This document shows, piece after piece, positions 1-64,000 of a DNA stretch of 64,000 nt. Under the pieces are notes generated by a model that saw only the letters and a program-made list of their open reading frames with translations, was not told the DNA's origin and made no database searches. Every line of letters begins with the position of its first letter. Position 1 is the stretch's first letter. Location of the stretch: NCBI RefSeq assembly GCF_003063315.1, contig NZ_NERV01000002.1:434001-498000 (forward strand), read 5' to 3'. Origin of the DNA: Limnohabitans sp. T6-5 (GTDB lineage: Bacteria > Pseudomonadota > Gammaproteobacteria > Burkholderiales > Burkholderiaceae_C). Both the position numbers and the translations under genes were made by a program.

Positions 1-65
1 GGGTCGGCGCTGGCTGGTTGGATGGTATGTCGGACACGCTCAGTGCCCTCCGGTGTGGCCATCAT
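1..65 (-). CDS. hflX: 5' end of a gene downstream of hfq, probably GTPase HflX (partial)
   Basis: Only the first codons are in the window. hflX is expected here because der-hfq-hflX is a conserved order in Burkholderiales, and HflX is a ribosome-associated GTPase that rescues stalled ribosomes. Two starts stay open to the window edge in different frames: a double ATG at 60-65, and a GTG at 35-37 preceded at good spacing by GGAGG. The first gives a longer product; the second has the better ribosome binding site. The sequence is too short to show any GTPase motif, so the name is an inference from gene order. Confidence 0.4.
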   Translation of the reverse strand, partial: MMATPEGTERVRHTIQPASAD

Positions 66-92
66 GACGCCACCACTGATGTCGAGAAGACA

Positions 93-338
93 TCAAGCGG
101 TGATTTCGCCCAGCTCGGGTGTGCTGAAGGTCACAGAACGTCCGGGAACTATGGTTGAAATGGCATGTTTGTAGACCATTTGCGTGACGGTGTTGCGCAA
201 CAACACCACGTATTGATCGAAGGACTCAATCTGGCCCTGGAGTTTGATGCCATTGACCAGATAGATCGATACCGGCACATGCTCGCGGCGCAATGCATTC
301 AGGAAGGGGTCTTGCAAAAGTTGACCTTTGTTGCTCAC
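93..338 (-). CDS. hfq: RNA chaperone Hfq
   Basis: An 81-residue Sm-like protein that forms hexamers and pairs small RNAs with mRNAs. The full Sm fold is visible: the N-terminal QDPFLNALR segment, the Sm1 strand region with VNGIKLQG and SFDQYVVLL, and the Sm2 signature YKHAIST whose KH pair lines the proximal RNA face. The C-terminal tail is very short (about ten residues after the Sm core), unlike the long tail of enteric Hfq. The start is a GTG at 336-338 with a GGAG site just upstream; reading further upstream adds 28 residues that do not look like Hfq. It lies 87 bp downstream of der in the same direction. Confidence 0.95.
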
Positions 339-425
339 GATATTCTCCGTGTTCCGAAGTTGTAAAGGGCAGACCTTACCACAGGCCTGCAGGTGTCTTG
401 AATGGAAAACACAAATCCGCAAATT

Positions 426-1766
426 TCAAGAGGATTCCTTGTCTGCATACGGATTGGTGGAGGTTTTCATTTCGATCCTCAGTGGCGTTCCAGACAGATC
501 AAAGGCTTTGCGAAAGCGACCTTCCAGAAAGCGTTTGTAGGACTCTGTCACATGCTCCAGCGAGTTGCCGTGGATCACGATCACCGGTGGATTCATGCCC
601 CCTTGGTGGGCATAACGCATCTTGGGACGGAACATGCCACCGCGCTGAGGACTTTGAAACTGCACCGCCTCCAGCAGCAAACGCGTCAGGATAGGCGTGC
701 TCATCTTGATCATCGCGGACTTGTGCGCCTTGATGATCGAGCCCCACACCGGCCCCAAACCCTGGCGCTTTTTGGCCGAGATGAAGTGCATGTTGGCGAA
801 GCTCAAAAACGGCAAACGCGTTTCTATGGAGCGCTGCACCAGCTGACGTTGGTACTCGTCCACCGCATCCCATTTGTTGACGGCCAGCACCATGGCTCGA
901 CCACTTTCGAGCGCAAAGCCAGCAATGTGGGCATCCTGGTCGGTCACGCCCTGCTCTGCATCGAGCAGCAACAAGACAACATTGGCGGATTCAACAGCTT
1001 GCAGGGTTTTGACGACCGAAAATTTCTCAATGGCTTCAAAGACCTTGCCTTTGCGACGCAAACCCGCTGTGTCAATCAACTCGAACTTCTGGCCATCGCG
1101 CTCAAATGGCACACTGATCGCATCACGCGTTGTGCCGGGCATGTCAAACGCCACCAGCCGCTCTTCGCCCAACCAGGTATTGATCAGGGTGGACTTGCCC
1201 ACATTGGGTCGGCCCGCCACGGCGAGCTTGATGATCGAGGTGTCTACTTCGTACTCTTCGGGTTCTTCAGGCAGGTTCAAGGACTCCAGAGCCAGATCAA
1301 CCAAGCCACGAATGCCCTGCCCGTGCGCAGCCGAAATGGCCAGGACTTCACCAAAACCCAGTTCATAAAACTCGGTCAGCTGAATGCCTTCGCGCATGCC
1401 TTCGGCCTTGTTGGCCACCAGCAGGCAGGGTTTGCCAATTTTTCGCAGGTATTTGGCGATGTCGTGGTCTTGCGCAGACAAGCCCCCTCGTGCATCGACC
1501 ACAAAAATGACCACATCGGCTTCAGCCACCGCTTGCTGAGTCTGCTTGGCCATTTCCTTGTAGATACCGCTGCTGGCATCAGGCTCAAAGCCGCCCGTGT
1601 CAATCACGATGTATTCATGCTTGCCTTGCTTGCCCTGACCATAGTGTCGGTCACGGGTCAAGCCAGCGAAGTCGGCCACGATGGCGTCGCGACTCTTGGT
1701 GAGTCGGTTGAACAGCGTGGATTTGCCCACATTGGGGCGGCCCACCAGGGCCAAAACAGGTTTCAC
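426..1766 (-). CDS. der: Ribosome biogenesis GTPase Der (EngA)
   Basis: A 446-residue double-domain GTPase needed for maturation of the 50S ribosomal subunit. Two complete G domains are present: the first with [12 protein letters not shown] near residue 10, DTGGF and NKAE; the second with [12 protein letters not shown] near residue 186, DTAGL and NKWD. A C-terminal KH-like domain follows, ending in the basic KMRYAHQGG...PPVIVIHG region typical of the family. Length matches other Der proteins. It sits 19 bp downstream of bamB, the usual partner order in beta- and gammaproteobacteria, and precedes hfq. Confidence 0.97.
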
Positions 1767-1785
1767 TTAAAAATTTTCCGATCCA

Positions 1786-2913
1786 TCATTCGGGGCGAAA
1801 TCCAAATACGCCCCCGGTGCGTGTTACCACCACCAAAATTTGTCCTGCCAGCACCGGACGGCCCATGATGGCACTGCCATCCGTGCTCAACCGCTGCAAA
1901 GCCTGACCGTCCTGTTTGGACAAGAAATGCACCCAACCATTGTCATCACCGAATGCCACCGAACGGTCCAGGACCACTGGGGCTGTCACTCCACGAAAAC
2001 GCAAGGCCTCCTGCGTCCAGGCGACTTGACCACCCGAACGCTGCCAGGCCACGACTTTGCTGTCGGACTCTGCGCCGTAAATCAGCTTGTCATCCCCATC
2101 AACGCCTTGGTGACCTTGCGCCGAGCGACTCCACAGGTTGGTTCCGCGGTTGCCATCAAGGCAGGCCACGGACGATTGAAAAGCACGGGCACAAACGGTA
2201 GTGCCCAATCGACTGACCCCGGCCACCATGTCAACCAGCCTTTCCACTTCGTTGGTACCTCGAGAAGCCCCCAACAAAGTTTCCCAGCGCACAACACCTG
2301 TTGTCGGATTCAAAGAAGCCAAACGTCCGCCCCAACCGGCCAACAAAGCATCCCCAAAAGGCATCAACAAACCGGCCTGCTTCAGGATCAGCGGATCGCT
2401 TGCACGTTGCTGCGTCCAGAGCTTTTGACCGGTCGCTCCGTCCAGGGCGGTCACCGCACGGTCTGCCGTCAATACAAACACCCGCTGACCAGCCACCACT
2501 GGCGGCGTGTATGACAAGGCCGACAAGGCATAGCGCCACAGCACTTTGCCCGCTTCCATGGCCACCACTTCGTTGTTGCCAGTGATCACCGCAAAGCGCT
2601 GACCATCACCCCCTACTCCGGCCTGAATGCTCGCATTCAGATTCAGACGCCAAATGTCCTTGCCGGTGTTGGCATCCAGTACAGCCACTTGGCCAGCCGT
2701 AGAGGCCACGGCCACTTGCGTCCCCTTGACCGAAGGGATCAAGGGCGTTGTGACTGAACCGATGCTGGTTTCCCAAAGTTTTTGAACCGTCAACTGTCCG
2801 GTGACCGTGGGCAAAGGGGCAGGCTTGGGTTTTTCAGGAGCACTCGAACAGGCTGCTGCCAAAACGGCCACCACAGCCAGCAAGGACCAACGCATGGACA
2901 TCCGATATTTCAC
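1786..2913 (-). CDS. bamB: Outer-membrane assembly lipoprotein BamB
   Basis: A 375-residue lipoprotein of the beta-barrel assembly (BAM) complex, anchored to the inner leaflet of the outer membrane. The N-terminus has a basic start, a hydrophobic stretch and the lipobox LAAAC with the lipidated Cys at residue 22. The rest is a series of PQQ-like repeats of an eight-bladed propeller (for example VAVLDANTGKDIWR, VTALDGATGQKLWT, VACLDGNRGTNLW). The start overlaps the stop of the upstream yfgM-like gene by four bases, which supports translational coupling and the chosen start. Confidence 0.95.
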   Translation of the reverse strand: MKYRMSMRWSLLAVVAVLAAACSSAPEKPKPAPLPTVTGQLTVQKLWETSIGSVTTPLIPSVKGTQVAVASTAGQVAVLDANTGKDIWRLNLNASIQAGVGGDGQRFAVITGNNEVVAMEAGKVLWRYALSALSYTPPVVAGQRVFVLTADRAVTALDGATGQKLWTQQRASDPLILKQAGLLMPFGDALLAGWGGRLASLNPTTGVVRWETLLGASRGTNEVERLVDMVAGVSRLGTTVCARAFQSSVACLDGNRGTNLWSRSAQGHQGVDGDDKLIYGAESDSKVVAWQRSGGQVAWTQEALRFRGVTAPVVLDRSVAFGDDNGWVHFLSKQDGQALQRLSTDGSAIMGRPVLAGQILVVVTRTGGVFGFRPE

Positions 2914-3581
2914 TTTTTGCTCTCCGAAACAGTCGCTGATTCAGGATCAACCCCCAAAGCATTGAGCTTGGCTTGAACCAGACGGCGGTAATCGGGGGTA
3001 TTGACCAGCATTGCCCAAGCCTTTTGGTAAGCCGCAATGGCTTCAGGCGCTTGGCCTTTGGCTTGCAGTACATCACCACGCAGATCATCGGCCAAGCCCG
3101 CCATGGCAGGTGTGAAATCCTGGCCCAAAGTCTTCAGGGCATCGTCGTAGGCTTTGGCATCCAGTTGCAAACCAGCCAGACGCAGACGGGCGATGTCACG
3201 GTAAGCCGGGTCTGAAGCGCTGGTCGACACCCAGCCGAGCGCATCGCGTGCCGCATCGGCTTTGCCTTGCGTCAGCAGGCTTTTGGCGGCCAGCAAACCC
3301 GCTTGCTGTGCAAATTGTGTCGATGCGAATTTGTCTTTCATGTCAGCGAAACTGCGCTCCACGCGCGACACATCGCCAGACGCCACTGCGCGCTCGACTT
3401 CGTCATAAAGAGCAGAAGCCTTGACCGCCTGACTGCGTTGCCAGTAGTGGTAGCCATTCCAGGCCGCATAACCGCCCAACGCAGCGATCAGCAGCCATGA
3501 AATCAGGTTGCCCCACGTCTTCCAGAAATGCTTGATCTGGTCGAGTTGTTCTTGTTCTTCAAGGTCGAGTGCATTGGCCAT
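2910..3581 (-). CDS. yfgM: YfgM-family periplasmic TPR protein
   Basis: A 223-residue membrane-anchored protein. One transmembrane helix lies at about residues 22-44 (WGNLISWLLIAALGGYAAW), followed by periplasmic alpha-helical repeats of TPR type rich in Ala. In E. coli the YfgM protein binds the SecYEG translocon and the chaperone PpiD, which fits its place between hisS and bamB. The N-terminal cytoplasmic segment DLEEQEQLDQIKHFWKTWGN is the hallmark of the family. It starts 24 bp after hisS and overlaps bamB by four bases. Confidence 0.9.
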   Translation of the reverse strand: MANALDLEEQEQLDQIKHFWKTWGNLISWLLIAALGGYAAWNGYHYWQRSQAVKASALYDEVERAVASGDVSRVERSFADMKDKFASTQFAQQAGLLAAKSLLTQGKADAARDALGWVSTSASDPAYRDIARLRLAGLQLDAKAYDDALKTLGQDFTPAMAGLADDLRGDVLQAKGQAPEAIAAYQKAWAMLVNTPDYRRLVQAKLNALGVDPESATVSESKK

Positions 3582-3605
3582 GGTGTATTTACTGCTGTGT
3601 GCGCA

Positions 3606-4934
3606 TCAAAGCGTGGATTGTAGGCTGTGGGCCCAAGTGGGCACTGTGGCCAAAGACTCGGTGCGCTGAGCACCCTGCCCGTCGCGCAGCGATTTGACCG
3701 CGACCTGGCCTTGCGCCAATTCTTCGGCGCCAAAGACCAAGGCAAAACGGGCACCTGAGCCATCGGCCTTCTTGAACTGGGACTTCATGCTGCCCATGCT
3801 GTCACCGCTGCCAGCGTGCATCTGGGCCGACACGCCTTGTGCACGCAAGGCTTGCAACACTTGCATGGCCACAGGCAAAGATGCAGCCTCTGGAACGATG
3901 GCGTAAACATCAGGCGCGATATCGAGCAAAGCATCGCCCTGCTCCTTGATGAGTTCGAGCACGCGCTCGACACCCAGCGCCCAGCCCACAGCGGGCGACG
4001 GCTTGCCGCCCACTTGTTCAATCAGGTAGTCGTAACGACCACCGCCACAGATCGTGCCTTGCGAGCCCAAGCTGGTGGTGATGAACTCGAACACCGTGAG
4101 GTTGTAGTAGTCCATGCCGCGCACAAGGCGCGGGTTGATGCTGTAGGCGACGCCATTGGCATCCAGAATGGCTTTGACCGCGTTGAAGTGCGCCAAAGAG
4201 GCTTCACCCAAAAAGTCGAGCAGACGCGGGGCCGACTCGACCACGCTTTGCATGGCCGGGTTCTTGGTGTCCAGAATGCGCAGCGGGTTGCTGTGCAGGC
4301 GGCGCTTGGCCTCTTCGTCCAGCACATCACTGTGCTTTTCGAGATGTGCGATCAGCGCTGCACGGTGGGCCTGGCGCTCGGCAGGTTGGCCCAGGCTGTT
4401 GAGTTCCAGTCGCACATCTTTCAGCCCCAACACTTTCCAAAGATCATTGGCCAGCAAAATCAGCTCGGCGTCGACCTCGGCACCACCAAAACCCAGCACC
4501 TCGGCACCGATCTGGTGGAACTGGCGGTAGCGGCCGCGCTGCGGGCGCTCATGGCGAAACATGGGGCCCATGTAATACAGGCGCTTGCCGCCTTCGTACA
4601 GCAAGTTGTGCTCCACCACGGCGCGCACCAAACCGGCCGTGCCTTCGGGGCGCAGGGTGAGCTGCTCGCCATTCAGGCGGTCTTCAAAGGAGTACATCTC
4701 CTTTTCGACGATGTCGGTCACCTCGCCCAAACCGCGCACGAACAGCGCAGTGGGCTCGACGATGGGCAGGCGCACATTGCGGTAGGCATAACGGGCCATG
4801 AGGCCGCGCACTTGGGCTTCCAGCCACTCCCAGCGCGCCGAGTCAGGCGGCAAGATGTCGTTCATGCCTTTGACGCCCGTCAGCTTCTGGGCTTTGGCCA
4901 CCTTGGGCGCTTGTTCTTTTTGAGGCTCGCTCAT
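3606..4934 (-). CDS. hisS: Histidyl-tRNA synthetase
   Basis: A 442-residue class II aminoacyl-tRNA synthetase that charges tRNA-His. Class II motif 1 lies in the first 100 residues ([22 protein letters not shown]), motif 2 around [17 protein letters not shown], and the histidine-specific motifs [13 protein letters not shown] and [14 protein letters not shown] are intact, with motif 3 [10 protein letters not shown]. The N-terminus carries a short basic leader before [13 protein letters not shown], where other family members usually begin, but the first ATG overlaps the ispG stop by four bases and is kept. Confidence 0.97.
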
Positions 4935-6205
4935 TTTTTTTCAGTAGATCCGGAACCAAAACGGTTCTCAATGTAGTTTTCAACCAGCACCTGAAACTCT
5001 TGCGCGATGCCTTCGCCGCGCAAGGTCAGCCGCTTTTCACCGTCGATGAAGACCGGCGCAGACGGGGCTTCGCCCGTGCCCGGCAAGCTGATGCCAATGT
5101 CAGCGTGTTTGCTTTCACCCGGGCCGTTCACGATGCAGCCCATGACCGCCACCTTGAGGTTTTCCACCCCGGGGTAGCGCACACGCCAGATGGGCATCTG
5201 GGCGCGCAAAAAGTCGTCGATTTGCTTGGCCAGCTCCTGAAAGGTGCTGCTGGTGGTACGGCCACAGCCCGGGCAGGCCGTCACGCTGGGCACAAAAATG
5301 CGCAAACCCAACGACTGCAAGATTTCGGAGGCGATGACCACCTCTTGGGTGCGGGCTTCGCCCGGCTGGGGCGTCAGCGAGACACGGATCGTGTCGCCAA
5401 TGCCCTCTTGCAGCAAGACAGACAAAGCCGCGGCTGAAGCCACCGTCCCCTTGGTGCCCATGCCCGCTTCGGTCAGGCCCAGGTGCAGCGGGTAATCGCA
5501 GCGACGGCCCAACTCACGGTAAACCGAAATCAAATCCTGCACACCCGAGACCTTGCACGACAAGGCGATCTGGGCACCGTTCATGCCCATGGCCTCGGCG
5601 CGTTGCGCGGACGTGATGGCCGAGGTGATCAACGCTTCGTACATGACCTGGCGTGCCTCCCAGGGTGCTGCGCGCTGGCTGTTGACATCCATCAACTCGG
5701 CCAGCAATTCCTGATCGAGGCTGCCCCAGTTGACGCCAATGCGGATGGCTTTGTCATAGCGCATGGCCGCTTCGATCATCTGACCGAACTGCACGTCGCG
5801 TTTGTCGCCTTTGCCCACGTTGCCGGGGTTGATGCGGTATTTGGACAGCGCCTCGGCGCAGGCAGGATAGTCGGTCAGCAGGCGGTGGCCGTTGTAATGG
5901 AAGTCACCGATCAGGGGCACGTCAATGCCCATCTTGTCGAGCTGGTCGCGAATGTGCGGCACAGCCTCGGCAGCTTCGGGCGTGTTCACGGTGATGCGCA
6001 CCATCTCGGAGCCGGCAATCGCCAGCTCCTTGACCTGAATGGCCGTGCCAATCACGTCCACCGTATCGGTGTTGGTCATGGACTGCACGCGCACAGAGGC
6101 GCCGCCGCCCACAGTGACGACGCGCGAACCCCAGACCACTTTGGACTGACGACTCATGCGCTGAGCAGGCAACGCAATCGCAATGGGCATGGAAGGTGTT
6201 GTCAT
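4931..6205 (-). CDS. ispG: 4-hydroxy-3-methylbut-2-en-1-yl diphosphate synthase IspG
   Basis: A 424-residue iron-sulfur enzyme of the MEP pathway that converts MEcPP to HMBPP for isoprenoid synthesis. The N-terminal TIM-barrel half contains [17 protein letters not shown], and the [4Fe-4S] ligands are in the C-terminal half: [10 protein letters not shown] supplies two cysteines and [15 protein letters not shown] the third cysteine, with the conserved Glu next to it. It overlaps both rodZ upstream and hisS downstream by four bases, so all three are probably translated in coupled fashion. Confidence 0.97.
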
Positions 6206-7158
6206 TCTTTCACCTCAAAACGTGCTACGGTGACCTTGGTGTGGGGCTTGAGGTCAAAGGGTTCACCTCGGTATTTGACCGTGACCCCATGAGCACGCCC
6301 CACCGTGACATTCATCGGTAAGGCATTTTTCACGCTCTTGGATTCACCCGCTTGCAAGACGCCGCTCCAGATCACCTGGTTTTGCCCACCGCGCACTTCA
6401 ATCCATGTCATATCGGAAGCCGAAAACACCAGTTCAGGCAGCGCGGAGGTCACGTTGGTCGCTGTGGAGCTGACTACAGGCGCTGCGGAGACCGGCTGGG
6501 GAGATGGCGCAGCTGTAGTCACAACAGCAACCCCAAGTTGCGCTGGGGGCAAGCCTGCAGGGTCTGAAGCCTGAGGCGACACATCGGTGGGCGGAAAAAC
6601 GGGTGCGGACAGTGAAGCATCAGGTTCACTCACCACCTTAGACTGTTCCGCGGGGCGGGACTTGAACCAGTCAGTCAGTGGACCGACCCATGGCCACTGC
6701 GACGGACCGGGAAGCCAAATGAGTGCAACAGTCAACACCAACATGACAGCCGCCACCCACAAGGCCTGGGGTGACAACACCCGTGCAGAGGCCGGATGCG
6801 AAACATTCAGGCTCATATCAGACAAGCTTGATTTCACAAGCAAATGACTGGCCTTCACATGATCAGATGCCTTGGGCAACAAGGCCAACATAGGGGCTGG
6901 ATCTGTCTGCAACTGACGACAGACACTGGCGGTCAAGGCCCGCACAAAAACAGGGCCTTTGGCGGGATCGTACTCATCGGCCTCAAGCGCCTCCAGTTGC
7001 CGAACCGAGACTTTCAAATTGACCGACAAAACCGCCAAGTGCACACCGGCCTTGATCCGGGCCGCACGCAGCAATTGCCCTGCAGTGACCGCTTCAGGGG
7101 CATCAGGCGGTGAAGGGGGCATCGAGCCTTCGTCAAGCTTTGGGGTTTCCGACATCAC
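6202..7158 (-). CDS. rodZ: RodZ-like cytoskeletal/HTH membrane protein
   Basis: A 318-residue protein of RodZ design, which links the MreB cytoskeleton to cell-wall synthesis. Residues of about 27-90 form a Cro/XRE-type helix-turn-helix ([20 protein letters not shown]...[12 protein letters not shown]), a single membrane helix follows at about residues 130-150 ([18 protein letters not shown]), then a Pro/Ser/Ala-rich periplasmic linker, and a C-terminal DUF4115 beta domain ([20 protein letters not shown]). It overlaps rlmN and ispG by four bases each. In many relatives pilF lies between rlmN and this gene; here it does not. Confidence 0.88.
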
Positions 7159-8300
7159 TGATCTCTTGGGTAATCAACAGAAGAAACAGGAACCAAGGCG
7201 ATGGTACGCTGCTGCGCGATTCGGTTGTGCACTTGTGTCCGGTCTTTGACATCTCCCGCCAGTTGCCCACAAGCGGCATCAATGTCGTCCCCACGGGTTT
7301 TACGCACTGTGGTCACCAGACCCGCATCCTGCAATTTCTTGGCGAACGCTTGGACACGCGCATTGGAGGAGCGCAGCAAACCCGAGGCGGGAAATGGGTT
7401 GAACGGGATCAAGTTGAATTTGCAGCGCAAACCCTGACGAGCATGTTTTTGAACCAAATCAATCAACTGTTCCGCATGCTCAGGCTGATCGTTCACACCC
7501 TCGAGCATGCAATATTCAAACGTGATGAAGTCACGCGGGGCATGCGCCAGGTAGGCAATGCACGCTTGCATCAGCTCATCCAGCGGGTATTTGCGGTTGA
7601 GCGGTACCAGGTTGTCACGCAGTGCATCATTGGGCGCATGCAGGGACACGGCCAGCGCCACCGGGCAATCGGCCGACAAACGCTCGATCATGGGCACCAC
7701 ACCAGAGGTGGACACCGTGACACGTCGCCGCGACAGACCATAGCCGTGGTCATCGAGCATGGTGCGCAAGGCGGGCACCAGGGCCGAATAGTTTTGTAGC
7801 GGCTCACCCATGCCCATCATCACCACATTGGAGATGACGCGTTCATCGGTTTTGAGGTATTTGCGCAAAAAGTGCTCGGCAAACCACAGCTGAGCCAGGA
7901 TTTCACCTGTCGTCAAGTTGCGGCTGAAGCCTTGATGGCCGGTGGAGCAAAAACGGCAACCCACTGCGCACCCGGCCTGCGAAGAAACACACAAGGTGCC
8001 GCGGTCGTCTTCGGGGATGAACACCGATTCGATGGCATTGCCATCGCCCACGTCAAACAGCCACTTGATGGTGCCGTCGCTGGAGATATGTTGGCTGATC
8101 ACGGGCAGCGCTGAGACATGCGCGTGCGTTTTGAGCTTCTGGCGCAAGGACTTGGCCAGATCACTCATCTGATCGAAATCAGAGGCGCCCCGCTGGTGAA
8201 TCCAGCGGAACAATTGGGTGGCCCGAAAGCGCTTTTCACCCAGACCGTCGCAAAAAACGGCCAGACCTTCCAGGTCGAATTCGAGAAGGTTGGCCGTCAT
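7155..8300 (-). CDS. rlmN: Dual-specificity rRNA/tRNA methyltransferase RlmN
   Basis: A 381-residue radical-SAM enzyme that methylates C2 of adenosine 2503 of 23S rRNA and A37 of some tRNAs. The cluster motif CxxxCxxC is seen in [12 protein letters not shown], followed by the SAM-binding region GMGEPLQN, and the conserved cysteine of the methyl transfer is in [15 protein letters not shown] near the C-terminus. The N-terminal HhH-like domain ([20 protein letters not shown]) is typical. It lies 32 bp after ndk and overlaps rodZ by four bases. Confidence 0.97.
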
Positions 8301-8332
8301 CGGGTCAAGGTCGCGCTGGAGCCGCGACGCGA

Positions 8333-8758
8333 TCAGCGCGCGTAAACGTTCATGCCGGGGAAGAAGAAAGCAACTTCAGCGGCAGCGGTTTCAGGAGCGT
8401 CAGAGCCGTGGACAGCGTTGGCATCGATGCTGTCTGCGAAGTCAGCGCGGATGGTGCCAGCGTCGGCTTTCTTGGGATCGGTAGCGCCCATCAGGTCACG
8501 GTTCTTGGCAATGGCGTTCTCGCCCTGCAGGGCTTGAATCATCACAGGGCCAGAAATCATGAAGTCGACCAAGTCCTTGAAGAAAGGACGTGCGCTGTGC
8601 ACAGCGTAGAACTGCTCGGCTTCGCCGCGTGACAGGTGGGCCATCTTGGCGGCAACCACTTTCAGGCCAGCAGCTTCAAAACGAGCGTAGATCTGACCGA
8701 TCACGTTTTTGGCAACTGCGTCGGGTTTGATGATGGAGAGTGTGCGTTCGATGGCCAT
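8333..8758 (-). CDS. ndk: Nucleoside diphosphate kinase
   Basis: A 141-residue enzyme that transfers phosphate from ATP to nucleoside diphosphates and balances NTP and dNTP pools. The sequence starts [15 protein letters not shown], has the phosphohistidine motif [10 protein letters not shown], and matches the usual family length. An upstream in-frame ATG at 8789-8791 would add eleven residues, but the ATG at 8758 is preceded by AGGAAA and matches family starts. It is the first gene of the minus-strand operon running to hflX; a TAGAAT hexamer at 8816-8821 (minus) could be its -10 box, but no good -35 is seen. Confidence 0.97.
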
Positions 8759-8882
8759 GGTATTTCCTGAAATTAAAGTGTTTTTAAGCATTTTTGCCCT
8801 GCGGCAAAGCCCACTATTCTAACCTGAGCGAGACTGCCAAATGGCAGCGCGGGGCCACATGCCCCCACGATGAAAACCGAAA

Positions 8883-10094
8883 TCAACGGCTGCGCCCGGT
8901 GCCGCGTCCGCCTCGGCCTGTTCCGCCCGGGGCCTTTTTCAAGCGATTGAAGCTCTCGGCTCCAATGTACTTGGCTTCAGTCTTCGGTGCATCCGACTTC
9001 GCATGCAAGCCGGAGCCGCCCGGCGCCTGGTTGGGTTTGGCCGCTGGTTTGGCGCGCGGCACAGCCGAACCGGCCCTGCCCTGTCCGCCAGTACGGGGAC
9101 GGCGATCGTTACGGTCGGTTCTTGAAACCGGGCGCGCGGGCACGGCGCGCGGCCGGTCAAGGGTGCCCGCAGCACGCATCAGTGAGCGAATATCGGCTTC
9201 ATCAAGCTCCAGCCAGGCGCCACGGCGCAGTCCGTGTGGCAAAACCATGGCGCCGTAGCGGATGCGAATCAGGCGGCTCACGGCATGCCCGACCGACTCC
9301 ATCATGCGTCGTACTTCGCGGTTGCGGCCTTCCGAGATCGTCACGCGGTACCAGCAGTTGGAGCCCTCACCGCCACCGTCTTCGATGGAGCCGAACTGGG
9401 CCATACCGTCATCCAGCATCACACCGTCGAGCAGGCGTTGCTTTTCTTCCTTGCTCAATGCGCCAAGAACACGTACGGCGTACTCACGCTCGAGACCAAA
9501 ACGCGGGTGCATCAACTGGTTGGCCAATTCACCCGAGCTGGTGAACAGCAGCAAGCCTTCTGTGTTCAAGTCCAGACGCCCAACAGACTGCCATTTGCCG
9601 TTCATCAGGCGCGGCAACTTGCGAAAAACAGAGGGCCGGTTTTGCGGGTCATCGTGGCTCACGATTTCGCCAGCGGGCTTGTGATAAGCAATCACCCTCG
9701 CCGGTGGCGGATCAATGCGGATGCGGATCGGTTTGCCATTGACCTTGATCTGGTCGCCGTACTGAACGCGCTGACCGACGTGGGCCGGCTCGTTGTTGAC
9801 CACCACGCGGCCTTCGGCAATGAGTTTCTCCATCTCCAGGCGTGAGCCCATGCCCGCCTGAGCCAACACCTTGTGCAATTTGGGTGAGTCGACTTCAGGC
9901 GCCAACACCCGTTTGCCCAAATCAATGTCCGAGGACGGCTGGGCTGACTCTTCTTCGTCAAATTGTCCCGACACCACATCGGACAATTCGATGGGCTTGT
10001 AGATGATCTCAGCGGGCGCAGCCTTGGACTTGCGGGTGCGGGATTCTTCGGCACTGAGTGCGGTCGAAGCTGTGTCGTGTGTCTTGGAGTTCAT
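8883..10094 (-). CDS. rluB: 23S rRNA pseudouridine synthase RluB (RsuA family)
   Basis: A 403-residue pseudouridine synthase expected to modify U2605 of 23S rRNA. After a poorly conserved N-terminus, an S4 RNA-binding domain ([20 protein letters not shown]) is followed by the catalytic domain with [18 protein letters not shown], where the Asp is the nucleophile, and the [12 protein letters not shown]-like segment [16 protein letters not shown]. About the last 100 residues are a low-complexity Arg/Gly/Pro/Ala tail ending in [14 protein letters not shown], probably disordered and RNA-binding. It overlaps scpB by four bases. Confidence 0.92.
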
Positions 10095-10834
10095 GGATTC
10101 TCGGGTTCTTCGCCGTGCAAGGGGCTGGTGGATGTAGGAGGCTCGGAGGCGTCTGGATCAGTGGCATCCAAAGGCAAAACCGTGGGCAAGTGGGCCGCAT
10201 CATGCGGCTCGGGCTCATCAAAAGGCAAGGAGCCAGACACTTGCCCAATGGCCTCCTCCAGAGACAGCACCGGCTGAACGGGCTGCTCTTGCACCAATTG
10301 GGCCAAAGCCGAAGCCTGGCCATCAGCCTGCGTCAGCATGGGCAACTGGTCCAGCGACGACAGCCCCAGATCGTCCAAAAATTGACGCGTGGTCGCAAAC
10401 AACCCGGGGCGCCCCACCGTTTCACGGTGGCCGATGACCTCGACCCACCCTCGGTCTTCAAGTTGCTTGATGATTTGCGAACTGATGGTGACCCCGCGAA
10501 TGTCTTCCATGTCCCCCCGCGTGACCGGCTGCCGGTACGCAATGATGGCCAGGGTTTCCAGGACCGCACGGGTGTATTTGGGGGGCTTTTCCGGATGCAG
10601 GCGGTCGAGGTACTCACGCATCTCCGGGCGGCTTTGAAAGCGCCAGCCACTGGCCACGCAGGCCAGCTCCAGACCCCGTTGGGCCCATTCGAGCTGGAGT
10701 TCTTGCAGCATTTGCCGCAGGGTGTCGGCCCCGAGTGCATCGTCAAATAAGGTGCGCAGCTCGCGCAATGACAAAGGCTGGCCTGCAGTGAGCAGAGCCG
10801 TTTCCAGGACACGCTTGGCTTGCGCCGTATTCAT
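10091..10834 (-). CDS. scpB: Segregation and condensation protein ScpB
   Basis: A 247-residue kleisin-associated subunit of the SMC-ScpAB condensin, which compacts and segregates chromosomes. The two winged-helix domains are in the first 180 residues ([22 protein letters not shown] and [20 protein letters not shown], the latter a family hallmark, followed by [18 protein letters not shown]). The C-terminal 65 residues are acidic and of low complexity. scpB overlaps rluB by four bases; the scpB-rluB pairing is common in proteobacteria. Confidence 0.93.
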
Positions 10835-10851
10835 GGTGTCTATCTTTCGGG

Positions 10852-10872
10852 AAAAAGACGCCTCACGGCGTC
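10852..10872 (-). terminator. Rho-independent terminator downstream of rluD
   Basis: On the minus strand the inverted repeat GACGCC - GTGA - GGCGTC is followed directly by TTTTT. It lies about 105 bp after the rluD stop and 18 bp before the scpB start, so it should end the rluD transcript and separate it from scpB-rluB. Confidence 0.75.
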
Positions 10873-10977
10873 AAAGGTGCAGAGGTGATGGCTGCTTCAA
10901 GCACTGAAACAAGCCCATTCTGGTGAGCTCAAACCCCTATGGCCAAGCTCTGGATGCGCCCAAACCGGATGATCGGC

Positions 10978-12024
10978 TCAAGCTCCCTGTAAAAGGCCAT
11001 TGTAGCTGAGGCCTCCCAAAACCAGGGCTTGCGCCATGTCGGCAGGCAAATCGGTGGTCAGGTCGATGGATTCTCCCGTGATCGGGTGTGTGAAGGCCAA
11101 ATGCCAAGCATGCAAAGCCTGACGCAGCATGCCCAGTGCAGGAGAGCCCCCGTACACAGCATCGGCCAGCAAGGGATGCCCCACATGGGCCATGTGAACG
11201 CGAATCTGGTGTGTGCGCCCGGTATGCAAAGTGCATTGCACCAGACAGTAGCGCTCATTTTGGTCCAGCACATCCACGGTGGTGGCGGCCGTTTTGCCCG
11301 ATTGGTAAGCCAAATCAACCACCGCCATGCGCAGACGATTGGCCGGATCACGGCCAATCGCAGCCTCAATCGTCAGGGGAGACGGCGCCGTCCAAGCCTT
11401 GTGCGCAATGGCCACGTACTGGCGATGGACTTCACGCGCGGCGATTTGCTGCACCAAAGCATCCATGGCTTGGCGCGTGCGTGCCACCACCATCAAGCCA
11501 CTGGTGTCTTTGTCCAAGCGGTGCACGATGCCCGCCCGGGGCACTTCGGCGGCTGCAGCATCCAGTGCCAAAAGGCCATTGAGCAAAGTACCGCGCCAAT
11601 TGCCAGGCGCAGGATGCACAACCAGCCCGGCAGGCTTGTGGATCACGCGCAAATGGGCGTCCTCGTACACCACGTCGATGGGCATGGCCTCTGGCACAAA
11701 GGCCTGCGACTGCGGCGTGGCGCGCAAGGTCACTTGAACACGATGGCCCAGACGCACCTTGGTTGACACCTTGGTGGTCACACGTTCATCAACCAGGACA
11801 TCGCCCTGCTCGATCAGTTGCTGCAAATAGCTGCGTGAAAACTCAGGCACCATTTGGGCCAGGGCGCGGTCAAGCCGCTGGCCATGCAAATCGATGGGCA
11901 CCTGGGTGGTTCGGACTTCCACCTCAGGGCTCTCGCCGAGGCGTTCAGTGTCGTCGGCCAATGGGGTTATTGCCGCTTCGGCGGCGGAGGGGGTCGATAT
12001 AATCAATTCGATTGAACAGTTCAA
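10978..12024 (-). CDS. rluD: 23S rRNA pseudouridine synthase RluD (RluA family)
   Basis: An enzyme of about 348 residues expected to make pseudouridines 1911, 1915 and 1917 in helix 69 of 23S rRNA. An S4 domain (RLDRALAQMVPEFSRSYLQQ) is followed by the catalytic segment GIVHRLDKDTSGLMVVAR with the nucleophilic Asp, and HTGRTHQIRVHMAHVGHPL. The start is uncertain: the longest reading begins with TTG at 12024, only 12 bp from the divergent bamD ATG and without a visible ribosome site; a later TTG or GTG (for example 11919) is possible. The first 40 residues are not conserved in the family. It is divergent from bamD, as in E. coli. Confidence 0.92.
   Translation of the reverse strand: MNCSIELIISTPSAAEAAITPLADDTERLGESPEVEVRTTQVPIDLHGQRLDRALAQMVPEFSRSYLQQLIEQGDVLVDERVTTKVSTKVRLGHRVQVTLRATPQSQAFVPEAMPIDVVYEDAHLRVIHKPAGLVVHPAPGNWRGTLLNGLLALDAAAAEVPRAGIVHRLDKDTSGLMVVARTRQAMDALVQQIAAREVHRQYVAIAHKAWTAPSPLTIEAAIGRDPANRLRMAVVDLAYQSGKTAATTVDVLDQNERYCLVQCTLHTGRTHQIRVHMAHVGHPLLADAVYGGSPALGMLRQALHAWHLAFTHPITGESIDLTTDLPADMAQALVLGGLSYNGLLQGA
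11998..12003 (+). promoter_or_regulatory. Probable -10 box of the bamD promoter
   Basis: A perfect TATAAT lies 33 bp before the bamD ATG, giving a start point near 12010 and a leader of about 26 bases that contains AAGGA as ribosome site. No convincing -35 box is found at 16-18 bp spacing. If rluD starts at the TTG at 12024, this box lies inside the rluD coding region. Confidence 0.5.
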
Positions 12025-12035
12025 GGACGTCAGAG

Positions 12036-12842
12036 ATGCAAAGCTTCAGATTATCGGTGGTTCCAGCCAGCTTGGTGGTGGCTTTGGGCCTCCTTCTGTC
12101 AGGCTGCTCCAACACGCCCAAAGACATCACGGCAGGCTGGACGCCTGAGAAGATTTACAACGAAGCACGCGACGAAGTCAACGCAGGCGCCTGGGACAAA
12201 GCCATCGGCCTGCATGAAAAGCTCGAAGGCCGTGCTGCTGGCACTGTCCTGGCACAGCAAGCTCAGATTGACAAGGCTTTTGCCCAATACAAAACAGGTG
12301 ACAAGGTTCAGGCTGTGGCCACACTGGATCGGTTCATTCGTCTGCATCCAACCAGTCCTGCGCTGGATTACGCGATTTACCTCAAAGGACTGGTCAACTT
12401 CAACGACAACCTGGGCCTGTTCTCGGCCATCACCAACCAGGATTTGTCAGAACGTGATCAAAAAGCGGCCAAAGACTCTTACGAGTCATTCCGGGAGTTA
12501 ACCACACGCTTTCCCGACTCCAAATACGCGCCAGAAGCTCGCCAGCGCATGACCTACATAGTCAACTCGCTGGCCACTTATGAGGTGCACGTGGCACGTT
12601 ATTACGCCAGCCGTGGCGCCCACATTGCGGCCATCAACCGTGCTCAGCAAGCCATCACAGATTACCCGGGTGTGCCTGCCCTTGAAGAAGCGCTGGCCAT
12701 TTTGGTCAAGTCTTACGACGCCATGGGCATGACCACATTGCGCGACGACACCCTGCGCATTCTGGAAACGAACTTCCCTCAATCGCAATTCCTTCAGGCC
12801 AACAGCGTCAAAAAGTCGTCGAGCTGGTGGCGTCTGTGGTGA
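12036..12842 (+). CDS. bamD: Outer-membrane assembly lipoprotein BamD
   Basis: A 268-residue essential lipoprotein of the BAM complex that contacts BamA and recognises barrel substrates. The N-terminus has a signal segment with lipobox LLSGC and the lipidated Cys at residue 24; five TPR-like repeats follow, including the family segments TPEKIYNEARDEVNAG and ELTTRFPDSKYAPEARQRM. The start at 12036 follows AAGGACGTCAGAG; an upstream in-frame ATG at 12012 would spoil the signal peptide. Its last 35 bases overlap the 3' end of the convergent dinG gene. Confidence 0.95.
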   Translation: MQSFRLSVVPASLVVALGLLLSGCSNTPKDITAGWTPEKIYNEARDEVNAGAWDKAIGLHEKLEGRAAGTVLAQQAQIDKAFAQYKTGDKVQAVATLDRFIRLHPTSPALDYAIYLKGLVNFNDNLGLFSAITNQDLSERDQKAAKDSYESFRELTTRFPDSKYAPEARQRMTYIVNSLATYEVHVARYYASRGAHIAAINRAQQAITDYPGVPALEEALAILVKSYDAMGMTTLRDDTLRILETNFPQSQFLQANSVKKSSSWWRLW

Positions 12843-14910
12843 GTTGCTGCACCAGGTCCAGAAACTCGGCATAAGAACTCAAGCGGCGCATCTCGGGCAA
12901 GCCCCGAACCAATCGCCGCCCATAAGACATCGTGGCCAATCGGTTGTCACACACCACCAACACACCTTTGTCTGTCTCACTGCGAATCAATCGGCCCGCA
13001 CCCTGCTTGAGCGTGACTGCTGCCTCGGGTAAGGCATGGTCGGCAAATGCGCTCTTGCCCTCTCGCGTCACTCGCTGGCTGCGGGCTTCAAACAAGGGAT
13101 CACCCGGTGGCGGGAATGGCAATTTGTCAATGATCACCAATTGCAGGGCATCGCCGGGTACGTCAAAGCCTTCCCAAAAAGTGGCAGAAGCCACCAACAC
13201 ACATCCCGAGCGGCCCTCGCCCGCCCCTTCTCTGAAGCGCTCCATGAGGCGGCGCTTGGGGCTTTGACCTTGCACCAGCACCTCCACATTGGCGCTGGCG
13301 TCCAGACGGGACTGCAAATATTCGCCGATCGTGCGCATGGCGTTCAACGTCGTGGTCAACACCAGCGTTCGCCCACCCAAAAGCCGCACGGCTTCTTCGA
13401 CCAACTGGGCCACTTGCAAAGCGTGCCCCGGATCTCCGGGCTTGGGCAAATGCTCAGGTACATACAAAGCGGCTTGACGGGCATAGTCAAACGGACTGGT
13501 GACCTGCATCACAGTAGCCGATGTCAACCCACAGGGCTCTGTGAACCAGCGCAGCGAAGGATCATCACCCAACGTGGCCGACGTGAAGACCCAAGCCCGT
13601 TGCCCAGCATCGACCTGAGCCACAGCCTCCTCAGGGGACATAGCAGGCTCAGATGCACCCAAGTGGGCCATCAAATCTTCAGACGCATCTTGACCAGGCG
13701 GCCTGGAGGCCACGGGTTTCGTCAAGGCGGAAAAAGCCTGGGCAATGTCCAGTGGCGACTCGACCAGACGAAGTTGCGCGCTCACCTCTGCCCAGCGAAC
13801 CCCTTCCGGGTCAGGGGCGCTTGAAAACAAGGCTGTTCGCTGCAAAAGCTCCCGAGTGCGTTCACACAGTCGCTGGAAATCCGGGGCCAGCTCGCTGACC
13901 GTATCCAGACCCGCCATCAACAGTTCCAGCGAGATGCTCAGAGTCTTCAGCGCCTGCGTCCACTCGGACTCATCCACCCCTTCGGGCAAGGCATGCGTCC
14001 AGCGCAAACGCACAGATCCCCGGTGCATGCCTGCCGCCAAACGCAAATCACGCGACGCCTTTTCCAGCTGGCCGCTCAAGGTCTGCCAATCCACCAAACC
14101 CCGCGCCAATTGAAGGCCGGTGGCCAGCACATCACGCGCCAATTCGAGCAATTGCACCGTGGACAACTGCTTCCCCAAGAAGTTCACGCCAATCTCATTG
14201 AGCTGGTGCGCCTCGTCAAATACGGTCACCCGCACGGTAGGCAACAGCTCGGCCACGCCCGACTCGCGCACCGCCATGTCGGCAAAAAACAAATGGTGAT
14301 TGATGACCACCACATCGGAAGCCATGGCCTCTTTGCGTGCCAGCATCACATGGCAGGCCCTGTAACGCGGGCAGCTCGAACCCAGGCAGTTGTCCCGGGT
14401 CGAGGTGACCAAAGGCCACAGCGAAGAACGCTCATCCAGACCTGTCAATTCGGCCATGTCACCGGTGCGGGTGGACTGAGCCCAAGTTTCGATTTTGGCC
14501 AAGGCCTTTTGAGCCCCGGGCTGGGCAGATTCCGGACTGTGCCTGGCCTGCTCCATGCGGTGCAGACACAAATAATTGGAGCGACCTTTGAGCAAAGCCA
14601 CCCGAACAGGCAAGCCCAGCACCTCGACCAGTCGGGGGATGTCCCGTGAAAACAACTGGTCTTGCAATGCCTTGGTGGCGGTGGACACCAGCGCTCGTTG
14701 GCCACTCAACAAGACCGGCACCAGGTAAGCATAGGTTTTACCGACACCGGTACCCGCCTCCACCACCAGTTGGCCGCCCTCTTGCACGGTCTGGCTCACC
14801 GCCATCGCCATGTCGGTTTGTCCCTGCCTGGGCTGAAAACCAGGCACAACCTGAGCCAACACACCGTGATCTGACAGGGTCTCGGCCACCCTTTGTCCCA
14901 ATAGACTCAA
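12808..14910 (-). CDS. dinG: ATP-dependent DNA helicase DinG-like (XPD family)
   Basis: A 700-residue superfamily 2 helicase with an iron-sulfur cluster, which unwinds forked and RNA-containing DNA during repair. Motif I is EAGTGVGKTYAYLVP, the DEAH box is VFDEAHQLNE, and motif VI is KQGAGRLIRSETDKG. Four cysteines fit the [4Fe-4S] site: NYLCLHR, then CLGSSCPRYRAC. Length is as expected for YoaA/DinG proteins. The start overlaps the stop of the DUF465 gene by four bases, so it is the last gene of the zapE operon; its 3' end overlaps bamD by 35 bp. Confidence 0.93.
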   Translation of the reverse strand: MSLLGQRVAETLSDHGVLAQVVPGFQPRQGQTDMAMAVSQTVQEGGQLVVEAGTGVGKTYAYLVPVLLSGQRALVSTATKALQDQLFSRDIPRLVEVLGLPVRVALLKGRSNYLCLHRMEQARHSPESAQPGAQKALAKIETWAQSTRTGDMAELTGLDERSSLWPLVTSTRDNCLGSSCPRYRACHVMLARKEAMASDVVVINHHLFFADMAVRESGVAELLPTVRVTVFDEAHQLNEIGVNFLGKQLSTVQLLELARDVLATGLQLARGLVDWQTLSGQLEKASRDLRLAAGMHRGSVRLRWTHALPEGVDESEWTQALKTLSISLELLMAGLDTVSELAPDFQRLCERTRELLQRTALFSSAPDPEGVRWAEVSAQLRLVESPLDIAQAFSALTKPVASRPPGQDASEDLMAHLGASEPAMSPEEAVAQVDAGQRAWVFTSATLGDDPSLRWFTEPCGLTSATVMQVTSPFDYARQAALYVPEHLPKPGDPGHALQVAQLVEEAVRLLGGRTLVLTTTLNAMRTIGEYLQSRLDASANVEVLVQGQSPKRRLMERFREGAGEGRSGCVLVASATFWEGFDVPGDALQLVIIDKLPFPPPGDPLFEARSQRVTREGKSAFADHALPEAAVTLKQGAGRLIRSETDKGVLVVCDNRLATMSYGRRLVRGLPEMRRLSSYAEFLDLVQQLTTDATSSTTF

Positions 14911-15125
14911 GCGGGCTCCTTGGGGTCCAACAATTGTTGCAACTTCGCGATTTGGTCACGCAAGGCCAGACGCCGTTTTTTCAGACGCCGCAAGCGCAAC
15001 TCGTCCAGTGACAGAGGCAATAAAGTGGCCTGGTCAATCAGCGCATCCAGATCTGCGTGCTCCATTTGCCATTCGATCAATTGGCGCTGCGGCGAACGCA
15101 AGTCGGTATGAGTTGTGTCCATCAT
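14907..15125 (-). CDS. DUF465 (YdcH-like) small protein
   Basis: A 72-residue, highly helical, charged protein. The C-terminal part LRLRRLKKRRLALRDQIAKL fits the DUF465/YdcH family, whose members form short coiled coils of unknown function. The double ATG at 15120-15125 overlaps the stop of the preceding gene, which supports this start over a longer upstream reading. It is third in the operon zapE - secreted protein - DUF465 - dinG, with four-base overlaps at each junction. Confidence 0.75.
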   Translation of the reverse strand: MMDTTHTDLRSPQRQLIEWQMEHADLDALIDQATLLPLSLDELRLRRLKKRRLALRDQIAKLQQLLDPKEPA

Positions 15126-15460
15126 GGTGACGAACGACTTTCTGGCTGTTTGCCTTCCAGCCGAATTTGACGCTGCTCCGTGCGCCACTGACGCTCTTCC
15201 TCATTAAAGCGCAACTCCTGCTGGCGAATGGGCTCCAGAGCCTGCCTACGGACTTTGCGCACATCACTCAGACAGGCATTGACCGCCAATTTTTGCCAAC
15301 AATCACGGGCCTGCTGCTCATGGGCGGCCATCACGACTTGACGCTCCATGGTCAATTTTTCGCGGCCCAACACAATGTGCTCAGGCAAAGCATTCTGCGT
15401 CTGTGCGCTAGCGCCCGACACACTGAACACCGCCATAAGCCAACACAGCCGTTTGATCAT
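15122..15460 (-). CDS. Small secreted protein of unknown function
   Basis: A 112-residue protein with a clear signal peptide (MIKRLCWLMAVFSVSGASA, cleavage expected after ASA). The mature part is charged and helical, with two cysteines (RDCWQKL and NACLSDV) that may form a disulfide, and an Arg/Glu/Gln-rich C-terminal helix. I do not recognise a named family. The 4-base overlaps with zapE and the DUF465 gene place it in their operon, so it is expected in the periplasm and coexpressed with the cell-division ATPase. Confidence 0.75.
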   Translation of the reverse strand: MIKRLCWLMAVFSVSGASAQTQNALPEHIVLGREKLTMERQVVMAAHEQQARDCWQKLAVNACLSDVRKVRRQALEPIRQQELRFNEEERQWRTEQRQIRLEGKQPESRSSP

Positions 15461-16554
15461 GTCAGGTGCGTGTCCACAGTGCGGTGCTCGAGCGCCAGAA
15501 ATTCGCTCGACTGCATCTCGTGCAGGCGCGAGATGGTGCGCGGGAACTCATGCGACATGGGCCCTTGCAGATAAAGCGCTTCGGGTTCCACGGCCGCTGA
15601 CAGAATGAGCTTGACGCGGCGGTCATACAGCACATCGATCAGCCAGGTGAAGCGCCTTGCTTCGGACGCCATGCTGACGGGCAGTTGCGGCACATTGCTC
15701 AAGAGCACCGTATGAAACTGCGTGGCGATCTCCAAATAGTCGTTTTGCGAACGCGGGCCACCGCAAATGGCCATGAAGTCGAACCAGACCACGTCACCCG
15801 AACGACGGCGCGACTGGATCTTGCGGGCCTCGATGTGCAACACAGGATCTTCGTCGGGTCCTGTGGCAAGGCGGTTGAAGGCGTCCTGCATTTCAGCATC
15901 GGCCTGCGCCCCCAAGGGAGAGTGGTACAGCTTGACCATCTCCAGCGTGCGGCGGCGGTAATCGGTGCCGTTGTCGACGTTCAGCACATTCATGCGCTGG
16001 TTAAGCAAGGCAATGGCGGGCAGGATGCGATCGCGGTGCAGACCGTTCGGATACAGGCCATCGGGCATGAAGTTGGACGTGGTCACAAAACCCACGCCGT
16101 TGTCAAACAGCGCCACAAGCAAGCGGTGCAGGATCATCGCATCGGTGATGTCGGCCACATGGAACTCATCAAAGCAGATCAACCGATAGCGCTTGGCCAT
16201 TTTCTTGCCCAGCACATCCAGCGGGTTCACGGTGCCTTGCATGGCGGTCAGCTCGCGGTGCACCTCGCGCATGAACTCGTGAAAATGCAGGCGAGTTTTA
16301 CGCTTGATCGGCACCGCTTCATAAAAGCAGTCCATCAGAAAACTCTTACCCCGCCCTACTCCACCAAACATGTACACCCCCTTGGGAATGTCAGGACGGT
16401 GGATGAGTTTTTTCAGGGCGTTGGAGCGTTTGGCGCGGTAAACCGCCCATTCGCTCGCGCAGCGCTCCAGCGCCTCGATAGCGCGCAACTGAGCAGGATC
16501 GCTCTGAAAGCCGCGTTTGCGGAGTTCTTCTTCGTAAACAGCACGAACGGACAT
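15457..16554 (-). CDS. zapE: Cell division ATPase ZapE (AFG1 family)
   Basis: A 365-residue AFG1/LACE1-type ATPase; in E. coli ZapE binds and destabilises FtsZ polymers at the division site. Walker A is FGGVGRGKSFLMDCFY, Walker B is LICFDEFHVADITDAM, and TTSNFMPDGLYPNGLHRDR is the characteristic sensor segment. The chosen start MSVRAVYEEELRKRGF at 16554 matches family members; an in-frame ATG further upstream runs through the terminator hairpin and is rejected. First gene of a four-gene overlapping operon ending in dinG. Confidence 0.93.
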   Translation of the reverse strand: MSVRAVYEEELRKRGFQSDPAQLRAIEALERCASEWAVYRAKRSNALKKLIHRPDIPKGVYMFGGVGRGKSFLMDCFYEAVPIKRKTRLHFHEFMREVHRELTAMQGTVNPLDVLGKKMAKRYRLICFDEFHVADITDAMILHRLLVALFDNGVGFVTTSNFMPDGLYPNGLHRDRILPAIALLNQRMNVLNVDNGTDYRRRTLEMVKLYHSPLGAQADAEMQDAFNRLATGPDEDPVLHIEARKIQSRRRSGDVVWFDFMAICGGPRSQNDYLEIATQFHTVLLSNVPQLPVSMASEARRFTWLIDVLYDRRVKLILSAAVEPEALYLQGPMSHEFPRTISRLHEMQSSEFLALEHRTVDTHLT

Positions 16555-16590
16555 GGGCGGATCGATCTTCGACTTCAAAACAAAACCCGG

Positions 16591-16619
16591 AAAAAAACCC
16601 GGGACAATGCCCGGGTTTT
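16591..16619 (-). terminator. Rho-independent terminator after lpdA
   Basis: On the minus strand, CCCGGG - CATTGT - CCCGGG is followed by seven T residues, about 65 bp after the lpdA stop. It should end the sucA-sucB-lpdA transcript before zapE. Confidence 0.85.
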
Positions 16620-16679
16620 GGGGATGCAAGAACTTTAACTCAACTCATCCGGGGCCGCAGCCACAAACGGGTCATGGGC

Positions 16680-18107
16680 TTAGAAGTTCAGGGTGCGCTT
16701 GTCCACGGCCAGAGCTGCTTCCTTGGTCGCTTCACTCAAACTGGGGTGAGCGTGGCAAATGCGTGCGATGTCTTCAGCGCTGGCGCGGAATTCCATCGCC
16801 ACCACAGCTTCAGAAATCAACTCTGACACCTGTGGGCCCACCATGTGCACGCCCAGGATTTCGTCGGTCGTGGCATCGGCCAAGAACTTCACCATGCCGG
16901 TGGTGTCGCCCAAAGCGCGTGCACGGCCGTTCGCGAGGAACGGGAATGTGCCAGCTTTATAAGCCACGCCGTCGGCCTTGAGCTGCTGCTCTGTGCGGCC
17001 CACCCAAGCGATTTCGGGGCTGGTGTAGATGACCCAAGGGATGGTGTTGAAGTTGACATGGCCGTGTTGGCCAGCCATGCGCTCGGCCACAGCAACGCCT
17101 TCTTCTTCGGCTTTGTGCGCGAGCATCGGGCCATGCACAACGTCGCCCACCGCCCAAACGCCGGGGACGTTGGTTTTGCATTCACCGTCCACCACAATGG
17201 CACCGCGCTCGTCGAGCTGCAAGCCAATGGCTTCGGCATTCAAACCAATCGTGTTAGGCACGCGACCGATAGAGACGATGAGCTTGTCAGCATCCAAAAC
17301 AATGGCTTCGCCCTTGGCGTTGGTGTAGTTGACGGTCACACCGTTCTTGCCATTGACGATTTCGCCGACTTTCACGCCGAGTTCGATCTTCAGGCCTTGC
17401 TTGTCGAAAGCCTTCTTGGCTTCCTTGGCGATTTGCTCGTCCACCGCGCCCAAGAATGTGGGCAGGCCTTCGAGGATGGTGACTTCTGCACCCAGGCGAC
17501 GCCAGACCGAGCCCATCTCCAGACCGATCACGCCGGAACCGATCAAGGCCAGCTTCTTGGGCACAGCACCCACGCGCAACGCGCCGTCGTTGGACAACAC
17601 GTTGACTTCGTCAAACGGTGTGCCGGGCAGCGCACGGGCGTTGGAGCCGGTGGCGATGATGACTTGCTTGGCCGTGATGGACTCTTCGGTCTTGCCCGCC
17701 ACGTTGAGGGTGTAACCGCCTTCGGCCTTGCCCGCAAAACTGCCACGACCGTGGAAGAAGGTGACCTTGTTTTTCTTGAACAGGTACAAGATGCCGTCGT
17801 TGTTTTGCTTCACGACGGTGTCTTTGCGGGCGATCATCTTGGCCACGTCCATCTTCACGTCCGTGGCGGTGATGCCGTGGTCAGCAAAGTGGTGGTTGGC
17901 GTGCTCAAAGTGCTCGCTGGACTGCAGCAAAGCCTTGGAGGGGATGCAACCCACGTTAGTACAAGTGCCGCCGGGCGCTGGGCCACCGGCTGCGTTTTTC
18001 CACTCGTCGATACAAGCGACTTGGAAACCGAGTTGTGCAGCGCGGATGGCTGCTATGTAGCCACCGGGGCCACCGCCGATGACGACGACGTCAAATTGTT
18101 TGCTCAT
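16680..18107 (-). CDS. lpdA: Dihydrolipoamide dehydrogenase (E3 of 2-oxoglutarate dehydrogenase)
   Basis: A 475-residue FAD flavoenzyme that reoxidises the dihydrolipoyl group of the E2 subunit with NAD+. The FAD-binding [14 protein letters not shown] is at residues 11-24, the redox-active disulfide is in [15 protein letters not shown], the NAD-binding [13 protein letters not shown] lies mid-protein, and the catalytic C-terminal CHAHPSLSE carries the active-site His. The start [11 protein letters not shown] at 18107 is chosen because upstream codons run through a hairpin. Unlike the second E3 at 61817-63643 it has no lipoyl domain. It follows sucB by 60 bp. Confidence 0.96.
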
Positions 18108-18126
18108 GGTGTTTGTCTTCAGGATG

Positions 18127-18150
18127 AAAAACGCCCCCTTGACAGGGGGC
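18127..18150 (-). terminator. Terminator-like hairpin between sucB and lpdA
   Basis: On the minus strand GCCCCC - TGTCAA - GGGGGC is followed by GTTTTT, in the 60-bp gap between the sucB stop and the lpdA start. It has the form of an intrinsic terminator, so it may reduce the level of lpdA relative to sucA-sucB or protect the upstream mRNA end. Confidence 0.6.
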
Positions 18151-18167
18151 ATTCAAAACAAGGGGAT

Positions 18168-19421
18168 TTAGATGTCGAACAGCAAGCGTGCTGGATCTTC
18201 CAGCGCTTCCTTCATGGCCACCAGGCCCAAGACAGCCTCACGGCCGTCAATGATGCGGTGGTCATACGACATGGCGAAGTAGTTCATGGGGCGAACCACG
18301 ACTTGGCCGTTTTCCACCATGGCGCGGTCTTTGGTCGCGTGAACGCCCAAAATGGCCGACTGAGGTGGGTTGATGATGGGAGTCGACATCATCGAGCCGA
18401 AGGTGCCGCCGTTAGAGATGGAGAAGGTGCCACCGGTCATCTCTTCGATGCCCAGCTTGCCGTCACGGGCCTTGACGCCGAATTCAGCAATTTTCTTCTC
18501 GATCTCGGCAAAGCTCATCTGGTCGGCGTTGCGCAAAATTGGCACCACCAAACCGCGCGGGGAACCCACAGCGATACCGATGTCGAAGTAGCCGTGGTAC
18601 ACGATGTCATTGCCGTCCACCGAGGCGTTGAGCACGGGGAACTTCTTCAGGGCGTGCACGGCAGCCTTGACGAAGAAGCTCATGAAGCCGAGCTTGACGC
18701 CGTGTTCCTTCTCGAAACGCTCTTGCATGCGCTTGCGCATGTCCATGACCGGGGCCATGTTGATTTCGTTGAAAGTGGTCAGGATGGCGTTGGTTGACTG
18801 CGATTGCAGCAAACGCTCGGCCACGCGAGCACGCAGACGGGTCATGGGCACGCGCTGTTCTGGGCGGTCACCCAAAGCCACGGCTGGCGCCGAGACTTGC
18901 GGCAGGGTCTTGGCGGGCACTCCGGTGGGGATCACAGCGGCTGTGGACTTGACGCCACCAGCCACAGCGGACAACACATCACCCTTGGTGACACGGCCGT
19001 CTTTGCCGGAACCGGCCACCGAGCCAGAGGCCAGGTTGTTGTCAGCCATCAGCTTGGCAGCAGCGGGCATGGCCACACCGGCCATGTTGCCACCGGTGGC
19101 AGCAGCAGCGGCCACGGGGGCAGCTGCTGGTGCAGCAGCAGGAGCGGCGGCTGGGGCAGCAGCGGCTGCACCGGCTTTGCCTTCGGTGTCGATGCGGGCA
19201 ATCAGCTGCTCTGCAGCCACAGTGCCACCGTCGGCCACGATGATTTCGGAGATCACGCCAGCCGCAGGTGCAGGCACTTCGAGCACGACTTTGTCGGTTT
19301 CGATTTCGATCAGGATTTCGTCAGCAGCGACGACTTCGCCGACTTTCTTTTTCCACTGCAGCATGGTGGCTTCCGCCACGGACTCAGACAGTTGGGGGAC
19401 TTTGACTTCTACGATAGCCAT
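18168..19421 (-). CDS. sucB: Dihydrolipoamide succinyltransferase (E2 of 2-oxoglutarate dehydrogenase)
   Basis: A 417-residue E2 core protein of the TCA-cycle 2-oxoglutarate dehydrogenase complex. The N-terminal lipoyl domain has the lipoylated Lys in [14 protein letters not shown] at about residue 43. An Ala/Pro-rich flexible linker (about residues 80-110) leads to a peripheral subunit-binding domain ([20 protein letters not shown]). The C-terminal catalytic domain ends with [13 protein letters not shown], whose His and Asp are catalytic. One lipoyl domain, as usual for SucB. It lies 44 bp after sucA. Confidence 0.96.
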
Positions 19422-19465
19422 GTTGAATTCTCTTTAAAAGTTAAACGCTAGGTTGTTCTGGTAGA

Positions 19466-22333
19466 TCACTTGGTCAGCACGAAGCCCTTAAGCTTCGAGA
19501 AGGCAGCTTCGATCAATGCTTTTTGCTGGTCCTGGTGCAGGTGTGAGTAACCCACCGCTGGCGATGCGGACGCTGCGCGACCGGCATAACCGAGTTTCTG
19601 ACCTTCGAGCATGTTCTCGTGGATGTTGTGCTGAATGAAGAACCAGGCACCCTGGTTCTGGGGTTCGTCCTGGCACCACACGATGTCGGTTGCGTTGGAG
19701 TACTTCTTGATCTCGGCAGCGAACGCCTTGTGCGGGAACGGATAGAGCTGTTCCACACGGATGATCGCCACATCGTCAAGGCCCTTGGCTTCACGGTGCT
19801 TGACCAGGTCGTAATAGACCTTGCCCGAGCAAGCGACAACGCGCTTGACCTTATCGGCCTTGATGTCCTTGGTTTCAGCGATCACGGTCTGGAAGCTGCC
19901 CTTGGTGAACTCGGACACCGGCGATGTGGCGTCTTTGTTGCGCAGCAGTGACTTGGGCGTGAAGATGACCAGCGGCTTGCGCAGGTCACGCACCATCTGG
20001 CGACGCAGCACATGGAAGATCTGGCTGGCCGTTGTGGGCTGCACGATCTGCATGTTGGTGTCGGCAGCCAGCTGCATGAAGCGCTCAACGCGGGCCGAGC
20101 TGTGCTCTGGGCCTTGACCTTCGTAGCCGTGTGGCAGCATCAGCGTCAGGCCGTTGACGCGGCCCCACTTGACTTCACCGGAGGCGATGAACTGGTCGAT
20201 GACCACCTGTGCGCCGTTGGCAAAATCGCCGAACTGGGCTTCCCAGACCACCAAAGTGCTCGGGTCGTTCGAGGCGTAGCCGTATTCAAAGCCAAGCACG
20301 GCTTCTTCAGACAGGATCGAATCGATGACGACGAACGGTGCCTGCTTGTCCGAGACGTTTTGCAGGGCCACGTACGTGCCGGTGTCCCACTTCTCACGTT
20401 TTTGATCGTGAATCACGGCGTGGCGGTGCGTGAACGTGCCACGACCGCAGTCTTCACCCGACAAACGCACAGGGTAGCCGCTGGCCACCAAGGATGCGAA
20501 AGCCATGTGCTCGCCCATGCCCCAGTCTACTGGCGTGTCGCCACGGCCCATGGCTGCGCGGTCGTCATAAACCTTCTTGACCAGCTGGTGCGGTGTGACC
20601 GACTCAGGAATGGTGGTGATCTTCTCGGCCAGACGTTTCCAGTCGGCCAATGGGATGGACGTGTCACCGGCGTCGGTCCACTTCTTGCCCATGTAAGGCG
20701 CCCAGTCCACGGTGAACTTGGTTTTGAAGTTGGTCAGCACAGGCTCGGTTGTGTTCTTGCCTGCGTCCAAAGCAGCGCGGTAAGCCTTGACCATGTCGTC
20801 GCCCAGGGTTTCGCCCAGACCTTGTGTGGCCAATTTGTCGGCAAACAACTTGCGGGTGCCAGGATGTGCGCTGATTTTCTTGTACATCAGCGGCTGGGTC
20901 AGCGCAGGGGTGTCCTGCTCGTTGTGGCCCAGCTTGCGGAAGCAGACCACGTCCAGCACCACGTCCTTGCGGAAGGTCATGCGGTACTCAAGTGCCAGCT
21001 GGGTGGCCAGCACGACCGATTCGGGATCGTCACCGTTGACGTGCAGCACGGGCGCTTCGACCATCTTGACGATGTCGGTGCAGAACACGCTCGAGCGCAT
21101 GTCGCGGGGGTCAGAGGTGGTGAAACCGATCTGGTTATTGATGATGATGTGGACGGTGCCGCCTGTGGAATAACCACGGGTCTGGGCCAGTGCCAGGGTT
21201 TCCTGGTTCACGCCCTGGCCGCCGAAAGCGGAGTCACCGTGCACCAGCACTGGCAGCACTTGCTGGCCCAGCGGGTCGTTGCGGCGGTCCATGCGTGCGC
21301 GCACGGAGCCTTCCACCACGGGGTTCACGATTTCCAGGTGCGAGGGGTTAAACGCCAGCGACAGGTGAACGGGGCCACCGGCCGTGTTCACGTCGGAGCT
21401 GAAGCCCTGGTGGTATTTCACGTCACCGGCAGGCAGGTCTTCAGGGGCGGTGTGGTCGAACTCGGCAAACAGGTCAGCAGGCAGCTTGCCCATGGTATTG
21501 ACCAGCACGTTCAGACGGCCACGGTGAGCCATGCCGATCACGACTTCCTGCACGCCTTTGAGGCCCGCTTGCTGGATCAGTTCGTCCATCGCGGCGATGA
21601 AGCTCTCGCCGCCTTCGAGCGAGAAACGCTTTTGACCCACGTATTTGGTGTGCAAGTAGCGCTCCAGGCCTTCGGCTGCGGTCAGGCGGTCGAGGATCTG
21701 CTTTTTCTTGTCAGCGCCAAAGTTCGGCTTGCTGCGGATGCTTTCCAGCTTTTGCTGCCACCAGCGCTTTTCAGCCTGCTCGGTGGTGTACATGTACTCG
21801 GCGCCGATCGTGCCGCAGTAGGTTTCGCGCAGCGCATTGAGCAACTCGCGCAAGGACATGTTGTTCTTGCCGAAGAAGGTGTTGCTGGTGTCAAACACCG
21901 TTTCCTGGTCAGCGTCGGTGAAGCCAAAGAAAGCAGGATCGAGGTCAGGGATGTTGGGGCGCTCGGTGCGCTTGAGCGGGTCCAGATCGGCCCAGCGCTG
22001 GCCGACGTTGCGGTAAGCGGCGATCAGCTGCTGCACAGCGGTACGCTTGCGGCCCATTTCGACGTTTTCGCTGGCCATGACGACCTTGGTGCCGCCTGCT
22101 TTGGCGCGCTCTGCGAAAGCGTTGATAACGGGCATGTGAGGCACGTCTTTGGCATTGGAGCCGTCAACTGCGGGGACATGCTGGAGGGCGTCGAAGTATT
22201 CGCGCCAGGAGTCGGGCACGCTGCCTGGGTTGGCCAGGTAGTTTTCATACATCTCTTCGACGTACGGGCCGTTACCTCCGAAAAGGTGGGTGTTGCCTGA
22301 ATAGGCAGCGTAGACGGAATTTGTCTCGCTCAT
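19466..22333 (-). CDS. sucA: 2-oxoglutarate dehydrogenase E1 component
   Basis: A 955-residue thiamine-diphosphate enzyme that decarboxylates 2-oxoglutarate and passes the succinyl group to SucB. The N-terminal E2-binding segment contains YAAYSGNTHLFGGNGPYVEEMY, the active site has GMAHRGRLNVLVN, and the diphosphate-binding region has GDSAFGGQGVNQE and FRKLGHNEQDTPALTQP. The C-terminal pyrimidine-binding domain includes EYGYASNDP and PHGYEGQGPEHSSARVER. Length is as usual. The ATG follows GGAGGT at ten bases, with a small hairpin immediately before that site. Confidence 0.97.
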   Translation of the reverse strand: MSETNSVYAAYSGNTHLFGGNGPYVEEMYENYLANPGSVPDSWREYFDALQHVPAVDGSNAKDVPHMPVINAFAERAKAGGTKVVMASENVEMGRKRTAVQQLIAAYRNVGQRWADLDPLKRTERPNIPDLDPAFFGFTDADQETVFDTSNTFFGKNNMSLRELLNALRETYCGTIGAEYMYTTEQAEKRWWQQKLESIRSKPNFGADKKKQILDRLTAAEGLERYLHTKYVGQKRFSLEGGESFIAAMDELIQQAGLKGVQEVVIGMAHRGRLNVLVNTMGKLPADLFAEFDHTAPEDLPAGDVKYHQGFSSDVNTAGGPVHLSLAFNPSHLEIVNPVVEGSVRARMDRRNDPLGQQVLPVLVHGDSAFGGQGVNQETLALAQTRGYSTGGTVHIIINNQIGFTTSDPRDMRSSVFCTDIVKMVEAPVLHVNGDDPESVVLATQLALEYRMTFRKDVVLDVVCFRKLGHNEQDTPALTQPLMYKKISAHPGTRKLFADKLATQGLGETLGDDMVKAYRAALDAGKNTTEPVLTNFKTKFTVDWAPYMGKKWTDAGDTSIPLADWKRLAEKITTIPESVTPHQLVKKVYDDRAAMGRGDTPVDWGMGEHMAFASLVASGYPVRLSGEDCGRGTFTHRHAVIHDQKREKWDTGTYVALQNVSDKQAPFVVIDSILSEEAVLGFEYGYASNDPSTLVVWEAQFGDFANGAQVVIDQFIASGEVKWGRVNGLTLMLPHGYEGQGPEHSSARVERFMQLAADTNMQIVQPTTASQIFHVLRRQMVRDLRKPLVIFTPKSLLRNKDATSPVSEFTKGSFQTVIAETKDIKADKVKRVVACSGKVYYDLVKHREAKGLDDVAIIRVEQLYPFPHKAFAAEIKKYSNATDIVWCQDEPQNQGAWFFIQHNIHENMLEGQKLGYAGRAASASPAVGYSHLHQDQQKALIEAAFSKLKGFVLTK

Positions 22334-22342
22334 TTTTCGCTG

Positions 22343-22365
22343 ACCTCCGTTTCCCTCTGGGAAAC
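22343..22365 (-). promoter_or_regulatory. Hairpin abutting the sucA ribosome binding site
   Basis: On the minus strand GTTTCCC - AGA - GGGAAAC (22349-22365) is followed without gap by the strong ribosome site GGAGGT (22343-22348). A stem of seven pairs so close to the site could affect translation initiation or mRNA stability of sucA. Confidence 0.45.
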
Positions 22366-22507
22366 ATAAGTTGGTTGAGTATTACCTTCCGCGACACGGC
22401 TTGACCGGTTGGCGGATGCGACTGTGGCTAAGGAAGGGCCTGAGTAACTTTCGCATTGTGCCATGGGTTCACCGATATCAAACTTACAGGTTCAAGAAGT
22501 GCCGATG

Positions 22508-22534
22508 AAAAAAGACCCCGCCATAGGCGGGGTC
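22508..22534 (-). terminator. Rho-independent terminator after prpE
   Basis: On the minus strand a nine-pair stem GACCCCGCC - TAT - GGCGGGGTC is followed by TTTTTT, ten bases after the prpE stop. The remaining 22366-22507 region holds the sucA upstream region; no clear sigma-70 promoter was found in it. Confidence 0.9.
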
Positions 22535-22542
22535 TGTGGTCA

Positions 22543-24441
22543 TCAGCCCTTGATCAATTCGACGATCTGCTGCAATGCAGCGGGATCGTCCATCGTGGTC
22601 AGATCGCCAGGATCACGACCTTCGGCCACAGCCTGGATGGCACGACGCAGCAGTTTGCCGCTGCGTGTCTTGGGCAAAGCCGAGACAAAGAACACACGCG
22701 ATGGACGGGCCACAGCGCCGAGCTGCGAATCCACCACTTTCATGACTTCGCCTTCCAGCTTGAGACGTGCCGCAGCATCGGTCAGTCCAGATGTGTCTTT
22801 GGCGATGGCAAAAGCCATGGCCACTTGACCTTTGAGCTGATCGGCCACACCGACCACCGCCACTTCGGCCACGTTGGGGTGGCTGGAAATGCTTTCTTCG
22901 ATCTCGCGGGTGCCCAGACGGTGACCGGCCACGTTGATCACGTCGTCGGTGCGACCCAGAATGAAGAAGTAACCGTCTTCGTCGCGCACCGCCCAGTCAA
23001 AAGTGCTGTAGACCAGCTTGTTGGGCACGGTTTTCCAGTAAGTCTTGACGAAACGGTCGTCGTCACCCCAAATGGTTTGCAGGTTGCCGGGAGGCAGCGG
23101 GCCTTCGATGGTCAACACGCCCTTCTGGTTGGCGCCGGTCAGCTCTTCACCCGTCTGGTCGTCGACCAGCTTGACGTTGTAACCGTAGATGGCTTTGCCG
23201 GGCGAGCCGAACTTGCTCGGTGCTTTTTCCACGCCATTGCAGATGCTCAAAATCGGCCAGCCGGTTTCGGTCTGCCAGTAGTTGTCGATGATCGGCTTGC
23301 CGTTCAGGCCTTCGGAAATCCACTTGGCGGTGGGCTCGTCCAGTGGCTCGCCTGCCAGGAACAGCGCTTGCAAGCTGGACAGATCGTATTTGGTGAGCAG
23401 CGCGGGGTCTTGCTTTTTCAGCACACGGATGGCCGTGGGTGCACTGAACATCACGTTGACCTTGTATTTCTCAACCAGGCTCCACCAGATGCCACCGTCA
23501 GGACGGATGGGCAGGCCTTCGTACATGATGGTGGCCATGCCGCCGATCAGTGGGCCATAAATGATGTAGCTGTGGCCCACGACCCAGCCAATGTCGCTGG
23601 TACAGAAGAATGTGCCACCAGGTTTGCCCTGGAAGATGTGCGGCATGCTGGCGGCCAGTGCCACGGTGTAGCCGCCTGTGTCGCGCTGCACGCCTTTGGG
23701 CTTGCCGGTGGTGCCAGATGTGTAAAGCGTGTAGCTCGAGTGGGTGGCATCGACCCACTCGCAAGGCACCACAGTATCCATGTGCTTGGCGCGTTCGGTG
23801 GCGTAATCCACATCGCGACCTGCCACGGGTGTGAATGGGGCCAGTTTGCGGTCGACCATGATCACGTTGGCAGGCTTGTGAGCCGACAGCTTGATGGCTT
23901 CGTCGAGCAGCGGCTTGTAAGGCACGCCCTTGCCGCCACGCGATCCTGCGTCGGCGCTGATGATGACCTTGGGCGAAGCGTCTTCAATGCGGGTGGCCAG
24001 TGAGTGCGAGGCAAAACCGCCAAACACCACCGAGTGGATGGCCCCCAGGCGCACGCAAGCCAGCATGGCGAACGCGGCCTCAGCGATCATGGGCATGTAA
24101 ATCAGCACACGGTCGCCCTTGACCACGCCCAGGTCTTGCAAGATGGCGGCCATGCGTTGCACTTCGGCATGCAGGTCACGGAAGGTGTAAGTTTTTTCCT
24201 GATCGGTTTCGGTCGAAACAAAGATCAATGCAGGCTGGTCAGCACGCTCGGCCAGGTGGCGGTCCACGGCGTTGTGGCACAGGTTGGTTTGACCACCCAC
24301 GAACCATTTGGCAAACGGCGGGTTGCTGTAATCGCAGATTTGCTGCGGCTGGACTTTCCAGTCCACCAATTTGGCCTGCTCGGCCCAGAATGCGTCGCGG
24401 TCGTTGATCGAGCGTGCGTGAAAGTCAGCAAAGCTGGCCAT
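22543..24441 (-). CDS. prpE: Propionate--CoA ligase (PrpE-type acyl-CoA synthetase)
   Basis: A 632-residue AMP-forming acyl-CoA synthetase. The adenylate signature is YTLYTSGTTGKPKGVQRDTGG (quoted in part as TSGTTGKPKG), motif A5 is NYWQTETGWP, A7-A8 is YFFILGRTDDVINVAGHRLG, and the catalytic Lys that is acetylated for control is in LPKTRSGKLLRR. The N-terminal block ICDYSNPPFAKWFVGG...TNLCHNAVDRH is that of PrpE rather than of Acs, so propionate is the likelier substrate, though acetate cannot be excluded. It is monocistronic, with its own terminator. Confidence 0.85.
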   Translation of the reverse strand: MASFADFHARSINDRDAFWAEQAKLVDWKVQPQQICDYSNPPFAKWFVGGQTNLCHNAVDRHLAERADQPALIFVSTETDQEKTYTFRDLHAEVQRMAAILQDLGVVKGDRVLIYMPMIAEAAFAMLACVRLGAIHSVVFGGFASHSLATRIEDASPKVIISADAGSRGGKGVPYKPLLDEAIKLSAHKPANVIMVDRKLAPFTPVAGRDVDYATERAKHMDTVVPCEWVDATHSSYTLYTSGTTGKPKGVQRDTGGYTVALAASMPHIFQGKPGGTFFCTSDIGWVVGHSYIIYGPLIGGMATIMYEGLPIRPDGGIWWSLVEKYKVNVMFSAPTAIRVLKKQDPALLTKYDLSSLQALFLAGEPLDEPTAKWISEGLNGKPIIDNYWQTETGWPILSICNGVEKAPSKFGSPGKAIYGYNVKLVDDQTGEELTGANQKGVLTIEGPLPPGNLQTIWGDDDRFVKTYWKTVPNKLVYSTFDWAVRDEDGYFFILGRTDDVINVAGHRLGTREIEESISSHPNVAEVAVVGVADQLKGQVAMAFAIAKDTSGLTDAAARLKLEGEVMKVVDSQLGAVARPSRVFFVSALPKTRSGKLLRRAIQAVAEGRDPGDLTTMDDPAALQQIVELIKG

Positions 24442-24477
24442 GAAGGTCTCCTGAATACCGAAAAAATGAATCCATCA

Positions 24478-24544
24478 AGTGGGGTCACTGGAAACCCGAC
24501 ACCCCACTCTTCTGAATTCATAATTATGGGCAAAGGACTTGCAA
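24478..24544 (-). promoter_or_regulatory. Possible prpE promoter and leader hairpin
   Basis: On the minus strand TTGCAA (24539-24544) and TATGAA (24517-24522) are spaced by 16 bp, a weak sigma-70 match. Downstream in the leader the arms AGTGGGGT and ACCCCACT (24501-24508 and 24478-24485) can pair across a 15-base loop. Either may be fortuitous. Confidence 0.3.
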
Positions 24545-24598
24545 CAAGCTGACTTTGTCAGTCACAAGACTGTGACCCACAAAGTTTGCCGTGCCCCA

Positions 24599-25204
24599 TC
24601 ATTTGAACAAGCTTTGCAGCAATTTGAAGTCCGGGTGTTCCGCGCTGCGAATCCATTCAAAGGCCAGCATCTCTGCGGTCACCAGCTCGGCCCCAGCCCC
24701 TGCAAGACGGTCATACGCTGCATCACGGTTGCGTTCGGTGCGTGAACTGCAGGCATCGGTCACGACCCAGACCTCAAACTCGTCTTCCAGCAAATCCAAT
24801 GCGGTTTGCATGAGGCAAATGTGGGCTTCACACCCTGCCAGCACAATGCTTTTGCGCTCCTGAGCTGCGGCCTGGGGCTTTTGCAAATGGCGCGGCAAGC
24901 TGCGGGCATTGCCGCGGGGCGCTTGGGGGGGCCCAGGTTGCAGCCATTCACCCAAGCCCTCTTCCACCGCACTGAACTGCATCTTGGCCAACACTTGGCG
25001 GCAATGCATTCGCATCTCCGGGGGCAACTCGCCCAAGCGTGAAGGGTTTTGCTCTGTTCCCCAGATCGGCACATCCAAAGCCGCCGCCAACTCGGCCAGC
25101 TTGGCAGCATTGGCCCACACACTTTCAGCGTCGAACATCACAGGCTTGAGCTTGGGCTGCAAATCCACCAACACCAACTGGCATTCTTCAACATCAATCA
25201 ACAT
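24599..25204 (-). CDS. Isochorismatase-family cysteine hydrolase
   Basis: A 201-residue hydrolase of the isochorismatase/YcaC superfamily. The catalytic Asp is in CQLVLVDLQPKL near the N-terminus, the Lys is probably that of VLAKMQFSAVEE, and the nucleophilic Cys is in VLAGCEAHICLMQTALDL. The TEQNPSRLG segment is close to the TEQNP motif of the family. Substrate is unknown (amide or isochorismate-like compounds). The ATG at 25204 gives a typical N-terminus MLIDVEECQLVLVDLQ; a longer reading from 25321 adds 39 residues that do not match the family. Divergent from the NlpC/P60 gene. Confidence 0.8.
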   Translation of the reverse strand: MLIDVEECQLVLVDLQPKLKPVMFDAESVWANAAKLAELAAALDVPIWGTEQNPSRLGELPPEMRMHCRQVLAKMQFSAVEEGLGEWLQPGPPQAPRGNARSLPRHLQKPQAAAQERKSIVLAGCEAHICLMQTALDLLEDEFEVWVVTDACSSRTERNRDAAYDRLAGAGAELVTAEMLAFEWIRSAEHPDFKLLQSLFK

Positions 25205-25326
25205 AAAACCCCCATCTTTGATGGCCAGATTGTCGCAGGCGCCCACTACACCGTATTTTCTGACCCCCTCAAGCAAATCCAGCGTGCATTGATTGCCGTT
25301 GAGAACATCCGTTATGCTCAAAGCTT

Positions 25327-25878
25327 ATGCGTTGGTTCACCCTGTTACTTTTCTGGCTTTCTTTGTCTTCGGGCGCCTTGGCCGCGCCTCAAGACGACGA
25401 GGCCCTCAAATCCTTGGTGGACAAGGGTTTGGTGTCGCAATTGACAGACCATCTCTACAACGCCAAAGACACCGCGAGTGATCAAGCCACAGGCCTGATC
25501 ACTCAAGCCATGGACTTGCTGGGCGTGCCTTACCGGCGCGGTGGCAGCAGCGAAACCTCGGGATTTGATTGCAGCGGCTTCGTGCGCCATCTCTATGAAA
25601 AATCTGTGGGCCAGCTTTTGCCACGGCGCGCCGAAGAACAAGCGCGCAGCACCGACGTGATTGACCGCAGTGAACTGCAACCCGGCGATCTGGTGTTTTT
25701 CAACACCATGAAGCGCGCCTTCAGCCATGTTGGCATCTACATCGGCGATGGCAAATTCATCCATTCGCCCAGGTCGGGTAAATCCGTCAAAGTGGACGAC
25801 ATGCGCAGTGCCTATTGGCAAAACCGCTTCAACGGCGCCCGCAGGGTGCCGCTGGACGCAGAATCATCCAAACCATGA
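25327..25878 (+). CDS. Secreted NlpC/P60-family peptidoglycan peptidase
   Basis: A 183-residue exported cysteine peptidase likely to cut peptidoglycan stem peptides. A signal peptide covers about residues 1-20 (LLLFWLSLSSGALA). The NlpC/P60 domain has the catalytic Cys in GFDCSGFVRHLY and the catalytic His in AFSHVGIYIGDGKFIHSP; GVPYRRGG is the usual segment before the Cys. The stop overlaps the ATG of the next gene by four bases, so both are probably translated together. Confidence 0.9.
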   Translation: MRWFTLLLFWLSLSSGALAAPQDDEALKSLVDKGLVSQLTDHLYNAKDTASDQATGLITQAMDLLGVPYRRGGSSETSGFDCSGFVRHLYEKSVGQLLPRRAEEQARSTDVIDRSELQPGDLVFFNTMKRAFSHVGIYIGDGKFIHSPRSGKSVKVDDMRSAYWQNRFNGARRVPLDAESSKP

Positions 25879-26579
25879 AGACACAAATCGACCACCTCGT
25901 GGTCATGGCCTCAACACTGGAACAAGGCGTAGCGTGGTGCGAAGCCACCTTGGGCATCACCCCGGCGGCTGGTGGTGAACACGAAAAATACGGCACCCAC
26001 AACCGTTTGTTCAAAATCGCCTCGCCAGCACACCCTCTGGCCTATTTTGAAATCATCGCCATCAACCCCGACGCCCCGGCCCCCAAAGGATCCGTGGCAC
26101 GCTGGTTTGACATGGACGACAAGGCTTTGCAAAAGGCTGTGGCTCAGGAACCGCGTCTGATCACCTTTGTCACCAGCACCGAGGACATCAAGACCGCCCG
26201 CCACACCTTGCGGACCCAGGGCATTGAGCGCGGCCAAATCGTGCACGCCAGCCGCAAAACCAACAAAGGCACACTCAACTGGCAAATCACGGTGCGCGAA
26301 GACGGCGAACGGCTGTTCAATGGCTGTCTGCCCACACTCATCCAATGGGGCAAGCCCGAAGCCACGGACCCCCTGCGCCTGCACCCGCGCAACAGCCTGC
26401 CACGTTCGGGCGTGACACTGCAAAGCATCGCCATCAGCCACCCCAGCGGACCCAAGCTGCAAGCGGCTTACGAAGCCATCGGCCTGAGTGGTATGGCCAT
26501 CGACACCGGCCCCGCCAATTTGGTGGCCACGCTCAAAACACCCAAAGGCCTGGTGCAATTGCAAAGCCTGGGCATTTGA
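25875..26579 (+). CDS. Glyoxalase-like (VOC superfamily) protein
   Basis: A 234-residue protein with an N-terminal vicinal-oxygen-chelate fold of the glyoxalase_3 type: IDHLVVMASTLEQGVAWCEATLGI, then GTHNRLFKI and AYFEIIAINPDAPAP. Proteins of this type are annotated as glyoxalase-like with no proven substrate. The ATG at 25875 overlaps the NlpC/P60 stop; an upstream in-frame start at 25815 would run far into that gene. The C-terminal half (GVTLQSIAISHPSGPKLQ) looks like a second, degenerate VOC module. Confidence 0.78.
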   Translation: MKTQIDHLVVMASTLEQGVAWCEATLGITPAAGGEHEKYGTHNRLFKIASPAHPLAYFEIIAINPDAPAPKGSVARWFDMDDKALQKAVAQEPRLITFVTSTEDIKTARHTLRTQGIERGQIVHASRKTNKGTLNWQITVREDGERLFNGCLPTLIQWGKPEATDPLRLHPRNSLPRSGVTLQSIAISHPSGPKLQAAYEAIGLSGMAIDTGPANLVATLKTPKGLVQLQSLGI

Positions 26580-26595
26580 GTCCCACACAGGCGCT

Positions 26596-27771
26596 TCAGC
26601 CCTGCTCGTCCTTGGGCAATGTGGCCAAGAGCGCCATGCCCGCTGCCATGACCGCCGCCGTCAGCCACAGCGCCCCTCTGAACGTGCCCGTGGCTTGCGC
26701 CATGGCCCCAGCCACCACAGGCGCGATCACCTGCGCGGCGCCGTAACTCAAGGTCAGTCTGGCCATGGCTTTGCCCGGGTTCTGGGGAGCCCGGCGGCCC
26801 ACCAGCGCCAGCGTCAAGCTCACGATGCCAATGAACGTGGCGCCATAGCCGATGGCGCCGCCCAAAGCTGCGGCCATCGAGCCCGACACGGCAGGCAAGA
26901 TCACGGACAGCGTCTGCAAGCCAAAGGCCAGCAGCAAAGCCCGCGTATCGCCCCAGCGCCGCGCCACCTTGTCCCACAAGAACACCGCAGGCATGGCCGC
27001 CAGGCCCACCAGCGCCCAGGCCAAGGCGCCCTGCCCGGCCAAAGCCGGTTCACGCTCCACAATGGCCACAGTGAAAGTGGCACTGATCACAAAGCCCCAA
27101 CCCGCCGCAAAATAGCTGCCCGCCATGGTCAACATCCAGCGGCGCGACACCTTGTTGCTCGCATCGGCTGCGCTGCTGGCTGCGGTTGCAGGCGGCACAG
27201 GCGGCCTCCAAAACCAGGCCGGCACAAAAAACACCAGCCCAATGGCCGCCATCGCCAGCCACTGCGATGACCACAGTGTCCAGATTTTCGAGACGCCCCA
27301 AACCCCGACGGCCGACACCACAATGCCCAGCCCCAGACCAATGAAATGCACCCCCAGCTCAGGCCGCCGCCCTTGGCGCATCAACCAGCCCAGCACCAGC
27401 CCTGCCCCGAGCAACATGCCGGTGGCCCCGCACAACCCGCCCAAATAACGCCACAGCGCCCAGGCTGGCATCCAGGTCGACAAAGCCATGCCAGCCACGG
27501 TGAACAAAGACATCCACAGCCCCATGCTGTAGAGCCGATGCCGCCAACGCACATCATCGATCCAGGCGGCGGCCAGCGCGCCCGAGATGTAGCCCGCGTA
27601 ATTGATGGCCGCCAAAGCGCCCGCACTGGCATCGTTCAGCCCGGTTTGCAATTGCAAGGCGGGCAGCAAAGGGGTGTAGGCAAAACGCGCCAGACCAATG
27701 GTCAGCACCAGACCAAAAATGCCACCGATGATGACTTGCCAGGGTTTGAGGTGCGATGCGTCAGTGCTCAT
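26596..27771 (-). CDS. MFS transporter, YbfB/YjiJ family
   Basis: A 391-residue integral membrane protein with about twelve hydrophobic segments and the family N-terminus IIGGIFGLVLTIGLARFAYTPLLP, which matches the YbfB/YjiJ branch of the major facilitator superfamily. A charged loop with RRWGDTR between helices resembles the MFS signature loop. Substrate is unknown. The ATG at 27771 is chosen because upstream residues are cysteine-rich and not membrane-like. It converges on the glyoxalase-like gene with a 16-bp gap. A 10-bp palindrome CGATATATCG (27778-27787) lies just before the start. Confidence 0.82.
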   Translation of the reverse strand: MSTDASHLKPWQVIIGGIFGLVLTIGLARFAYTPLLPALQLQTGLNDASAGALAAINYAGYISGALAAAWIDDVRWRHRLYSMGLWMSLFTVAGMALSTWMPAWALWRYLGGLCGATGMLLGAGLVLGWLMRQGRRPELGVHFIGLGLGIVVSAVGVWGVSKIWTLWSSQWLAMAAIGLVFFVPAWFWRPPVPPATAASSAADASNKVSRRWMLTMAGSYFAAGWGFVISATFTVAIVEREPALAGQGALAWALVGLAAMPAVFLWDKVARRWGDTRALLLAFGLQTLSVILPAVSGSMAAALGGAIGYGATFIGIVSLTLALVGRRAPQNPGKAMARLTLSYGAAQVIAPVVAGAMAQATGTFRGALWLTAAVMAAGMALLATLPKDEQG

Positions 27772-27944
27772 GTGTTGCGATATATCGTGGCAAACGGCGG
27801 TGGATGCAGCCGCCAGACCGCCGATTGTGAAGCAAGCCGCGCAATGAGTCTGTAGACACCAAGACAGGGCCGTGCCGCCATGACAGCTCGTGTTTCTTAG
27901 GTCGGAGGTCGAAGACTCCGACATGGCAGATACAGCGTGAGCGC

Positions 27945-28439
27945 TTATCGTCGCCCACTGCCCGGTTTGGCAAATTCAGCATCCACCCAGGCCTGCGCAC
28001 TTTGGCGATTGAGCTTGAAACCGGCATCGACCTTGAACTCGGCCAGAGTATCGCCAGAGTCATCCTGCGCACTCAGCACGGCGTAGGGGTTGTCCTCATC
28101 GGGCACGATGCGCAAGAACACAGTCACCCGACTGTCTTTGCCGTTCACGGTCACGCTCTGATTCAGTTGGGCGTGCAGCTGCTGTTCGCTGCGACGCACG
28201 AACTCGCTGGCGGTCTTGACCAAGGTAATGAAAGCCGTTCCGTCCAATGGCTTGGGGTTCTTCTTGTCGCGGCCCATGGTCCAGGGGCCAACCAATGCAG
28301 GCTCGGACTCACCTTGCTTGTACATCGCCACCGCCCAACCGTCGTCATCTTCATTTTTGATGACTTTGGCGGTCCAATGCTCGTCCTGCCACAGGCGGGG
28401 TTCTTGCAGCAGCGGTGTGTCGTGTGTGTCGTCGGTCAT
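27945..28439 (-). CDS. Conserved hypothetical protein
   Basis: A 164-residue soluble acidic protein without signal peptide or membrane segment. It opens with a WTAKVIKNEDDDGWAVAMYK-type beta region and a GPWTMGRDKKNPKPLD loop, and has a hydrophobic strand SRVTVFLRIVPDEDNPYAVL. I do not recognise the family, and no catalytic motif is evident. It stands alone: 173 bp before the MFS start and with the repeat region upstream of its own start. Confidence 0.6.
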   Translation of the reverse strand: MTDDTHDTPLLQEPRLWQDEHWTAKVIKNEDDDGWAVAMYKQGESEPALVGPWTMGRDKKNPKPLDGTAFITLVKTASEFVRRSEQQLHAQLNQSVTVNGKDSRVTVFLRIVPDEDNPYAVLSAQDDSGDTLAEFKVDAGFKLNRQSAQAWVDAEFAKPGSGRR

Positions 28440-28526
28440 GGTTCGTTGGAGAAAAGAGGGATGGCGATCATGCCTTATGCATTCAACCTCTTGAAGTCTT
28501 GATCACCAAGCATGGGAAGATTTTTT

Positions 28527-28620
28527 GTAGGAGCCCACCCCGCGGGCGATTTCATGCATACCGCCAAGGCAAGCCATCGCCCACAGGGTGGGCTCCTACG
28601 AAGACAAAAACATCGCCTGT
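28527..28620. repeat. REP-like palindromic repeat, copy 1
   Basis: Two 23-bp arms, GTAGGAGCCCACCC... at 28527-28549 and ...GGTGGGCTCCTAC at 28577-28599, are nearly complementary around a 27-bp spacer containing ATGCATACCGCCAAGG. A shared tail CATCGCCTGT ends at 28620. Together with copy 2 it fills the 356-bp gap between the genes at 28439 and 28796; nothing else is seen there. Confidence 0.85.
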
Positions 28621-28664
28621 AGAAAATTTTCTCTCGCCAAAACCATTGCCTTGGACGGATTTTT

Positions 28665-28760
28665 GTAGGAGCCCTCCCCCGTGGGCGATTTTCATGCACA
28701 CCGCCAAGGAATGCCATCGCCCACAGGTTGGGCTCCTACAAAGGCAAAACCATCGCCTGT
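28665..28760. repeat. REP-like palindromic repeat, copy 2
   Basis: Same organisation and same orientation as copy 1, shifted by 138 bp: arms at 28665-28688 and 28717-28739, central ATGCACACCGCCAAGG and the tail CATCGCCTGT. A further TTCTACAAAAAATC at 28765-28778 resembles the flank of the repeat. The arms differ by a few substitutions from copy 1, so the copies are not a recent duplication. Confidence 0.85.
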
Positions 28761-28795
28761 TCGCTTCTACAAAAAATCTTTGCTTTGTCGGTTGC

Positions 28796-30859
28796 TCAAG
28801 GCTGCAAATGCAAAGCCAGCACCAGCACCTGGCTCACGCCTTGCTCGCGCAACCGTGCCGCTGCCACCGTGGCAGCCCAGCGGGTACGCACTGTGCTGGC
28901 GACCAGCAGCACCGGGCCGTTCGGCAGTTCCGCATCGTCAGCCAACCGAATGGCCGACTCCAGATGCGCCACCACGGGTGTGGATGCGGTGTCGTCAGGC
29001 GCAGGCCCGCCGTGCCAGCTGAACACATCGTGCAGCGGCAGGCGCCCCTTGCGCGCAATGTGCTCGGCCAGCACGCGGTTGGCCGTCATGTCGGGCGCGG
29101 GCAGCGGCACCACGCACACCGGGCGCGCAGGCCAGGTCTTGGCCCAGCGTCCCAGCGTGGCCACGGCCCCGGCCAGCAAATCGGGCGGCACATCACCGGG
29201 GTTCAGGCGCAAAGCCTGCAGCTCGGTCACCCAGCCCGGGTCATCGGCAAAGGCCACAGCGCGGCCCACATCAAAGCCGCGAATCGCCCCTTTGCGCCCT
29301 ACCCCGGCGGGCCAGCGTTTGCGTGGCTCGATGTCCACGTCCATGCCGCGCAAGAAGTTGCGTGCTGCGATCAATTTGTCTTGTGAGGGCGTCAAGCCCG
29401 GAAACGGCACATGCCCAGTACAGACTGAACACCGCCCGCAAGGTGCAGGCGACGGGTCGTCCAGAGCGGTTTGCAAATACGCCATCAGGCAACCCGCACC
29501 GTGTGCATACTGGCGCATGATGCCGGCCTCTTGCTGGCGCACCTGGGCCAGCGCCGTCCACTTGGCGGTGTCGTGCACATAGGGCACACCCGTGGCCCGC
29601 CAGGCCGTGCCGTCTTTGTCCACCACGCCCTCCACCGCCAAAATTTTCAGCAGCGCCTCCAGCCGCCCTCTTCGCACGCCCGTGTCGGCTTCGATCTCGA
29701 TCAGGCTGCGTGCATCACCACCCAGGCTTTGCAACACCTTGGCCGCCGTATGCGGCTCAGGAATCGACGCGGTGGCGAAGTAATCCCAAATGCGCTCGTC
29801 TGCGTCGGAAGGCAGCAGCACCCCTTCGGCATGCGCCACCGCCCTGCCCGCCCGACCCACCTGCTGGTAATAGGCCACCGGGGTCGAGGGCGAGCCCATA
29901 TGCACGCAAAAACCCAGGTCCGGCTTGTCGTAACCCATGCCCAGCGCCGAGGTGGCCACCACCGCTTTGACCTGGTTGTGGCGCAAACGGTCTTCCACCT
30001 TCAAGCGCGTGTCGGCGTCGATCTGGCCCGAATAGGCATCCACCGTATGGCCGCAGCTGCGCAAAAACGCGGTCAGTCGCTCGGCCTCGGCCACCGTCAG
30101 CACATACACAATGCCCGAGCCGGGCAATTGCTCCAGCGCGTCAGCAATCCAGGCATAGCGCTGCAAGGGCGACAAGCCCGGCACCACCGAAAGCGTGAGC
30201 GAGGTGCGCGCCAGCGTGCCGCGAAAGGTCACCGTGTTCGGGCCCAACTGCTTGCCAATGTCCAAAGTCACCCGCTCGTTGGCTGTGGCCGTGGTGGCCA
30301 GCACGCTGGCTGTTGGCGTGGACAAAAGCGCCCGCGCCAGCCGCTGGTAGTCAGGCCGAAAGTCAAAACCCCAATCGCTGATGCAATGCGCCTCGTCGAT
30401 CACGATCAGGCCCACCCGGGCCAGCAAAGCGCCCAGCCGCGCCGCAAAGCGCGGGTTGCCCAGCCGCTCGGGCGAGACCAGCAGCACGTCGATGGCGTCC
30501 TCGTCCAGCCGCTGGAACACATCGTCCCAATCGTCGATGTTCGTGGAGTTGACCGTCGCGGCCTTCAGGCCCGCCCGCTCGGCCGCGCTCACCTGGTCGC
30601 GCATCAGCGCCAAAAGCGGCGAAACCACCAGCGTGGGGCCAGCGCCCGTGCTGCGGATCGCATGCGTGGCCGCCCAGTACACCGCCGACTTGCCCCAGCC
30701 CGTGGCCTGCACCACCAGCACGCGCGAGGCCGGTTGCAGCACGGCGTGTACGGCGTCCACCTGATCCGCCCTGGGCACCGCGCCTGGCCCGGCCAAACGG
30801 GCCAGGATGGCATGCATGTGGTGCTCCGCAAAGTCGCGGGATGTGTTCTCTTGTGGCAT
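28796..30859 (-). CDS. RecQ-type DNA helicase with phosphoribosyltransferase-like C-terminus
   Basis: A 687-residue superfamily 2 helicase. Motif I is QATGWGKSAVYW, the DEAH box is VIDEAHCISDWGFDFRPDY, motif VI is QQVGRAGRAVAHAEG; a zinc-type cysteine cluster CGRCSVCTG follows the helicase core. The last 150 residues are unlike classical RecQ: VCVVPLPAPDMTANRVLAEHI and GPVLLVASTVRTRWAAT resemble the start and the PRPP loop of ComF-type phosphoribosyltransferases, but the acidic pair of that loop is replaced by Ala-Ser. Such RecQ fusions are known in other bacteria; their role is unproven. Divergent from the GbsR-led operon. Confidence 0.88.
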   Translation of the reverse strand: MPQENTSRDFAEHHMHAILARLAGPGAVPRADQVDAVHAVLQPASRVLVVQATGWGKSAVYWAATHAIRSTGAGPTLVVSPLLALMRDQVSAAERAGLKAATVNSTNIDDWDDVFQRLDEDAIDVLLVSPERLGNPRFAARLGALLARVGLIVIDEAHCISDWGFDFRPDYQRLARALLSTPTASVLATTATANERVTLDIGKQLGPNTVTFRGTLARTSLTLSVVPGLSPLQRYAWIADALEQLPGSGIVYVLTVAEAERLTAFLRSCGHTVDAYSGQIDADTRLKVEDRLRHNQVKAVVATSALGMGYDKPDLGFCVHMGSPSTPVAYYQQVGRAGRAVAHAEGVLLPSDADERIWDYFATASIPEPHTAAKVLQSLGGDARSLIEIEADTGVRRGRLEALLKILAVEGVVDKDGTAWRATGVPYVHDTAKWTALAQVRQQEAGIMRQYAHGAGCLMAYLQTALDDPSPAPCGRCSVCTGHVPFPGLTPSQDKLIAARNFLRGMDVDIEPRKRWPAGVGRKGAIRGFDVGRAVAFADDPGWVTELQALRLNPGDVPPDLLAGAVATLGRWAKTWPARPVCVVPLPAPDMTANRVLAEHIARKGRLPLHDVFSWHGGPAPDDTASTPVVAHLESAIRLADDAELPNGPVLLVASTVRTRWAATVAAARLREQGVSQVLVLALHLQP

Positions 30860-30943
30860 GGCGCGCTCCCTTTTTGACAGCGCTGATTTTGTCGATGAAT
30901 CGTCTGGGTTGAAACAATTTTTTGAAATGCATCCATTTTCTTT

Positions 30944-30981
30944 ATTTCTGTCTTGACAGAAATTTCAGACATAAACAGAAT
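30944..30981 (+). promoter_or_regulatory. Promoter with palindromic operator for the GbsR-led operon
   Basis: A consensus -35 box TTGACA (30953-30958) and CAGAAT (30976-30981) are spaced by 17 bp, which puts the start of transcription at or next to the ATG at 30988; the mRNA may be leaderless, and no ribosome site precedes the ATG. A perfect palindrome with arms ATTTCTGTC and GACAGAAAT around TT (30944-30963) covers the -35 box, so a dimeric repressor, most simply the product of the first gene, could block it. Confidence 0.6.
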
Positions 30982-30987
30982 TCACCC

Positions 30988-31545
30988 ATGACCAACGACA
31001 CACAAGCTCCTCTCTCACCACTGGCTGAACGTTTTGTCCTGCACTGGGGCGAAATGGGTTCACGCTGGGGCGTCAACCGCACCGTCGCGCAAATTCATGC
31101 TTTGCTCTTCTTCACCGGCACACCGATGGCGGCCGATGACATTTCAAACACGCTCAACGTCGCACGCTCCAACGTCAGCAACAGCTTGAAGGAATTGCAA
31201 AACTGGAACCTGATTCGCGTGGTTCACCTCATGGGCGACAGGCGCGATCACTTCGAAACCAGCTCCGACGTATGGGCTCTGTTTCGCACCATCGTGGCGC
31301 AACGCAAGCAGCGCGAGTTCGATCCGACCATCAGTTTGCTGCGCGATGTGGTCAACGACAGCGCCTTTGACGCGGAAGACAAGTCCAGCCAATTGCGTGT
31401 CAAAGAGAGCCTGGCCCTGATGGAAACGCTCAACAGCTGGACCGAGGAAATGCTGCGACTCGAGCCTTCGACCCTGCTCAAAGTGATGAAGCTGGGTGCC
31501 AAAGTGCAGTCAATGATCAGAGGAAATCCAGGAGAAAAATCATGA
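30988..31545 (+). CDS. GbsR/MarR-family transcriptional regulator
   Basis: A 185-residue winged-helix regulator. GEMGSRWGVNRTVAQIHALL and ADDISNTLNVARSNVSNSLK match the GbsR/MarR DNA-binding fold, with the recognition helix in ARSNVSNSLKELQ and a wing at VVHLMGDRRDHFE. The C-terminal helices serve dimerisation. No metal or redox cysteine is seen. It is the first gene of a five-gene operon with overlaps at every junction, and a palindromic operator covers the promoter, so it probably represses its own operon. The ligand is unknown. Confidence 0.85.
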   Translation: MTNDTQAPLSPLAERFVLHWGEMGSRWGVNRTVAQIHALLFFTGTPMAADDISNTLNVARSNVSNSLKELQNWNLIRVVHLMGDRRDHFETSSDVWALFRTIVAQRKQREFDPTISLLRDVVNDSAFDAEDKSSQLRVKESLALMETLNSWTEEMLRLEPSTLLKVMKLGAKVQSMIRGNPGEKS

Positions 31546-32060
31546 AACAAGCCATTTTCACCACCCCTAATCAGGCCCTTTTGCCGATCACGGTCTATTA
31601 CGACCATTCATGCCGCCTGTGCCGCAGCGAAATTGAAAATCTCAGCGCCAGAGACAAAAACGGCAACCTGCAAATGCTGGACTGTTCCTCACCCCAGTTT
31701 GATGCGAGCGATTTGCCATTTGACCAAGCGACACTGATGAACTGCATTCACGCCAGGGATGCGCAAGGCCAATGGCTCAAATCCACAGACGTGTTTGTGG
31801 TCTGCTACCGCGCCGCGCAGTTGCAAACCATCGCCCGCGCATTTGCGTTTGCCAAGCCGCTTGCGGAACGGGTGTACCCATGGATTGTGCGCAACCGTTA
31901 CATCCTGTCTGGCCTGGGCATCCACAAACTGTTCAATGCCCTGACCCACCGGCAACTTCAGCGTCAAGCCAAGACAGCATGGGCGAACAGCCAGGCTTGC
32001 AAAGACGGCGCTTGTGACATTTCGCTGCATTCAACCACGGCCAAAGAGGTCCGCCCATGA
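31542..32060 (+). CDS. DCC-family thiol-disulfide oxidoreductase (DUF393)
   Basis: A 172-residue protein with the family signature TVYYDHSCRLCRSEI, where the Asp and the CxxC pair define the DCC (DUF393) group; a thioredoxin-like redox role is assumed. LLMDCSS-like and Arg-rich helical segments follow, and LADRVYPWIVRNRY-like EVYPWIVRNRY is typical of the C-terminal half. No signal peptide. Four-base overlaps with both neighbours tie it to the regulator upstream and the epimerase-like gene downstream. Confidence 0.85.
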   Translation: MKQAIFTTPNQALLPITVYYDHSCRLCRSEIENLSARDKNGNLQMLDCSSPQFDASDLPFDQATLMNCIHARDAQGQWLKSTDVFVVCYRAAQLQTIARAFAFAKPLAERVYPWIVRNRYILSGLGIHKLFNALTHRQLQRQAKTAWANSQACKDGACDISLHSTTAKEVRP

Positions 32061-32953
32061 CAGTCTTGCTCTGCGGGGCCAGTGGTTTTTTAGGCCGCCA
32101 CATCCGCGTGGCGCTGCAAGCGCAGGGCCACACAGTGGTGGGCGCAGGGTCAGTGCGCAATGCGCACAACCAACTGCGGGTCGATTACGCACAAGACACC
32201 TCTGTCGCCGCATGGCTGCCACGGCTCGAAGGCATTGACGCCGTGATCAATGCCGTCGGCGTGCTGCGCGATAGTTCACGCCGCCCCATTGAAGCCGTGC
32301 ACAGCAAAACGCCCATCGCCTTGTTTGACGCCTGTAGTGTGGCCGGTCAACAACGCCGCCAAGCGCTGCGGGTGATTCAAATCTCTGCCCTGGGCATCGA
32401 GGGCAACGCCACCCGATACGCCAGCACCAAACGCGCCGCAGACGAGCACCTGCTGAGCTTGCACGCATCCGCCCAAGTGAACGCCACCGTGCTGCGGCCC
32501 AGCATTGTGTTCGGCCAAGGGGGGCAAAGCAGTCAGCTGTTTGTCCAGCTTTCAAAACTGCCTGTTCTGCTGCTCCCGCAGGCCGTGTTGACTGCACAGG
32601 TGCAGCCCGTGGCCGTCAAGGATTTGGCCAGCGCAGTGGCCTGGCTGGTCGCCCACCAGAGCGCCGAACCGCTGATCGAATGCGTGGGTGCGCAAGCACT
32701 GAGCTTGTCCGCATTCATCGCCAGCTTGCGACAACAGCAAAACCTCAAACCTGCTCGCGTCATGCCTTTGCCCCAGTGCTTGACCCGTCTGAGTGTCAGC
32801 ATCGGCGACCGCATACCCGCCATTCCGTGGTGCAGCGAAACGCAGGCACTTTTGGCCAAAGACAACGTCAGCAACTCAGGCGCATTTGCACTGCTTCTCG
32901 GCCATGCGCCATTGCCAATTCAACATTTCTGGAGCCAGGCATGGAACCACTGA
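32057..32953 (+). CDS. NAD(P)-binding SDR/epimerase-like protein
   Basis: A 298-residue protein of the atypical short-chain dehydrogenase type. The nucleotide-binding motif is LLCGASGFLGRHI at the N-terminus; SALGIEGNATRYASTKRAAD carries the Tyr-x(3)-Lys pair (YASTK) expected for catalysis, and VLRPSIVFGQGG is typical of the NAD-dependent epimerase family. Substrate is unknown. It overlaps the DCC gene by four bases and the DoxX-like gene by thirteen. Confidence 0.85.
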   Translation: MTVLLCGASGFLGRHIRVALQAQGHTVVGAGSVRNAHNQLRVDYAQDTSVAAWLPRLEGIDAVINAVGVLRDSSRRPIEAVHSKTPIALFDACSVAGQQRRQALRVIQISALGIEGNATRYASTKRAADEHLLSLHASAQVNATVLRPSIVFGQGGQSSQLFVQLSKLPVLLLPQAVLTAQVQPVAVKDLASAVAWLVAHQSAEPLIECVGAQALSLSAFIASLRQQQNLKPARVMPLPQCLTRLSVSIGDRIPAIPWCSETQALLAKDNVSNSGAFALLLGHAPLPIQHFWSQAWNH

Positions 32954-33303
32954 AAACTTTGCGCTTGAGCCTGGTGGCCGTCTGGCTGATCACGGGCGTG
33001 GTCAGCCTCTTTGAACTGCACGGACAAAGCGCCGACTTGCTCAAGAGCGCAGGTTTAAGCAACAGGTTCTGGATCGACACCCTCATCTGGAGCGGTGCAG
33101 GACTCGACTTTTTGCTGGGTTTTGCGCTGTGGTGGGCTCCGCGCAAAAGCGTTTACGGCATCGCCATGGCCAGCATGTGCCTGATGACTTTGATTGCCAC
33201 ACTGCTCAGCCCCTCACTGTGGTTGCACCCCCTGGGGCCTTTGCTCAAGAACATCCCGATCGCTGCCATGCTCTATGTACTCATTCGTGCCGAAAAATCA
33301 TGA
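32941..33303 (+). CDS. DoxX-like small membrane protein
   Basis: A 120-residue protein with four hydrophobic segments (LRLSLVAVWLITGVVSLF, IWSGAGLDFLLGFALWW, IAMASMCLMTLIATLL and IPIAAMLYVLI), arranged like the DoxX/DoxD-like four-helix family. The loop between helices 1 and 2 contains HGQSADLLKSAGLSN. Such proteins are found next to NAD(P)-binding epimerase-like genes in many proteobacteria; their function is not established. The start overlaps the upstream gene by thirteen bases. Confidence 0.75.
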   Translation: MEPLKTLRLSLVAVWLITGVVSLFELHGQSADLLKSAGLSNRFWIDTLIWSGAGLDFLLGFALWWAPRKSVYGIAMASMCLMTLIATLLSPSLWLHPLGPLLKNIPIAAMLYVLIRAEKS

Positions 33304-33776
33304 ACACCTACCTCCTGCTCAAATACGTTCACATCCTGTCATCGGTGGTGCTGGTGGGAACCGGTTTCGGATCGGCTTATTACCTGTTTTTTGCGAACCG
33401 TACGCGAAGCGTGGAAGTCAAAGCCGAAGTCAGCCGCTTGTGTGTTCGCGCCGATTGGTGGTTCACGACACCCACGGTCATCATCCAGCCCGTGACAGGT
33501 TTTGTCATGGTCTATTTGGCTCAATTTCCGCTGACCACACCCTGGATCGCCTTGTCATTGGCGCTGTATGTGTTTGCGGGCATTTGCTGGTTGCCCGTGG
33601 TCTGGTTGCAAATCCAGATGGCCAAAATGGCACACACCGCCCATGCCCATGGATCGGCGCTGCCAGACAGTTATGAACGTTATCGCCGTTGGTGGGAGGG
33701 GTTGGGCTACCCCGCCTTTGTCAGCATGGTTGGCGTTTTTTATCTGATGGTGGCCAAGCCTGCGCTCTGGAACTGA
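33300..33776 (+). CDS. DUF2269-family integral membrane protein
   Basis: A 158-residue membrane protein with four hydrophobic segments; the opening YLLLKYVHILSSVVLVGTG, with a conserved His, and RADWWFTTPTVIIQPVTG fit the DUF2269 family. ERYRRWWEGLGYPAF near the C-terminus is also typical. The function is unknown; the conserved His residues could bind heme or metal, but this is a guess. Last gene of the operon, with a four-base overlap to the DoxX-like gene. The following 118 bp to the convergent cio genes hold no clear terminator. Confidence 0.8.
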   Translation: MNTYLLLKYVHILSSVVLVGTGFGSAYYLFFANRTRSVEVKAEVSRLCVRADWWFTTPTVIIQPVTGFVMVYLAQFPLTTPWIALSLALYVFAGICWLPVVWLQIQMAKMAHTAHAHGSALPDSYERYRRWWEGLGYPAFVSMVGVFYLMVAKPALWN

Positions 33777-33894
33777 TGCAGCGCAGAGATAGACGACTCA
33801 ACGGGGATTGTCCATTCGGACGTTGCTGAGGCAGTCTTCAACGTGATCGTCTCCGAGACGAGGTGTCGGGTGGGTGATGACCATCAGGACCTGA

Positions 33895-34077
33895 TCAAGG
33901 CCGCAAAAACCAGCGCAGCAGCAGCGCCACCACCAACAGAGCCGCCACACTGGCGAGCCAAATACCCCAAAACCACAGCGCACGCTGCCACAGCGGCGCA
34001 GGCGTCTCGCCCGTTGGCAGGGCCACACTGTCGGTCCAGCGCCAAACCCGCCCCCATGCCCAGCGTGGCCGCGTCAT
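33895..34077 (-). CDS. DUF2474 small membrane subunit of the cio operon
   Basis: A 60-residue protein with one membrane helix (WGIWLASVAALLVVALLLRWF) after a cytoplasmic, Trp/Arg-rich N-terminus with PLWQRALWF, which matches DUF2474, a short protein encoded behind CioB in cyanide-insensitive oxidase operons, comparable in place to CydX. The ATG overlaps the cioB stop by four bases. It is likely to stabilise the oxidase. Confidence 0.75.
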   Translation of the reverse strand: MTRPRWAWGRVWRWTDSVALPTGETPAPLWQRALWFWGIWLASVAALLVVALLLRWFLRP

Positions 34078-35078
34078 GCGTGGTAGCCCTCGGCGTTGAC
34101 CTTGCCGCGAAAAACCCAGTACGACCAGGCGGTGTAAGCCAAGATCAGGGGCAACACCACCGCCGTGCCGACCAGCATGAACACTTGGCTGCTGTGCTCG
34201 GTGGCGGCCTCCTGGAAAGTCACCGCACCGGGAACAACGTACGGAAAAATGCTGATGCACAAGCCTACAAAGCACAACAAAAAGACAAAGAGCGTCAGTA
34301 AAAAGGGCGCCAGCTCGCGGCCCGCCTTCAGGTTGCGAACAAAGGCCAAGCTGGCGGCGGCCACCAACACCGGCACGGGGGCCACCCAGCCAATGGCCGG
34401 CCAGCGCAACCATTTGTCAAAATAATCCGCGCTCAAAAACAAGGTCGCCAGACTGACCCAGCCAATGGCCAGCAAGGTGCCCGCGCCCAACCACCAGGCG
34501 AGGGTCCGGGCTTGTAACTGCAAGCCGCCTTCGGTCTTGAGGATCAGCCAAGTCGCTCCCAGCAAGGCATAGCCCACAACCACACTCACACCCGTGAGCA
34601 GTGAAAACGGCGTCAACCAATCCCACCAGCCCCCGGCATAAGCCCGGTGGCTGACGGCAATGCCTTGCAACAAGGCCCCGAGCACCACACCTTGGGCCAT
34701 GGCCGCCAGCACAGATCCCCCGGTGAACGCCAAGTCCCAAAAGTGGCGGTGCGCTGGGTCGCGCCAGCGAAACTCAAACGCCACGCCCCGGAAAACCAGC
34801 GCCAACAGCATGGCGATGATGGGCGCGTACAGCGCGGAAAAAATCACCCCATAGGCCAACGGAAAAGCCGCCAGCAAACCGCCACCGCCCATGACCAGCC
34901 AGGTTTCATTGCCGTCCCAAACGGGGGCAATGCTGTTCATGGCTGTGTCGCGGTCGTGGCCGACCTTGAAGAGGTTGAACAAAATGCCAATGCCGAGGTC
35001 AAAGCCGTCGAGCACGACGTAAATGAAAACGGCCACCGCAATGATCAGCGCCCAAAGGAGGGTCAGGTCCCAGGTCAT
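34074..35078 (-). CDS. cioB: Cytochrome bd-type (cyanide-insensitive) ubiquinol oxidase subunit II
   Basis: A 334-residue polytopic membrane protein with about eight or nine helices. FIYVVLDGFDLGIGIL near the N-terminus and APVWDGNETWLVMGGGGLLAAFPLAY are hallmarks of subunit II of bd oxidases. It pairs with CioA to reduce oxygen with ubiquinol in the inner membrane without pumping protons. It overlaps cioA and the DUF2474 gene by four bases each. The name cydB is equally used; cio is preferred because of the short Q loop of subunit I. Confidence 0.93.
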   Translation of the reverse strand: MTWDLTLLWALIIAVAVFIYVVLDGFDLGIGILFNLFKVGHDRDTAMNSIAPVWDGNETWLVMGGGGLLAAFPLAYGVIFSALYAPIIAMLLALVFRGVAFEFRWRDPAHRHFWDLAFTGGSVLAAMAQGVVLGALLQGIAVSHRAYAGGWWDWLTPFSLLTGVSVVVGYALLGATWLILKTEGGLQLQARTLAWWLGAGTLLAIGWVSLATLFLSADYFDKWLRWPAIGWVAPVPVLVAAASLAFVRNLKAGRELAPFLLTLFVFLLCFVGLCISIFPYVVPGAVTFQEAATEHSSQVFMLVGTAVVLPLILAYTAWSYWVFRGKVNAEGYHA

Positions 35079-36502
35079 GTCTCGCTCCTCATGTCGGTGA
35101 ACAAGGCGTCGGGGCGCATCGCGGCAGCGGGGGTCACGCCCGCACTGCGCACCGGAATGGGGGGCGGCTCGGGCTCGTGGGCGGCGGGCGGTTTGCCCAT
35201 CAACTTGAGGATGTAGATCACGCCAGCCCCAAACACCGCAAAGTACACCAGCACGAAAGCCACCAGCGACACGGCCACAGCCGGTGCCGCCAAGGGCGAA
35301 ACCGCTTCACTGGTGCGCAGCAGGCCATAAATGGTCCAAGGCTGGCGCCCCACCTCGGTGACGATCCAGCCCGCCAGCACCGCCACCAAGCCCGAAGGCC
35401 CCATGACCAATGCCATTCGGTGCAGCGCGCGGTTCTCATAGAGTTGGCCACGCAGGCGGGTGACCAGGCTCCACAGCCCCAAACCCGCCATCAAAAAGCC
35501 CAAGCCGACCATGACGCGAAACGCCCAGAAGACCACGCCCACCGGCGGTTGCAGATCGGGTGCCACAGTGTCCAGACCGGCCAAGGGCGCGTTCAGGTCG
35601 TGCCGCAGGATCAGCGACGAGAGCTTGGGGATTTCCAGGGCGTAGTCCACGCGCTGGTCAGCACTGTTGGGGATGCCGAACAAAATCAGCGGCGCGCCTT
35701 GCGGGTGGCTCTGGTAGTGGCCTTCCATGGCCATGACTTTGGTCGGTTGGTGTTCCAGAGTATTGAGGCCATGCAGATCGCCCAACACAATTTGCACGGG
35801 CGCCACCAGCGTGGCCATCCACATCGCCATCGAAAACATGATGCGCGAACGCGGATCGGTCCGGTCCTTGAGCAAGTGCCAGGCACCGACACCGCCCACG
35901 ATGAAGGCCGTCGTCAGGTAGGCGGCCGACACGGTGTGCAAAAGGCGGTAAGGAAAACTCGGGTTGAAGATGATGGCCAGCCAGCTGCCCGCACTGATGA
36001 ATTGCCCCTGGGCGTTCATGGCGTAGCCGACGGGTGTCTGCATCCAGCTGTTGACCGACAAAATCCAGAATGCCGAGACAACCGTGCCCAGCGCCACCAT
36101 CACAGTGGCCAGGAAATGCAGGTGCTTGCCCACGCGCCGAATGCCAAACAGCATCACCCCCAAAAAGCCCGCTTCCAGAAAAAAGGCGGTCAGCACCTCA
36201 TACGCCATGAGTGGGCCAATGATGGGCCCGGCTTTGTCCGAGAAAACCGCCCAATTGGTGCCAAATTGGTAGGACATGACGATGCCGGACACCACACCCA
36301 TGCCAAACACCAGCGCAAAAATCTTGACCCAATAGCGAAACAAGTCCATGAACTCCGCGCGCCCCGTCTTGAGCCACAAAGCTTCGAGCACCGCCAAATA
36401 ACTCGCCAGGCCAATGGTGATGGACGGGAACAAAAAATGGAAGCTGACCGTGAAGGCAAACTGAATGCGTGCCAACAGCAAGGCGTCGGGAAATTGAAGC
36501 AT
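35075..36502 (-). CDS. cioA: Cytochrome bd-type (cyanide-insensitive) ubiquinol oxidase subunit I
   Basis: A 475-residue heme-bearing subunit. The axial ligand of heme b595 is the His in AFTVSFHFLFPS, ligands of heme b558 are in RLLHTVSAAY and the Met of KVMAMEGHYQS, and EVGRQPWTIYGLLRT is the quinol-oxidase signature. The periplasmic Q loop is short compared with E. coli CydA (about 520 residues), which is the mark of the CioA branch. The gene is divergent from rbgA; an inverted repeat at 36556-36581 lies in the shared 256-bp region. Confidence 0.94.
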   Translation of the reverse strand: MLQFPDALLLARIQFAFTVSFHFLFPSITIGLASYLAVLEALWLKTGRAEFMDLFRYWVKIFALVFGMGVVSGIVMSYQFGTNWAVFSDKAGPIIGPLMAYEVLTAFFLEAGFLGVMLFGIRRVGKHLHFLATVMVALGTVVSAFWILSVNSWMQTPVGYAMNAQGQFISAGSWLAIIFNPSFPYRLLHTVSAAYLTTAFIVGGVGAWHLLKDRTDPRSRIMFSMAMWMATLVAPVQIVLGDLHGLNTLEHQPTKVMAMEGHYQSHPQGAPLILFGIPNSADQRVDYALEIPKLSSLILRHDLNAPLAGLDTVAPDLQPPVGVVFWAFRVMVGLGFLMAGLGLWSLVTRLRGQLYENRALHRMALVMGPSGLVAVLAGWIVTEVGRQPWTIYGLLRTSEAVSPLAAPAVAVSLVAFVLVYFAVFGAGVIYILKLMGKPPAAHEPEPPPIPVRSAGVTPAAAMRPDALFTDMRSET

Positions 36503-36555
36503 GGGATGTCTTTCTAGAATTTCTACTGAATAGACGGTCGCTTTTTAACAAGTCT

Positions 36556-36581
36556 ATGGATGAAAAATCTTTTTCGTCCAT
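36556..36581. promoter_or_regulatory. Inverted repeat between divergent cioA and rbgA
   Basis: Arms ATGGATGAAAAA and TTTTTCGTCCAT (one mismatch) flank the dinucleotide TC. It lies 53 bp from the cioA start and 177 bp from the rbgA start. It could be an operator for the oxidase operon or form a hairpin in either transcript. The remainder of 36503-36758 shows no certain promoter. Confidence 0.4.
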
Positions 36582-36758
36582 ACACCCTCTGGACAAGGTA
36601 GACGCTGCAAAAGTCCCCCCACAGTGTGCGATGCGGGAGTGACCGTGGGCAAGCTGCAGTTTTTGTGCGGTACCCCGCAAAATGACTACCGCTCAAGACC
36701 AGCCCCGAACTGCCCGACAATCACCCCTTTGGTTCTTTCCCTTTCGGCAACAGCATTT

Positions 36759-37685
36759 ATGGCGATTCAATGGTTCCCCGGACACATGCACCTCACGCGC
36801 AAAGCGATCGGGGAACGCATCAAAGAAATTGACGTCGTCATCGAAATGCTCGACGCCCGCTTGCCTGGCTCCAGCGCCAACCCCATGCTGGCCGAGCTGA
36901 TCAAGGGCAAACCTGCCCTCAAAATCCTGAGCAAACAAGACCTGGCCGACCCGGCACGCACCCAGCAGTGGCTGGCCCACTACAACGCCATGCCCGGCGT
37001 GAGCGCCCTGGGTCTGGACACCAGCATGACTTCGCCCGCCAAAGCGCTGATCGACGCTTGCAGGCAACTCGCACCCAATCGGGGCGGCATGGTCAAGCCC
37101 ATGCGCGTGCTCATTTGCGGCATCCCCAACGTGGGCAAGTCCACCCTCATCAACACCCTCAAAGGCAAACGTGCCGCCAAGACGGGCGACGAAGCGGGTG
37201 TGACCAAACAAGAGTTGCGCATTGCCCTGGCCGATGACTTCTACCTTTACGACACCCCCGGCGTGCTGTGGCCGCGCATCATCGTTGAGCAAAGTGGCTA
37301 CAACCTGGCCGCCAGCGGTGCGATTGGCGTGAACGCGTTTGACGAAGAAGTCGTGGCGCTGGAACTGCTGAACTACCTGATCCCCAACTATCCGCAGGCA
37401 CTGACGGACCGCTACAAGATCGCCGACGTGGCCAGCCACACCGACGAAACCTTGCTCGAAGCCATTGGCCGCCAGCGCGGCGCTGTGCAAAGCGGCGGAC
37501 GCGTCAACACCACCAAAGCCGCACACCTGGTGATTCACGACTTCCGTGCAGCCGCTATGGGCCGCCTCACGCTGGAAACCCCACAAGAATTTGCGAAATG
37601 GCTGGCCGAAGGCAAAAAGGCGGATGCAGAGCGGGCCGTGCGCAAAGAGGCCACCGACAAAGCCAAGAAGCCACAACGCAAGTGA
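36759..37685 (+). CDS. ylqF: Ribosome biogenesis GTPase YlqF/RbgA
   Basis: A 308-residue circularly permuted GTPase involved in late 50S subunit assembly. The order of G motifs is rotated: G4 (LSKQDLAD) comes before G1 ([12 protein letters not shown]), which is followed by G2 (GVTK) and G3 (DTPGVLWP). The opening IQWFPGHMHLTRKAI is the family signature. The ATG at 36759 fits this; an upstream in-frame start at 36624 adds 45 unrelated residues. A basic tail with KKADAERAVRKEATDKAKK ends the protein. A terminator follows. Confidence 0.93.
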   Translation: MAIQWFPGHMHLTRKAIGERIKEIDVVIEMLDARLPGSSANPMLAELIKGKPALKILSKQDLADPARTQQWLAHYNAMPGVSALGLDTSMTSPAKALIDACRQLAPNRGGMVKPMRVLICGIPNVGKSTLINTLKGKRAAKTGDEAGVTKQELRIALADDFYLYDTPGVLWPRIIVEQSGYNLAASGAIGVNAFDEEVVALELLNYLIPNYPQALTDRYKIADVASHTDETLLEAIGRQRGAVQSGGRVNTTKAAHLVIHDFRAAAMGRLTLETPQEFAKWLAEGKKADAERAVRKEATDKAKKPQRK

Positions 37686-37724
37686 AAGGCTGCTAGAGCG
37701 GTCGCTTGGGTGCGCCACCAGCCT

Positions 37725-37752
37725 CAAGCGTGACACGGCCGCTTGTTTTTTT
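37725..37752 (+). terminator. Rho-independent terminator after ylqF
   Basis: The stem CAAGCG - 9-base loop - CGCTTG is followed by seven T residues, 40 bp after the ylqF stop and before the Bug receptor gene. Confidence 0.75.
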
Positions 37753-37797
37753 CATCTAGGATGCGCCGAGGCAGATGCACTGCCAAGGAGACGGCCC

Positions 37798-38706
37798 TTG
37801 AAAACTTCAATCCCGTGGTGGATCGCGGCATTGGCACTGGTCAGCGGTACTGCGCAAGCAGCCTACCCTGACAAATCCATCAAGATCGTGGTGGCCTTCC
37901 CACCGGGCAGCTCCACCGACATCGTGGCCCGCGCCTTGGGCCAGCCCTTGTCCGAGGCCATGTGCCAGCCTGTGGTGATCGAAAACCGCCCCGGCGCAGG
38001 CGGCAACATCGGCACGCAGGCCGTGGCACGCTCAGCCCCTGACGGCTACACCTTCCTCATGCACAGCGTGGCCTACTCGGTCAATCCTTCGCTCTACAGC
38101 AAGGCCGGTTACGACGTCGGCAAAGAACTCACCGGTGTGGCCATGGCCGCCGTTTCGCCCAACATCATCTATGTGCTCCCCTCAGTCAAGGCCAACAGCC
38201 TCAAGGAACTGCTGGCGCTGGCCCCCACCGTAAAGCTCAGCTACGCCTCCTCGGGCAACGGCACCACCACCCACCTGGGGGCCGAATTGCTGTTCCGCAA
38301 CCTGGCCAAAGTGGACATCCTGCACGTCCCTCACGCACCGGCCTCGGCGGCCAACGCCGTGGTCAGCGGCCAGGTGCCCGTGGGTTCCACCTCCATTCCG
38401 CCCGTGGTTCAACTGGCCAAAGCGGGCAAAGTGAGGCCCTTGGCCGTGACCAGCAGCAAGCGCAGCAGCGCCCTGCCCGATGTGCCCACCGTGGCCGAAT
38501 TGGGCTACCCGGGCTTTGAGGCCAACACCTGGTTCGCCATGCTGGCTCCCACAGGCACACCGCGTGAAGTGCTTGACCGCGTCAACACCGAAATCAACAA
38601 GATCCTGCAAAACAAGGCCCTGAACGAAGGCTTTGCCGCGCAGTCGCTGGAGACCGTGCGCATGGACCGCCCCACGCTCGACGCCTACCTGAGCGCCGAG
38701 GCCTAA
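37798..38706 (+). CDS. Bug (TctC)-family periplasmic solute-binding protein, C-terminally truncated
   Basis: A 302-residue exported receptor of the tripartite tricarboxylate type, the group that is greatly expanded in Burkholderiales. The start is TTG at 37798, with AAGGAG seven bases before. A signal peptide (ISPWWIAALALVSGTAQA-like, residues 1-21) precedes AYPDKSIKIVVAFPPGSSTDIVAR, RPGAGGNIGTQAVARSAPDGYTF and the later ALPDVPTVAELGYPGFE block. A TAA ends the frame at 38706, but the same frame continues with KWGHVVQQTGAKVD and a TGA, which is the usual Bug C-terminus. Ligand unknown; the downstream genes suggest an aromatic acid or its breakdown product. Confidence 0.85.
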   Translation: MKTSIPWWIAALALVSGTAQAAYPDKSIKIVVAFPPGSSTDIVARALGQPLSEAMCQPVVIENRPGAGGNIGTQAVARSAPDGYTFLMHSVAYSVNPSLYSKAGYDVGKELTGVAMAAVSPNIIYVLPSVKANSLKELLALAPTVKLSYASSGNGTTTHLGAELLFRNLAKVDILHVPHAPASAANAVVSGQVPVGSTSIPPVVQLAKAGKVRPLAVTSSKRSSALPDVPTVAELGYPGFEANTWFAMLAPTGTPREVLDRVNTEINKILQNKALNEGFAAQSLETVRMDRPTLDAYLSAEA

Positions 38707-38751
38707 AAGTGGGGCCATGTCGTGCAGCAAACCGGCGCCAAAGTGGACTGA
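38707..38751 (+). other. Orphaned C-terminal codons of the Bug receptor
   Basis: Directly after the TAA at 38704-38706 the same frame encodes KWGHVVQQTGAKVD and then TGA at 38749-38751. This matches the conserved end of Bug proteins (a KWG-x-V-V...G-x-K-x-D pattern), so the TAA is a nonsense change of a once longer gene or a sequencing error. Confidence 0.75.
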
Positions 38752-38786
38752 TCCCAAACCCCACCACCATCCCAAAGAAAGCCACC

Positions 38787-39656
38787 ATGAGACTCATCAG
38801 CTACACCCACGACAAAGCGACACGCTACGGCGTCTTGCTAGGCCAAGGCGTGGTCGACATGCGCCAGTGCATGGACAACGCGCCCGCCAGCATCAACGAC
38901 TTTTTTGCGCAAGCCAGTGGCAACGCGACGCTCATGGCCAGCATCGCCCAACGCGCGGCCAGCGCCACCGCCACGCCGCTGGCACAGGTCAGCCTGCTGC
39001 CCTGCGTGCCGCGCCCCAGCAAGATCATCTGCCTGGGTGTGAACTACCACGACCACGCGGCCGAAGGCGGCAACAAGGTGGCGGACTACCCCACCATCTT
39101 TTTCCGTGGCCCGTCATCTTTGCAGGCCCACGGCGGCACCATCCCAATCCCGCCCATCTCCACATCACTCGACTACGAGGCCGAGCTGGCCTTGGTGATC
39201 GGCAAGACCACTCGCAACGTGAGCGAGGACCAGGCACTGGACTCGGTGTTTGCCTATGCCTGTTTCAACGACGCCACCTTCCGCGACTACCAGCGCAAAA
39301 CCACCCAATGGACCGTGGGCAAGAACTTTGACCAAACCGGCGGCTTTGGCCCCTGCTTGGTGACCGCCGATGAACTGCCCCCGGGATGCGTGGGTCTGCA
39401 CATCGAGTCGCGCCTGAACGGCCAGGTCATGCAAAGCGCCTCCACCACCGACATGGTGTTCCATGTGGCTCCGACGATCGCCATGATGTCGGCCTGCATG
39501 ACGCTCGAGCCCGGCGACGTGATCGTCATGGGCACCCCAGCCGGTGTCGGCTACGCCCGCAAGCCCCCCGTGTGGATGCAGCCAGGCGACACGATTGAGA
39601 TCGACATCGAAGGCATCGGCATTTTGAGCAACCCAGTCGGACTGCTGTCCGCCTGA
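38787..39656 (+). CDS. Fumarylacetoacetate hydrolase (FAH)-family protein
   Basis: A 289-residue metal-dependent hydrolase/isomerase/decarboxylase of the FAH superfamily. SKIICLGVNYHDHAAEGG, FFRGPSSL, the metal-ligand region DYEAELALVIGKTTRNVS (Glu residues), KNFDQTGGFGPCLV and DVIVMGTPAGVGYARKPP are all in place. In ring-cleavage pathways such enzymes process the linear or isomerised product. The ATG at 38787 gives the usual N-terminus MRLISYTHDKATRYGVL. It lies between the Bug receptor and the intradiol dioxygenase, all on the plus strand. Confidence 0.9.
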   Translation: MRLISYTHDKATRYGVLLGQGVVDMRQCMDNAPASINDFFAQASGNATLMASIAQRAASATATPLAQVSLLPCVPRPSKIICLGVNYHDHAAEGGNKVADYPTIFFRGPSSLQAHGGTIPIPPISTSLDYEAELALVIGKTTRNVSEDQALDSVFAYACFNDATFRDYQRKTTQWTVGKNFDQTGGFGPCLVTADELPPGCVGLHIESRLNGQVMQSASTTDMVFHVAPTIAMMSACMTLEPGDVIVMGTPAGVGYARKPPVWMQPGDTIEIDIEGIGILSNPVGLLSA

Positions 39657-39668
39657 ACCCGTCCTGCC

Positions 39669-40526
39669 ATGAAAAACATCACCCGAGACAACCTGACGGA
39701 CACGGTCAAAAGCAGTTTTGCCCAGATCGACGATGAACGCCAGCGCCACCTGGTCAACCGCCTGGTGCATCACCTGCACGCTTTTGCCACCGAAACCGGC
39801 CTGAGCCACGACGAATGGCGCGAAGGCATCGCCTTTTTGCACCGCATGGCCGAGATCAGCAGCCCCTCGCGCAGCGAGTTCACCCTGCTGTCTGACGTGC
39901 TGGGCTTGTCATCTCTGGTGGACCTGCTGGCCGCCCGGCCCGGCGCCACCGAGGGCAGCGTGCTCGGGCCTTTTCATACCCGGGGCTCGCCTTGGGTGGA
40001 CAACGGCAGCAACTTGATCCGTGACAACGCGGGCGAGCCTGTGCTGATTCAAGGGCGTGTGACCGACATCGATGGCCAACCCCTGGCCAACGCCACGATC
40101 GACTTCTGGCAAAACGCCGACAACGGCATGTACTGGCAAATCGACGACAGCCAGCCCCAAGACAATCTGCGCTGCCAGATCAAAGTGCAAGCCGATGGTT
40201 GCTTTGAACTGGCCACCATCCGCCCCCGCCCTTACCTGGTGCCCACCGACGGCCCGGTGGGCGAGTTGCTGCGCGTGTCGCGCCGAGACGCCTGGCGGCC
40301 GGCGCATTTCCACATCATTGTCGAAGCGCCCGGCCACCGCAGCCTGATCACCGAAGTCTTTGACGAAGCCGATCCTTGGGTGGACAAAGACGCCGTCTTT
40401 GGCGTGCGCGCCTCGCTGGTTCGCCCATTCACACCCGCGTCCGACGCGGCCACGGCCCAGCGCATGGGCCTGCCCGCCAACTACCTGAGCGTGGACCTGC
40501 CGATCCGGCTGGCACGCGAAGATTGA
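39669..40526 (+). CDS. Intradiol ring-cleavage dioxygenase (hydroxyquinol/catechol 1,2-dioxygenase type)
   Basis: A 285-residue non-heme Fe(III) dioxygenase. The four iron ligands are visible as Tyr155 (DNGMYWQ), Tyr189 (RPRPYLVP), His213 and His215 (RPAHFHIIV). An N-terminal helical dimerisation domain (about residues 1-100) precedes the beta-sandwich core, as in catechol and hydroxyquinol dioxygenases. The spacing and the SEFTLLSDVLGLSSLVD segment favour the hydroxyquinol branch. It opens an aromatic diol or triol to a muconate or maleylacetate. It lies 12 bp after the FAH gene. Confidence 0.9.
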   Translation: MKNITRDNLTDTVKSSFAQIDDERQRHLVNRLVHHLHAFATETGLSHDEWREGIAFLHRMAEISSPSRSEFTLLSDVLGLSSLVDLLAARPGATEGSVLGPFHTRGSPWVDNGSNLIRDNAGEPVLIQGRVTDIDGQPLANATIDFWQNADNGMYWQIDDSQPQDNLRCQIKVQADGCFELATIRPRPYLVPTDGPVGELLRVSRRDAWRPAHFHIIVEAPGHRSLITEVFDEADPWVDKDAVFGVRASLVRPFTPASDAATAQRMGLPANYLSVDLPIRLARED

Positions 40527-40557
40527 CGATACCCAGCCACCAGAAAGCACCTCATCC

Positions 40558-42231
40558 ATGACGAACAAATGCACGGTCCAAGTGCTCATTGCTGGCGGTG
40601 GCCCCTGCGGACTCATGCTGGCCAATGAGCTGGGGCGACGCAACATCTCGTGCCTGCTGGTGGACGCCAAACCCGGCACAGCCTTCAATCCGCAGGCCAA
40701 TGCAACCCAGGCACGGACCATGGAGCATTTCAGGCGTCTGGGCTTTGCACACGAAATTCGGAGCATGGGCCTGCCACCGGACCACCCCACCGACATCACC
40801 TACCTCACCCGCTTTGCAGGCACCGAACTGGCCCGACTTCGCCTGCCCACAGCGGCGGCCGCGCCGCAAGCCATCAAGAACATGTCGGGCTCCTGGAGCG
40901 CGGCCGAGTTGCCGCATCGGGTCTCACAGAAATACGTCGAGGTTTGCCTGCACCGTCATGCGCAGCAGCAAGCCAGCATTGAAATGCGCTACGGCTGGCA
41001 ACTGCAGCAGTTCACCGACACGGGCGACGGCATCGAGGCCCTTGTGGCCTCGGTCAACGGTGGGCAAACGCTGAACGTGAAAGCCGACTACCTGGTCGGC
41101 GCTGACGGTGCACGCAGTAGGGTGCGGCACCAGCTGGGCATCGCCTGGGGCGGGGCCACCGGGTTCAAGCGCAAGTTCATGGGCGGCAAGATGCTGGCGG
41201 TCTACCTCAATGCCCCCGACTTTTATGCCCGCAACCCCAATGACCGCGCCTGGATGTACGTGGTGGTCAACCCCGAGTTGCGTGCATTCATCATGTCGGT
41301 GGACGGCGTGAGCGAGTTTGCCTTCCACATCCAGATGGCCGACGACGCCGCCACCGAAGCCCTGACCGAGGCCGATGCGCGTCGCTTGTTTGCGCAGGCC
41401 TTTGGGCAGCCCATCGACATCGAGATCTTGTCCATGGCCACCTGGATGGCCGGCCACGCCCTGGTGGCAGAGTCCTTTCAACAAGGCCGCGTGTTTTTGG
41501 GTGGTGATGCAGCGCACCTCTTCACCCCCACAGGCGGCTTGGGCTACAACACGGCGGTTGAAGACGCCGTCAACCTCAGCTGGAAGTTGGCCAGCGTGCT
41601 CAAGGGCGTGGCCCCTGCGAAGTTGCTGGACAGCTACCACCTCGAGCGCCATGCGCTGGCCGTGCGCAACACGGGCTATGCGCGGCAGTTTGCCGACTCC
41701 ATTGGCTTGTTCGACGCCGCGCCCGAACTCGAAGACGCCAGCCCGCCAGGCGAACAAGCCCGTACCGTGGCTTCGGATTACCTCAATGGCCATGTGCGCC
41801 GCGAGTTCAACATCCCCGGCGTGACCTTTGGCGGGCGCTACGACAGCAGCCCCATCGTCGTGGGCGACGGCACCACCGCGCCGCCCGATGCCGCCAACAG
41901 CTATACACCCTGCGCCACACCGGGTGGCCGACCACCCCACGCCTGGCTGCCAGACGGCCGCTCGCTGTTTGACACCTTCCACACCGAATGGACCTTGCTG
42001 GTGCTGGGCCCTGACCGTGCCGACACTTCCGCATTTGAAAGCGTTGCCGCGTCCATGGGCCTGGATTTGAAAGTGGTGCACCAGCCCAGCAGTGAGATAT
42101 TGGCACTCTACGAAGCGCCCATGGTCTTGATCCGCCCGGACCAAATCGTGGCCTGGCGCGGGCACCACACTGAAGCAGCCCAGGCCGTGTTGGCGCAAGT
42201 GCTCGGAGCAGGCGCTACAGTGCGTGCCTGA
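40558..42231 (+). CDS. FAD-dependent aromatic-ring monooxygenase
   Basis: A 557-residue class A flavoprotein hydroxylase. The dinucleotide motif VLIAGGGPCGLMLANELGRR is at the N-terminus (quoted in full it is twenty residues), the DG motif is YLVGADGARSRVRHQLG, and the FAD-ribose motif is GRVFLGGDAAHLFTPTGG. The C-terminal thioredoxin-like tail (from about residue 430) resembles phenol and 2,4-dichlorophenol hydroxylases and MhpA. It could hydroxylate a phenol or resorcinol to the diol or triol that the preceding dioxygenase cleaves. Last gene of the catabolic cluster. Confidence 0.88.
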   Translation: MTNKCTVQVLIAGGGPCGLMLANELGRRNISCLLVDAKPGTAFNPQANATQARTMEHFRRLGFAHEIRSMGLPPDHPTDITYLTRFAGTELARLRLPTAAAAPQAIKNMSGSWSAAELPHRVSQKYVEVCLHRHAQQQASIEMRYGWQLQQFTDTGDGIEALVASVNGGQTLNVKADYLVGADGARSRVRHQLGIAWGGATGFKRKFMGGKMLAVYLNAPDFYARNPNDRAWMYVVVNPELRAFIMSVDGVSEFAFHIQMADDAATEALTEADARRLFAQAFGQPIDIEILSMATWMAGHALVAESFQQGRVFLGGDAAHLFTPTGGLGYNTAVEDAVNLSWKLASVLKGVAPAKLLDSYHLERHALAVRNTGYARQFADSIGLFDAAPELEDASPPGEQARTVASDYLNGHVRREFNIPGVTFGGRYDSSPIVVGDGTTAPPDAANSYTPCATPGGRPPHAWLPDGRSLFDTFHTEWTLLVLGPDRADTSAFESVAASMGLDLKVVHQPSSEILALYEAPMVLIRPDQIVAWRGHHTEAAQAVLAQVLGAGATVRA

Positions 42232-42249
42232 CACCACGAATGCCTCCAC

Positions 42250-42843
42250 ATGAACGCACGCTTGCCCACGCCCGACAAAGACGCCATCGCCCTCCTCCCG
42301 CCATTTGAACGTTTGGGGCTGGACCGCATCACCTTGGTGTGCACGGGCGCACAGGCCAGCCATGCCTACGACCAACTGACCCAGGCACGGGCTTGGGGTT
42401 TTGACACCGAGTCCAAGCCCACCTTCAAGGTGGGCGAAGCGTCTGACGGGCCACACATCCTGCAGCTGTCTACAGCCGAGCGGGCTTGGGTTTTTCAGCT
42501 GCACGACCCCGATTGCCGAGCTGTGGCTGCACAGTTGCTGGCCTTGGGCGGCATTGCCAAAGCCGGGTTTGGTCTGGGCGATGACCGAAAACGCATCATC
42601 CACAAACTGGGCATCGAGCCCCAAGGCATCCTGGAGCTCAACACCGTCTTCCACCAACGCGGCTACCGCAAAGACATGGGCGTCAAAGGCGCAGTGGCGG
42701 TGCTGTTCAACCAGCGCTTCATCAAATCCAAAAAAGCCGCCACCAGCAACTGGGCCAATGCCCGCTTGAGCGAAGCGCAACTGATTTATGCGGCCAACGA
42801 TGCCTATGCGGCGATTCGGGTCTGGCAGGCGCTGGGGCTTTGA
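42250..42843 (+). CDS. DEDD-type 3'-5' exonuclease (RNase D-like)
   Basis: A 197-residue single-domain exonuclease. The three Exo motifs are visible: ARAWGFDTESKPTF (Asp and Glu), AGFGLGDDRKRI (Asp), and LIYAANDAYAAIRVW with the YxxxD of the DEDDy subtype. No HRDC domain follows, so it is shorter than true RNase D and resembles the stand-alone 3'-5' exonuclease domain proteins. The substrate, RNA or DNA, cannot be read from the sequence. It lies 18 bp after the monooxygenase gene, which may be chance. Confidence 0.85.
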   Translation: MNARLPTPDKDAIALLPPFERLGLDRITLVCTGAQASHAYDQLTQARAWGFDTESKPTFKVGEASDGPHILQLSTAERAWVFQLHDPDCRAVAAQLLALGGIAKAGFGLGDDRKRIIHKLGIEPQGILELNTVFHQRGYRKDMGVKGAVAVLFNQRFIKSKKAATSNWANARLSEAQLIYAANDAYAAIRVWQALGL

Positions 42844-42901
42844 ACACGGCTTGAATCCTTGGGCTGTGCGGTAAAGGCGCCGTGTCTTCTCCTCAACCGT
42901 C

Positions 42902-43996
42902 TCAGGGCGTCAAGCCCAAAAACCCCGCAATGCGCTGCAACTCTTCGTCCAGCGCCGATGCAAACGCCTTTTCTTGGGGCGCTGACGCCACATAACCCAC
43001 ATCGGGCGTCAACACACCGTCTTTGACACTCAGGTTGGCCCAGCCGATCACCTGATCGCGCCACAGCAAAGGCAAGGCATAGTGCCCGCGCACGCGTTGA
43101 GCGGCCGGGGTGTAGGCCTCAAAACGGTAGGGCCAGCCCCACAGCAGTTCAAAGCGCCGACGGTCCCACACCACCGGGTCAAAAGGTGCCAACAAGCGCA
43201 CCTGCTCGTCCACCGTATGGCGGCGCGACGCCGGGTTTTCGCCGTCTGGCCAATACCAGGTCACGCCATCCACCTCCGCGCTGGGCAGTCTTGAGCGCGC
43301 ACGCAGCAACACAGCCTGACGCAGCCCGCGCCACTGCGGCACACCGCCCCCCAACAGCAAACCCACCAACTGCCCCAGACTGGCGGCAGGCAGGGGCGCG
43401 TATTTGGCAACGATCACATCCACCAGCGCGTCCATCGCCGCCTCGTCACTCAACACGCGGGGCTGCGGCTCACGCACCGCGTAAAGGCGCTGCCCCGCTT
43501 CGCGCCGCGCCACCCGCAACAGGCCCCGGTGATGCATGCCGTCGAGTAACTGCGTGCTGGCCCGGCTGTTGCCCCCAAACCAGTTGGTGACTGTGCCGTG
43601 GTCAAAGTGCGCATCCACCTCGGCTGGCCGCACCACGCCCCGCTCGTGCACAAACGCCAGCACCTCGGCGGCCTGCTTCATGCGGATGGCAGACCAGACG
43701 ATGCGGGGTGTGCGCGGGTGCATCAGGTGGTGCACATCGGGGCTGACAAAGCCGTAGTTGACGAAGAAGTCCTCCTCCACATCCAGGCTGGCGTAGCGCA
43801 CCTCCAGATCGCCCGCCCGATACCCGGCCACGCGGTGGCGAAGCGTCAAATCCTGCGCCCGCGCAGGCGCACGCAAAGGATCGGCCTGCACAAAGCCCAG
43901 CCGCTGCAAAGCCTTGGGCAGCGTCGTGGGCCCAAAAAGACTGCGGGCCACGGCATGGCGGCGCAGTTGGTTCAGGTGGATTAAAGGTGCAGGCAT
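42902..43996 (-). CDS. ycaQ: YcaQ-type winged-helix DNA glycosylase (crosslink repair)
   Basis: A 364-residue protein of the HTH_42 (DUF1006) family; E. coli YcaQ unhooks interstrand DNA crosslinks. LGFVQADPLRAPARAQDLTLRHRV carries the family segment with the catalytic QxD core (residues near 31-33), followed by YASLDVEEDFFVNYGFV and, near the C-terminus, LLAPFDPVVWDRRRFELLWGW and GHYALPLLWRDQVIGWANL. The ATG at 43996 is preferred over a TTG seven codons upstream. The neighbours do not suggest a pathway. Confidence 0.85.
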   Translation of the reverse strand: MPAPLIHLNQLRRHAVARSLFGPTTLPKALQRLGFVQADPLRAPARAQDLTLRHRVAGYRAGDLEVRYASLDVEEDFFVNYGFVSPDVHHLMHPRTPRIVWSAIRMKQAAEVLAFVHERGVVRPAEVDAHFDHGTVTNWFGGNSRASTQLLDGMHHRGLLRVARREAGQRLYAVREPQPRVLSDEAAMDALVDVIVAKYAPLPAASLGQLVGLLLGGGVPQWRGLRQAVLLRARSRLPSAEVDGVTWYWPDGENPASRRHTVDEQVRLLAPFDPVVWDRRRFELLWGWPYRFEAYTPAAQRVRGHYALPLLWRDQVIGWANLSVKDGVLTPDVGYVASAPQEKAFASALDEELQRIAGFLGLTP

Positions 43997-44070
43997 AAGG
44001 GGGATGATGCAGCACAAACCAGCAGGGCAACACTCTGATGGCCTCTGATTTTTCGTGGATAGTGATGCTG

Positions 44071-44094
44071 GCTTACGGGCTTACGGGCTGACGG
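44071..44094. repeat. Triple 8-bp tandem repeat
   Basis: Three head-to-tail copies of GCTTACGG (the third GCTGACGG) in the region between the divergent ycaQ and the gene at 44209. The rest of 43997-44208 holds a TAAAAT hexamer at 44159-44164, a possible -10 box for the plus-strand gene. Confidence 0.6.
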
Positions 44095-44208
44095 CACATG
44101 CGGGCAACGGCCATGCGCACTGCCCTGCGCCCAGCCCTGATCTACGAGCCCAAAGCCCTAAAATTGCCGCCAATTCAAAGCTCGCTGTCCAAGCCCTCCC
44201 TCCAGCAA

Positions 44209-45117
44209 ATGTCCTCCATGTCCAACCCCACGGGCCACAGCGCCGCAACCACCCCTGAAACCAGCCACACAGTGCTGAACTTTGCCAACGCCTTGTGGCG
44301 CGTGCGCAGGCCCAAGCCCTTTGTGTTGGTGATCGAAGGCGAAGTGGGCCAAGAAAGCACAGCGCCCAGCGACTACCTGCACGACCAACTGCTCTTGCCC
44401 GAATGGCGCGAGGCCTTTTACCAACTGGTCGATGCCACCGGCCTGGTGGTCTGCCTGAATGTGCACACAGCACACCCCACCTACCGCGACGTGCGCGGGC
44501 GCTCCAGCAAAGGGCGACTGAGCCAAGGCGAGTACTACCACCACGACGGCTGCACAGGCCCCGTCAAGCCACGCTTTGTCGAGATTCGCTGCCCCATCCA
44601 GCCGCAAACACGCGGCGTGGCCACCGCCGTAGCACCGCACCACGATGTGGTCAAAGCCATGGTGCAAGTGCTGCCCGCCGAGCTGGCCGCCACGTCGGCG
44701 CTGGCTGGGCAAGACATGCGCCTAGAAACCATCAACATGATGGACTATGCCGCGCTGGACCACTTGCAAGGCCTCATCACGCGCACCGTGCGCAAAAAGC
44801 TCAACGCCGAAGGCGCACGCAGCTACTTTCGCCAAGTGGATGCCGCCGCCAATGCCTACTTTGAACCTTGGGCCTTGGGTGAAAGCCGCTTCATCGCCAA
44901 CGCCAACAGCGGCATCACCATGCAACACCGCCGCGCCTACCAAGCCCCCCACACCGGCGGCGTGGCCAATGGCCATTTGGTCAAGCGCTGGACGAATGAA
45001 GAACTGCTGCTACCCGGCCAAGTGGTAGACCAAGCCTTGATTGCTGCGCTGTGCAGCGAAGAAGGTGATGAAGTGGATGGGGAGCGAGCTGAGGGGTGTT
45101 ACCTCGGGGCGCATTGA
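44209..45117 (+). CDS. Unknown protein, possible Fe(II)/2-oxoglutarate oxygenase
   Basis: A protein of about 302 residues with no signal peptide. GEYYHHDGCTGPVKPRFVEIRCP contains an HHD stretch that could supply the H-x-D-type metal ligands (only a part is a motif: YYHHDGCTGP), and NSGITMQHRRAYQAPHTGG a distal His with a following Arg, the order seen in Fe(II)/2OG oxygenases. I cannot assign the family with certainty. The start at 44209 is chosen because a TAAAAT box lies 45 bp upstream and earlier ATG codons read through low-quality sequence. Its last twelve codons coincide with the left copy of the repeat that flanks the defence island. Confidence 0.6.
   Translation: MSSMSNPTGHSAATTPETSHTVLNFANALWRVRRPKPFVLVIEGEVGQESTAPSDYLHDQLLLPEWREAFYQLVDATGLVVCLNVHTAHPTYRDVRGRSSKGRLSQGEYYHHDGCTGPVKPRFVEIRCPIQPQTRGVATAVAPHHDVVKAMVQVLPAELAATSALAGQDMRLETINMMDYAALDHLQGLITRTVRKKLNAEGARSYFRQVDAAANAYFEPWALGESRFIANANSGITMQHRRAYQAPHTGGVANGHLVKRWTNEELLLPGQVVDQALIAALCSEEGDEVDGERAEGCYLGAH
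45081..45117. repeat. Left copy of the imperfect direct repeat flanking the defence island
   Basis: The 37-40 bp from 45081 match 60301-60340 at 31 of 40 positions, with the best block GGTGTTACCTCGGGGCGCAT versus GTTGTTAGCTCGAGGCGCAT followed by TGA in both. Here it is the coding 3' end of the preceding gene (ending ...EGCYLGAH). The DUF2130 gene ends 37 bp further on. Confidence 0.65.
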
Positions 45118-45153
45118 GCACTGAGCGCAAATTCCAGCGCCCGCTACGCCGTC

Positions 45154-46566
45154 TCAGTCGGGGCTTTTCCCTGGCAACTCTGCAAACTTGGCCGCCATCG
45201 TGGGGTTGCCCCGTGTGAGCTTCTTGATCGTCAAGTCGTCGGCCTTGTCGTTGGCCAGGCGCAAATTGTTGGCTGACTTGTGCAGCGCTTCCTTGGTTTT
45301 TTCCAAGTCCTTGATCGCTTCGTCAATGCGCTTGACGGCTTCTTCAAAGCCCTCAGAGGCCAGACGCCAATTGCGCCCAAACGCCGTCTTGAATTCGTCC
45401 AGCTGGGTTTCAAACTTGGTGATGTCCACGTTCTGCGAGCGCACCAAGGCCAGCTCGGACTTGTACTTCATCGCGTTCAAAGCCGCATTGCGCAGCAGCG
45501 TGATCAAGGGCACAAAGAACTGCGGCCGCACCACGTACATCTTGGGGTAGCGGTGCGACACATCCACGATGCCGCTGTTGTACAACTCGCTCTCCGGCTC
45601 CAGCAGGGAGACCAGCACCGCGTACTCGCAGGCCTTTTCCGTGCGGTCCTTGTCCAGCTCTTTCAGAAAATCTTCGTTCCGCTTCTTGGTGGCCGTTTCG
45701 TCGCTTTCGTTCTTCATCTCAAACATGATGGAGACGATCTCGGCACCCGACTCGTCTGCGTCGCGAAAAATGTAGTCGCCCTTGCTGCCGTTGCGGGCGT
45801 CGTTGTCTTTCTCAAAATGCGCCCGCTGAAAAGCGGCTGCACGGATGCGGTTGAACTCGATTTCGCAGTGCTGCTCCAGGGTTTCACCCACCATCTTGGT
45901 CGACAGCCGCGCCTTCATGTCGCGCAGGCGCGCAATCTCGCCATCACGGTCGCGCAGCTGCAAGGCGTATTGCTCCTTGATGGCTTTCTCTTCCAGCTGG
46001 TTTTTCACAGCAATCAGGTTGAGGTCATTTTTCAAGCCATCGCGCTCTCGGGCGACCACACCCACGGCCTCGTTCACAGCCAATTGGCGCGCTGTCTCGG
46101 TGGCCTCCAGCTTGGCTTGCAGCGCCTGAATTTCGGCGTCCTTTTTGGCGGCTTCGGCCTGCAGCGCATGGGCCAGCTTGGCCTCGGCCAACTGGGCTGC
46201 CGCTTGGCTGCTGTTGCGCGCTCTCTCCTGTTCGGTCTTCAGCTCGTTGGCCAACTGATCGCGCTCTTTGCTCACCGTGCCCAAGGCCTCCGAAACCGCC
46301 AGCTTGCGCGCCACCTCGCCCGCATCCAGCTGGGCTTTCAGCGCCTGAATCTCCGTGTCTTTGGCCGCCGCTGTTTTTTGCAGCGCATTGGTGACATTGG
46401 CCTCGGCCAAGGCAATTGCGTCGCGCTTTTCCCGCTCGGCCAACTCGAGCCGCTCGTGCAACTGCTTGTCAAAATCGCCATCACGCACCTGCTTGAGGAT
46501 GTCGGCGTACCCCGCCTCGTCGATCTTGAAGGCTTTGTGGCAGTGGGGGCAGATGATTTCGTGCAT
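45154..46566 (-). CDS. DUF2130 protein with coiled coil and PD-(D/E)XK-like signature
   Basis: A 470-residue protein. The N-terminus has a half zinc-knuckle, [10 protein letters not shown]; residues of about 30-235 are a long charged coiled coil with repeated [16 protein letters not shown]-type units; the conserved C-terminal DUF2130 domain follows. Within it, [16 protein letters not shown] and IMFEMKNE place Glu, Asp and Glu-x-Lys in the order of PD-(D/E)XK nucleases, so a nuclease role is inferred. DUF2130 genes are common in defence islands. It ends the minus-strand run 45 bp after gajB, but its GC-rich codon use resembles the hsd genes rather than gajA-gajB. Confidence 0.8.
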
Positions 46567-46611
46567 GGGAAACTTTATGTTGGTCCGTACAGGTTGTAAT
46601 AAATCAGAGTC

Positions 46612-48450
46612 TCACGCTGCGATGCGAATTTGATCAGGCATGAGTAGCTTACTGTTGATGAGTTCAGTCCGCGCGTCTTCAGGGTTAGCGGTAAACATGA
46701 GTACTCGCAAATCCTCTTTCGCGCGCGAGAACGATACATAGGCGAGCTTCTGAGTTATGGAGAGCTGCCTGTCAGTAGGCTTGCCGGCCGTCAGCGGCGT
46801 CAGGACTTTGTTGAAGCTGTAATTATTCCAAGCGGCCTCGACATCGTCATAGACAACCATGACCTTTTCATATTCCTCGCCTTTCACTCCATGTTGGGTG
46901 CTGTAGGCAGTGTTGTTGGCAATGTATTCAGCATAGTGAGCCACTGGCCCGGGAGGCATTTGGATTAGCGAGTCCGCGAGCCAATCTCCTTTGTCGAGAC
47001 TGTGAAGATCTTCATCAAACGCCTCGTCTCGAGGCGCGCGGTCGAGATGCTCACTTAGCCTCTCAGAGGGTTGGACGATCTGATTGTCAATACAGAAACG
47101 AAGAACGGCACCTATCGTCTCGGTACGCCACAAAGCCTGCAATTGACTCACCAATGCGCTTGAGGTTTGGACCATAACCTTCAGCGACTTTTCTGCATTG
47201 AATCCGTCTGCTGCGAACGCCGGGCTTTCGCGCCGGAGTAAATTAATAACCATTCGGGCGTCGCCTTGCTCATGGGCCGCGATCAACGGGCAAATAGTAG
47301 AAAGAAAAGGCTTTAGAAGAAAATGCTCGCCGGACTCAAAAGCATCCTGTGCGCGAGACGAGGCATATTCACCAGTGAAGAGTCGGTTCAGATCGGCAAA
47401 GCCCAGCCGCCGCGCGATCATTTGACGCACTAGGAAGAGTCTCATGACGTCATCTCGTCCGGTCCACCCCCAGCCCTCGATCGCAGCGTCCATTCGCGCT
47501 AGCGCGCGCTCAATCTGGTCCTCTGAATAGCGCTTGCGAGGCTCCGTTGGCTCCTCCGCTTGAACTAGCAGGAATTCGACACTTCCTTCGCAAGTCTTAT
47601 TTGCGCCAGCGGCATATTGCTCGACGTCATCACGATAGGCGTTTAAAAGCCGGATGACACTCTGCGAACAGCGGAAATTTTCGGTCTTCGTGATGACCTC
47701 ACCACCTTCAGGTGGTGCAAAGTCCCCTGCGCTTCGGTCGTAAATTTGCTGCCATGGATCCCCAAAATAACCAATCACTGGAAGTCCGCTGCCAGCACCT
47801 ACTAAATTGAGACCGGCGACGATGCCTTCAAATGTGTCCTGGGCTTCATCGACAAAGATGTATGGAAACCGAAGGCCGGTGATCCGTCTGAATGTGGCAT
47901 TTTTTGCAAACAGGTAGGTCGCAATCTCAATGACGTCATCATGACCAATCTGGCCTTCACCGTAATCGCTGAAGTTTGTGTCGGCATATTCGAAAAACTT
48001 AACTTTTACGATAGCTGCAAGATCTTCTGTAAGTCGCTCGATCTTTGCGCGCGCCTTCAATGCTTTTTTGCTCTTCCCTCCGTTGTCATCTTCCTTGGCT
48101 TTCTCTATAAGGGCCGGGATGCGACTCTCTCGCAGCGCCACCCGAATATCTTCGTGAAAGCGGCTGATCTGTCCCCACAGAAAGCTGTGAAGCGTTGAAA
48201 CTAAGTAAATGTTGTCGAACCCCAACCGAGTCTTGATCACCTCTACCGCTCGCTTAGTAAAAGTGATGCAGGCGATACGTTGACCTTGCCTTTTGAGGAC
48301 ACTCCCCTCGCGATCACGGATTCGGCTCAGAGCCTCGACCAGCGAGCTTGTCTTGCCGGAACCCGCGCCAGCAATCATTGCGAAGCTGCGATGCTCTTGT
48401 AGGCATTTTTGAACCTGCGCATCCGCTGCGCTTTCTACACGGGTCGCCAT
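46612..48450 (-). CDS. gajB: UvrD/Rep-like helicase, Gabija GajB-like
   Basis: A 612-residue superfamily 1A helicase. Walker A is IAGAGSGKTSSLVEAL, Walker B is YIFVDEAQDTFEG, motif III/IV segments include GYFGDPWQQIYDRSAG, and motif VI is KLAYVSFSRAKEDLRV. One base separates it from the upstream OLD-family nuclease, the arrangement that defines class 2 OLD/Gabija. In Gabija, GajB senses or processes DNA ends and works with GajA to stop phage. It is longer than GajB of the best-studied system (about 490 residues). Base composition is clearly AT-richer than the surrounding hsd and DUF2130 genes. Confidence 0.82.
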   Translation of the reverse strand: MATRVESAADAQVQKCLQEHRSFAMIAGAGSGKTSSLVEALSRIRDREGSVLKRQGQRIACITFTKRAVEVIKTRLGFDNIYLVSTLHSFLWGQISRFHEDIRVALRESRIPALIEKAKEDDNGGKSKKALKARAKIERLTEDLAAIVKVKFFEYADTNFSDYGEGQIGHDDVIEIATYLFAKNATFRRITGLRFPYIFVDEAQDTFEGIVAGLNLVGAGSGLPVIGYFGDPWQQIYDRSAGDFAPPEGGEVITKTENFRCSQSVIRLLNAYRDDVEQYAAGANKTCEGSVEFLLVQAEEPTEPRKRYSEDQIERALARMDAAIEGWGWTGRDDVMRLFLVRQMIARRLGFADLNRLFTGEYASSRAQDAFESGEHFLLKPFLSTICPLIAAHEQGDARMVINLLRRESPAFAADGFNAEKSLKVMVQTSSALVSQLQALWRTETIGAVLRFCIDNQIVQPSERLSEHLDRAPRDEAFDEDLHSLDKGDWLADSLIQMPPGPVAHYAEYIANNTAYSTQHGVKGEEYEKVMVVYDDVEAAWNNYSFNKVLTPLTAGKPTDRQLSITQKLAYVSFSRAKEDLRVLMFTANPEDARTELINSKLLMPDQIRIAA

Positions 48451-48451
48451 A

Positions 48452-50557
48452 CTAAGCAGCCTCCGTCGTCGCAGCGCCTAGTGAAACAGTTGTGGTGCTC
48501 GGCGGACACAGCCGCTCTTCAAGCCAATGCAACCCTTCAGCAATGTAGTTGGGGACAATCAATTCCTCGGCGCACGCCAAGATATCCATGGCGAAATCGG
48601 TCTTCTTGAAATCGTTGGATTGAATTCGTTTGTAGACGCATTCATAAGCGTCTTGGAGTGGTTTCAGTATTTCAACCCCGATGGACAGCGTGCCGGCTCG
48701 AAACAACCCAAAGTTCTCGTAAACGATCGCTTCTTCCAAGGTGCGGGGACGGAGCTTCGCACTATCGGCACCATCGACAACCTGAATATCGGTCTGGAAC
48801 GCAATGCAGCGATCTTTTGCGGAGTGGCGCTTGTCCGCCGAGGTTAGTCTAATCAAACCGTCGACAGTGGATTGCGCACACAGCTTTTTAAGGGAGGCAT
48901 TGGAGGTTCGCGCGCCAACCACGTCCGCCCGACAGGCAGTCTGATATCCAGTCGGCACTACTGAGTCCAGATCCGTGATGACGAGATAAGGAATGTGAAG
49001 GAAGCTGAGCAAGCCTTCAAAACGGTGAGCATAAGCTCCACCCACCTCCAAAACCGTGAGGTACGTGGACTGCAATCGCTTCGCAGTGCGCTCAATCATG
49101 TAAGGCATGAGGAGCTTTTCGACCGCCCCTTCAACAAGTACGGCCGCATCGGCGAAGAAGAGGTCGCAGTGGGTGAGACGAAGATAGCGTTTGAGAAAAG
49201 CTAGCGATTCTGAAGGGGATATCAGCTTGCCTTCAATTTCCTCAGCCTCTGGCTGGAACGCTCGAAGGCTACGAACCACAGACGCATTGCGGATGCCTGG
49301 CGCTTCCACCTCGCCCTCACTGTTGCATCGTTGAAAGTATCGAACTTTCTCGAAAGCCACCGCTTCCATAATATGAGAGGAGTGTGTTGTGACGACGAGC
49401 TGCGGCACCAAACCAGATTCACCTGATTCCAGAGCGGACTGGTTGATTACCTCCCAAATGTTTGAAATAAAGGTCTGCTGCACTTGAGCGTGAAGATGGA
49501 CCTCTGGCTCTTCAATAAAGATCATCAAGCATAGTGGTCTGTCCTCTTTGGTCATCACCCACTGAGAATGGAAATGCCGAGCCTGAATAGCCATGTAGAT
49601 CAGGTTTTTGAAGCCAAGACCGTTGTAAAGCTCGGGCAGTTCATGCTCTCGGCTGGGATCAACATAGAGCAGCTCAGTGCTTCCACGCAATGCAGTTTCA
49701 GGGCTGAGCGAGGAAATGATGCGTAATTCACGATCGTTAATCGACGGTACGCCAAGATGCTTGATCAGCCTTATCAATGGGTCGAATTGCTTGGCGTAAT
49801 GGTCTGTTAGCAGCTTGTTGTTCGCATCGATCACACTGTGAGCATCCGCTGCATGTCCAACTTGCTCAAGGTTCTTCCGGTAAAAGGAGGCAAAGGCCGA
49901 CGAAAGCCGATTGCTACGGCTACTGTCGTCATCGTTGATGTTGCGCTGTGCATCAACGAACTCAACCCGAATGAGATGCTTCAGGAGTCGCTTGCCTTCG
50001 TCAGACTCAAGCTCACTCGCCACAATCTCGGGAAGGGCCCCTTCTATTGACTTTTCATTAAGCGAAAAATAGCGAACCGCAAAATGGCGACCTAGATTAC
50101 CGTCGAGCGAAAGATATTGCGCCAACGCCCTTGCACGCGTCCCATCTTCCTGGGTGGGGTAGGCGGATTCATATTGCTCGCGTAACTTCTTTGCGTCCTG
50201 TATCTCGTACGACAGTCGAATGCCGACGCGAGTGAAGTCGGAAAGCTTGGGCAACAAAGTGAAAACCCTGCCGAATGCAATGCTCTCGGGATCAATGGTG
50301 AACCACAAATCAAGGCTAATTTTCGGCAGGTGCTCAGCATCCCCAGTGGCAATAAAGGTATCAAAATCTGCCATTCTGGCTACCGAGAAATCGTGAATCT
50401 TGAACTCGCGACCGCCAAGAAAGCATCGGAATATTGCAGTGGCAGACGTCTTTCCGCTGTTGTTAGGTCCAACGAATATTGACTCGCGTTCTTCGATGTC
50501 TATCTGAACGTTCTCTAGTCGGCGGAAATTTCTAATGGCAACTTTACTGACCTTCAT
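48452..50557 (-). CDS. gajA: OLD-family ATPase-TOPRIM endonuclease, Gabija GajA-like
   Basis: A 701-residue protein. The ABC-type ATPase has Walker A FVGPNNSGKTSAT near residue 35 and the signature/Walker B region LMIFIEEPEVHLHAQVQQ, with the H-loop in VVTTHSSHIMEAV. The C-terminal TOPRIM domain has ADAAVLVEGAVEKLLMPYM (the Glu pair) and LVITDLDSVVP (the DxD). This is the OLD layout; the helicase gene one base downstream makes it class 2, that is GajA of Gabija. The ATG at 50557 is chosen because AGGA lies five bases upstream; ATGs at 50569 and 50572 are alternatives. It is longer than the standard GajA (about 580). Confidence 0.85.
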   Translation of the reverse strand: MKVSKVAIRNFRRLENVQIDIEERESIFVGPNNSGKTSATAIFRCFLGGREFKIHDFSVARMADFDTFIATGDAEHLPKISLDLWFTIDPESIAFGRVFTLLPKLSDFTRVGIRLSYEIQDAKKLREQYESAYPTQEDGTRARALAQYLSLDGNLGRHFAVRYFSLNEKSIEGALPEIVASELESDEGKRLLKHLIRVEFVDAQRNINDDDSSRSNRLSSAFASFYRKNLEQVGHAADAHSVIDANNKLLTDHYAKQFDPLIRLIKHLGVPSINDRELRIISSLSPETALRGSTELLYVDPSREHELPELYNGLGFKNLIYMAIQARHFHSQWVMTKEDRPLCLMIFIEEPEVHLHAQVQQTFISNIWEVINQSALESGESGLVPQLVVTTHSSHIMEAVAFEKVRYFQRCNSEGEVEAPGIRNASVVRSLRAFQPEAEEIEGKLISPSESLAFLKRYLRLTHCDLFFADAAVLVEGAVEKLLMPYMIERTAKRLQSTYLTVLEVGGAYAHRFEGLLSFLHIPYLVITDLDSVVPTGYQTACRADVVGARTSNASLKKLCAQSTVDGLIRLTSADKRHSAKDRCIAFQTDIQVVDGADSAKLRPRTLEEAIVYENFGLFRAGTLSIGVEILKPLQDAYECVYKRIQSNDFKKTDFAMDILACAEELIVPNYIAEGLHWLEERLCPPSTTTVSLGAATTEAA

Positions 50558-50645
50558 ACGTATCCTCATCATTGTTGTGGTGTGCTAAACATCTATGGGC
50601 TAGTCATTGCCCTAAGTTCCTGCCAAAGCCGTTTATGCCGCACAG

Positions 50646-50666
50646 GTGGTCGCAATTTGCGACCAC
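50646..50666. promoter_or_regulatory. Perfect 21-bp palindrome upstream of gajA
   Basis: Arms GTGGTCGCAA and TTGCGACCAC flank a single T, about 90 bp before the gajA start in the 309-bp gap after hsdR. It has the size and symmetry of an operator for a dimeric regulator. The rest of the gap (50667-50866) is AT-rich and shows no gene that I can support. Confidence 0.6.
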
Positions 50667-50866
50667 ATCGGCGTTTTCAGCCTGCGTGAGTTGAAACAGA
50701 AAGTCGCGGGAGATCAGAGAAGCCAAAATATATGCGAAAAAAGTTCACACAAGCATATTCTGAATTTGGCCCCAAAAAACCCAGCTCACCACAAATTTGA
50801 ATTTTTGTGACGTGTTGGACTACCCTTTGCCCTGGGCCACAAAGGCCAGTTAAGCCTTCACTGTCT

Positions 50867-54139
<3,273 letters not shown>

Positions 54140-54153
54140 ACTTATCCTTGTCT

Positions 54154-55296
54154 TTAGCCTTGCATTTTGGTTTTGTACCAACCGGCCATGCTTTCGTCCT
54201 CAAGTGCATAGTCACCGTAGGCGGCACGCCAGACCAACCCCTTTTCACGCAATGTGTCCAGCGCAGCCTGAACCGATGGAACCGATACTTTTTCTTGCTG
54301 CACCAAGTTGGCATAAGCGCGCATCGACGCCTCGGAGAAAGGAACGTAATTTTTGCCCTGATCGATGATCGTCTCCAGCACCGCCCGCTGAATGTCGGGC
54401 AAACCGGCGAACTCGCTCTCCATCGCTCCCCACATTCTTTCCTTGATTTCTTCCGCACCATTCTTCAGCGCTTCGCCAAGGTGGTCCGCGCCGGCATCCA
54501 AGGCAATCTCGCCGACGATGCTGCGCAGCATCTCAGGGCGATGTCCAACCAACTTGAAGGCCTCAAACATATCCTCGTGACGGAACTGGTTGTCATTGGC
54601 CAGCAAGGGGTTCACGAAGTCCGTATAAGCGTCGGTAAAGTCCTTGGTCAGCAAGGGGAACCGCGTCACTTGCGAGCCAAAAAAAGGCTGGGTGCGTTTC
54701 AACACCAAGTGGGCCAGCTTGTCACGGTTGGAACCCGTTAAAACAATAAACAGGCCTTGCTGCCCACTGCCTTGGTTCAAGTGATCGCGTGCTGCCTTGA
54801 GGGCAAACATGGCATCCACGCCAGCCTGGGTAGAGAGCGCATGCTGTGCTTCGTCAATGACGATGGCGACTGGCGCCTTTCCGGCTTCAACCAACGCCTC
54901 CAGAGCATCCGCCAGCGTCAGTCCCGTTGGCAGTTCTAGCGAATCGAGGTTGAGGCTCAGGGCACCGAACACGTTCACTTTTTCCAGCCCGGTCGACTTG
55001 GCCATCTTGGCGATGACACCCGCAAAAGTACCAATTTTTGCTTTGACGGCGCTGGTAATGAGTAAAGCCGGGTCTTTGGATTTGTCCGCCCACAAGTCCA
55101 CATAGATCGTGGTCCAGCCTCGCTTTTGCATGGCGGGCAACATGTCTTCACGCAAGAAAGTGCTTTTTCCCGTGCGTCTTGGCGCGGCCAGGAACAAGCC
55201 GGAGCGACTGTCCGCCAAGCCGTGGCCCCCAAGGCTTTCGCAATAACTCTCCGCCAGAGCTGGGCGGTGAAAGGTAAACGGCTTTATCGCACTCAT
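54154..55296 (-). CDS. AAA-type ATPase inside the type I restriction operon
   Basis: A 380-residue P-loop ATPase. Walker A is FLAAPRRTGKSTFLRED, Walker B is VAIVIDEAQHALS, sensor 1 is FIVLTGSNRDKLA, and the C-terminal 80 residues form a likely winged helix (SVPSVQAALDTLREKGLVWRA, part only). The layout resembles Orc1/Cdc6-like or archaeal-type ATPases. It is not a standard part of type I systems. Its position between hsdS and hsdR, the 15-bp gap to hsdR and the GGAG site before its ATG suggest coexpression with hsdR. A repeat array in front of it may allow separate control. Confidence 0.8.
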   Translation of the reverse strand: MSAIKPFTFHRPALAESYCESLGGHGLADSRSGLFLAAPRRTGKSTFLREDMLPAMQKRGWTTIYVDLWADKSKDPALLITSAVKAKIGTFAGVIAKMAKSTGLEKVNVFGALSLNLDSLELPTGLTLADALEALVEAGKAPVAIVIDEAQHALSTQAGVDAMFALKAARDHLNQGSGQQGLFIVLTGSNRDKLAHLVLKRTQPFFGSQVTRFPLLTKDFTDAYTDFVNPLLANDNQFRHEDMFEAFKLVGHRPEMLRSIVGEIALDAGADHLGEALKNGAEEIKERMWGAMESEFAGLPDIQRAVLETIIDQGKNYVPFSEASMRAYANLVQQEKVSVPSVQAALDTLREKGLVWRAAYGDYALEDESMAGWYKTKMQG

Positions 55297-55305
55297 CTTG
55301 GACTC

Positions 55306-55371
55306 CGACTTATGGCAACTTATGGGAAAAAGTATAACTTATGGTTTTCGACATAAGTCGGAATAAGTTGG
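55306..55371. promoter_or_regulatory. Array of five 10-bp repeats upstream of the accessory ATPase
   Basis: Three direct copies of (C/T)(G/A)ACTTATGG at 55306, 55316 and 55335 face two inverted copies at 55352 (CATAAGTCGG) and 55362 (AATAAGTTGG). Adjacent copies are exactly 10 bp apart, one helical turn. The outer arms CCGACTTATG and CATAAGTCGG are perfect inverted repeats. On the minus strand a TATACT hexamer (55330-55335) lies in the middle, so the array probably overlaps a promoter for the ATPase and hsdR. Confidence 0.65.
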
Positions 55372-55372
55372 C

Positions 55373-56722
55373 TCAAGATTCGACGCCGACACCCTCTTGA
55401 ACAGCGACGGCTTGCCAATCGCGCACGTCGATCTTGCCGGTGACGGCGGCGGAGATCAGGGCAGTGCGGCGTTCTTGGAGTAGCGAAATCGTCTTAACTG
55501 CCTTATCAATAAGTTCATCAAAACGGCGTGACTTTTCGCTCAAGAAGCGACCAATCTCTTTCTGCTCAATCAATGGAGGTTTCGTCAATGAAAAGTTTCG
55601 GATTGTCGATACATTGACATGAGGAGACGTAGCGCCAACAGTATCAAGTTGCCCCTGCTTATAAACATTGTCGCTATTGAGTAACCACATAAGAAAGTCT
55701 GGAGAAAAATCTGGGCCAACACGAAATTGCATCATGCGTTGCCCGAGACAGTATCGAGAGTCTTCTGGAACTAGACCCGCATGCCCCCATCGCTCCCCTT
55801 CTCGTCCATAAACAATATCGCTACACATCAAATCTGCACGACGCACTCTCCGAATGTATTCATCATCCTGAACGCGATACATTTTTGAAGAGTCCAAATG
55901 GCCTTCATTAAGGTCAGCAGTTCGTATGACTAGATACTCTCCGTCGTCTGAATACACAGGAGTTTCGTGTGGGCAATCAACAATCATTGAAGTGGCATAT
56001 TTGAGGTAAGTTGCTCCCCAATGCGCGGGCACTTCACCTAGCCACTCCACGCCGGAGTCTTTCATCGGGGTGTTGGGGTTGAGGCCTTTGGTGACGGCGT
56101 GGCTGATGACGGCTTGGCGCTTTTCCTTGAGCAACTCAATCAGCCGCTGCTGCTTCTCGATCAAGGCATCAATCTTCGCCGTTTCTTGGTCGAGGAAAGC
56201 AGCAATGTTTGCCTGCTCATTTTGAGGCGGCAAAGCTAAATCTAAGACAGAAAATTCACTGTAGCGAAACTCTGTTGATCGCTCCCTAATTCCTTTCGCA
56301 AGGGATGAAATGAAATCTGTCACAGCCAGTTGACGAACAAGATAACCAAAGTAAGCGACATGGATTTGTTCTGGATCTGTTGGCACGCAGACAGAACAGA
56401 CTGGCGAACATTTCCCATCAGAGTCACTAACGCCAATGGCGCCAGCAAAGCCATCCATGGCATGTACTAACAAGTCGCCTTTCCTAACGCCTTGATAGCC
56501 AATTTCCTTGATGGATTCGGTAAAGCCTTCCGTCCTGCGGTTTGATCGCAAAGTTACTTGTCCGTCGCGAAAAGCGGTCACAACCCCATCCTCAAGACGA
56601 ACTTCGCGTTGAACTCGATTGAAGACGTACTTTGATTTTCGTAAGACCCAATGGCTCGGCATTTCTCCAAGCCATTGCAAGCCCGAATCCCGGTACTCCG
56701 GATAAGCCTTGTACCGACTCAT
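55373..56722 (-). CDS. hsdS: Type I restriction-modification specificity subunit
   Basis: A 449-residue DNA-recognition subunit with two target-recognition domains and two conserved helical spacers. The first spacer runs from LALPPQNEQANIAAFLDQE to KRQAVISHAVTKGLNP, the second from PLIEQKEIGRFLSEK to RRTALISAAVTGKIDVRD. Each half starts with a similar DSG(L/V)xWLGE(M/V)P box. The recognition domains themselves are more AT-rich than the rest, as is usual for shuffled specificity genes. The start overlaps the DUF1016 gene by four bases. Confidence 0.94.
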   Translation of the reverse strand: MSRYKAYPEYRDSGLQWLGEMPSHWVLRKSKYVFNRVQREVRLEDGVVTAFRDGQVTLRSNRRTEGFTESIKEIGYQGVRKGDLLVHAMDGFAGAIGVSDSDGKCSPVCSVCVPTDPEQIHVAYFGYLVRQLAVTDFISSLAKGIRERSTEFRYSEFSVLDLALPPQNEQANIAAFLDQETAKIDALIEKQQRLIELLKEKRQAVISHAVTKGLNPNTPMKDSGVEWLGEVPAHWGATYLKYATSMIVDCPHETPVYSDDGEYLVIRTADLNEGHLDSSKMYRVQDDEYIRRVRRADLMCSDIVYGREGERWGHAGLVPEDSRYCLGQRMMQFRVGPDFSPDFLMWLLNSDNVYKQGQLDTVGATSPHVNVSTIRNFSLTKPPLIEQKEIGRFLSEKSRRFDELIDKAVKTISLLQERRTALISAAVTGKIDVRDWQAVAVQEGVGVES

Positions 56723-57731
56723 TCCGCCTCCCTATCGCCCAAGTTCGCCAAATAAAACTCATGCAATTTGGCCTGCAGCAGTTTCTTGTCGGGCAACTGG
56801 GTCTGGTATAGGGCGACGAGGGCTGGGGACAGGCTGCGGCTCAGGGCGTACTCCACCACTTCGTCGTCTTTGCTGGCGCACAGCAGCAGGCCGATGGCGG
56901 GGTTTTCGTGGGTTTTTTTGTGGTCGCGGTCCAGCGCTTCCAGATAGAAGTTGAGCTGGCCCAGGTGCTCGGGCGAGAAGCGGCTGGTTTTGAGTTCGAT
57001 GGCCACCAGGCAGTTGAGGCCTCGGTGGAAGAACAACAAGTCGAGGGCGAAATCTTGCTTGCCCACTTGCAACGGGTATTCGCTGCCAACAAAACAGAAG
57101 TCGCGCCCGAGTTCAAGCAGAAACTGCCTGAGCTGCGCGAGCAGGCCGCGTTGAAGGTCGCTCTCCAGGTGGGCGGCTGGCAGATCGAGAAATTCGACCA
57201 AGTAGCTGTCTTTGAACACGCTGGCCGCGTTGGGGTGAGTTTGTGTCACCAGTGGTGACACTTTTGCCGGGCTGAGGACAACGCGCTCAAAAAGGGCGGC
57301 GTCAAACTGCCGCTCCAGCTCCCTGCTTGACCATTTTTCCTGCGCCGCCATCTTGAGGTAGAACTCGCGTTCTTCTGGGCGCTTGCTGCGGCTGAGGATG
57401 ATGAGGTTGTGCGTCCAGGGTAATTCTCTCAGCAGCGCTGAGAGAATTGGACTGTCGCTGTAGGCCTCAAAAAACTGCCGCATTCGCCAGATGTTTTTGG
57501 CAGAAAAACCGCGCAAACCGGGCTGGGTCGTAGCAATGTGCTGCGCCAGCTGCTCGACAATGCTCTCGCCCCATTCGGCGGCCTTGATCTTGGCACTGAG
57601 ATAGGCGCCGACCTGCCAGTACAGCTCGATCAGCGCGATGTTCACTGCCTGGTAGGCACGCTGGCGGGCACTTTCGATGAGTTGGGTGATTTCGGCGAAG
57701 TCGGGGGTCTTCGTCGTTGGGGTCAAGTCGC

Positions 57732-57735
<4 letters not shown>
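56719..57735 (-). CDS. DUF1016 (YhcG-family) PD-(D/E)XK nuclease protein
   Basis: A 338-residue protein with the N-terminal DUF1016 helical domain ([40 protein letters not shown]) and a C-terminal PD-(D/E)XK nuclease domain in which [21 protein letters not shown] gives the Asp and Glu-x-Lys residues (part quoted as DLLFFHR and VAIELKTS). YhcG-type genes often sit in or next to type I loci; their exact task is unclear. Four-base overlaps with hsdM and hsdS show it is translated as part of the operon. Confidence 0.88.
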
Positions 57736-60080
<2,345 letters not shown>

Positions 60081-60126
60081 TTTTTACGAACGAGGGGTCG
60101 GAGTTTCAACCTTATCTGGCTAAGTA

Positions 60127-60298
60127 TTACACGGGGTTGAGGGGGAATTGGCCACCCATGCGCAGGCCTGCAAAGAACAAAGCCGCCATGCCGATGCTTT
60201 CGCCCTGCGTGGGGTGTGGGTGGATGGTTTTGCCGATGGCCAAAGCCATCTCGCCAATCATGTCGCCCGCATGTGTGCCCACCATGCCGCCGCCCAAA
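60127..60298 (-). pseudogene. Decayed 3' fragment of a dihydrolipoamide dehydrogenase gene
   Basis: Reading the minus strand from 60298 gives [20 protein letters not shown], then [19 protein letters not shown] and a different tail ending at TAA (60127-60129). The complete lpdA at 61817-63643 has the same segment, but with nine more codons between ALAI and GKTIH. There is no start codon and no FAD or NAD domain. The fragment abuts the right copy of the flanking repeat. It is a relic of an E3 gene, either a partial duplication of the neighbour or the end of a lost paralogue. Confidence 0.85.
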
Positions 60299-60300
60299 AA

Positions 60301-60337
60301 AGAGTGAGTTGAGGGTTGTTAGCTCGAGGCGCATTGA
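60301..60337. repeat. Right copy of the imperfect direct repeat flanking the defence island
   Basis: Matches 45081-45117 at most positions. In the frame that is coding at the left copy, this copy reads E-stop-V-E-G-C-stop-L-E-A-H-stop, that is a non-functional version of the same gene end. It directly follows the lpdA fragment and lies 70 bp before the ATPase gene at 60407. Confidence 0.65.
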
Positions 60338-60361
60338 CGGGCATGGATGGAATTAAATTTA

Positions 60362-60397
60362 CTCAATAAAATGAGATAAATTACTCAATGAACTGAG
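60362..60397 (+). promoter_or_regulatory. Twin palindromic sites before the ATPase gene
   Basis: Two copies of CTCA-N6-TGAG at 60362-60375 and 60384-60397, each preceded by TTA, are spaced by 22 bp, about two helical turns. TTGACG (60334-60339) and TTTACT (60358-60363) with 18-bp spacing form a possible promoter, which the first site would cover. No regulator gene is adjacent. Confidence 0.55.
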
Positions 60398-60406
60398 CAA
60401 AGAAAA

Positions 60407-61621
60407 ATGACCATCGAACGCGAATCACTGGCCCCATTGGTGGCAAGGCTCAAAGAACCCCGCCGATTTCTCCAAGTGGTGGCTGGTCCACGCCAAGTGG
60501 GCAAAACAACACTGGTACGCCAAGCGCTGGAGCGCTTGCAGATTGATGCCAAATCCGAAACCAACACCCCATTAGCACAACACAGCGCCAGTGCCGATGG
60601 CCCCGGTTTGCAAGGCAAAGTGTGGTTAAGCACCCAATGGCAAGTGGCCCGTGCACTGGCCGCCCAAGCAGGCAGTTGTGTTTTGGTTCTGGACGAAATT
60701 CAAAAAGTGTCCAACTGGACGGAAGAAGTCAAACGCCTGTGGGACGAAGACACCGCCGCTGGCCGCGATGTGCGCGTGGTCATCCTCGGCTCTGCCCCGT
60801 TGTTGATTGCTCGGGGCTTGAGCGAAAGCATGGCCGGGCGGTTTGAAATCAGCCGCTTGGGCCACTGGCGCTTTGCCGAAATGCGCGACGCCTTTGGCTT
60901 TAGCTTGGAGCAGTTCATCTTTTATGGTGGCTACCCCGGCGCAGCCCCCTTGGTGCACGATGAAACCCGCTGGGCCGCTTATGTGAGCGATGCCCTGATC
61001 GAAACCACCATCAGCAAAGATGTGCTGTTGATGGCCCCCGTGCAAAAGCCCGCCCTGCTGCGCCGCGTGTTTGACCTGGCCTGCGTATACAGCGGCCAAA
61101 TTCTGAGCTACCAAAAGATGCTGGGCCAGCTCGATGATGCGGGCAACACCACCACCCTCGCCCACTACCTCGACCTGCTAGAAGGCGCGGGCATGGCCTG
61201 CGGCCTGCCCAAATACATGGGCCAAGTGGTGCGTCAACGTGCATCAAGCCCCAAGCTGCAAGTGTTCAACAACGCACTGATGGGCTGCCACTGGGTAGCA
61301 CAAGGCGTGGGACTGCAAGCGGCGCAAGCGCGCCCCGACGTGTGGGGCCGTCTTGCCGAGAGCGCCGTAGGCACTGAGCTGCTGGCCCGGCACCTGACCC
61401 ACAGCAGCCGGCACCCCGTCATTCACTACTGGAACAATGGCCAAAAAGAAGTGGACTACGTGCTGCGCGATGGCCCCACGCTACAAGCACTGGAGGTCAA
61501 AAGCGGCCACAACATGGGCAATGTCTCCGGCTTGACAGCATTTGTGCAACTGTTTGAACAAGCGCAACCGCTGGTCATTGGCACAGGAGGCATGCCGTTG
61601 GATTTGTGGCTGCAGAGCTAA
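60407..61621 (+). CDS. AAA_14/DUF4143-family ATPase
   Basis: A 404-residue protein of the widespread ATPase group with an N-terminal AAA domain and a C-terminal DUF4143 domain. Walker A is VAGPRQVGKTTLVRQ, Walker B is CVLVLDEIQKVSNW, and GSAPLLIARGLSESMAGRF is the usual sensor segment. The DUF4143 part has the nuclease-like pattern KEVDYVLRDG...ALEVKSG. Function is unknown; such genes spread horizontally. It is oriented against the island genes, and carries its own operator-like sites and terminator. Confidence 0.87.
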   Translation: MTIERESLAPLVARLKEPRRFLQVVAGPRQVGKTTLVRQALERLQIDAKSETNTPLAQHSASADGPGLQGKVWLSTQWQVARALAAQAGSCVLVLDEIQKVSNWTEEVKRLWDEDTAAGRDVRVVILGSAPLLIARGLSESMAGRFEISRLGHWRFAEMRDAFGFSLEQFIFYGGYPGAAPLVHDETRWAAYVSDALIETTISKDVLLMAPVQKPALLRRVFDLACVYSGQILSYQKMLGQLDDAGNTTTLAHYLDLLEGAGMACGLPKYMGQVVRQRASSPKLQVFNNALMGCHWVAQGVGLQAAQARPDVWGRLAESAVGTELLARHLTHSSRHPVIHYWNNGQKEVDYVLRDGPTLQALEVKSGHNMGNVSGLTAFVQLFEQAQPLVIGTGGMPLDLWLQS

Positions 61622-61654
61622 GTGCATCAACTTAGCTGCTCTGAGTTTTGTGCG

Positions 61655-61683
61655 ATACGACTCAAAATTTGAGACGTATTTTT
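61655..61683 (+). terminator. Rho-independent terminator after the DUF4143 ATPase gene
   Basis: Arms ATACGACTCAAA and TTTGAGACGTAT pair with one mismatch around a single A and are followed by TTTT, 34 bp after the stop. An AT-rich stem, so of moderate strength. Confidence 0.6.
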
Positions 61684-61702
61684 AAAAATGCACATCATGG
61701 GT

Positions 61703-61745
61703 GCGGCGAATACGCCGCTTAATCACCGCATGAAATGCGGTGATT
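61703..61745. repeat. Two adjacent perfect hairpins
   Basis: GCGGCG - AATA - CGCCGC (61703-61718) is followed after two bases by AATCACCGCA - TGAAA - TGCGGTGATT (61721-61745). Neither is followed by a T run on the plus strand. They lie between the terminators of the convergent ATPase and lpdA genes. Confidence 0.6.
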
Positions 61746-61760
61746 ACCAGACGCTCACAG

Positions 61761-61792
61761 AAAAAAAAGCCCGGACAGCTTCCCGTCCGGGC
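61761..61792 (-). terminator. Rho-independent terminator after the pyruvate dehydrogenase lpdA
   Basis: On the minus strand GCCCGGAC - GGGAAGCT - GTCCGGGC is followed by eight T residues, 25 bp after the lpdA stop. The plus strand has TTCTTCTTTT after the stem, so it may also stop transcripts from the convergent gene. Confidence 0.88.
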
Positions 61793-61816
61793 TTCTTCTT
61801 TTGAGGCGCGAAGTGT

Positions 61817-63643
61817 TTACTTCTTGCCAGGCGGCAAATCCGTGCAGCTACCGTGCGCCACCTCTGCCGCCATGCCGATGCTTTCGCCCAGCGTGGGGTG
61901 TGGGTGGATCGTTTTGCCGATGTCCACGGCGTCTGCGCCCATCTCAATCGCCAGCGCGATCTCGCCGATCATGTCGCCCGCGTGCGTGCCGACCATGCCG
62001 CCGCCGAGGATCTTGCCGTGGCCGTGGGCCTCGGGGGAATCGTCAAACAGCAGTTTGGTCACGCCTTCGTCGCGGCCGTTGGCAATGGCGCGGCCCGAGG
62101 CGGCCCAAGGGAACAAGCCCTTTTTCACCTTGATGCCTTGCGCTTTGGCTTGGTCTTCAGTCAAGCCCACCCAGGCCACTTCGGGATCGGTGTAGGCCAC
62201 GCTGGGGATGACGCGGGCGTTGAACGCCGCCGCCGCCAACTCTTTGTTGCCTTGCAGTTCACCCGCAATGACTTCGGCCGCCACGTGGGCTTCGTGCACC
62301 GCCTTGTGCGCCAACATGGGCTGGCCCACGATGTCGCCGATGGCGAAGATGTGCGGCACGTTGGTGCGCATCTGAAGGTCGACGTTGATGAAGCCGCGGT
62401 CGGTCACAGACACGCCGGCTTTTTCAGCGGCGAGTTTTTTGCCATTGGGCGTGCGGCCCACAGCTTGCAACACCAGGTCGTACACCTGCGGCGCGGGGGC
62501 TGTGCCGCCCTCTTCTGCGGGTGCAAACGTGACTTCGATGCCTTCGGGCAAGGCGCGTGCGGACACGGTCTTGGTCTTGAGCATGATGTTGTCAAAGCGC
62601 TTGGCGTTCATCTTTTGCCAGACTTTGACCAAGTCGCGGTCAGCGCCTTGCATGAGGCCGTCCATCATTTCCACCACGTCCAGGCGTGCGCCCAACGTGC
62701 TGTAAACCGTGCCCATTTCCAGGCCGATGATGCCGCCACCCAAAATGAGCATGCGCTTAGGAACACTCTGTAGTTCCAACGCGCCAGTGCTGTCGACCAC
62801 GCGTGGGTCATTCGGCATGAAAGGCAAACGCACAGCTTGCGAACCGGCAGCGATGATGGCCTTCTTGAAGGCGATCACTTTTTTGCTGCCGTTTTGTTCT
62901 TGTGCAGTGCCAGTGGTCTCCGACACTTCGAGGTGGTTTGCACCTACGAACTGGCCCAAGCCGCGCACGGTGGTGACCTTGCGCATCTTGGCCATGGCAG
63001 CCAAGCCGCCGGTGAGCTTGCCAATGACTTTTTCTTTGTGGCCGCGCAGCTTGTCGATGTTGACGGCGGGTGTACCGAAGTCCACACCCAAGTCGGCCAT
63101 GTGGCTGACTTCGTCCATGACGGCTGCGACGTGCAACAGCGCTTTAGACGGGATGCAACCCACGTTCAAACACACGCCGCCCAAGGTGGCGTAGCGCTCG
63201 ACGATGACGACGTTCAAACCGAGGTCAGCCGCGCGGAATGCTGCCGAGTAACCACCGGGGCCACCGCCCAAGACGAGCACATCGCACTCGATGTCGGCAG
63301 AGCCGCCGAAGGATGAGGCTGTGGGTGCAGGGGCTGCTGGAGCGGCAGGTGCTGCTGCAGCGGGAGCCGCTGCGGGTGCAGGGGCAGCTGGAGCGCTAGC
63401 CGCACCTTCTACATCCAACACCAACACAACCGAACCTTCTTTGACCTTGTCGCCCAGCTTGATCTTCAACTCTTTCACCACGCCCGCATGTGAGGATGGA
63501 ATTTCCATCGACGCTTTGTCGGACTCCACAGTGATGAGCGATTGCTCTGCACGGACGGTGTCGCCGGGTTTGACCAGCAACTCGATCACGGCGACTTCGT
63601 CGAAGTCGCCGATGTCTGGAACTTTGATATCAATCATTGCCAT
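61817..63643 (-). CDS. lpdA: Lipoyl-domain-bearing dihydrolipoamide dehydrogenase (E3 of pyruvate dehydrogenase)
   Basis: A 608-residue E3 with an N-terminal lipoyl domain, the layout found in pyruvate dehydrogenase operons of Burkholderiales and Neisseria. The lipoylated Lys is in [14 protein letters not shown] at about residue 43; an Ala/Pro linker (about 80-115) leads to the flavoenzyme with FAD motif [15 protein letters not shown], redox disulfide [19 protein letters not shown] motif [14 protein letters not shown] and the C-terminal catalytic [10 protein letters not shown]. It lies 15 bp after aceF. It is the intact relative of the gene fragment at 60127-60298. Confidence 0.96.
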
Positions 63644-63658
63644 ATCAGTTCCTTGGGC

Positions 63659-64000
63659 TTACAGCAACACGCGACGGAAGTCGCTGAGGATTTGACCCAG
63701 GAACGCGTTGAAGCGTGCCGCTGCGGCGCCGTCGATGACGCGGTGATCCCAGGTCAGCGACAAAGGCAGCATCAGGCGGGGCACAAACTGCTTGCCGTCC
63801 CAAACGGGTTCCATGGTGCTCTTGCACACACCCAAAATGGCCACTTCTGGCGCGTTGATGATGGGCGTGAAGTACTTGCCACCAATACCGCCCAGGCTGG
63901 AGATGGTGAAAGTTGCGCCGGTCATTTCTGCGGGGCCGAGTTTGCCGTCACGGGCTTTCTTGGCCAATTCGCCCATTTCTTGGCTAATTTGCAGCACGCC
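63659..64000 (-). CDS. aceF: Dihydrolipoamide acetyltransferase (E2 of pyruvate dehydrogenase), 3' part
   Basis: Only the C-terminal 113 or so residues are in the window. The catalytic motif [16 protein letters not shown] (His and Asp), [20 protein letters not shown] and [18 protein letters not shown] identify the acyltransferase core of the pyruvate dehydrogenase E2. The gene runs off the right edge; aceE is expected beyond it. It precedes lpdA in the same operon by 15 bp. Confidence 0.93.

What the first reader, a model, noticed from the sequence alone, without database searches (positions are those of the whole stretch)
45081..60340. Imperfect direct repeat exactly bracketing the defence island
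45081-45117 and 60301-60337 share about 31 of 40 aligned positions in the same orientation, including near-identical blocks ending in GGCGCATTGA. The left copy is the coding 3' end of the gene at 44209-45117; the right copy is the same end with two in-frame stops. Everything between is hsdM to DUF2130. This pattern suggests that the island entered at a gene end and duplicated or brought along a copy of it, like an attachment site. The divergence implies an old event. A dispersed repeat with two members here is the alternative.
Basis: partly seen in the sequence, partly recalled or inferred. Interest (0 to 1): 0.65.

Follow-up and report, generated by a model that had tools for sequence, protein, structure and literature searches.

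The report
Gene-end scars in a stacked hotspot
The repeat around this freshwater bacterium's phage-defence island is real, but it is most likely not an insertion site: it is a leftover scrap of a neighbouring gene, one of many such scraps that mark where blocks of foreign DNA were added between the same two genes.

Summary
The repeat is real: 45082-45117 and 60302-60337 match at 31 of 36 positions without gaps and are the only near-exact copies in the 4.17 Mb genome. It does not behave like an attachment site. The true flanks are gene A (44209-45117) and a convergent lpd gene (61817-63643, reverse strand). Compact relatives join them directly: 45117 continues into 61701, not 60338. Beside the right copy lies a missed second scar, a 3' piece of an lpd (60182-60294); the genome's own lpd ranks only 36th of 57 as its match.

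The gene A-lpd gap is a hotspot in the genus (79 bp to 55 kb). Of 27 gaps over 300 bp, 15 hold truncated pieces of lpd (26) or gene A (8), with widely varying break points, all matches in native orientation. No tyrosine or serine recombinase match lies in the 14 gaps checked. Best explanation: gap contents from relatives were stacked by recombination homologous at one end and illegitimate at the other. The window reads gene A - island - lpd' | geneA' - DUF4143 ATPase - lpd. The process resembles a published model for Vibrio cholerae T6SS immunity arrays.

The parts
44209..45117 (+). Left flanking gene A (302 aa, no Pfam or NCBIfam match; nicknamed OX in notes)
   Evidence: translation; no family; matches in 55 of 90 genus genomes, partial ones included
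45082..45117 (+). Left copy of the repeat = the intact 3' end of gene A
   Evidence: 31/36 match to 60302-60337
45118..61700 (.). Whole insertion relative to compact relatives (16,583 bp)
   Evidence: joined flanks align to G035 209/247 and G017 210/247 columns
45154..46566 (-). DUF2130 protein gene; follows a gene A fragment in several relatives
   Evidence: PF09903 1.5e-87
46612..48450 (-). Gabija GajB-like helicase
   Evidence: PADLOC GajB 1.6e-179
48452..50572 (-). Gabija GajA-like ATPase
   Evidence: PADLOC GajA 2.5e-210
50867..54181 (-). Type I restriction HsdR-like
   Evidence: PADLOC REase_I 2.2e-35; HSDR_N and SWI2_SNF2
54154..55296 (-). AAA ATPase ORF between HsdR and HsdS
   Evidence: PF13401 1e-6; no PADLOC match
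55373..56722 (-). HsdS specificity subunit
   Evidence: PADLOC Specificity_I 3.2e-132
56719..57735 (-). DUF1016/YhcG nuclease
   Evidence: PF06250 3.4e-55
57732..60080 (-). HsdM
   Evidence: PADLOC MTase_I 1e-271
60182..60294 (-). lpd': decayed 3' fragment of an lpd, probably foreign (about codons 537-593, 27 bp missing inside, last about 40 bp of the gene missing)
   Evidence: tblastn; own lpd ranks 36 of 57, best G079 at 97.4% excluding gaps
60302..60337 (+). Right copy of the repeat = gene A' stub of 36 bp with two in-frame stops, carried with the ATPase unit
   Evidence: related stubs in G026, G029, G092, G086; its derived bases are in none of 45 native gene A ends
60407..61621 (+). DUF4143 AAA ATPase (PADLOC candidate PDC-S01)
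   Evidence: PF13635 7.1e-22; PDC-S01 2.4e-158
61701..61816 (.). Ancestral gene A-lpd intergenic segment with lpd terminator
   Evidence: its counterpart directly follows the gene A stop codon in G035 and G017
61817..63643 (-). Right flanking gene, lpd (dihydrolipoyl dehydrogenase with N-terminal lipoyl domain), intact
   Evidence: TIGR01350 2.1e-136; lipoyl domain; matches in 76 of 90 genus genomes at E <= 1e-150

Best explanation
The repeat is a recombination scar in an accretion hotspot. In the ancestor gene A and lpd were convergent neighbours about 120 bp apart. DNA arrives from relatives as gene A end - cargo - lpd end. It joins the chromosome by homologous recombination at one flank and by illegitimate joining, with little or no sequence match, at the other. 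Each such event leaves a 3'-terminal fragment of lpd, of gene A, or of both. In the window a unit 'gene A - DUF2130...HsdM - lpd prime' and a unit 'gene A prime - DUF4143 ATPase - lpd' now lie head to tail, joined at about 60300. The right copy is the stub of gene A that belongs to the ATPase unit. SHOWN: the layout, the empty site, the variable breaks, the uniform orientation, lpd fragments mostly nearer to other genomes' lpd than to the cell's own, and no match of two recombinase families in 14 gaps. INFERRED: the homologous end, linear donor DNA taken up by transformation or transduction, and which unit was resident and which incoming (not resolved).
For: Compact relatives G035 and G017 join gene A's stop codon to the counterpart of the segment at 61701. 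Gaps in 32 one-contig genomes run from 79 to 55,431 bp. In 27 gaps over 300 bp (290,609 bp) all 43 of 43 matches to the window's lpd or gene A are in native orientation, reversed queries give 0, and 8 of 11 control stretches give 0 (the other three are told under evidence against). 26 lpd and 8 gene A fragments in 15 of 27 gaps, reaching 37 to 1085 bp back from the gene end. Of 29 lpd pieces of 100 bp or more with the own lpd known, the own lpd is the best match for 1. The same HsdM flank runs to an intact lpd in G067, into truncated lpd through one shared joint in G000 and G079 (different far ends), and through another stretch into truncated lpd in G062 and G026 (breaks near codons 264 and 581). 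The same ATPase unit has different lpd'|geneA' joints in G000, G026, G086 and G029/G092. At 5 of 7 joints the parental alignments meet within -3 to +4 bases. No Phage_integrase or Resolvase match in the 14 gaps checked. ComEC over cut-off in 78 of 90 genomes, own genome included.
Against: 12 of 27 occupied gaps show no fragment. Only 13 of 26 lpd fragments still reach within 6 bp of the gene end, so later deletions blur the picture. Three of 11 control stretches also match the gaps: one a whole gene in G108, two with 4 and 16 diverged matches that I took for related genes and did not examine further. G029 and G092 joints leave 30 and 13 bases unassigned. G000 and G092 stubs begin at the same gene A position although their lpd fragments differ, which independent random joints do not predict. 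The lpd identity profile did not show a crossover or which unit was incoming. No genome was found with intact gene A directly in front of the ATPase unit; 3 of 8 close ATPase copies in the genus (G105, G101, G002) show no gene A stub before them. For the 1501-bp fragment of G064 the own lpd is the best match. ComEC also passes its cut-off in 5 of 14 control genomes, so it does not prove competence. Some gaps hold transposases.
Confidence: 0.7

Rival explanations
1. Attachment sites: the island is an integrative element that targets the gene A 3' end; 45082-45117 and 60302-60337 are attL and attR.
For: Short direct repeat at a gene's 3' end that keeps the gene intact.
Against: No Phage_integrase or Resolvase match in the 14 gaps checked; gene A fragments reach 15 to about 217 bp; lpd fragments of the opposite flank occur as well; compact relatives fit 45117 to 61701, not 60338.
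Confidence: 0.04
2. Circle integration: a relative's gap content circularised at an lpd'|geneA' joint and entered by one homologous crossover in gene A or lpd.
For: Gives the same head-to-tail layout; lpd' lies next to geneA' in G000, G026, G085, G092, G029 and G086.
Against: Gene A fragments in G066 (two), G067, G070, G075, G007 and G104 show no lpd coding piece in the 160 bases to their left, though G070 has an lpd-like terminator there; most lpd fragments show no gene A piece in the 70 bases to their right (by eye; very short stubs could be missed).
Confidence: 0.15
3. Tandem duplication of the cell's own gene A end - intergenic - lpd end, followed by separate insertions into each copy.
For: Explains why the order is lpd' then geneA'.
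Against: The window's lpd fragment is not nearest to the cell's own lpd (36th of 57); 28 of 29 pieces of 100 bp or more match another genome's lpd best; HsdM flank and lpd' are shared as one block with G079.
Confidence: 0.07
4. Transposon or IS activity moved the cargo and the gene ends went along as passengers.
For: Transposase families occur among 150 representative gap proteins.
Against: No transposase family among the window island's annotated genes; fragments come from the two flanking genes in native orientation. Terminal inverted repeats and target-site duplications were not searched for.
Confidence: 0.04

Closest known systems
Displacement arrays of Vibrio cholerae type VI effector-immunity modules (PMC5361080, passages read)
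   Same: Foreign modules added one after another at one locus, no specific integration sites, leftovers of earlier genes shifted outward, leftovers resembling other strains' genes; the authors propose a process akin to homology-facilitated illegitimate recombination.
   Different: There the conserved upstream side is the anchor and the leftovers are immunity genes. Here two unrelated flanking genes both leave truncated ends, and the cargo is defence and general genes.
Hotspots without mobile elements, with recombination at flanking core genes (PMC5635113, passages read)
   Same: Very variable content between two conserved genes, no integrase found, recombination at the flanks proposed.
   Different: That work infers recombination statistically; here truncated copies of the flanking genes mark individual joints.
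Core defence hotspots of Pseudomonas aeruginosa, cDHS1 (PMC10250203, passages read)
   Same: Defence genes between fixed core genes without an obvious mobile element.
   Different: No scars are mentioned in the passages seen, and the authors leave open how such hotspots are built; here some gaps are empty and the cargo is not only defence.
Integrative elements using gene 3' ends as attachment sites (recalled)
   Same: Direct repeat at a gene 3' end, gene kept intact.
   Different: Variable fragment lengths, no recombinase match, fragments of the opposite flank, no matching empty site.

Membership tests
Integrase-borne genomic island | integrase gene in the element | tested here: not met
   no PF00589 or PF00239 match in the 14 gaps checked, positions compared by eye; the G026 gap is split over two contigs and the G085 gap ends at a contig end
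Integrase-borne genomic island | direct repeats of fixed extent at both ends | tested here: not met
   gene A fragments reach 15 to about 217 bp from the gene end in different loci
Integrase-borne genomic island | empty site equals one copy of the repeat | tested here: not met
   compact relatives fit 45117 to 61701 better than 60338, 7 of 7, two of them weakly
Homology-facilitated illegitimate recombination product | joint with little or no homology | tested here: met
   parental alignments meet within -3 to +4 bases at 5 of 7 joints; 30 and 13 unassigned bases at the other two, which look like one shared joint
Homology-facilitated illegitimate recombination product | other end joined by homologous recombination | tested here: inconclusive
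   lpd identity profile between G000, G026 and G029 shows no clear crossover
Homology-facilitated illegitimate recombination product | foreign DNA acquired together with anchor sequence | tested here: met
   lpd fragments mostly nearest to other genomes' lpd; HsdM flank shared in front of intact and truncated lpd
Homology-facilitated illegitimate recombination product | uptake route for linear DNA (competence) | not testable with these tools
   ComEC over cut-off in 78 of 90 genomes, and in 5 of 14 control genomes: suggestive only
Core-gene-flanked hotspot | same two conserved genes with highly variable content between | tested here: met
   32 one-contig gaps of 79 to 55,431 bp; 245 ORFs of at least 110 aa in 27 gaps fall into 184 clusters; gene A itself is not universal, 55 of 90
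Tandem duplication of own sequence | fragment derives from the cell's own gene | tested here: not met
   own lpd is best match for 1 of 29 pieces; rank 36 of 57 for the window

The most novel reading that the evidence does not exclude
The gap between gene A and lpd is an integrase-free array that grows by stacking whole gap contents from different species head to tail, and the gene-end scraps are its growth rings. Units that carry a self-preserving gene set beside lpd (a HigB-like toxin unit, or the DUF4143 ATPase) cannot be overrun, so foreign units pile up against them. Reading the scraps would give the order and sources of gene acquisition, defence genes included, at one locus.
Probability: 0.25. 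Interest if true: 0.7.

Novelty: new variant of a known kind. Interest (0 to 1): 0.5.

Why it matters
Many hotspots of transferred genes lie between ordinary core genes with no mobile element in sight (PMC5635113, passages), and a study of defence hotspots says that how they are built and whether they transfer remains to be learned (PMC10250203, passages). Here truncated ends of both flanking genes mark individual joints, so acquisition can be traced joint by joint across a genus, and the steps can be tested in laboratory transformation.

Tried and rejected
Attachment-site reading: rejected on recombinase search, fragment lengths and empty site. Dispersed repeat: rejected, only two near-exact copies in the genome. 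Tandem duplication of own sequence: not favoured, by the ranking of lpd sources. tRNA target: none found in the window. One shared lpd'|geneA' joint later eroded in all ATPase-unit genomes: not favoured, because the G000 lpd fragment is nearer to native G079 lpd (113 identities, 3 mismatches) than to the G092 fragment (73, 9). An intact gene A directly before the ATPase unit (the predicted pre-island state): not found in the fetched genus regions nor in the 14 of 15 inspected loci that hold sequence before the gene (80 loci were kept there, 4 of the 15 are genus genomes already seen). Deciding the incoming unit from identity profiles: no answer (whose script also stopped with an error after two of nine genomes). 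Literature: the listings show no paper on this locus and one search found none; only three papers were opened, by passages.

Rows dropped: from the ranking, ten genomes without gene A whose lpd-like matches lie about 7-14 kb from lpd and look like a second lpd homologue (G060, G006, G031, G089, G012, G001, G112, G020, G034, G087), native genes that the filter had not labelled (G083, G109, long gene A matches in G066, G064, G061, G103), and matches under 60 or over 1600 bp. From the count of 29, G105 and G103 contig 61; the latter held a piece identical to the own lpd at a contig end, so keeping it would make 2 of 30. Some of the 29 are pieces of one fragment. Regions with only one flank on the contig are outside the 27-gap counts but some are in the 29.
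Full report
1. The repeat. Positions 45082-45117 and 60302-60337 match at 31 of 36 bases without gaps, same orientation. A 27-base pattern built from both copies, allowing 3 mismatches, is found only at these two places in the window, against 0.00 expected. In the genome that holds the window (4,166,903 bases, 7 contigs) a 20-base pattern has two matches without mismatch, these two, and three more with 3 mismatches; the backward control has none. The left copy is the end of the coding sequence of gene A (44209-45117, 302 aa), which matches no Pfam or NCBIfam model at the thresholds used.

2. To the right, 61817-63643 on the reverse strand is an intact lpd gene, dihydrolipoyl dehydrogenase with an N-terminal lipoyl domain. 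A decayed piece of an lpd 3' end lies at 60182-60294, immediately left of the right copy. So the order is: gene A; DUF2130, Gabija-like GajB and GajA, HsdR, AAA, HsdS, DUF1016, HsdM; lpd fragment; gene A stub; DUF4143 ATPase; lpd.

3. Empty sites. In relatives G035 and G017 the gene A stop codon is followed at once by the counterpart of the segment found in the window at 61701 and then by the lpd terminator and lpd. For all 7 compact relatives tested the join at 61701 scores higher, though the fit is weak for G030 and G109. The insertion is therefore 45118-61700, and the repeat does not mark its right end.

4. A hotspot across the genus. Among 90 genus genomes lpd is matched in 76 at E <= 1e-150 and gene A in 55, partial matches included. 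In the 32 genomes that passed my filter both lie convergent on one contig, with gaps of 79 to 55,431 bp; 6 gaps are 118 bp or less. With G085 added, 27 gaps exceed 300 bp, 290,609 bp in all. They hold 245 non-overlapping ORFs of at least 110 aa in 184 clusters. Of 150 representatives scanned, some match defence families (type I specificity, PDC-S01, MADS), others transport receptors, regulators, sulfatases and transposases. One named member is Limnohabitans planktonicus II-D5: contig NZ_LFYT02000037.1 has the length of G026 contig 37, 35,212 bases, and shows the same sequence before the ATPase.

5. Scars of both flanking genes. In these 27 gaps the window's lpd and gene A give 35 and 8 matches, all 43 in the orientation of the native genes. 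The same sequences reversed give 0. Of 11 control stretches from elsewhere in the window 8 give 0; one gives a whole gene in G108, and two give 4 and 16 diverged matches that I took for related genes without further check. With queries from all genomes there are 26 lpd fragments in 12 gaps and 8 gene A fragments in 7 gaps; 15 of 27 gaps have at least one and 12 have none. The fragments reach 79-1085 bp (lpd) and 37-217 bp (gene A) back from the gene end. 13 of 26 lpd and 7 of 8 gene A fragments still reach within 6 bp of it. G007 has 7 lpd fragments in a 46-kb gap and G079 has 5 in 55 kb.

6. The fragments look foreign. For the window's fragment the cell's own lpd ranks 36th of 57 (92.0% against 97.4% for G079, gaps not counted). 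Of 29 lpd pieces of at least 100 bp in 13 genomes where the own lpd is known, the own gene is the best match once (the 1501-bp piece of G064) and within the first three 4 times. Taking the best of many sequences is a biased comparison, but a recent own duplicate should rank first.

7. Units travel with their ends. The stretch beside the start of HsdM is shared by G000, G062, G026, G079, G067 and G070. In G067 it runs through what looks like a small gene pair to an intact lpd, and in G070 a 68-codon HsdM remnant does the same. In G000 and G079 it runs through the same joint into truncated lpd with different far ends; in G062 and G026 it runs through another shared stretch to truncated lpd, broken near codons 264 and 581. 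DUF2130 follows intact gene A in G000 and a gene A fragment in G026, G067 (where it is truncated), G070 and G104. The ATPase unit of the window recurs in G026, G029, G092 and G086 with different lpd'|geneA' joints to its left; stub lengths are about 36, 23, 35, 36 and 15 bp (window, G026, G029, G092, G086; read by eye). The stubs of G000 and G092 share bases not found at those positions in any of 45 native gene A ends; G026, G029 and G086 show them too by eye as far as they reach. Of 8 close copies of the ATPase in the genus (92% or more) these are 5; the other 3 (G105, G101, G002) show no stub before them, so the ATPase also lives elsewhere. A HigB-like unit (name from its translated start, recalled) beside lpd in G079, G061, G074, G097 and G092 likewise has differing lpd breaks to its left; G074 and G097 share one.

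8. Joints and recombinases. At 5 of 7 joints the alignments to the two parents meet within -3 to +4 bases; G029 and G092, which look like one shared joint, leave 30 and 13 bases unassigned. No Phage_integrase match lies in the gap in the 14 genomes checked, nor any Resolvase match, comparing coordinates by eye; the G026 gap is split over two contigs and the G085 gap ends at a contig end. Transposases do occur among the gap proteins.

9. Mechanism. Foreign units arrive with their own flanking gene ends and are joined by homologous recombination at one flank and illegitimate joining at the other. Anchored at gene A this leaves an lpd fragment; anchored at lpd it leaves a gene A fragment; where the joint falls in the resident gene end, both touch, as at 60300. 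The homologous end is inferred, not shown. Circle integration by one crossover would give the same touching joints and is the main rival. Which unit was resident is not resolved. Natural transformation is plausible: a ComEC match passes the family cut-off in 78 of 90 genomes, the own genome among them, but also in 5 of 14 control genomes, so this is weak evidence.

10. Known work. A process akin to homology-facilitated illegitimate recombination was proposed for V. cholerae T6SS immunity arrays (PMC5361080, passages), citing experiments in Acinetobacter, Pseudomonas stutzeri and Streptococcus pneumoniae that I saw only as cited there. Hotspots without mobile elements and with recombining flanks are described in PMC5635113 (passages). 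PMC10250203 (passages) leaves open how core defence hotspots are built. The process is therefore of a known kind; two-sided gene-end scars in a mixed hotspot are a variant that I did not see in the listings (one search found no paper).

Noticed in passing
46039-46191 and 46258-46410: The DUF2130 gene holds an internal duplication of about 153 bp, 70% identical.
   Followed up: no
54154-55296: An AAA ATPase ORF sits between HsdS and HsdR of the type I system and matches no PADLOC model.
   Followed up: no
L146 (genome G108): The gene A-lpd gap of G108 contains an almost whole homologue, 82% identical, of the window gene at 40558-42231, which in the window lies outside the gap.
   Followed up: no
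L090, L093, L111, L122, L123, L157: A small unit starting near AAAGTACTTTTTAAGGTACACT and encoding a HigB-like start (recalled name) recurs next to lpd or lpd fragments, with varying lpd breaks directly before it.
   Followed up: partly
60338-60406: The region before the DUF4143 ATPase carries repeated TTACTCAAT-like motifs seen before most homologues inspected, also outside the hotspot; looks like an operator.
   Followed up: no
genus genomes G006, G031, G089, G012, G001, G112, G020, G034, G087, G060: These genomes lack gene A and show what looks like a second lpd homologue about 7-14 kb from lpd.
   Followed up: no
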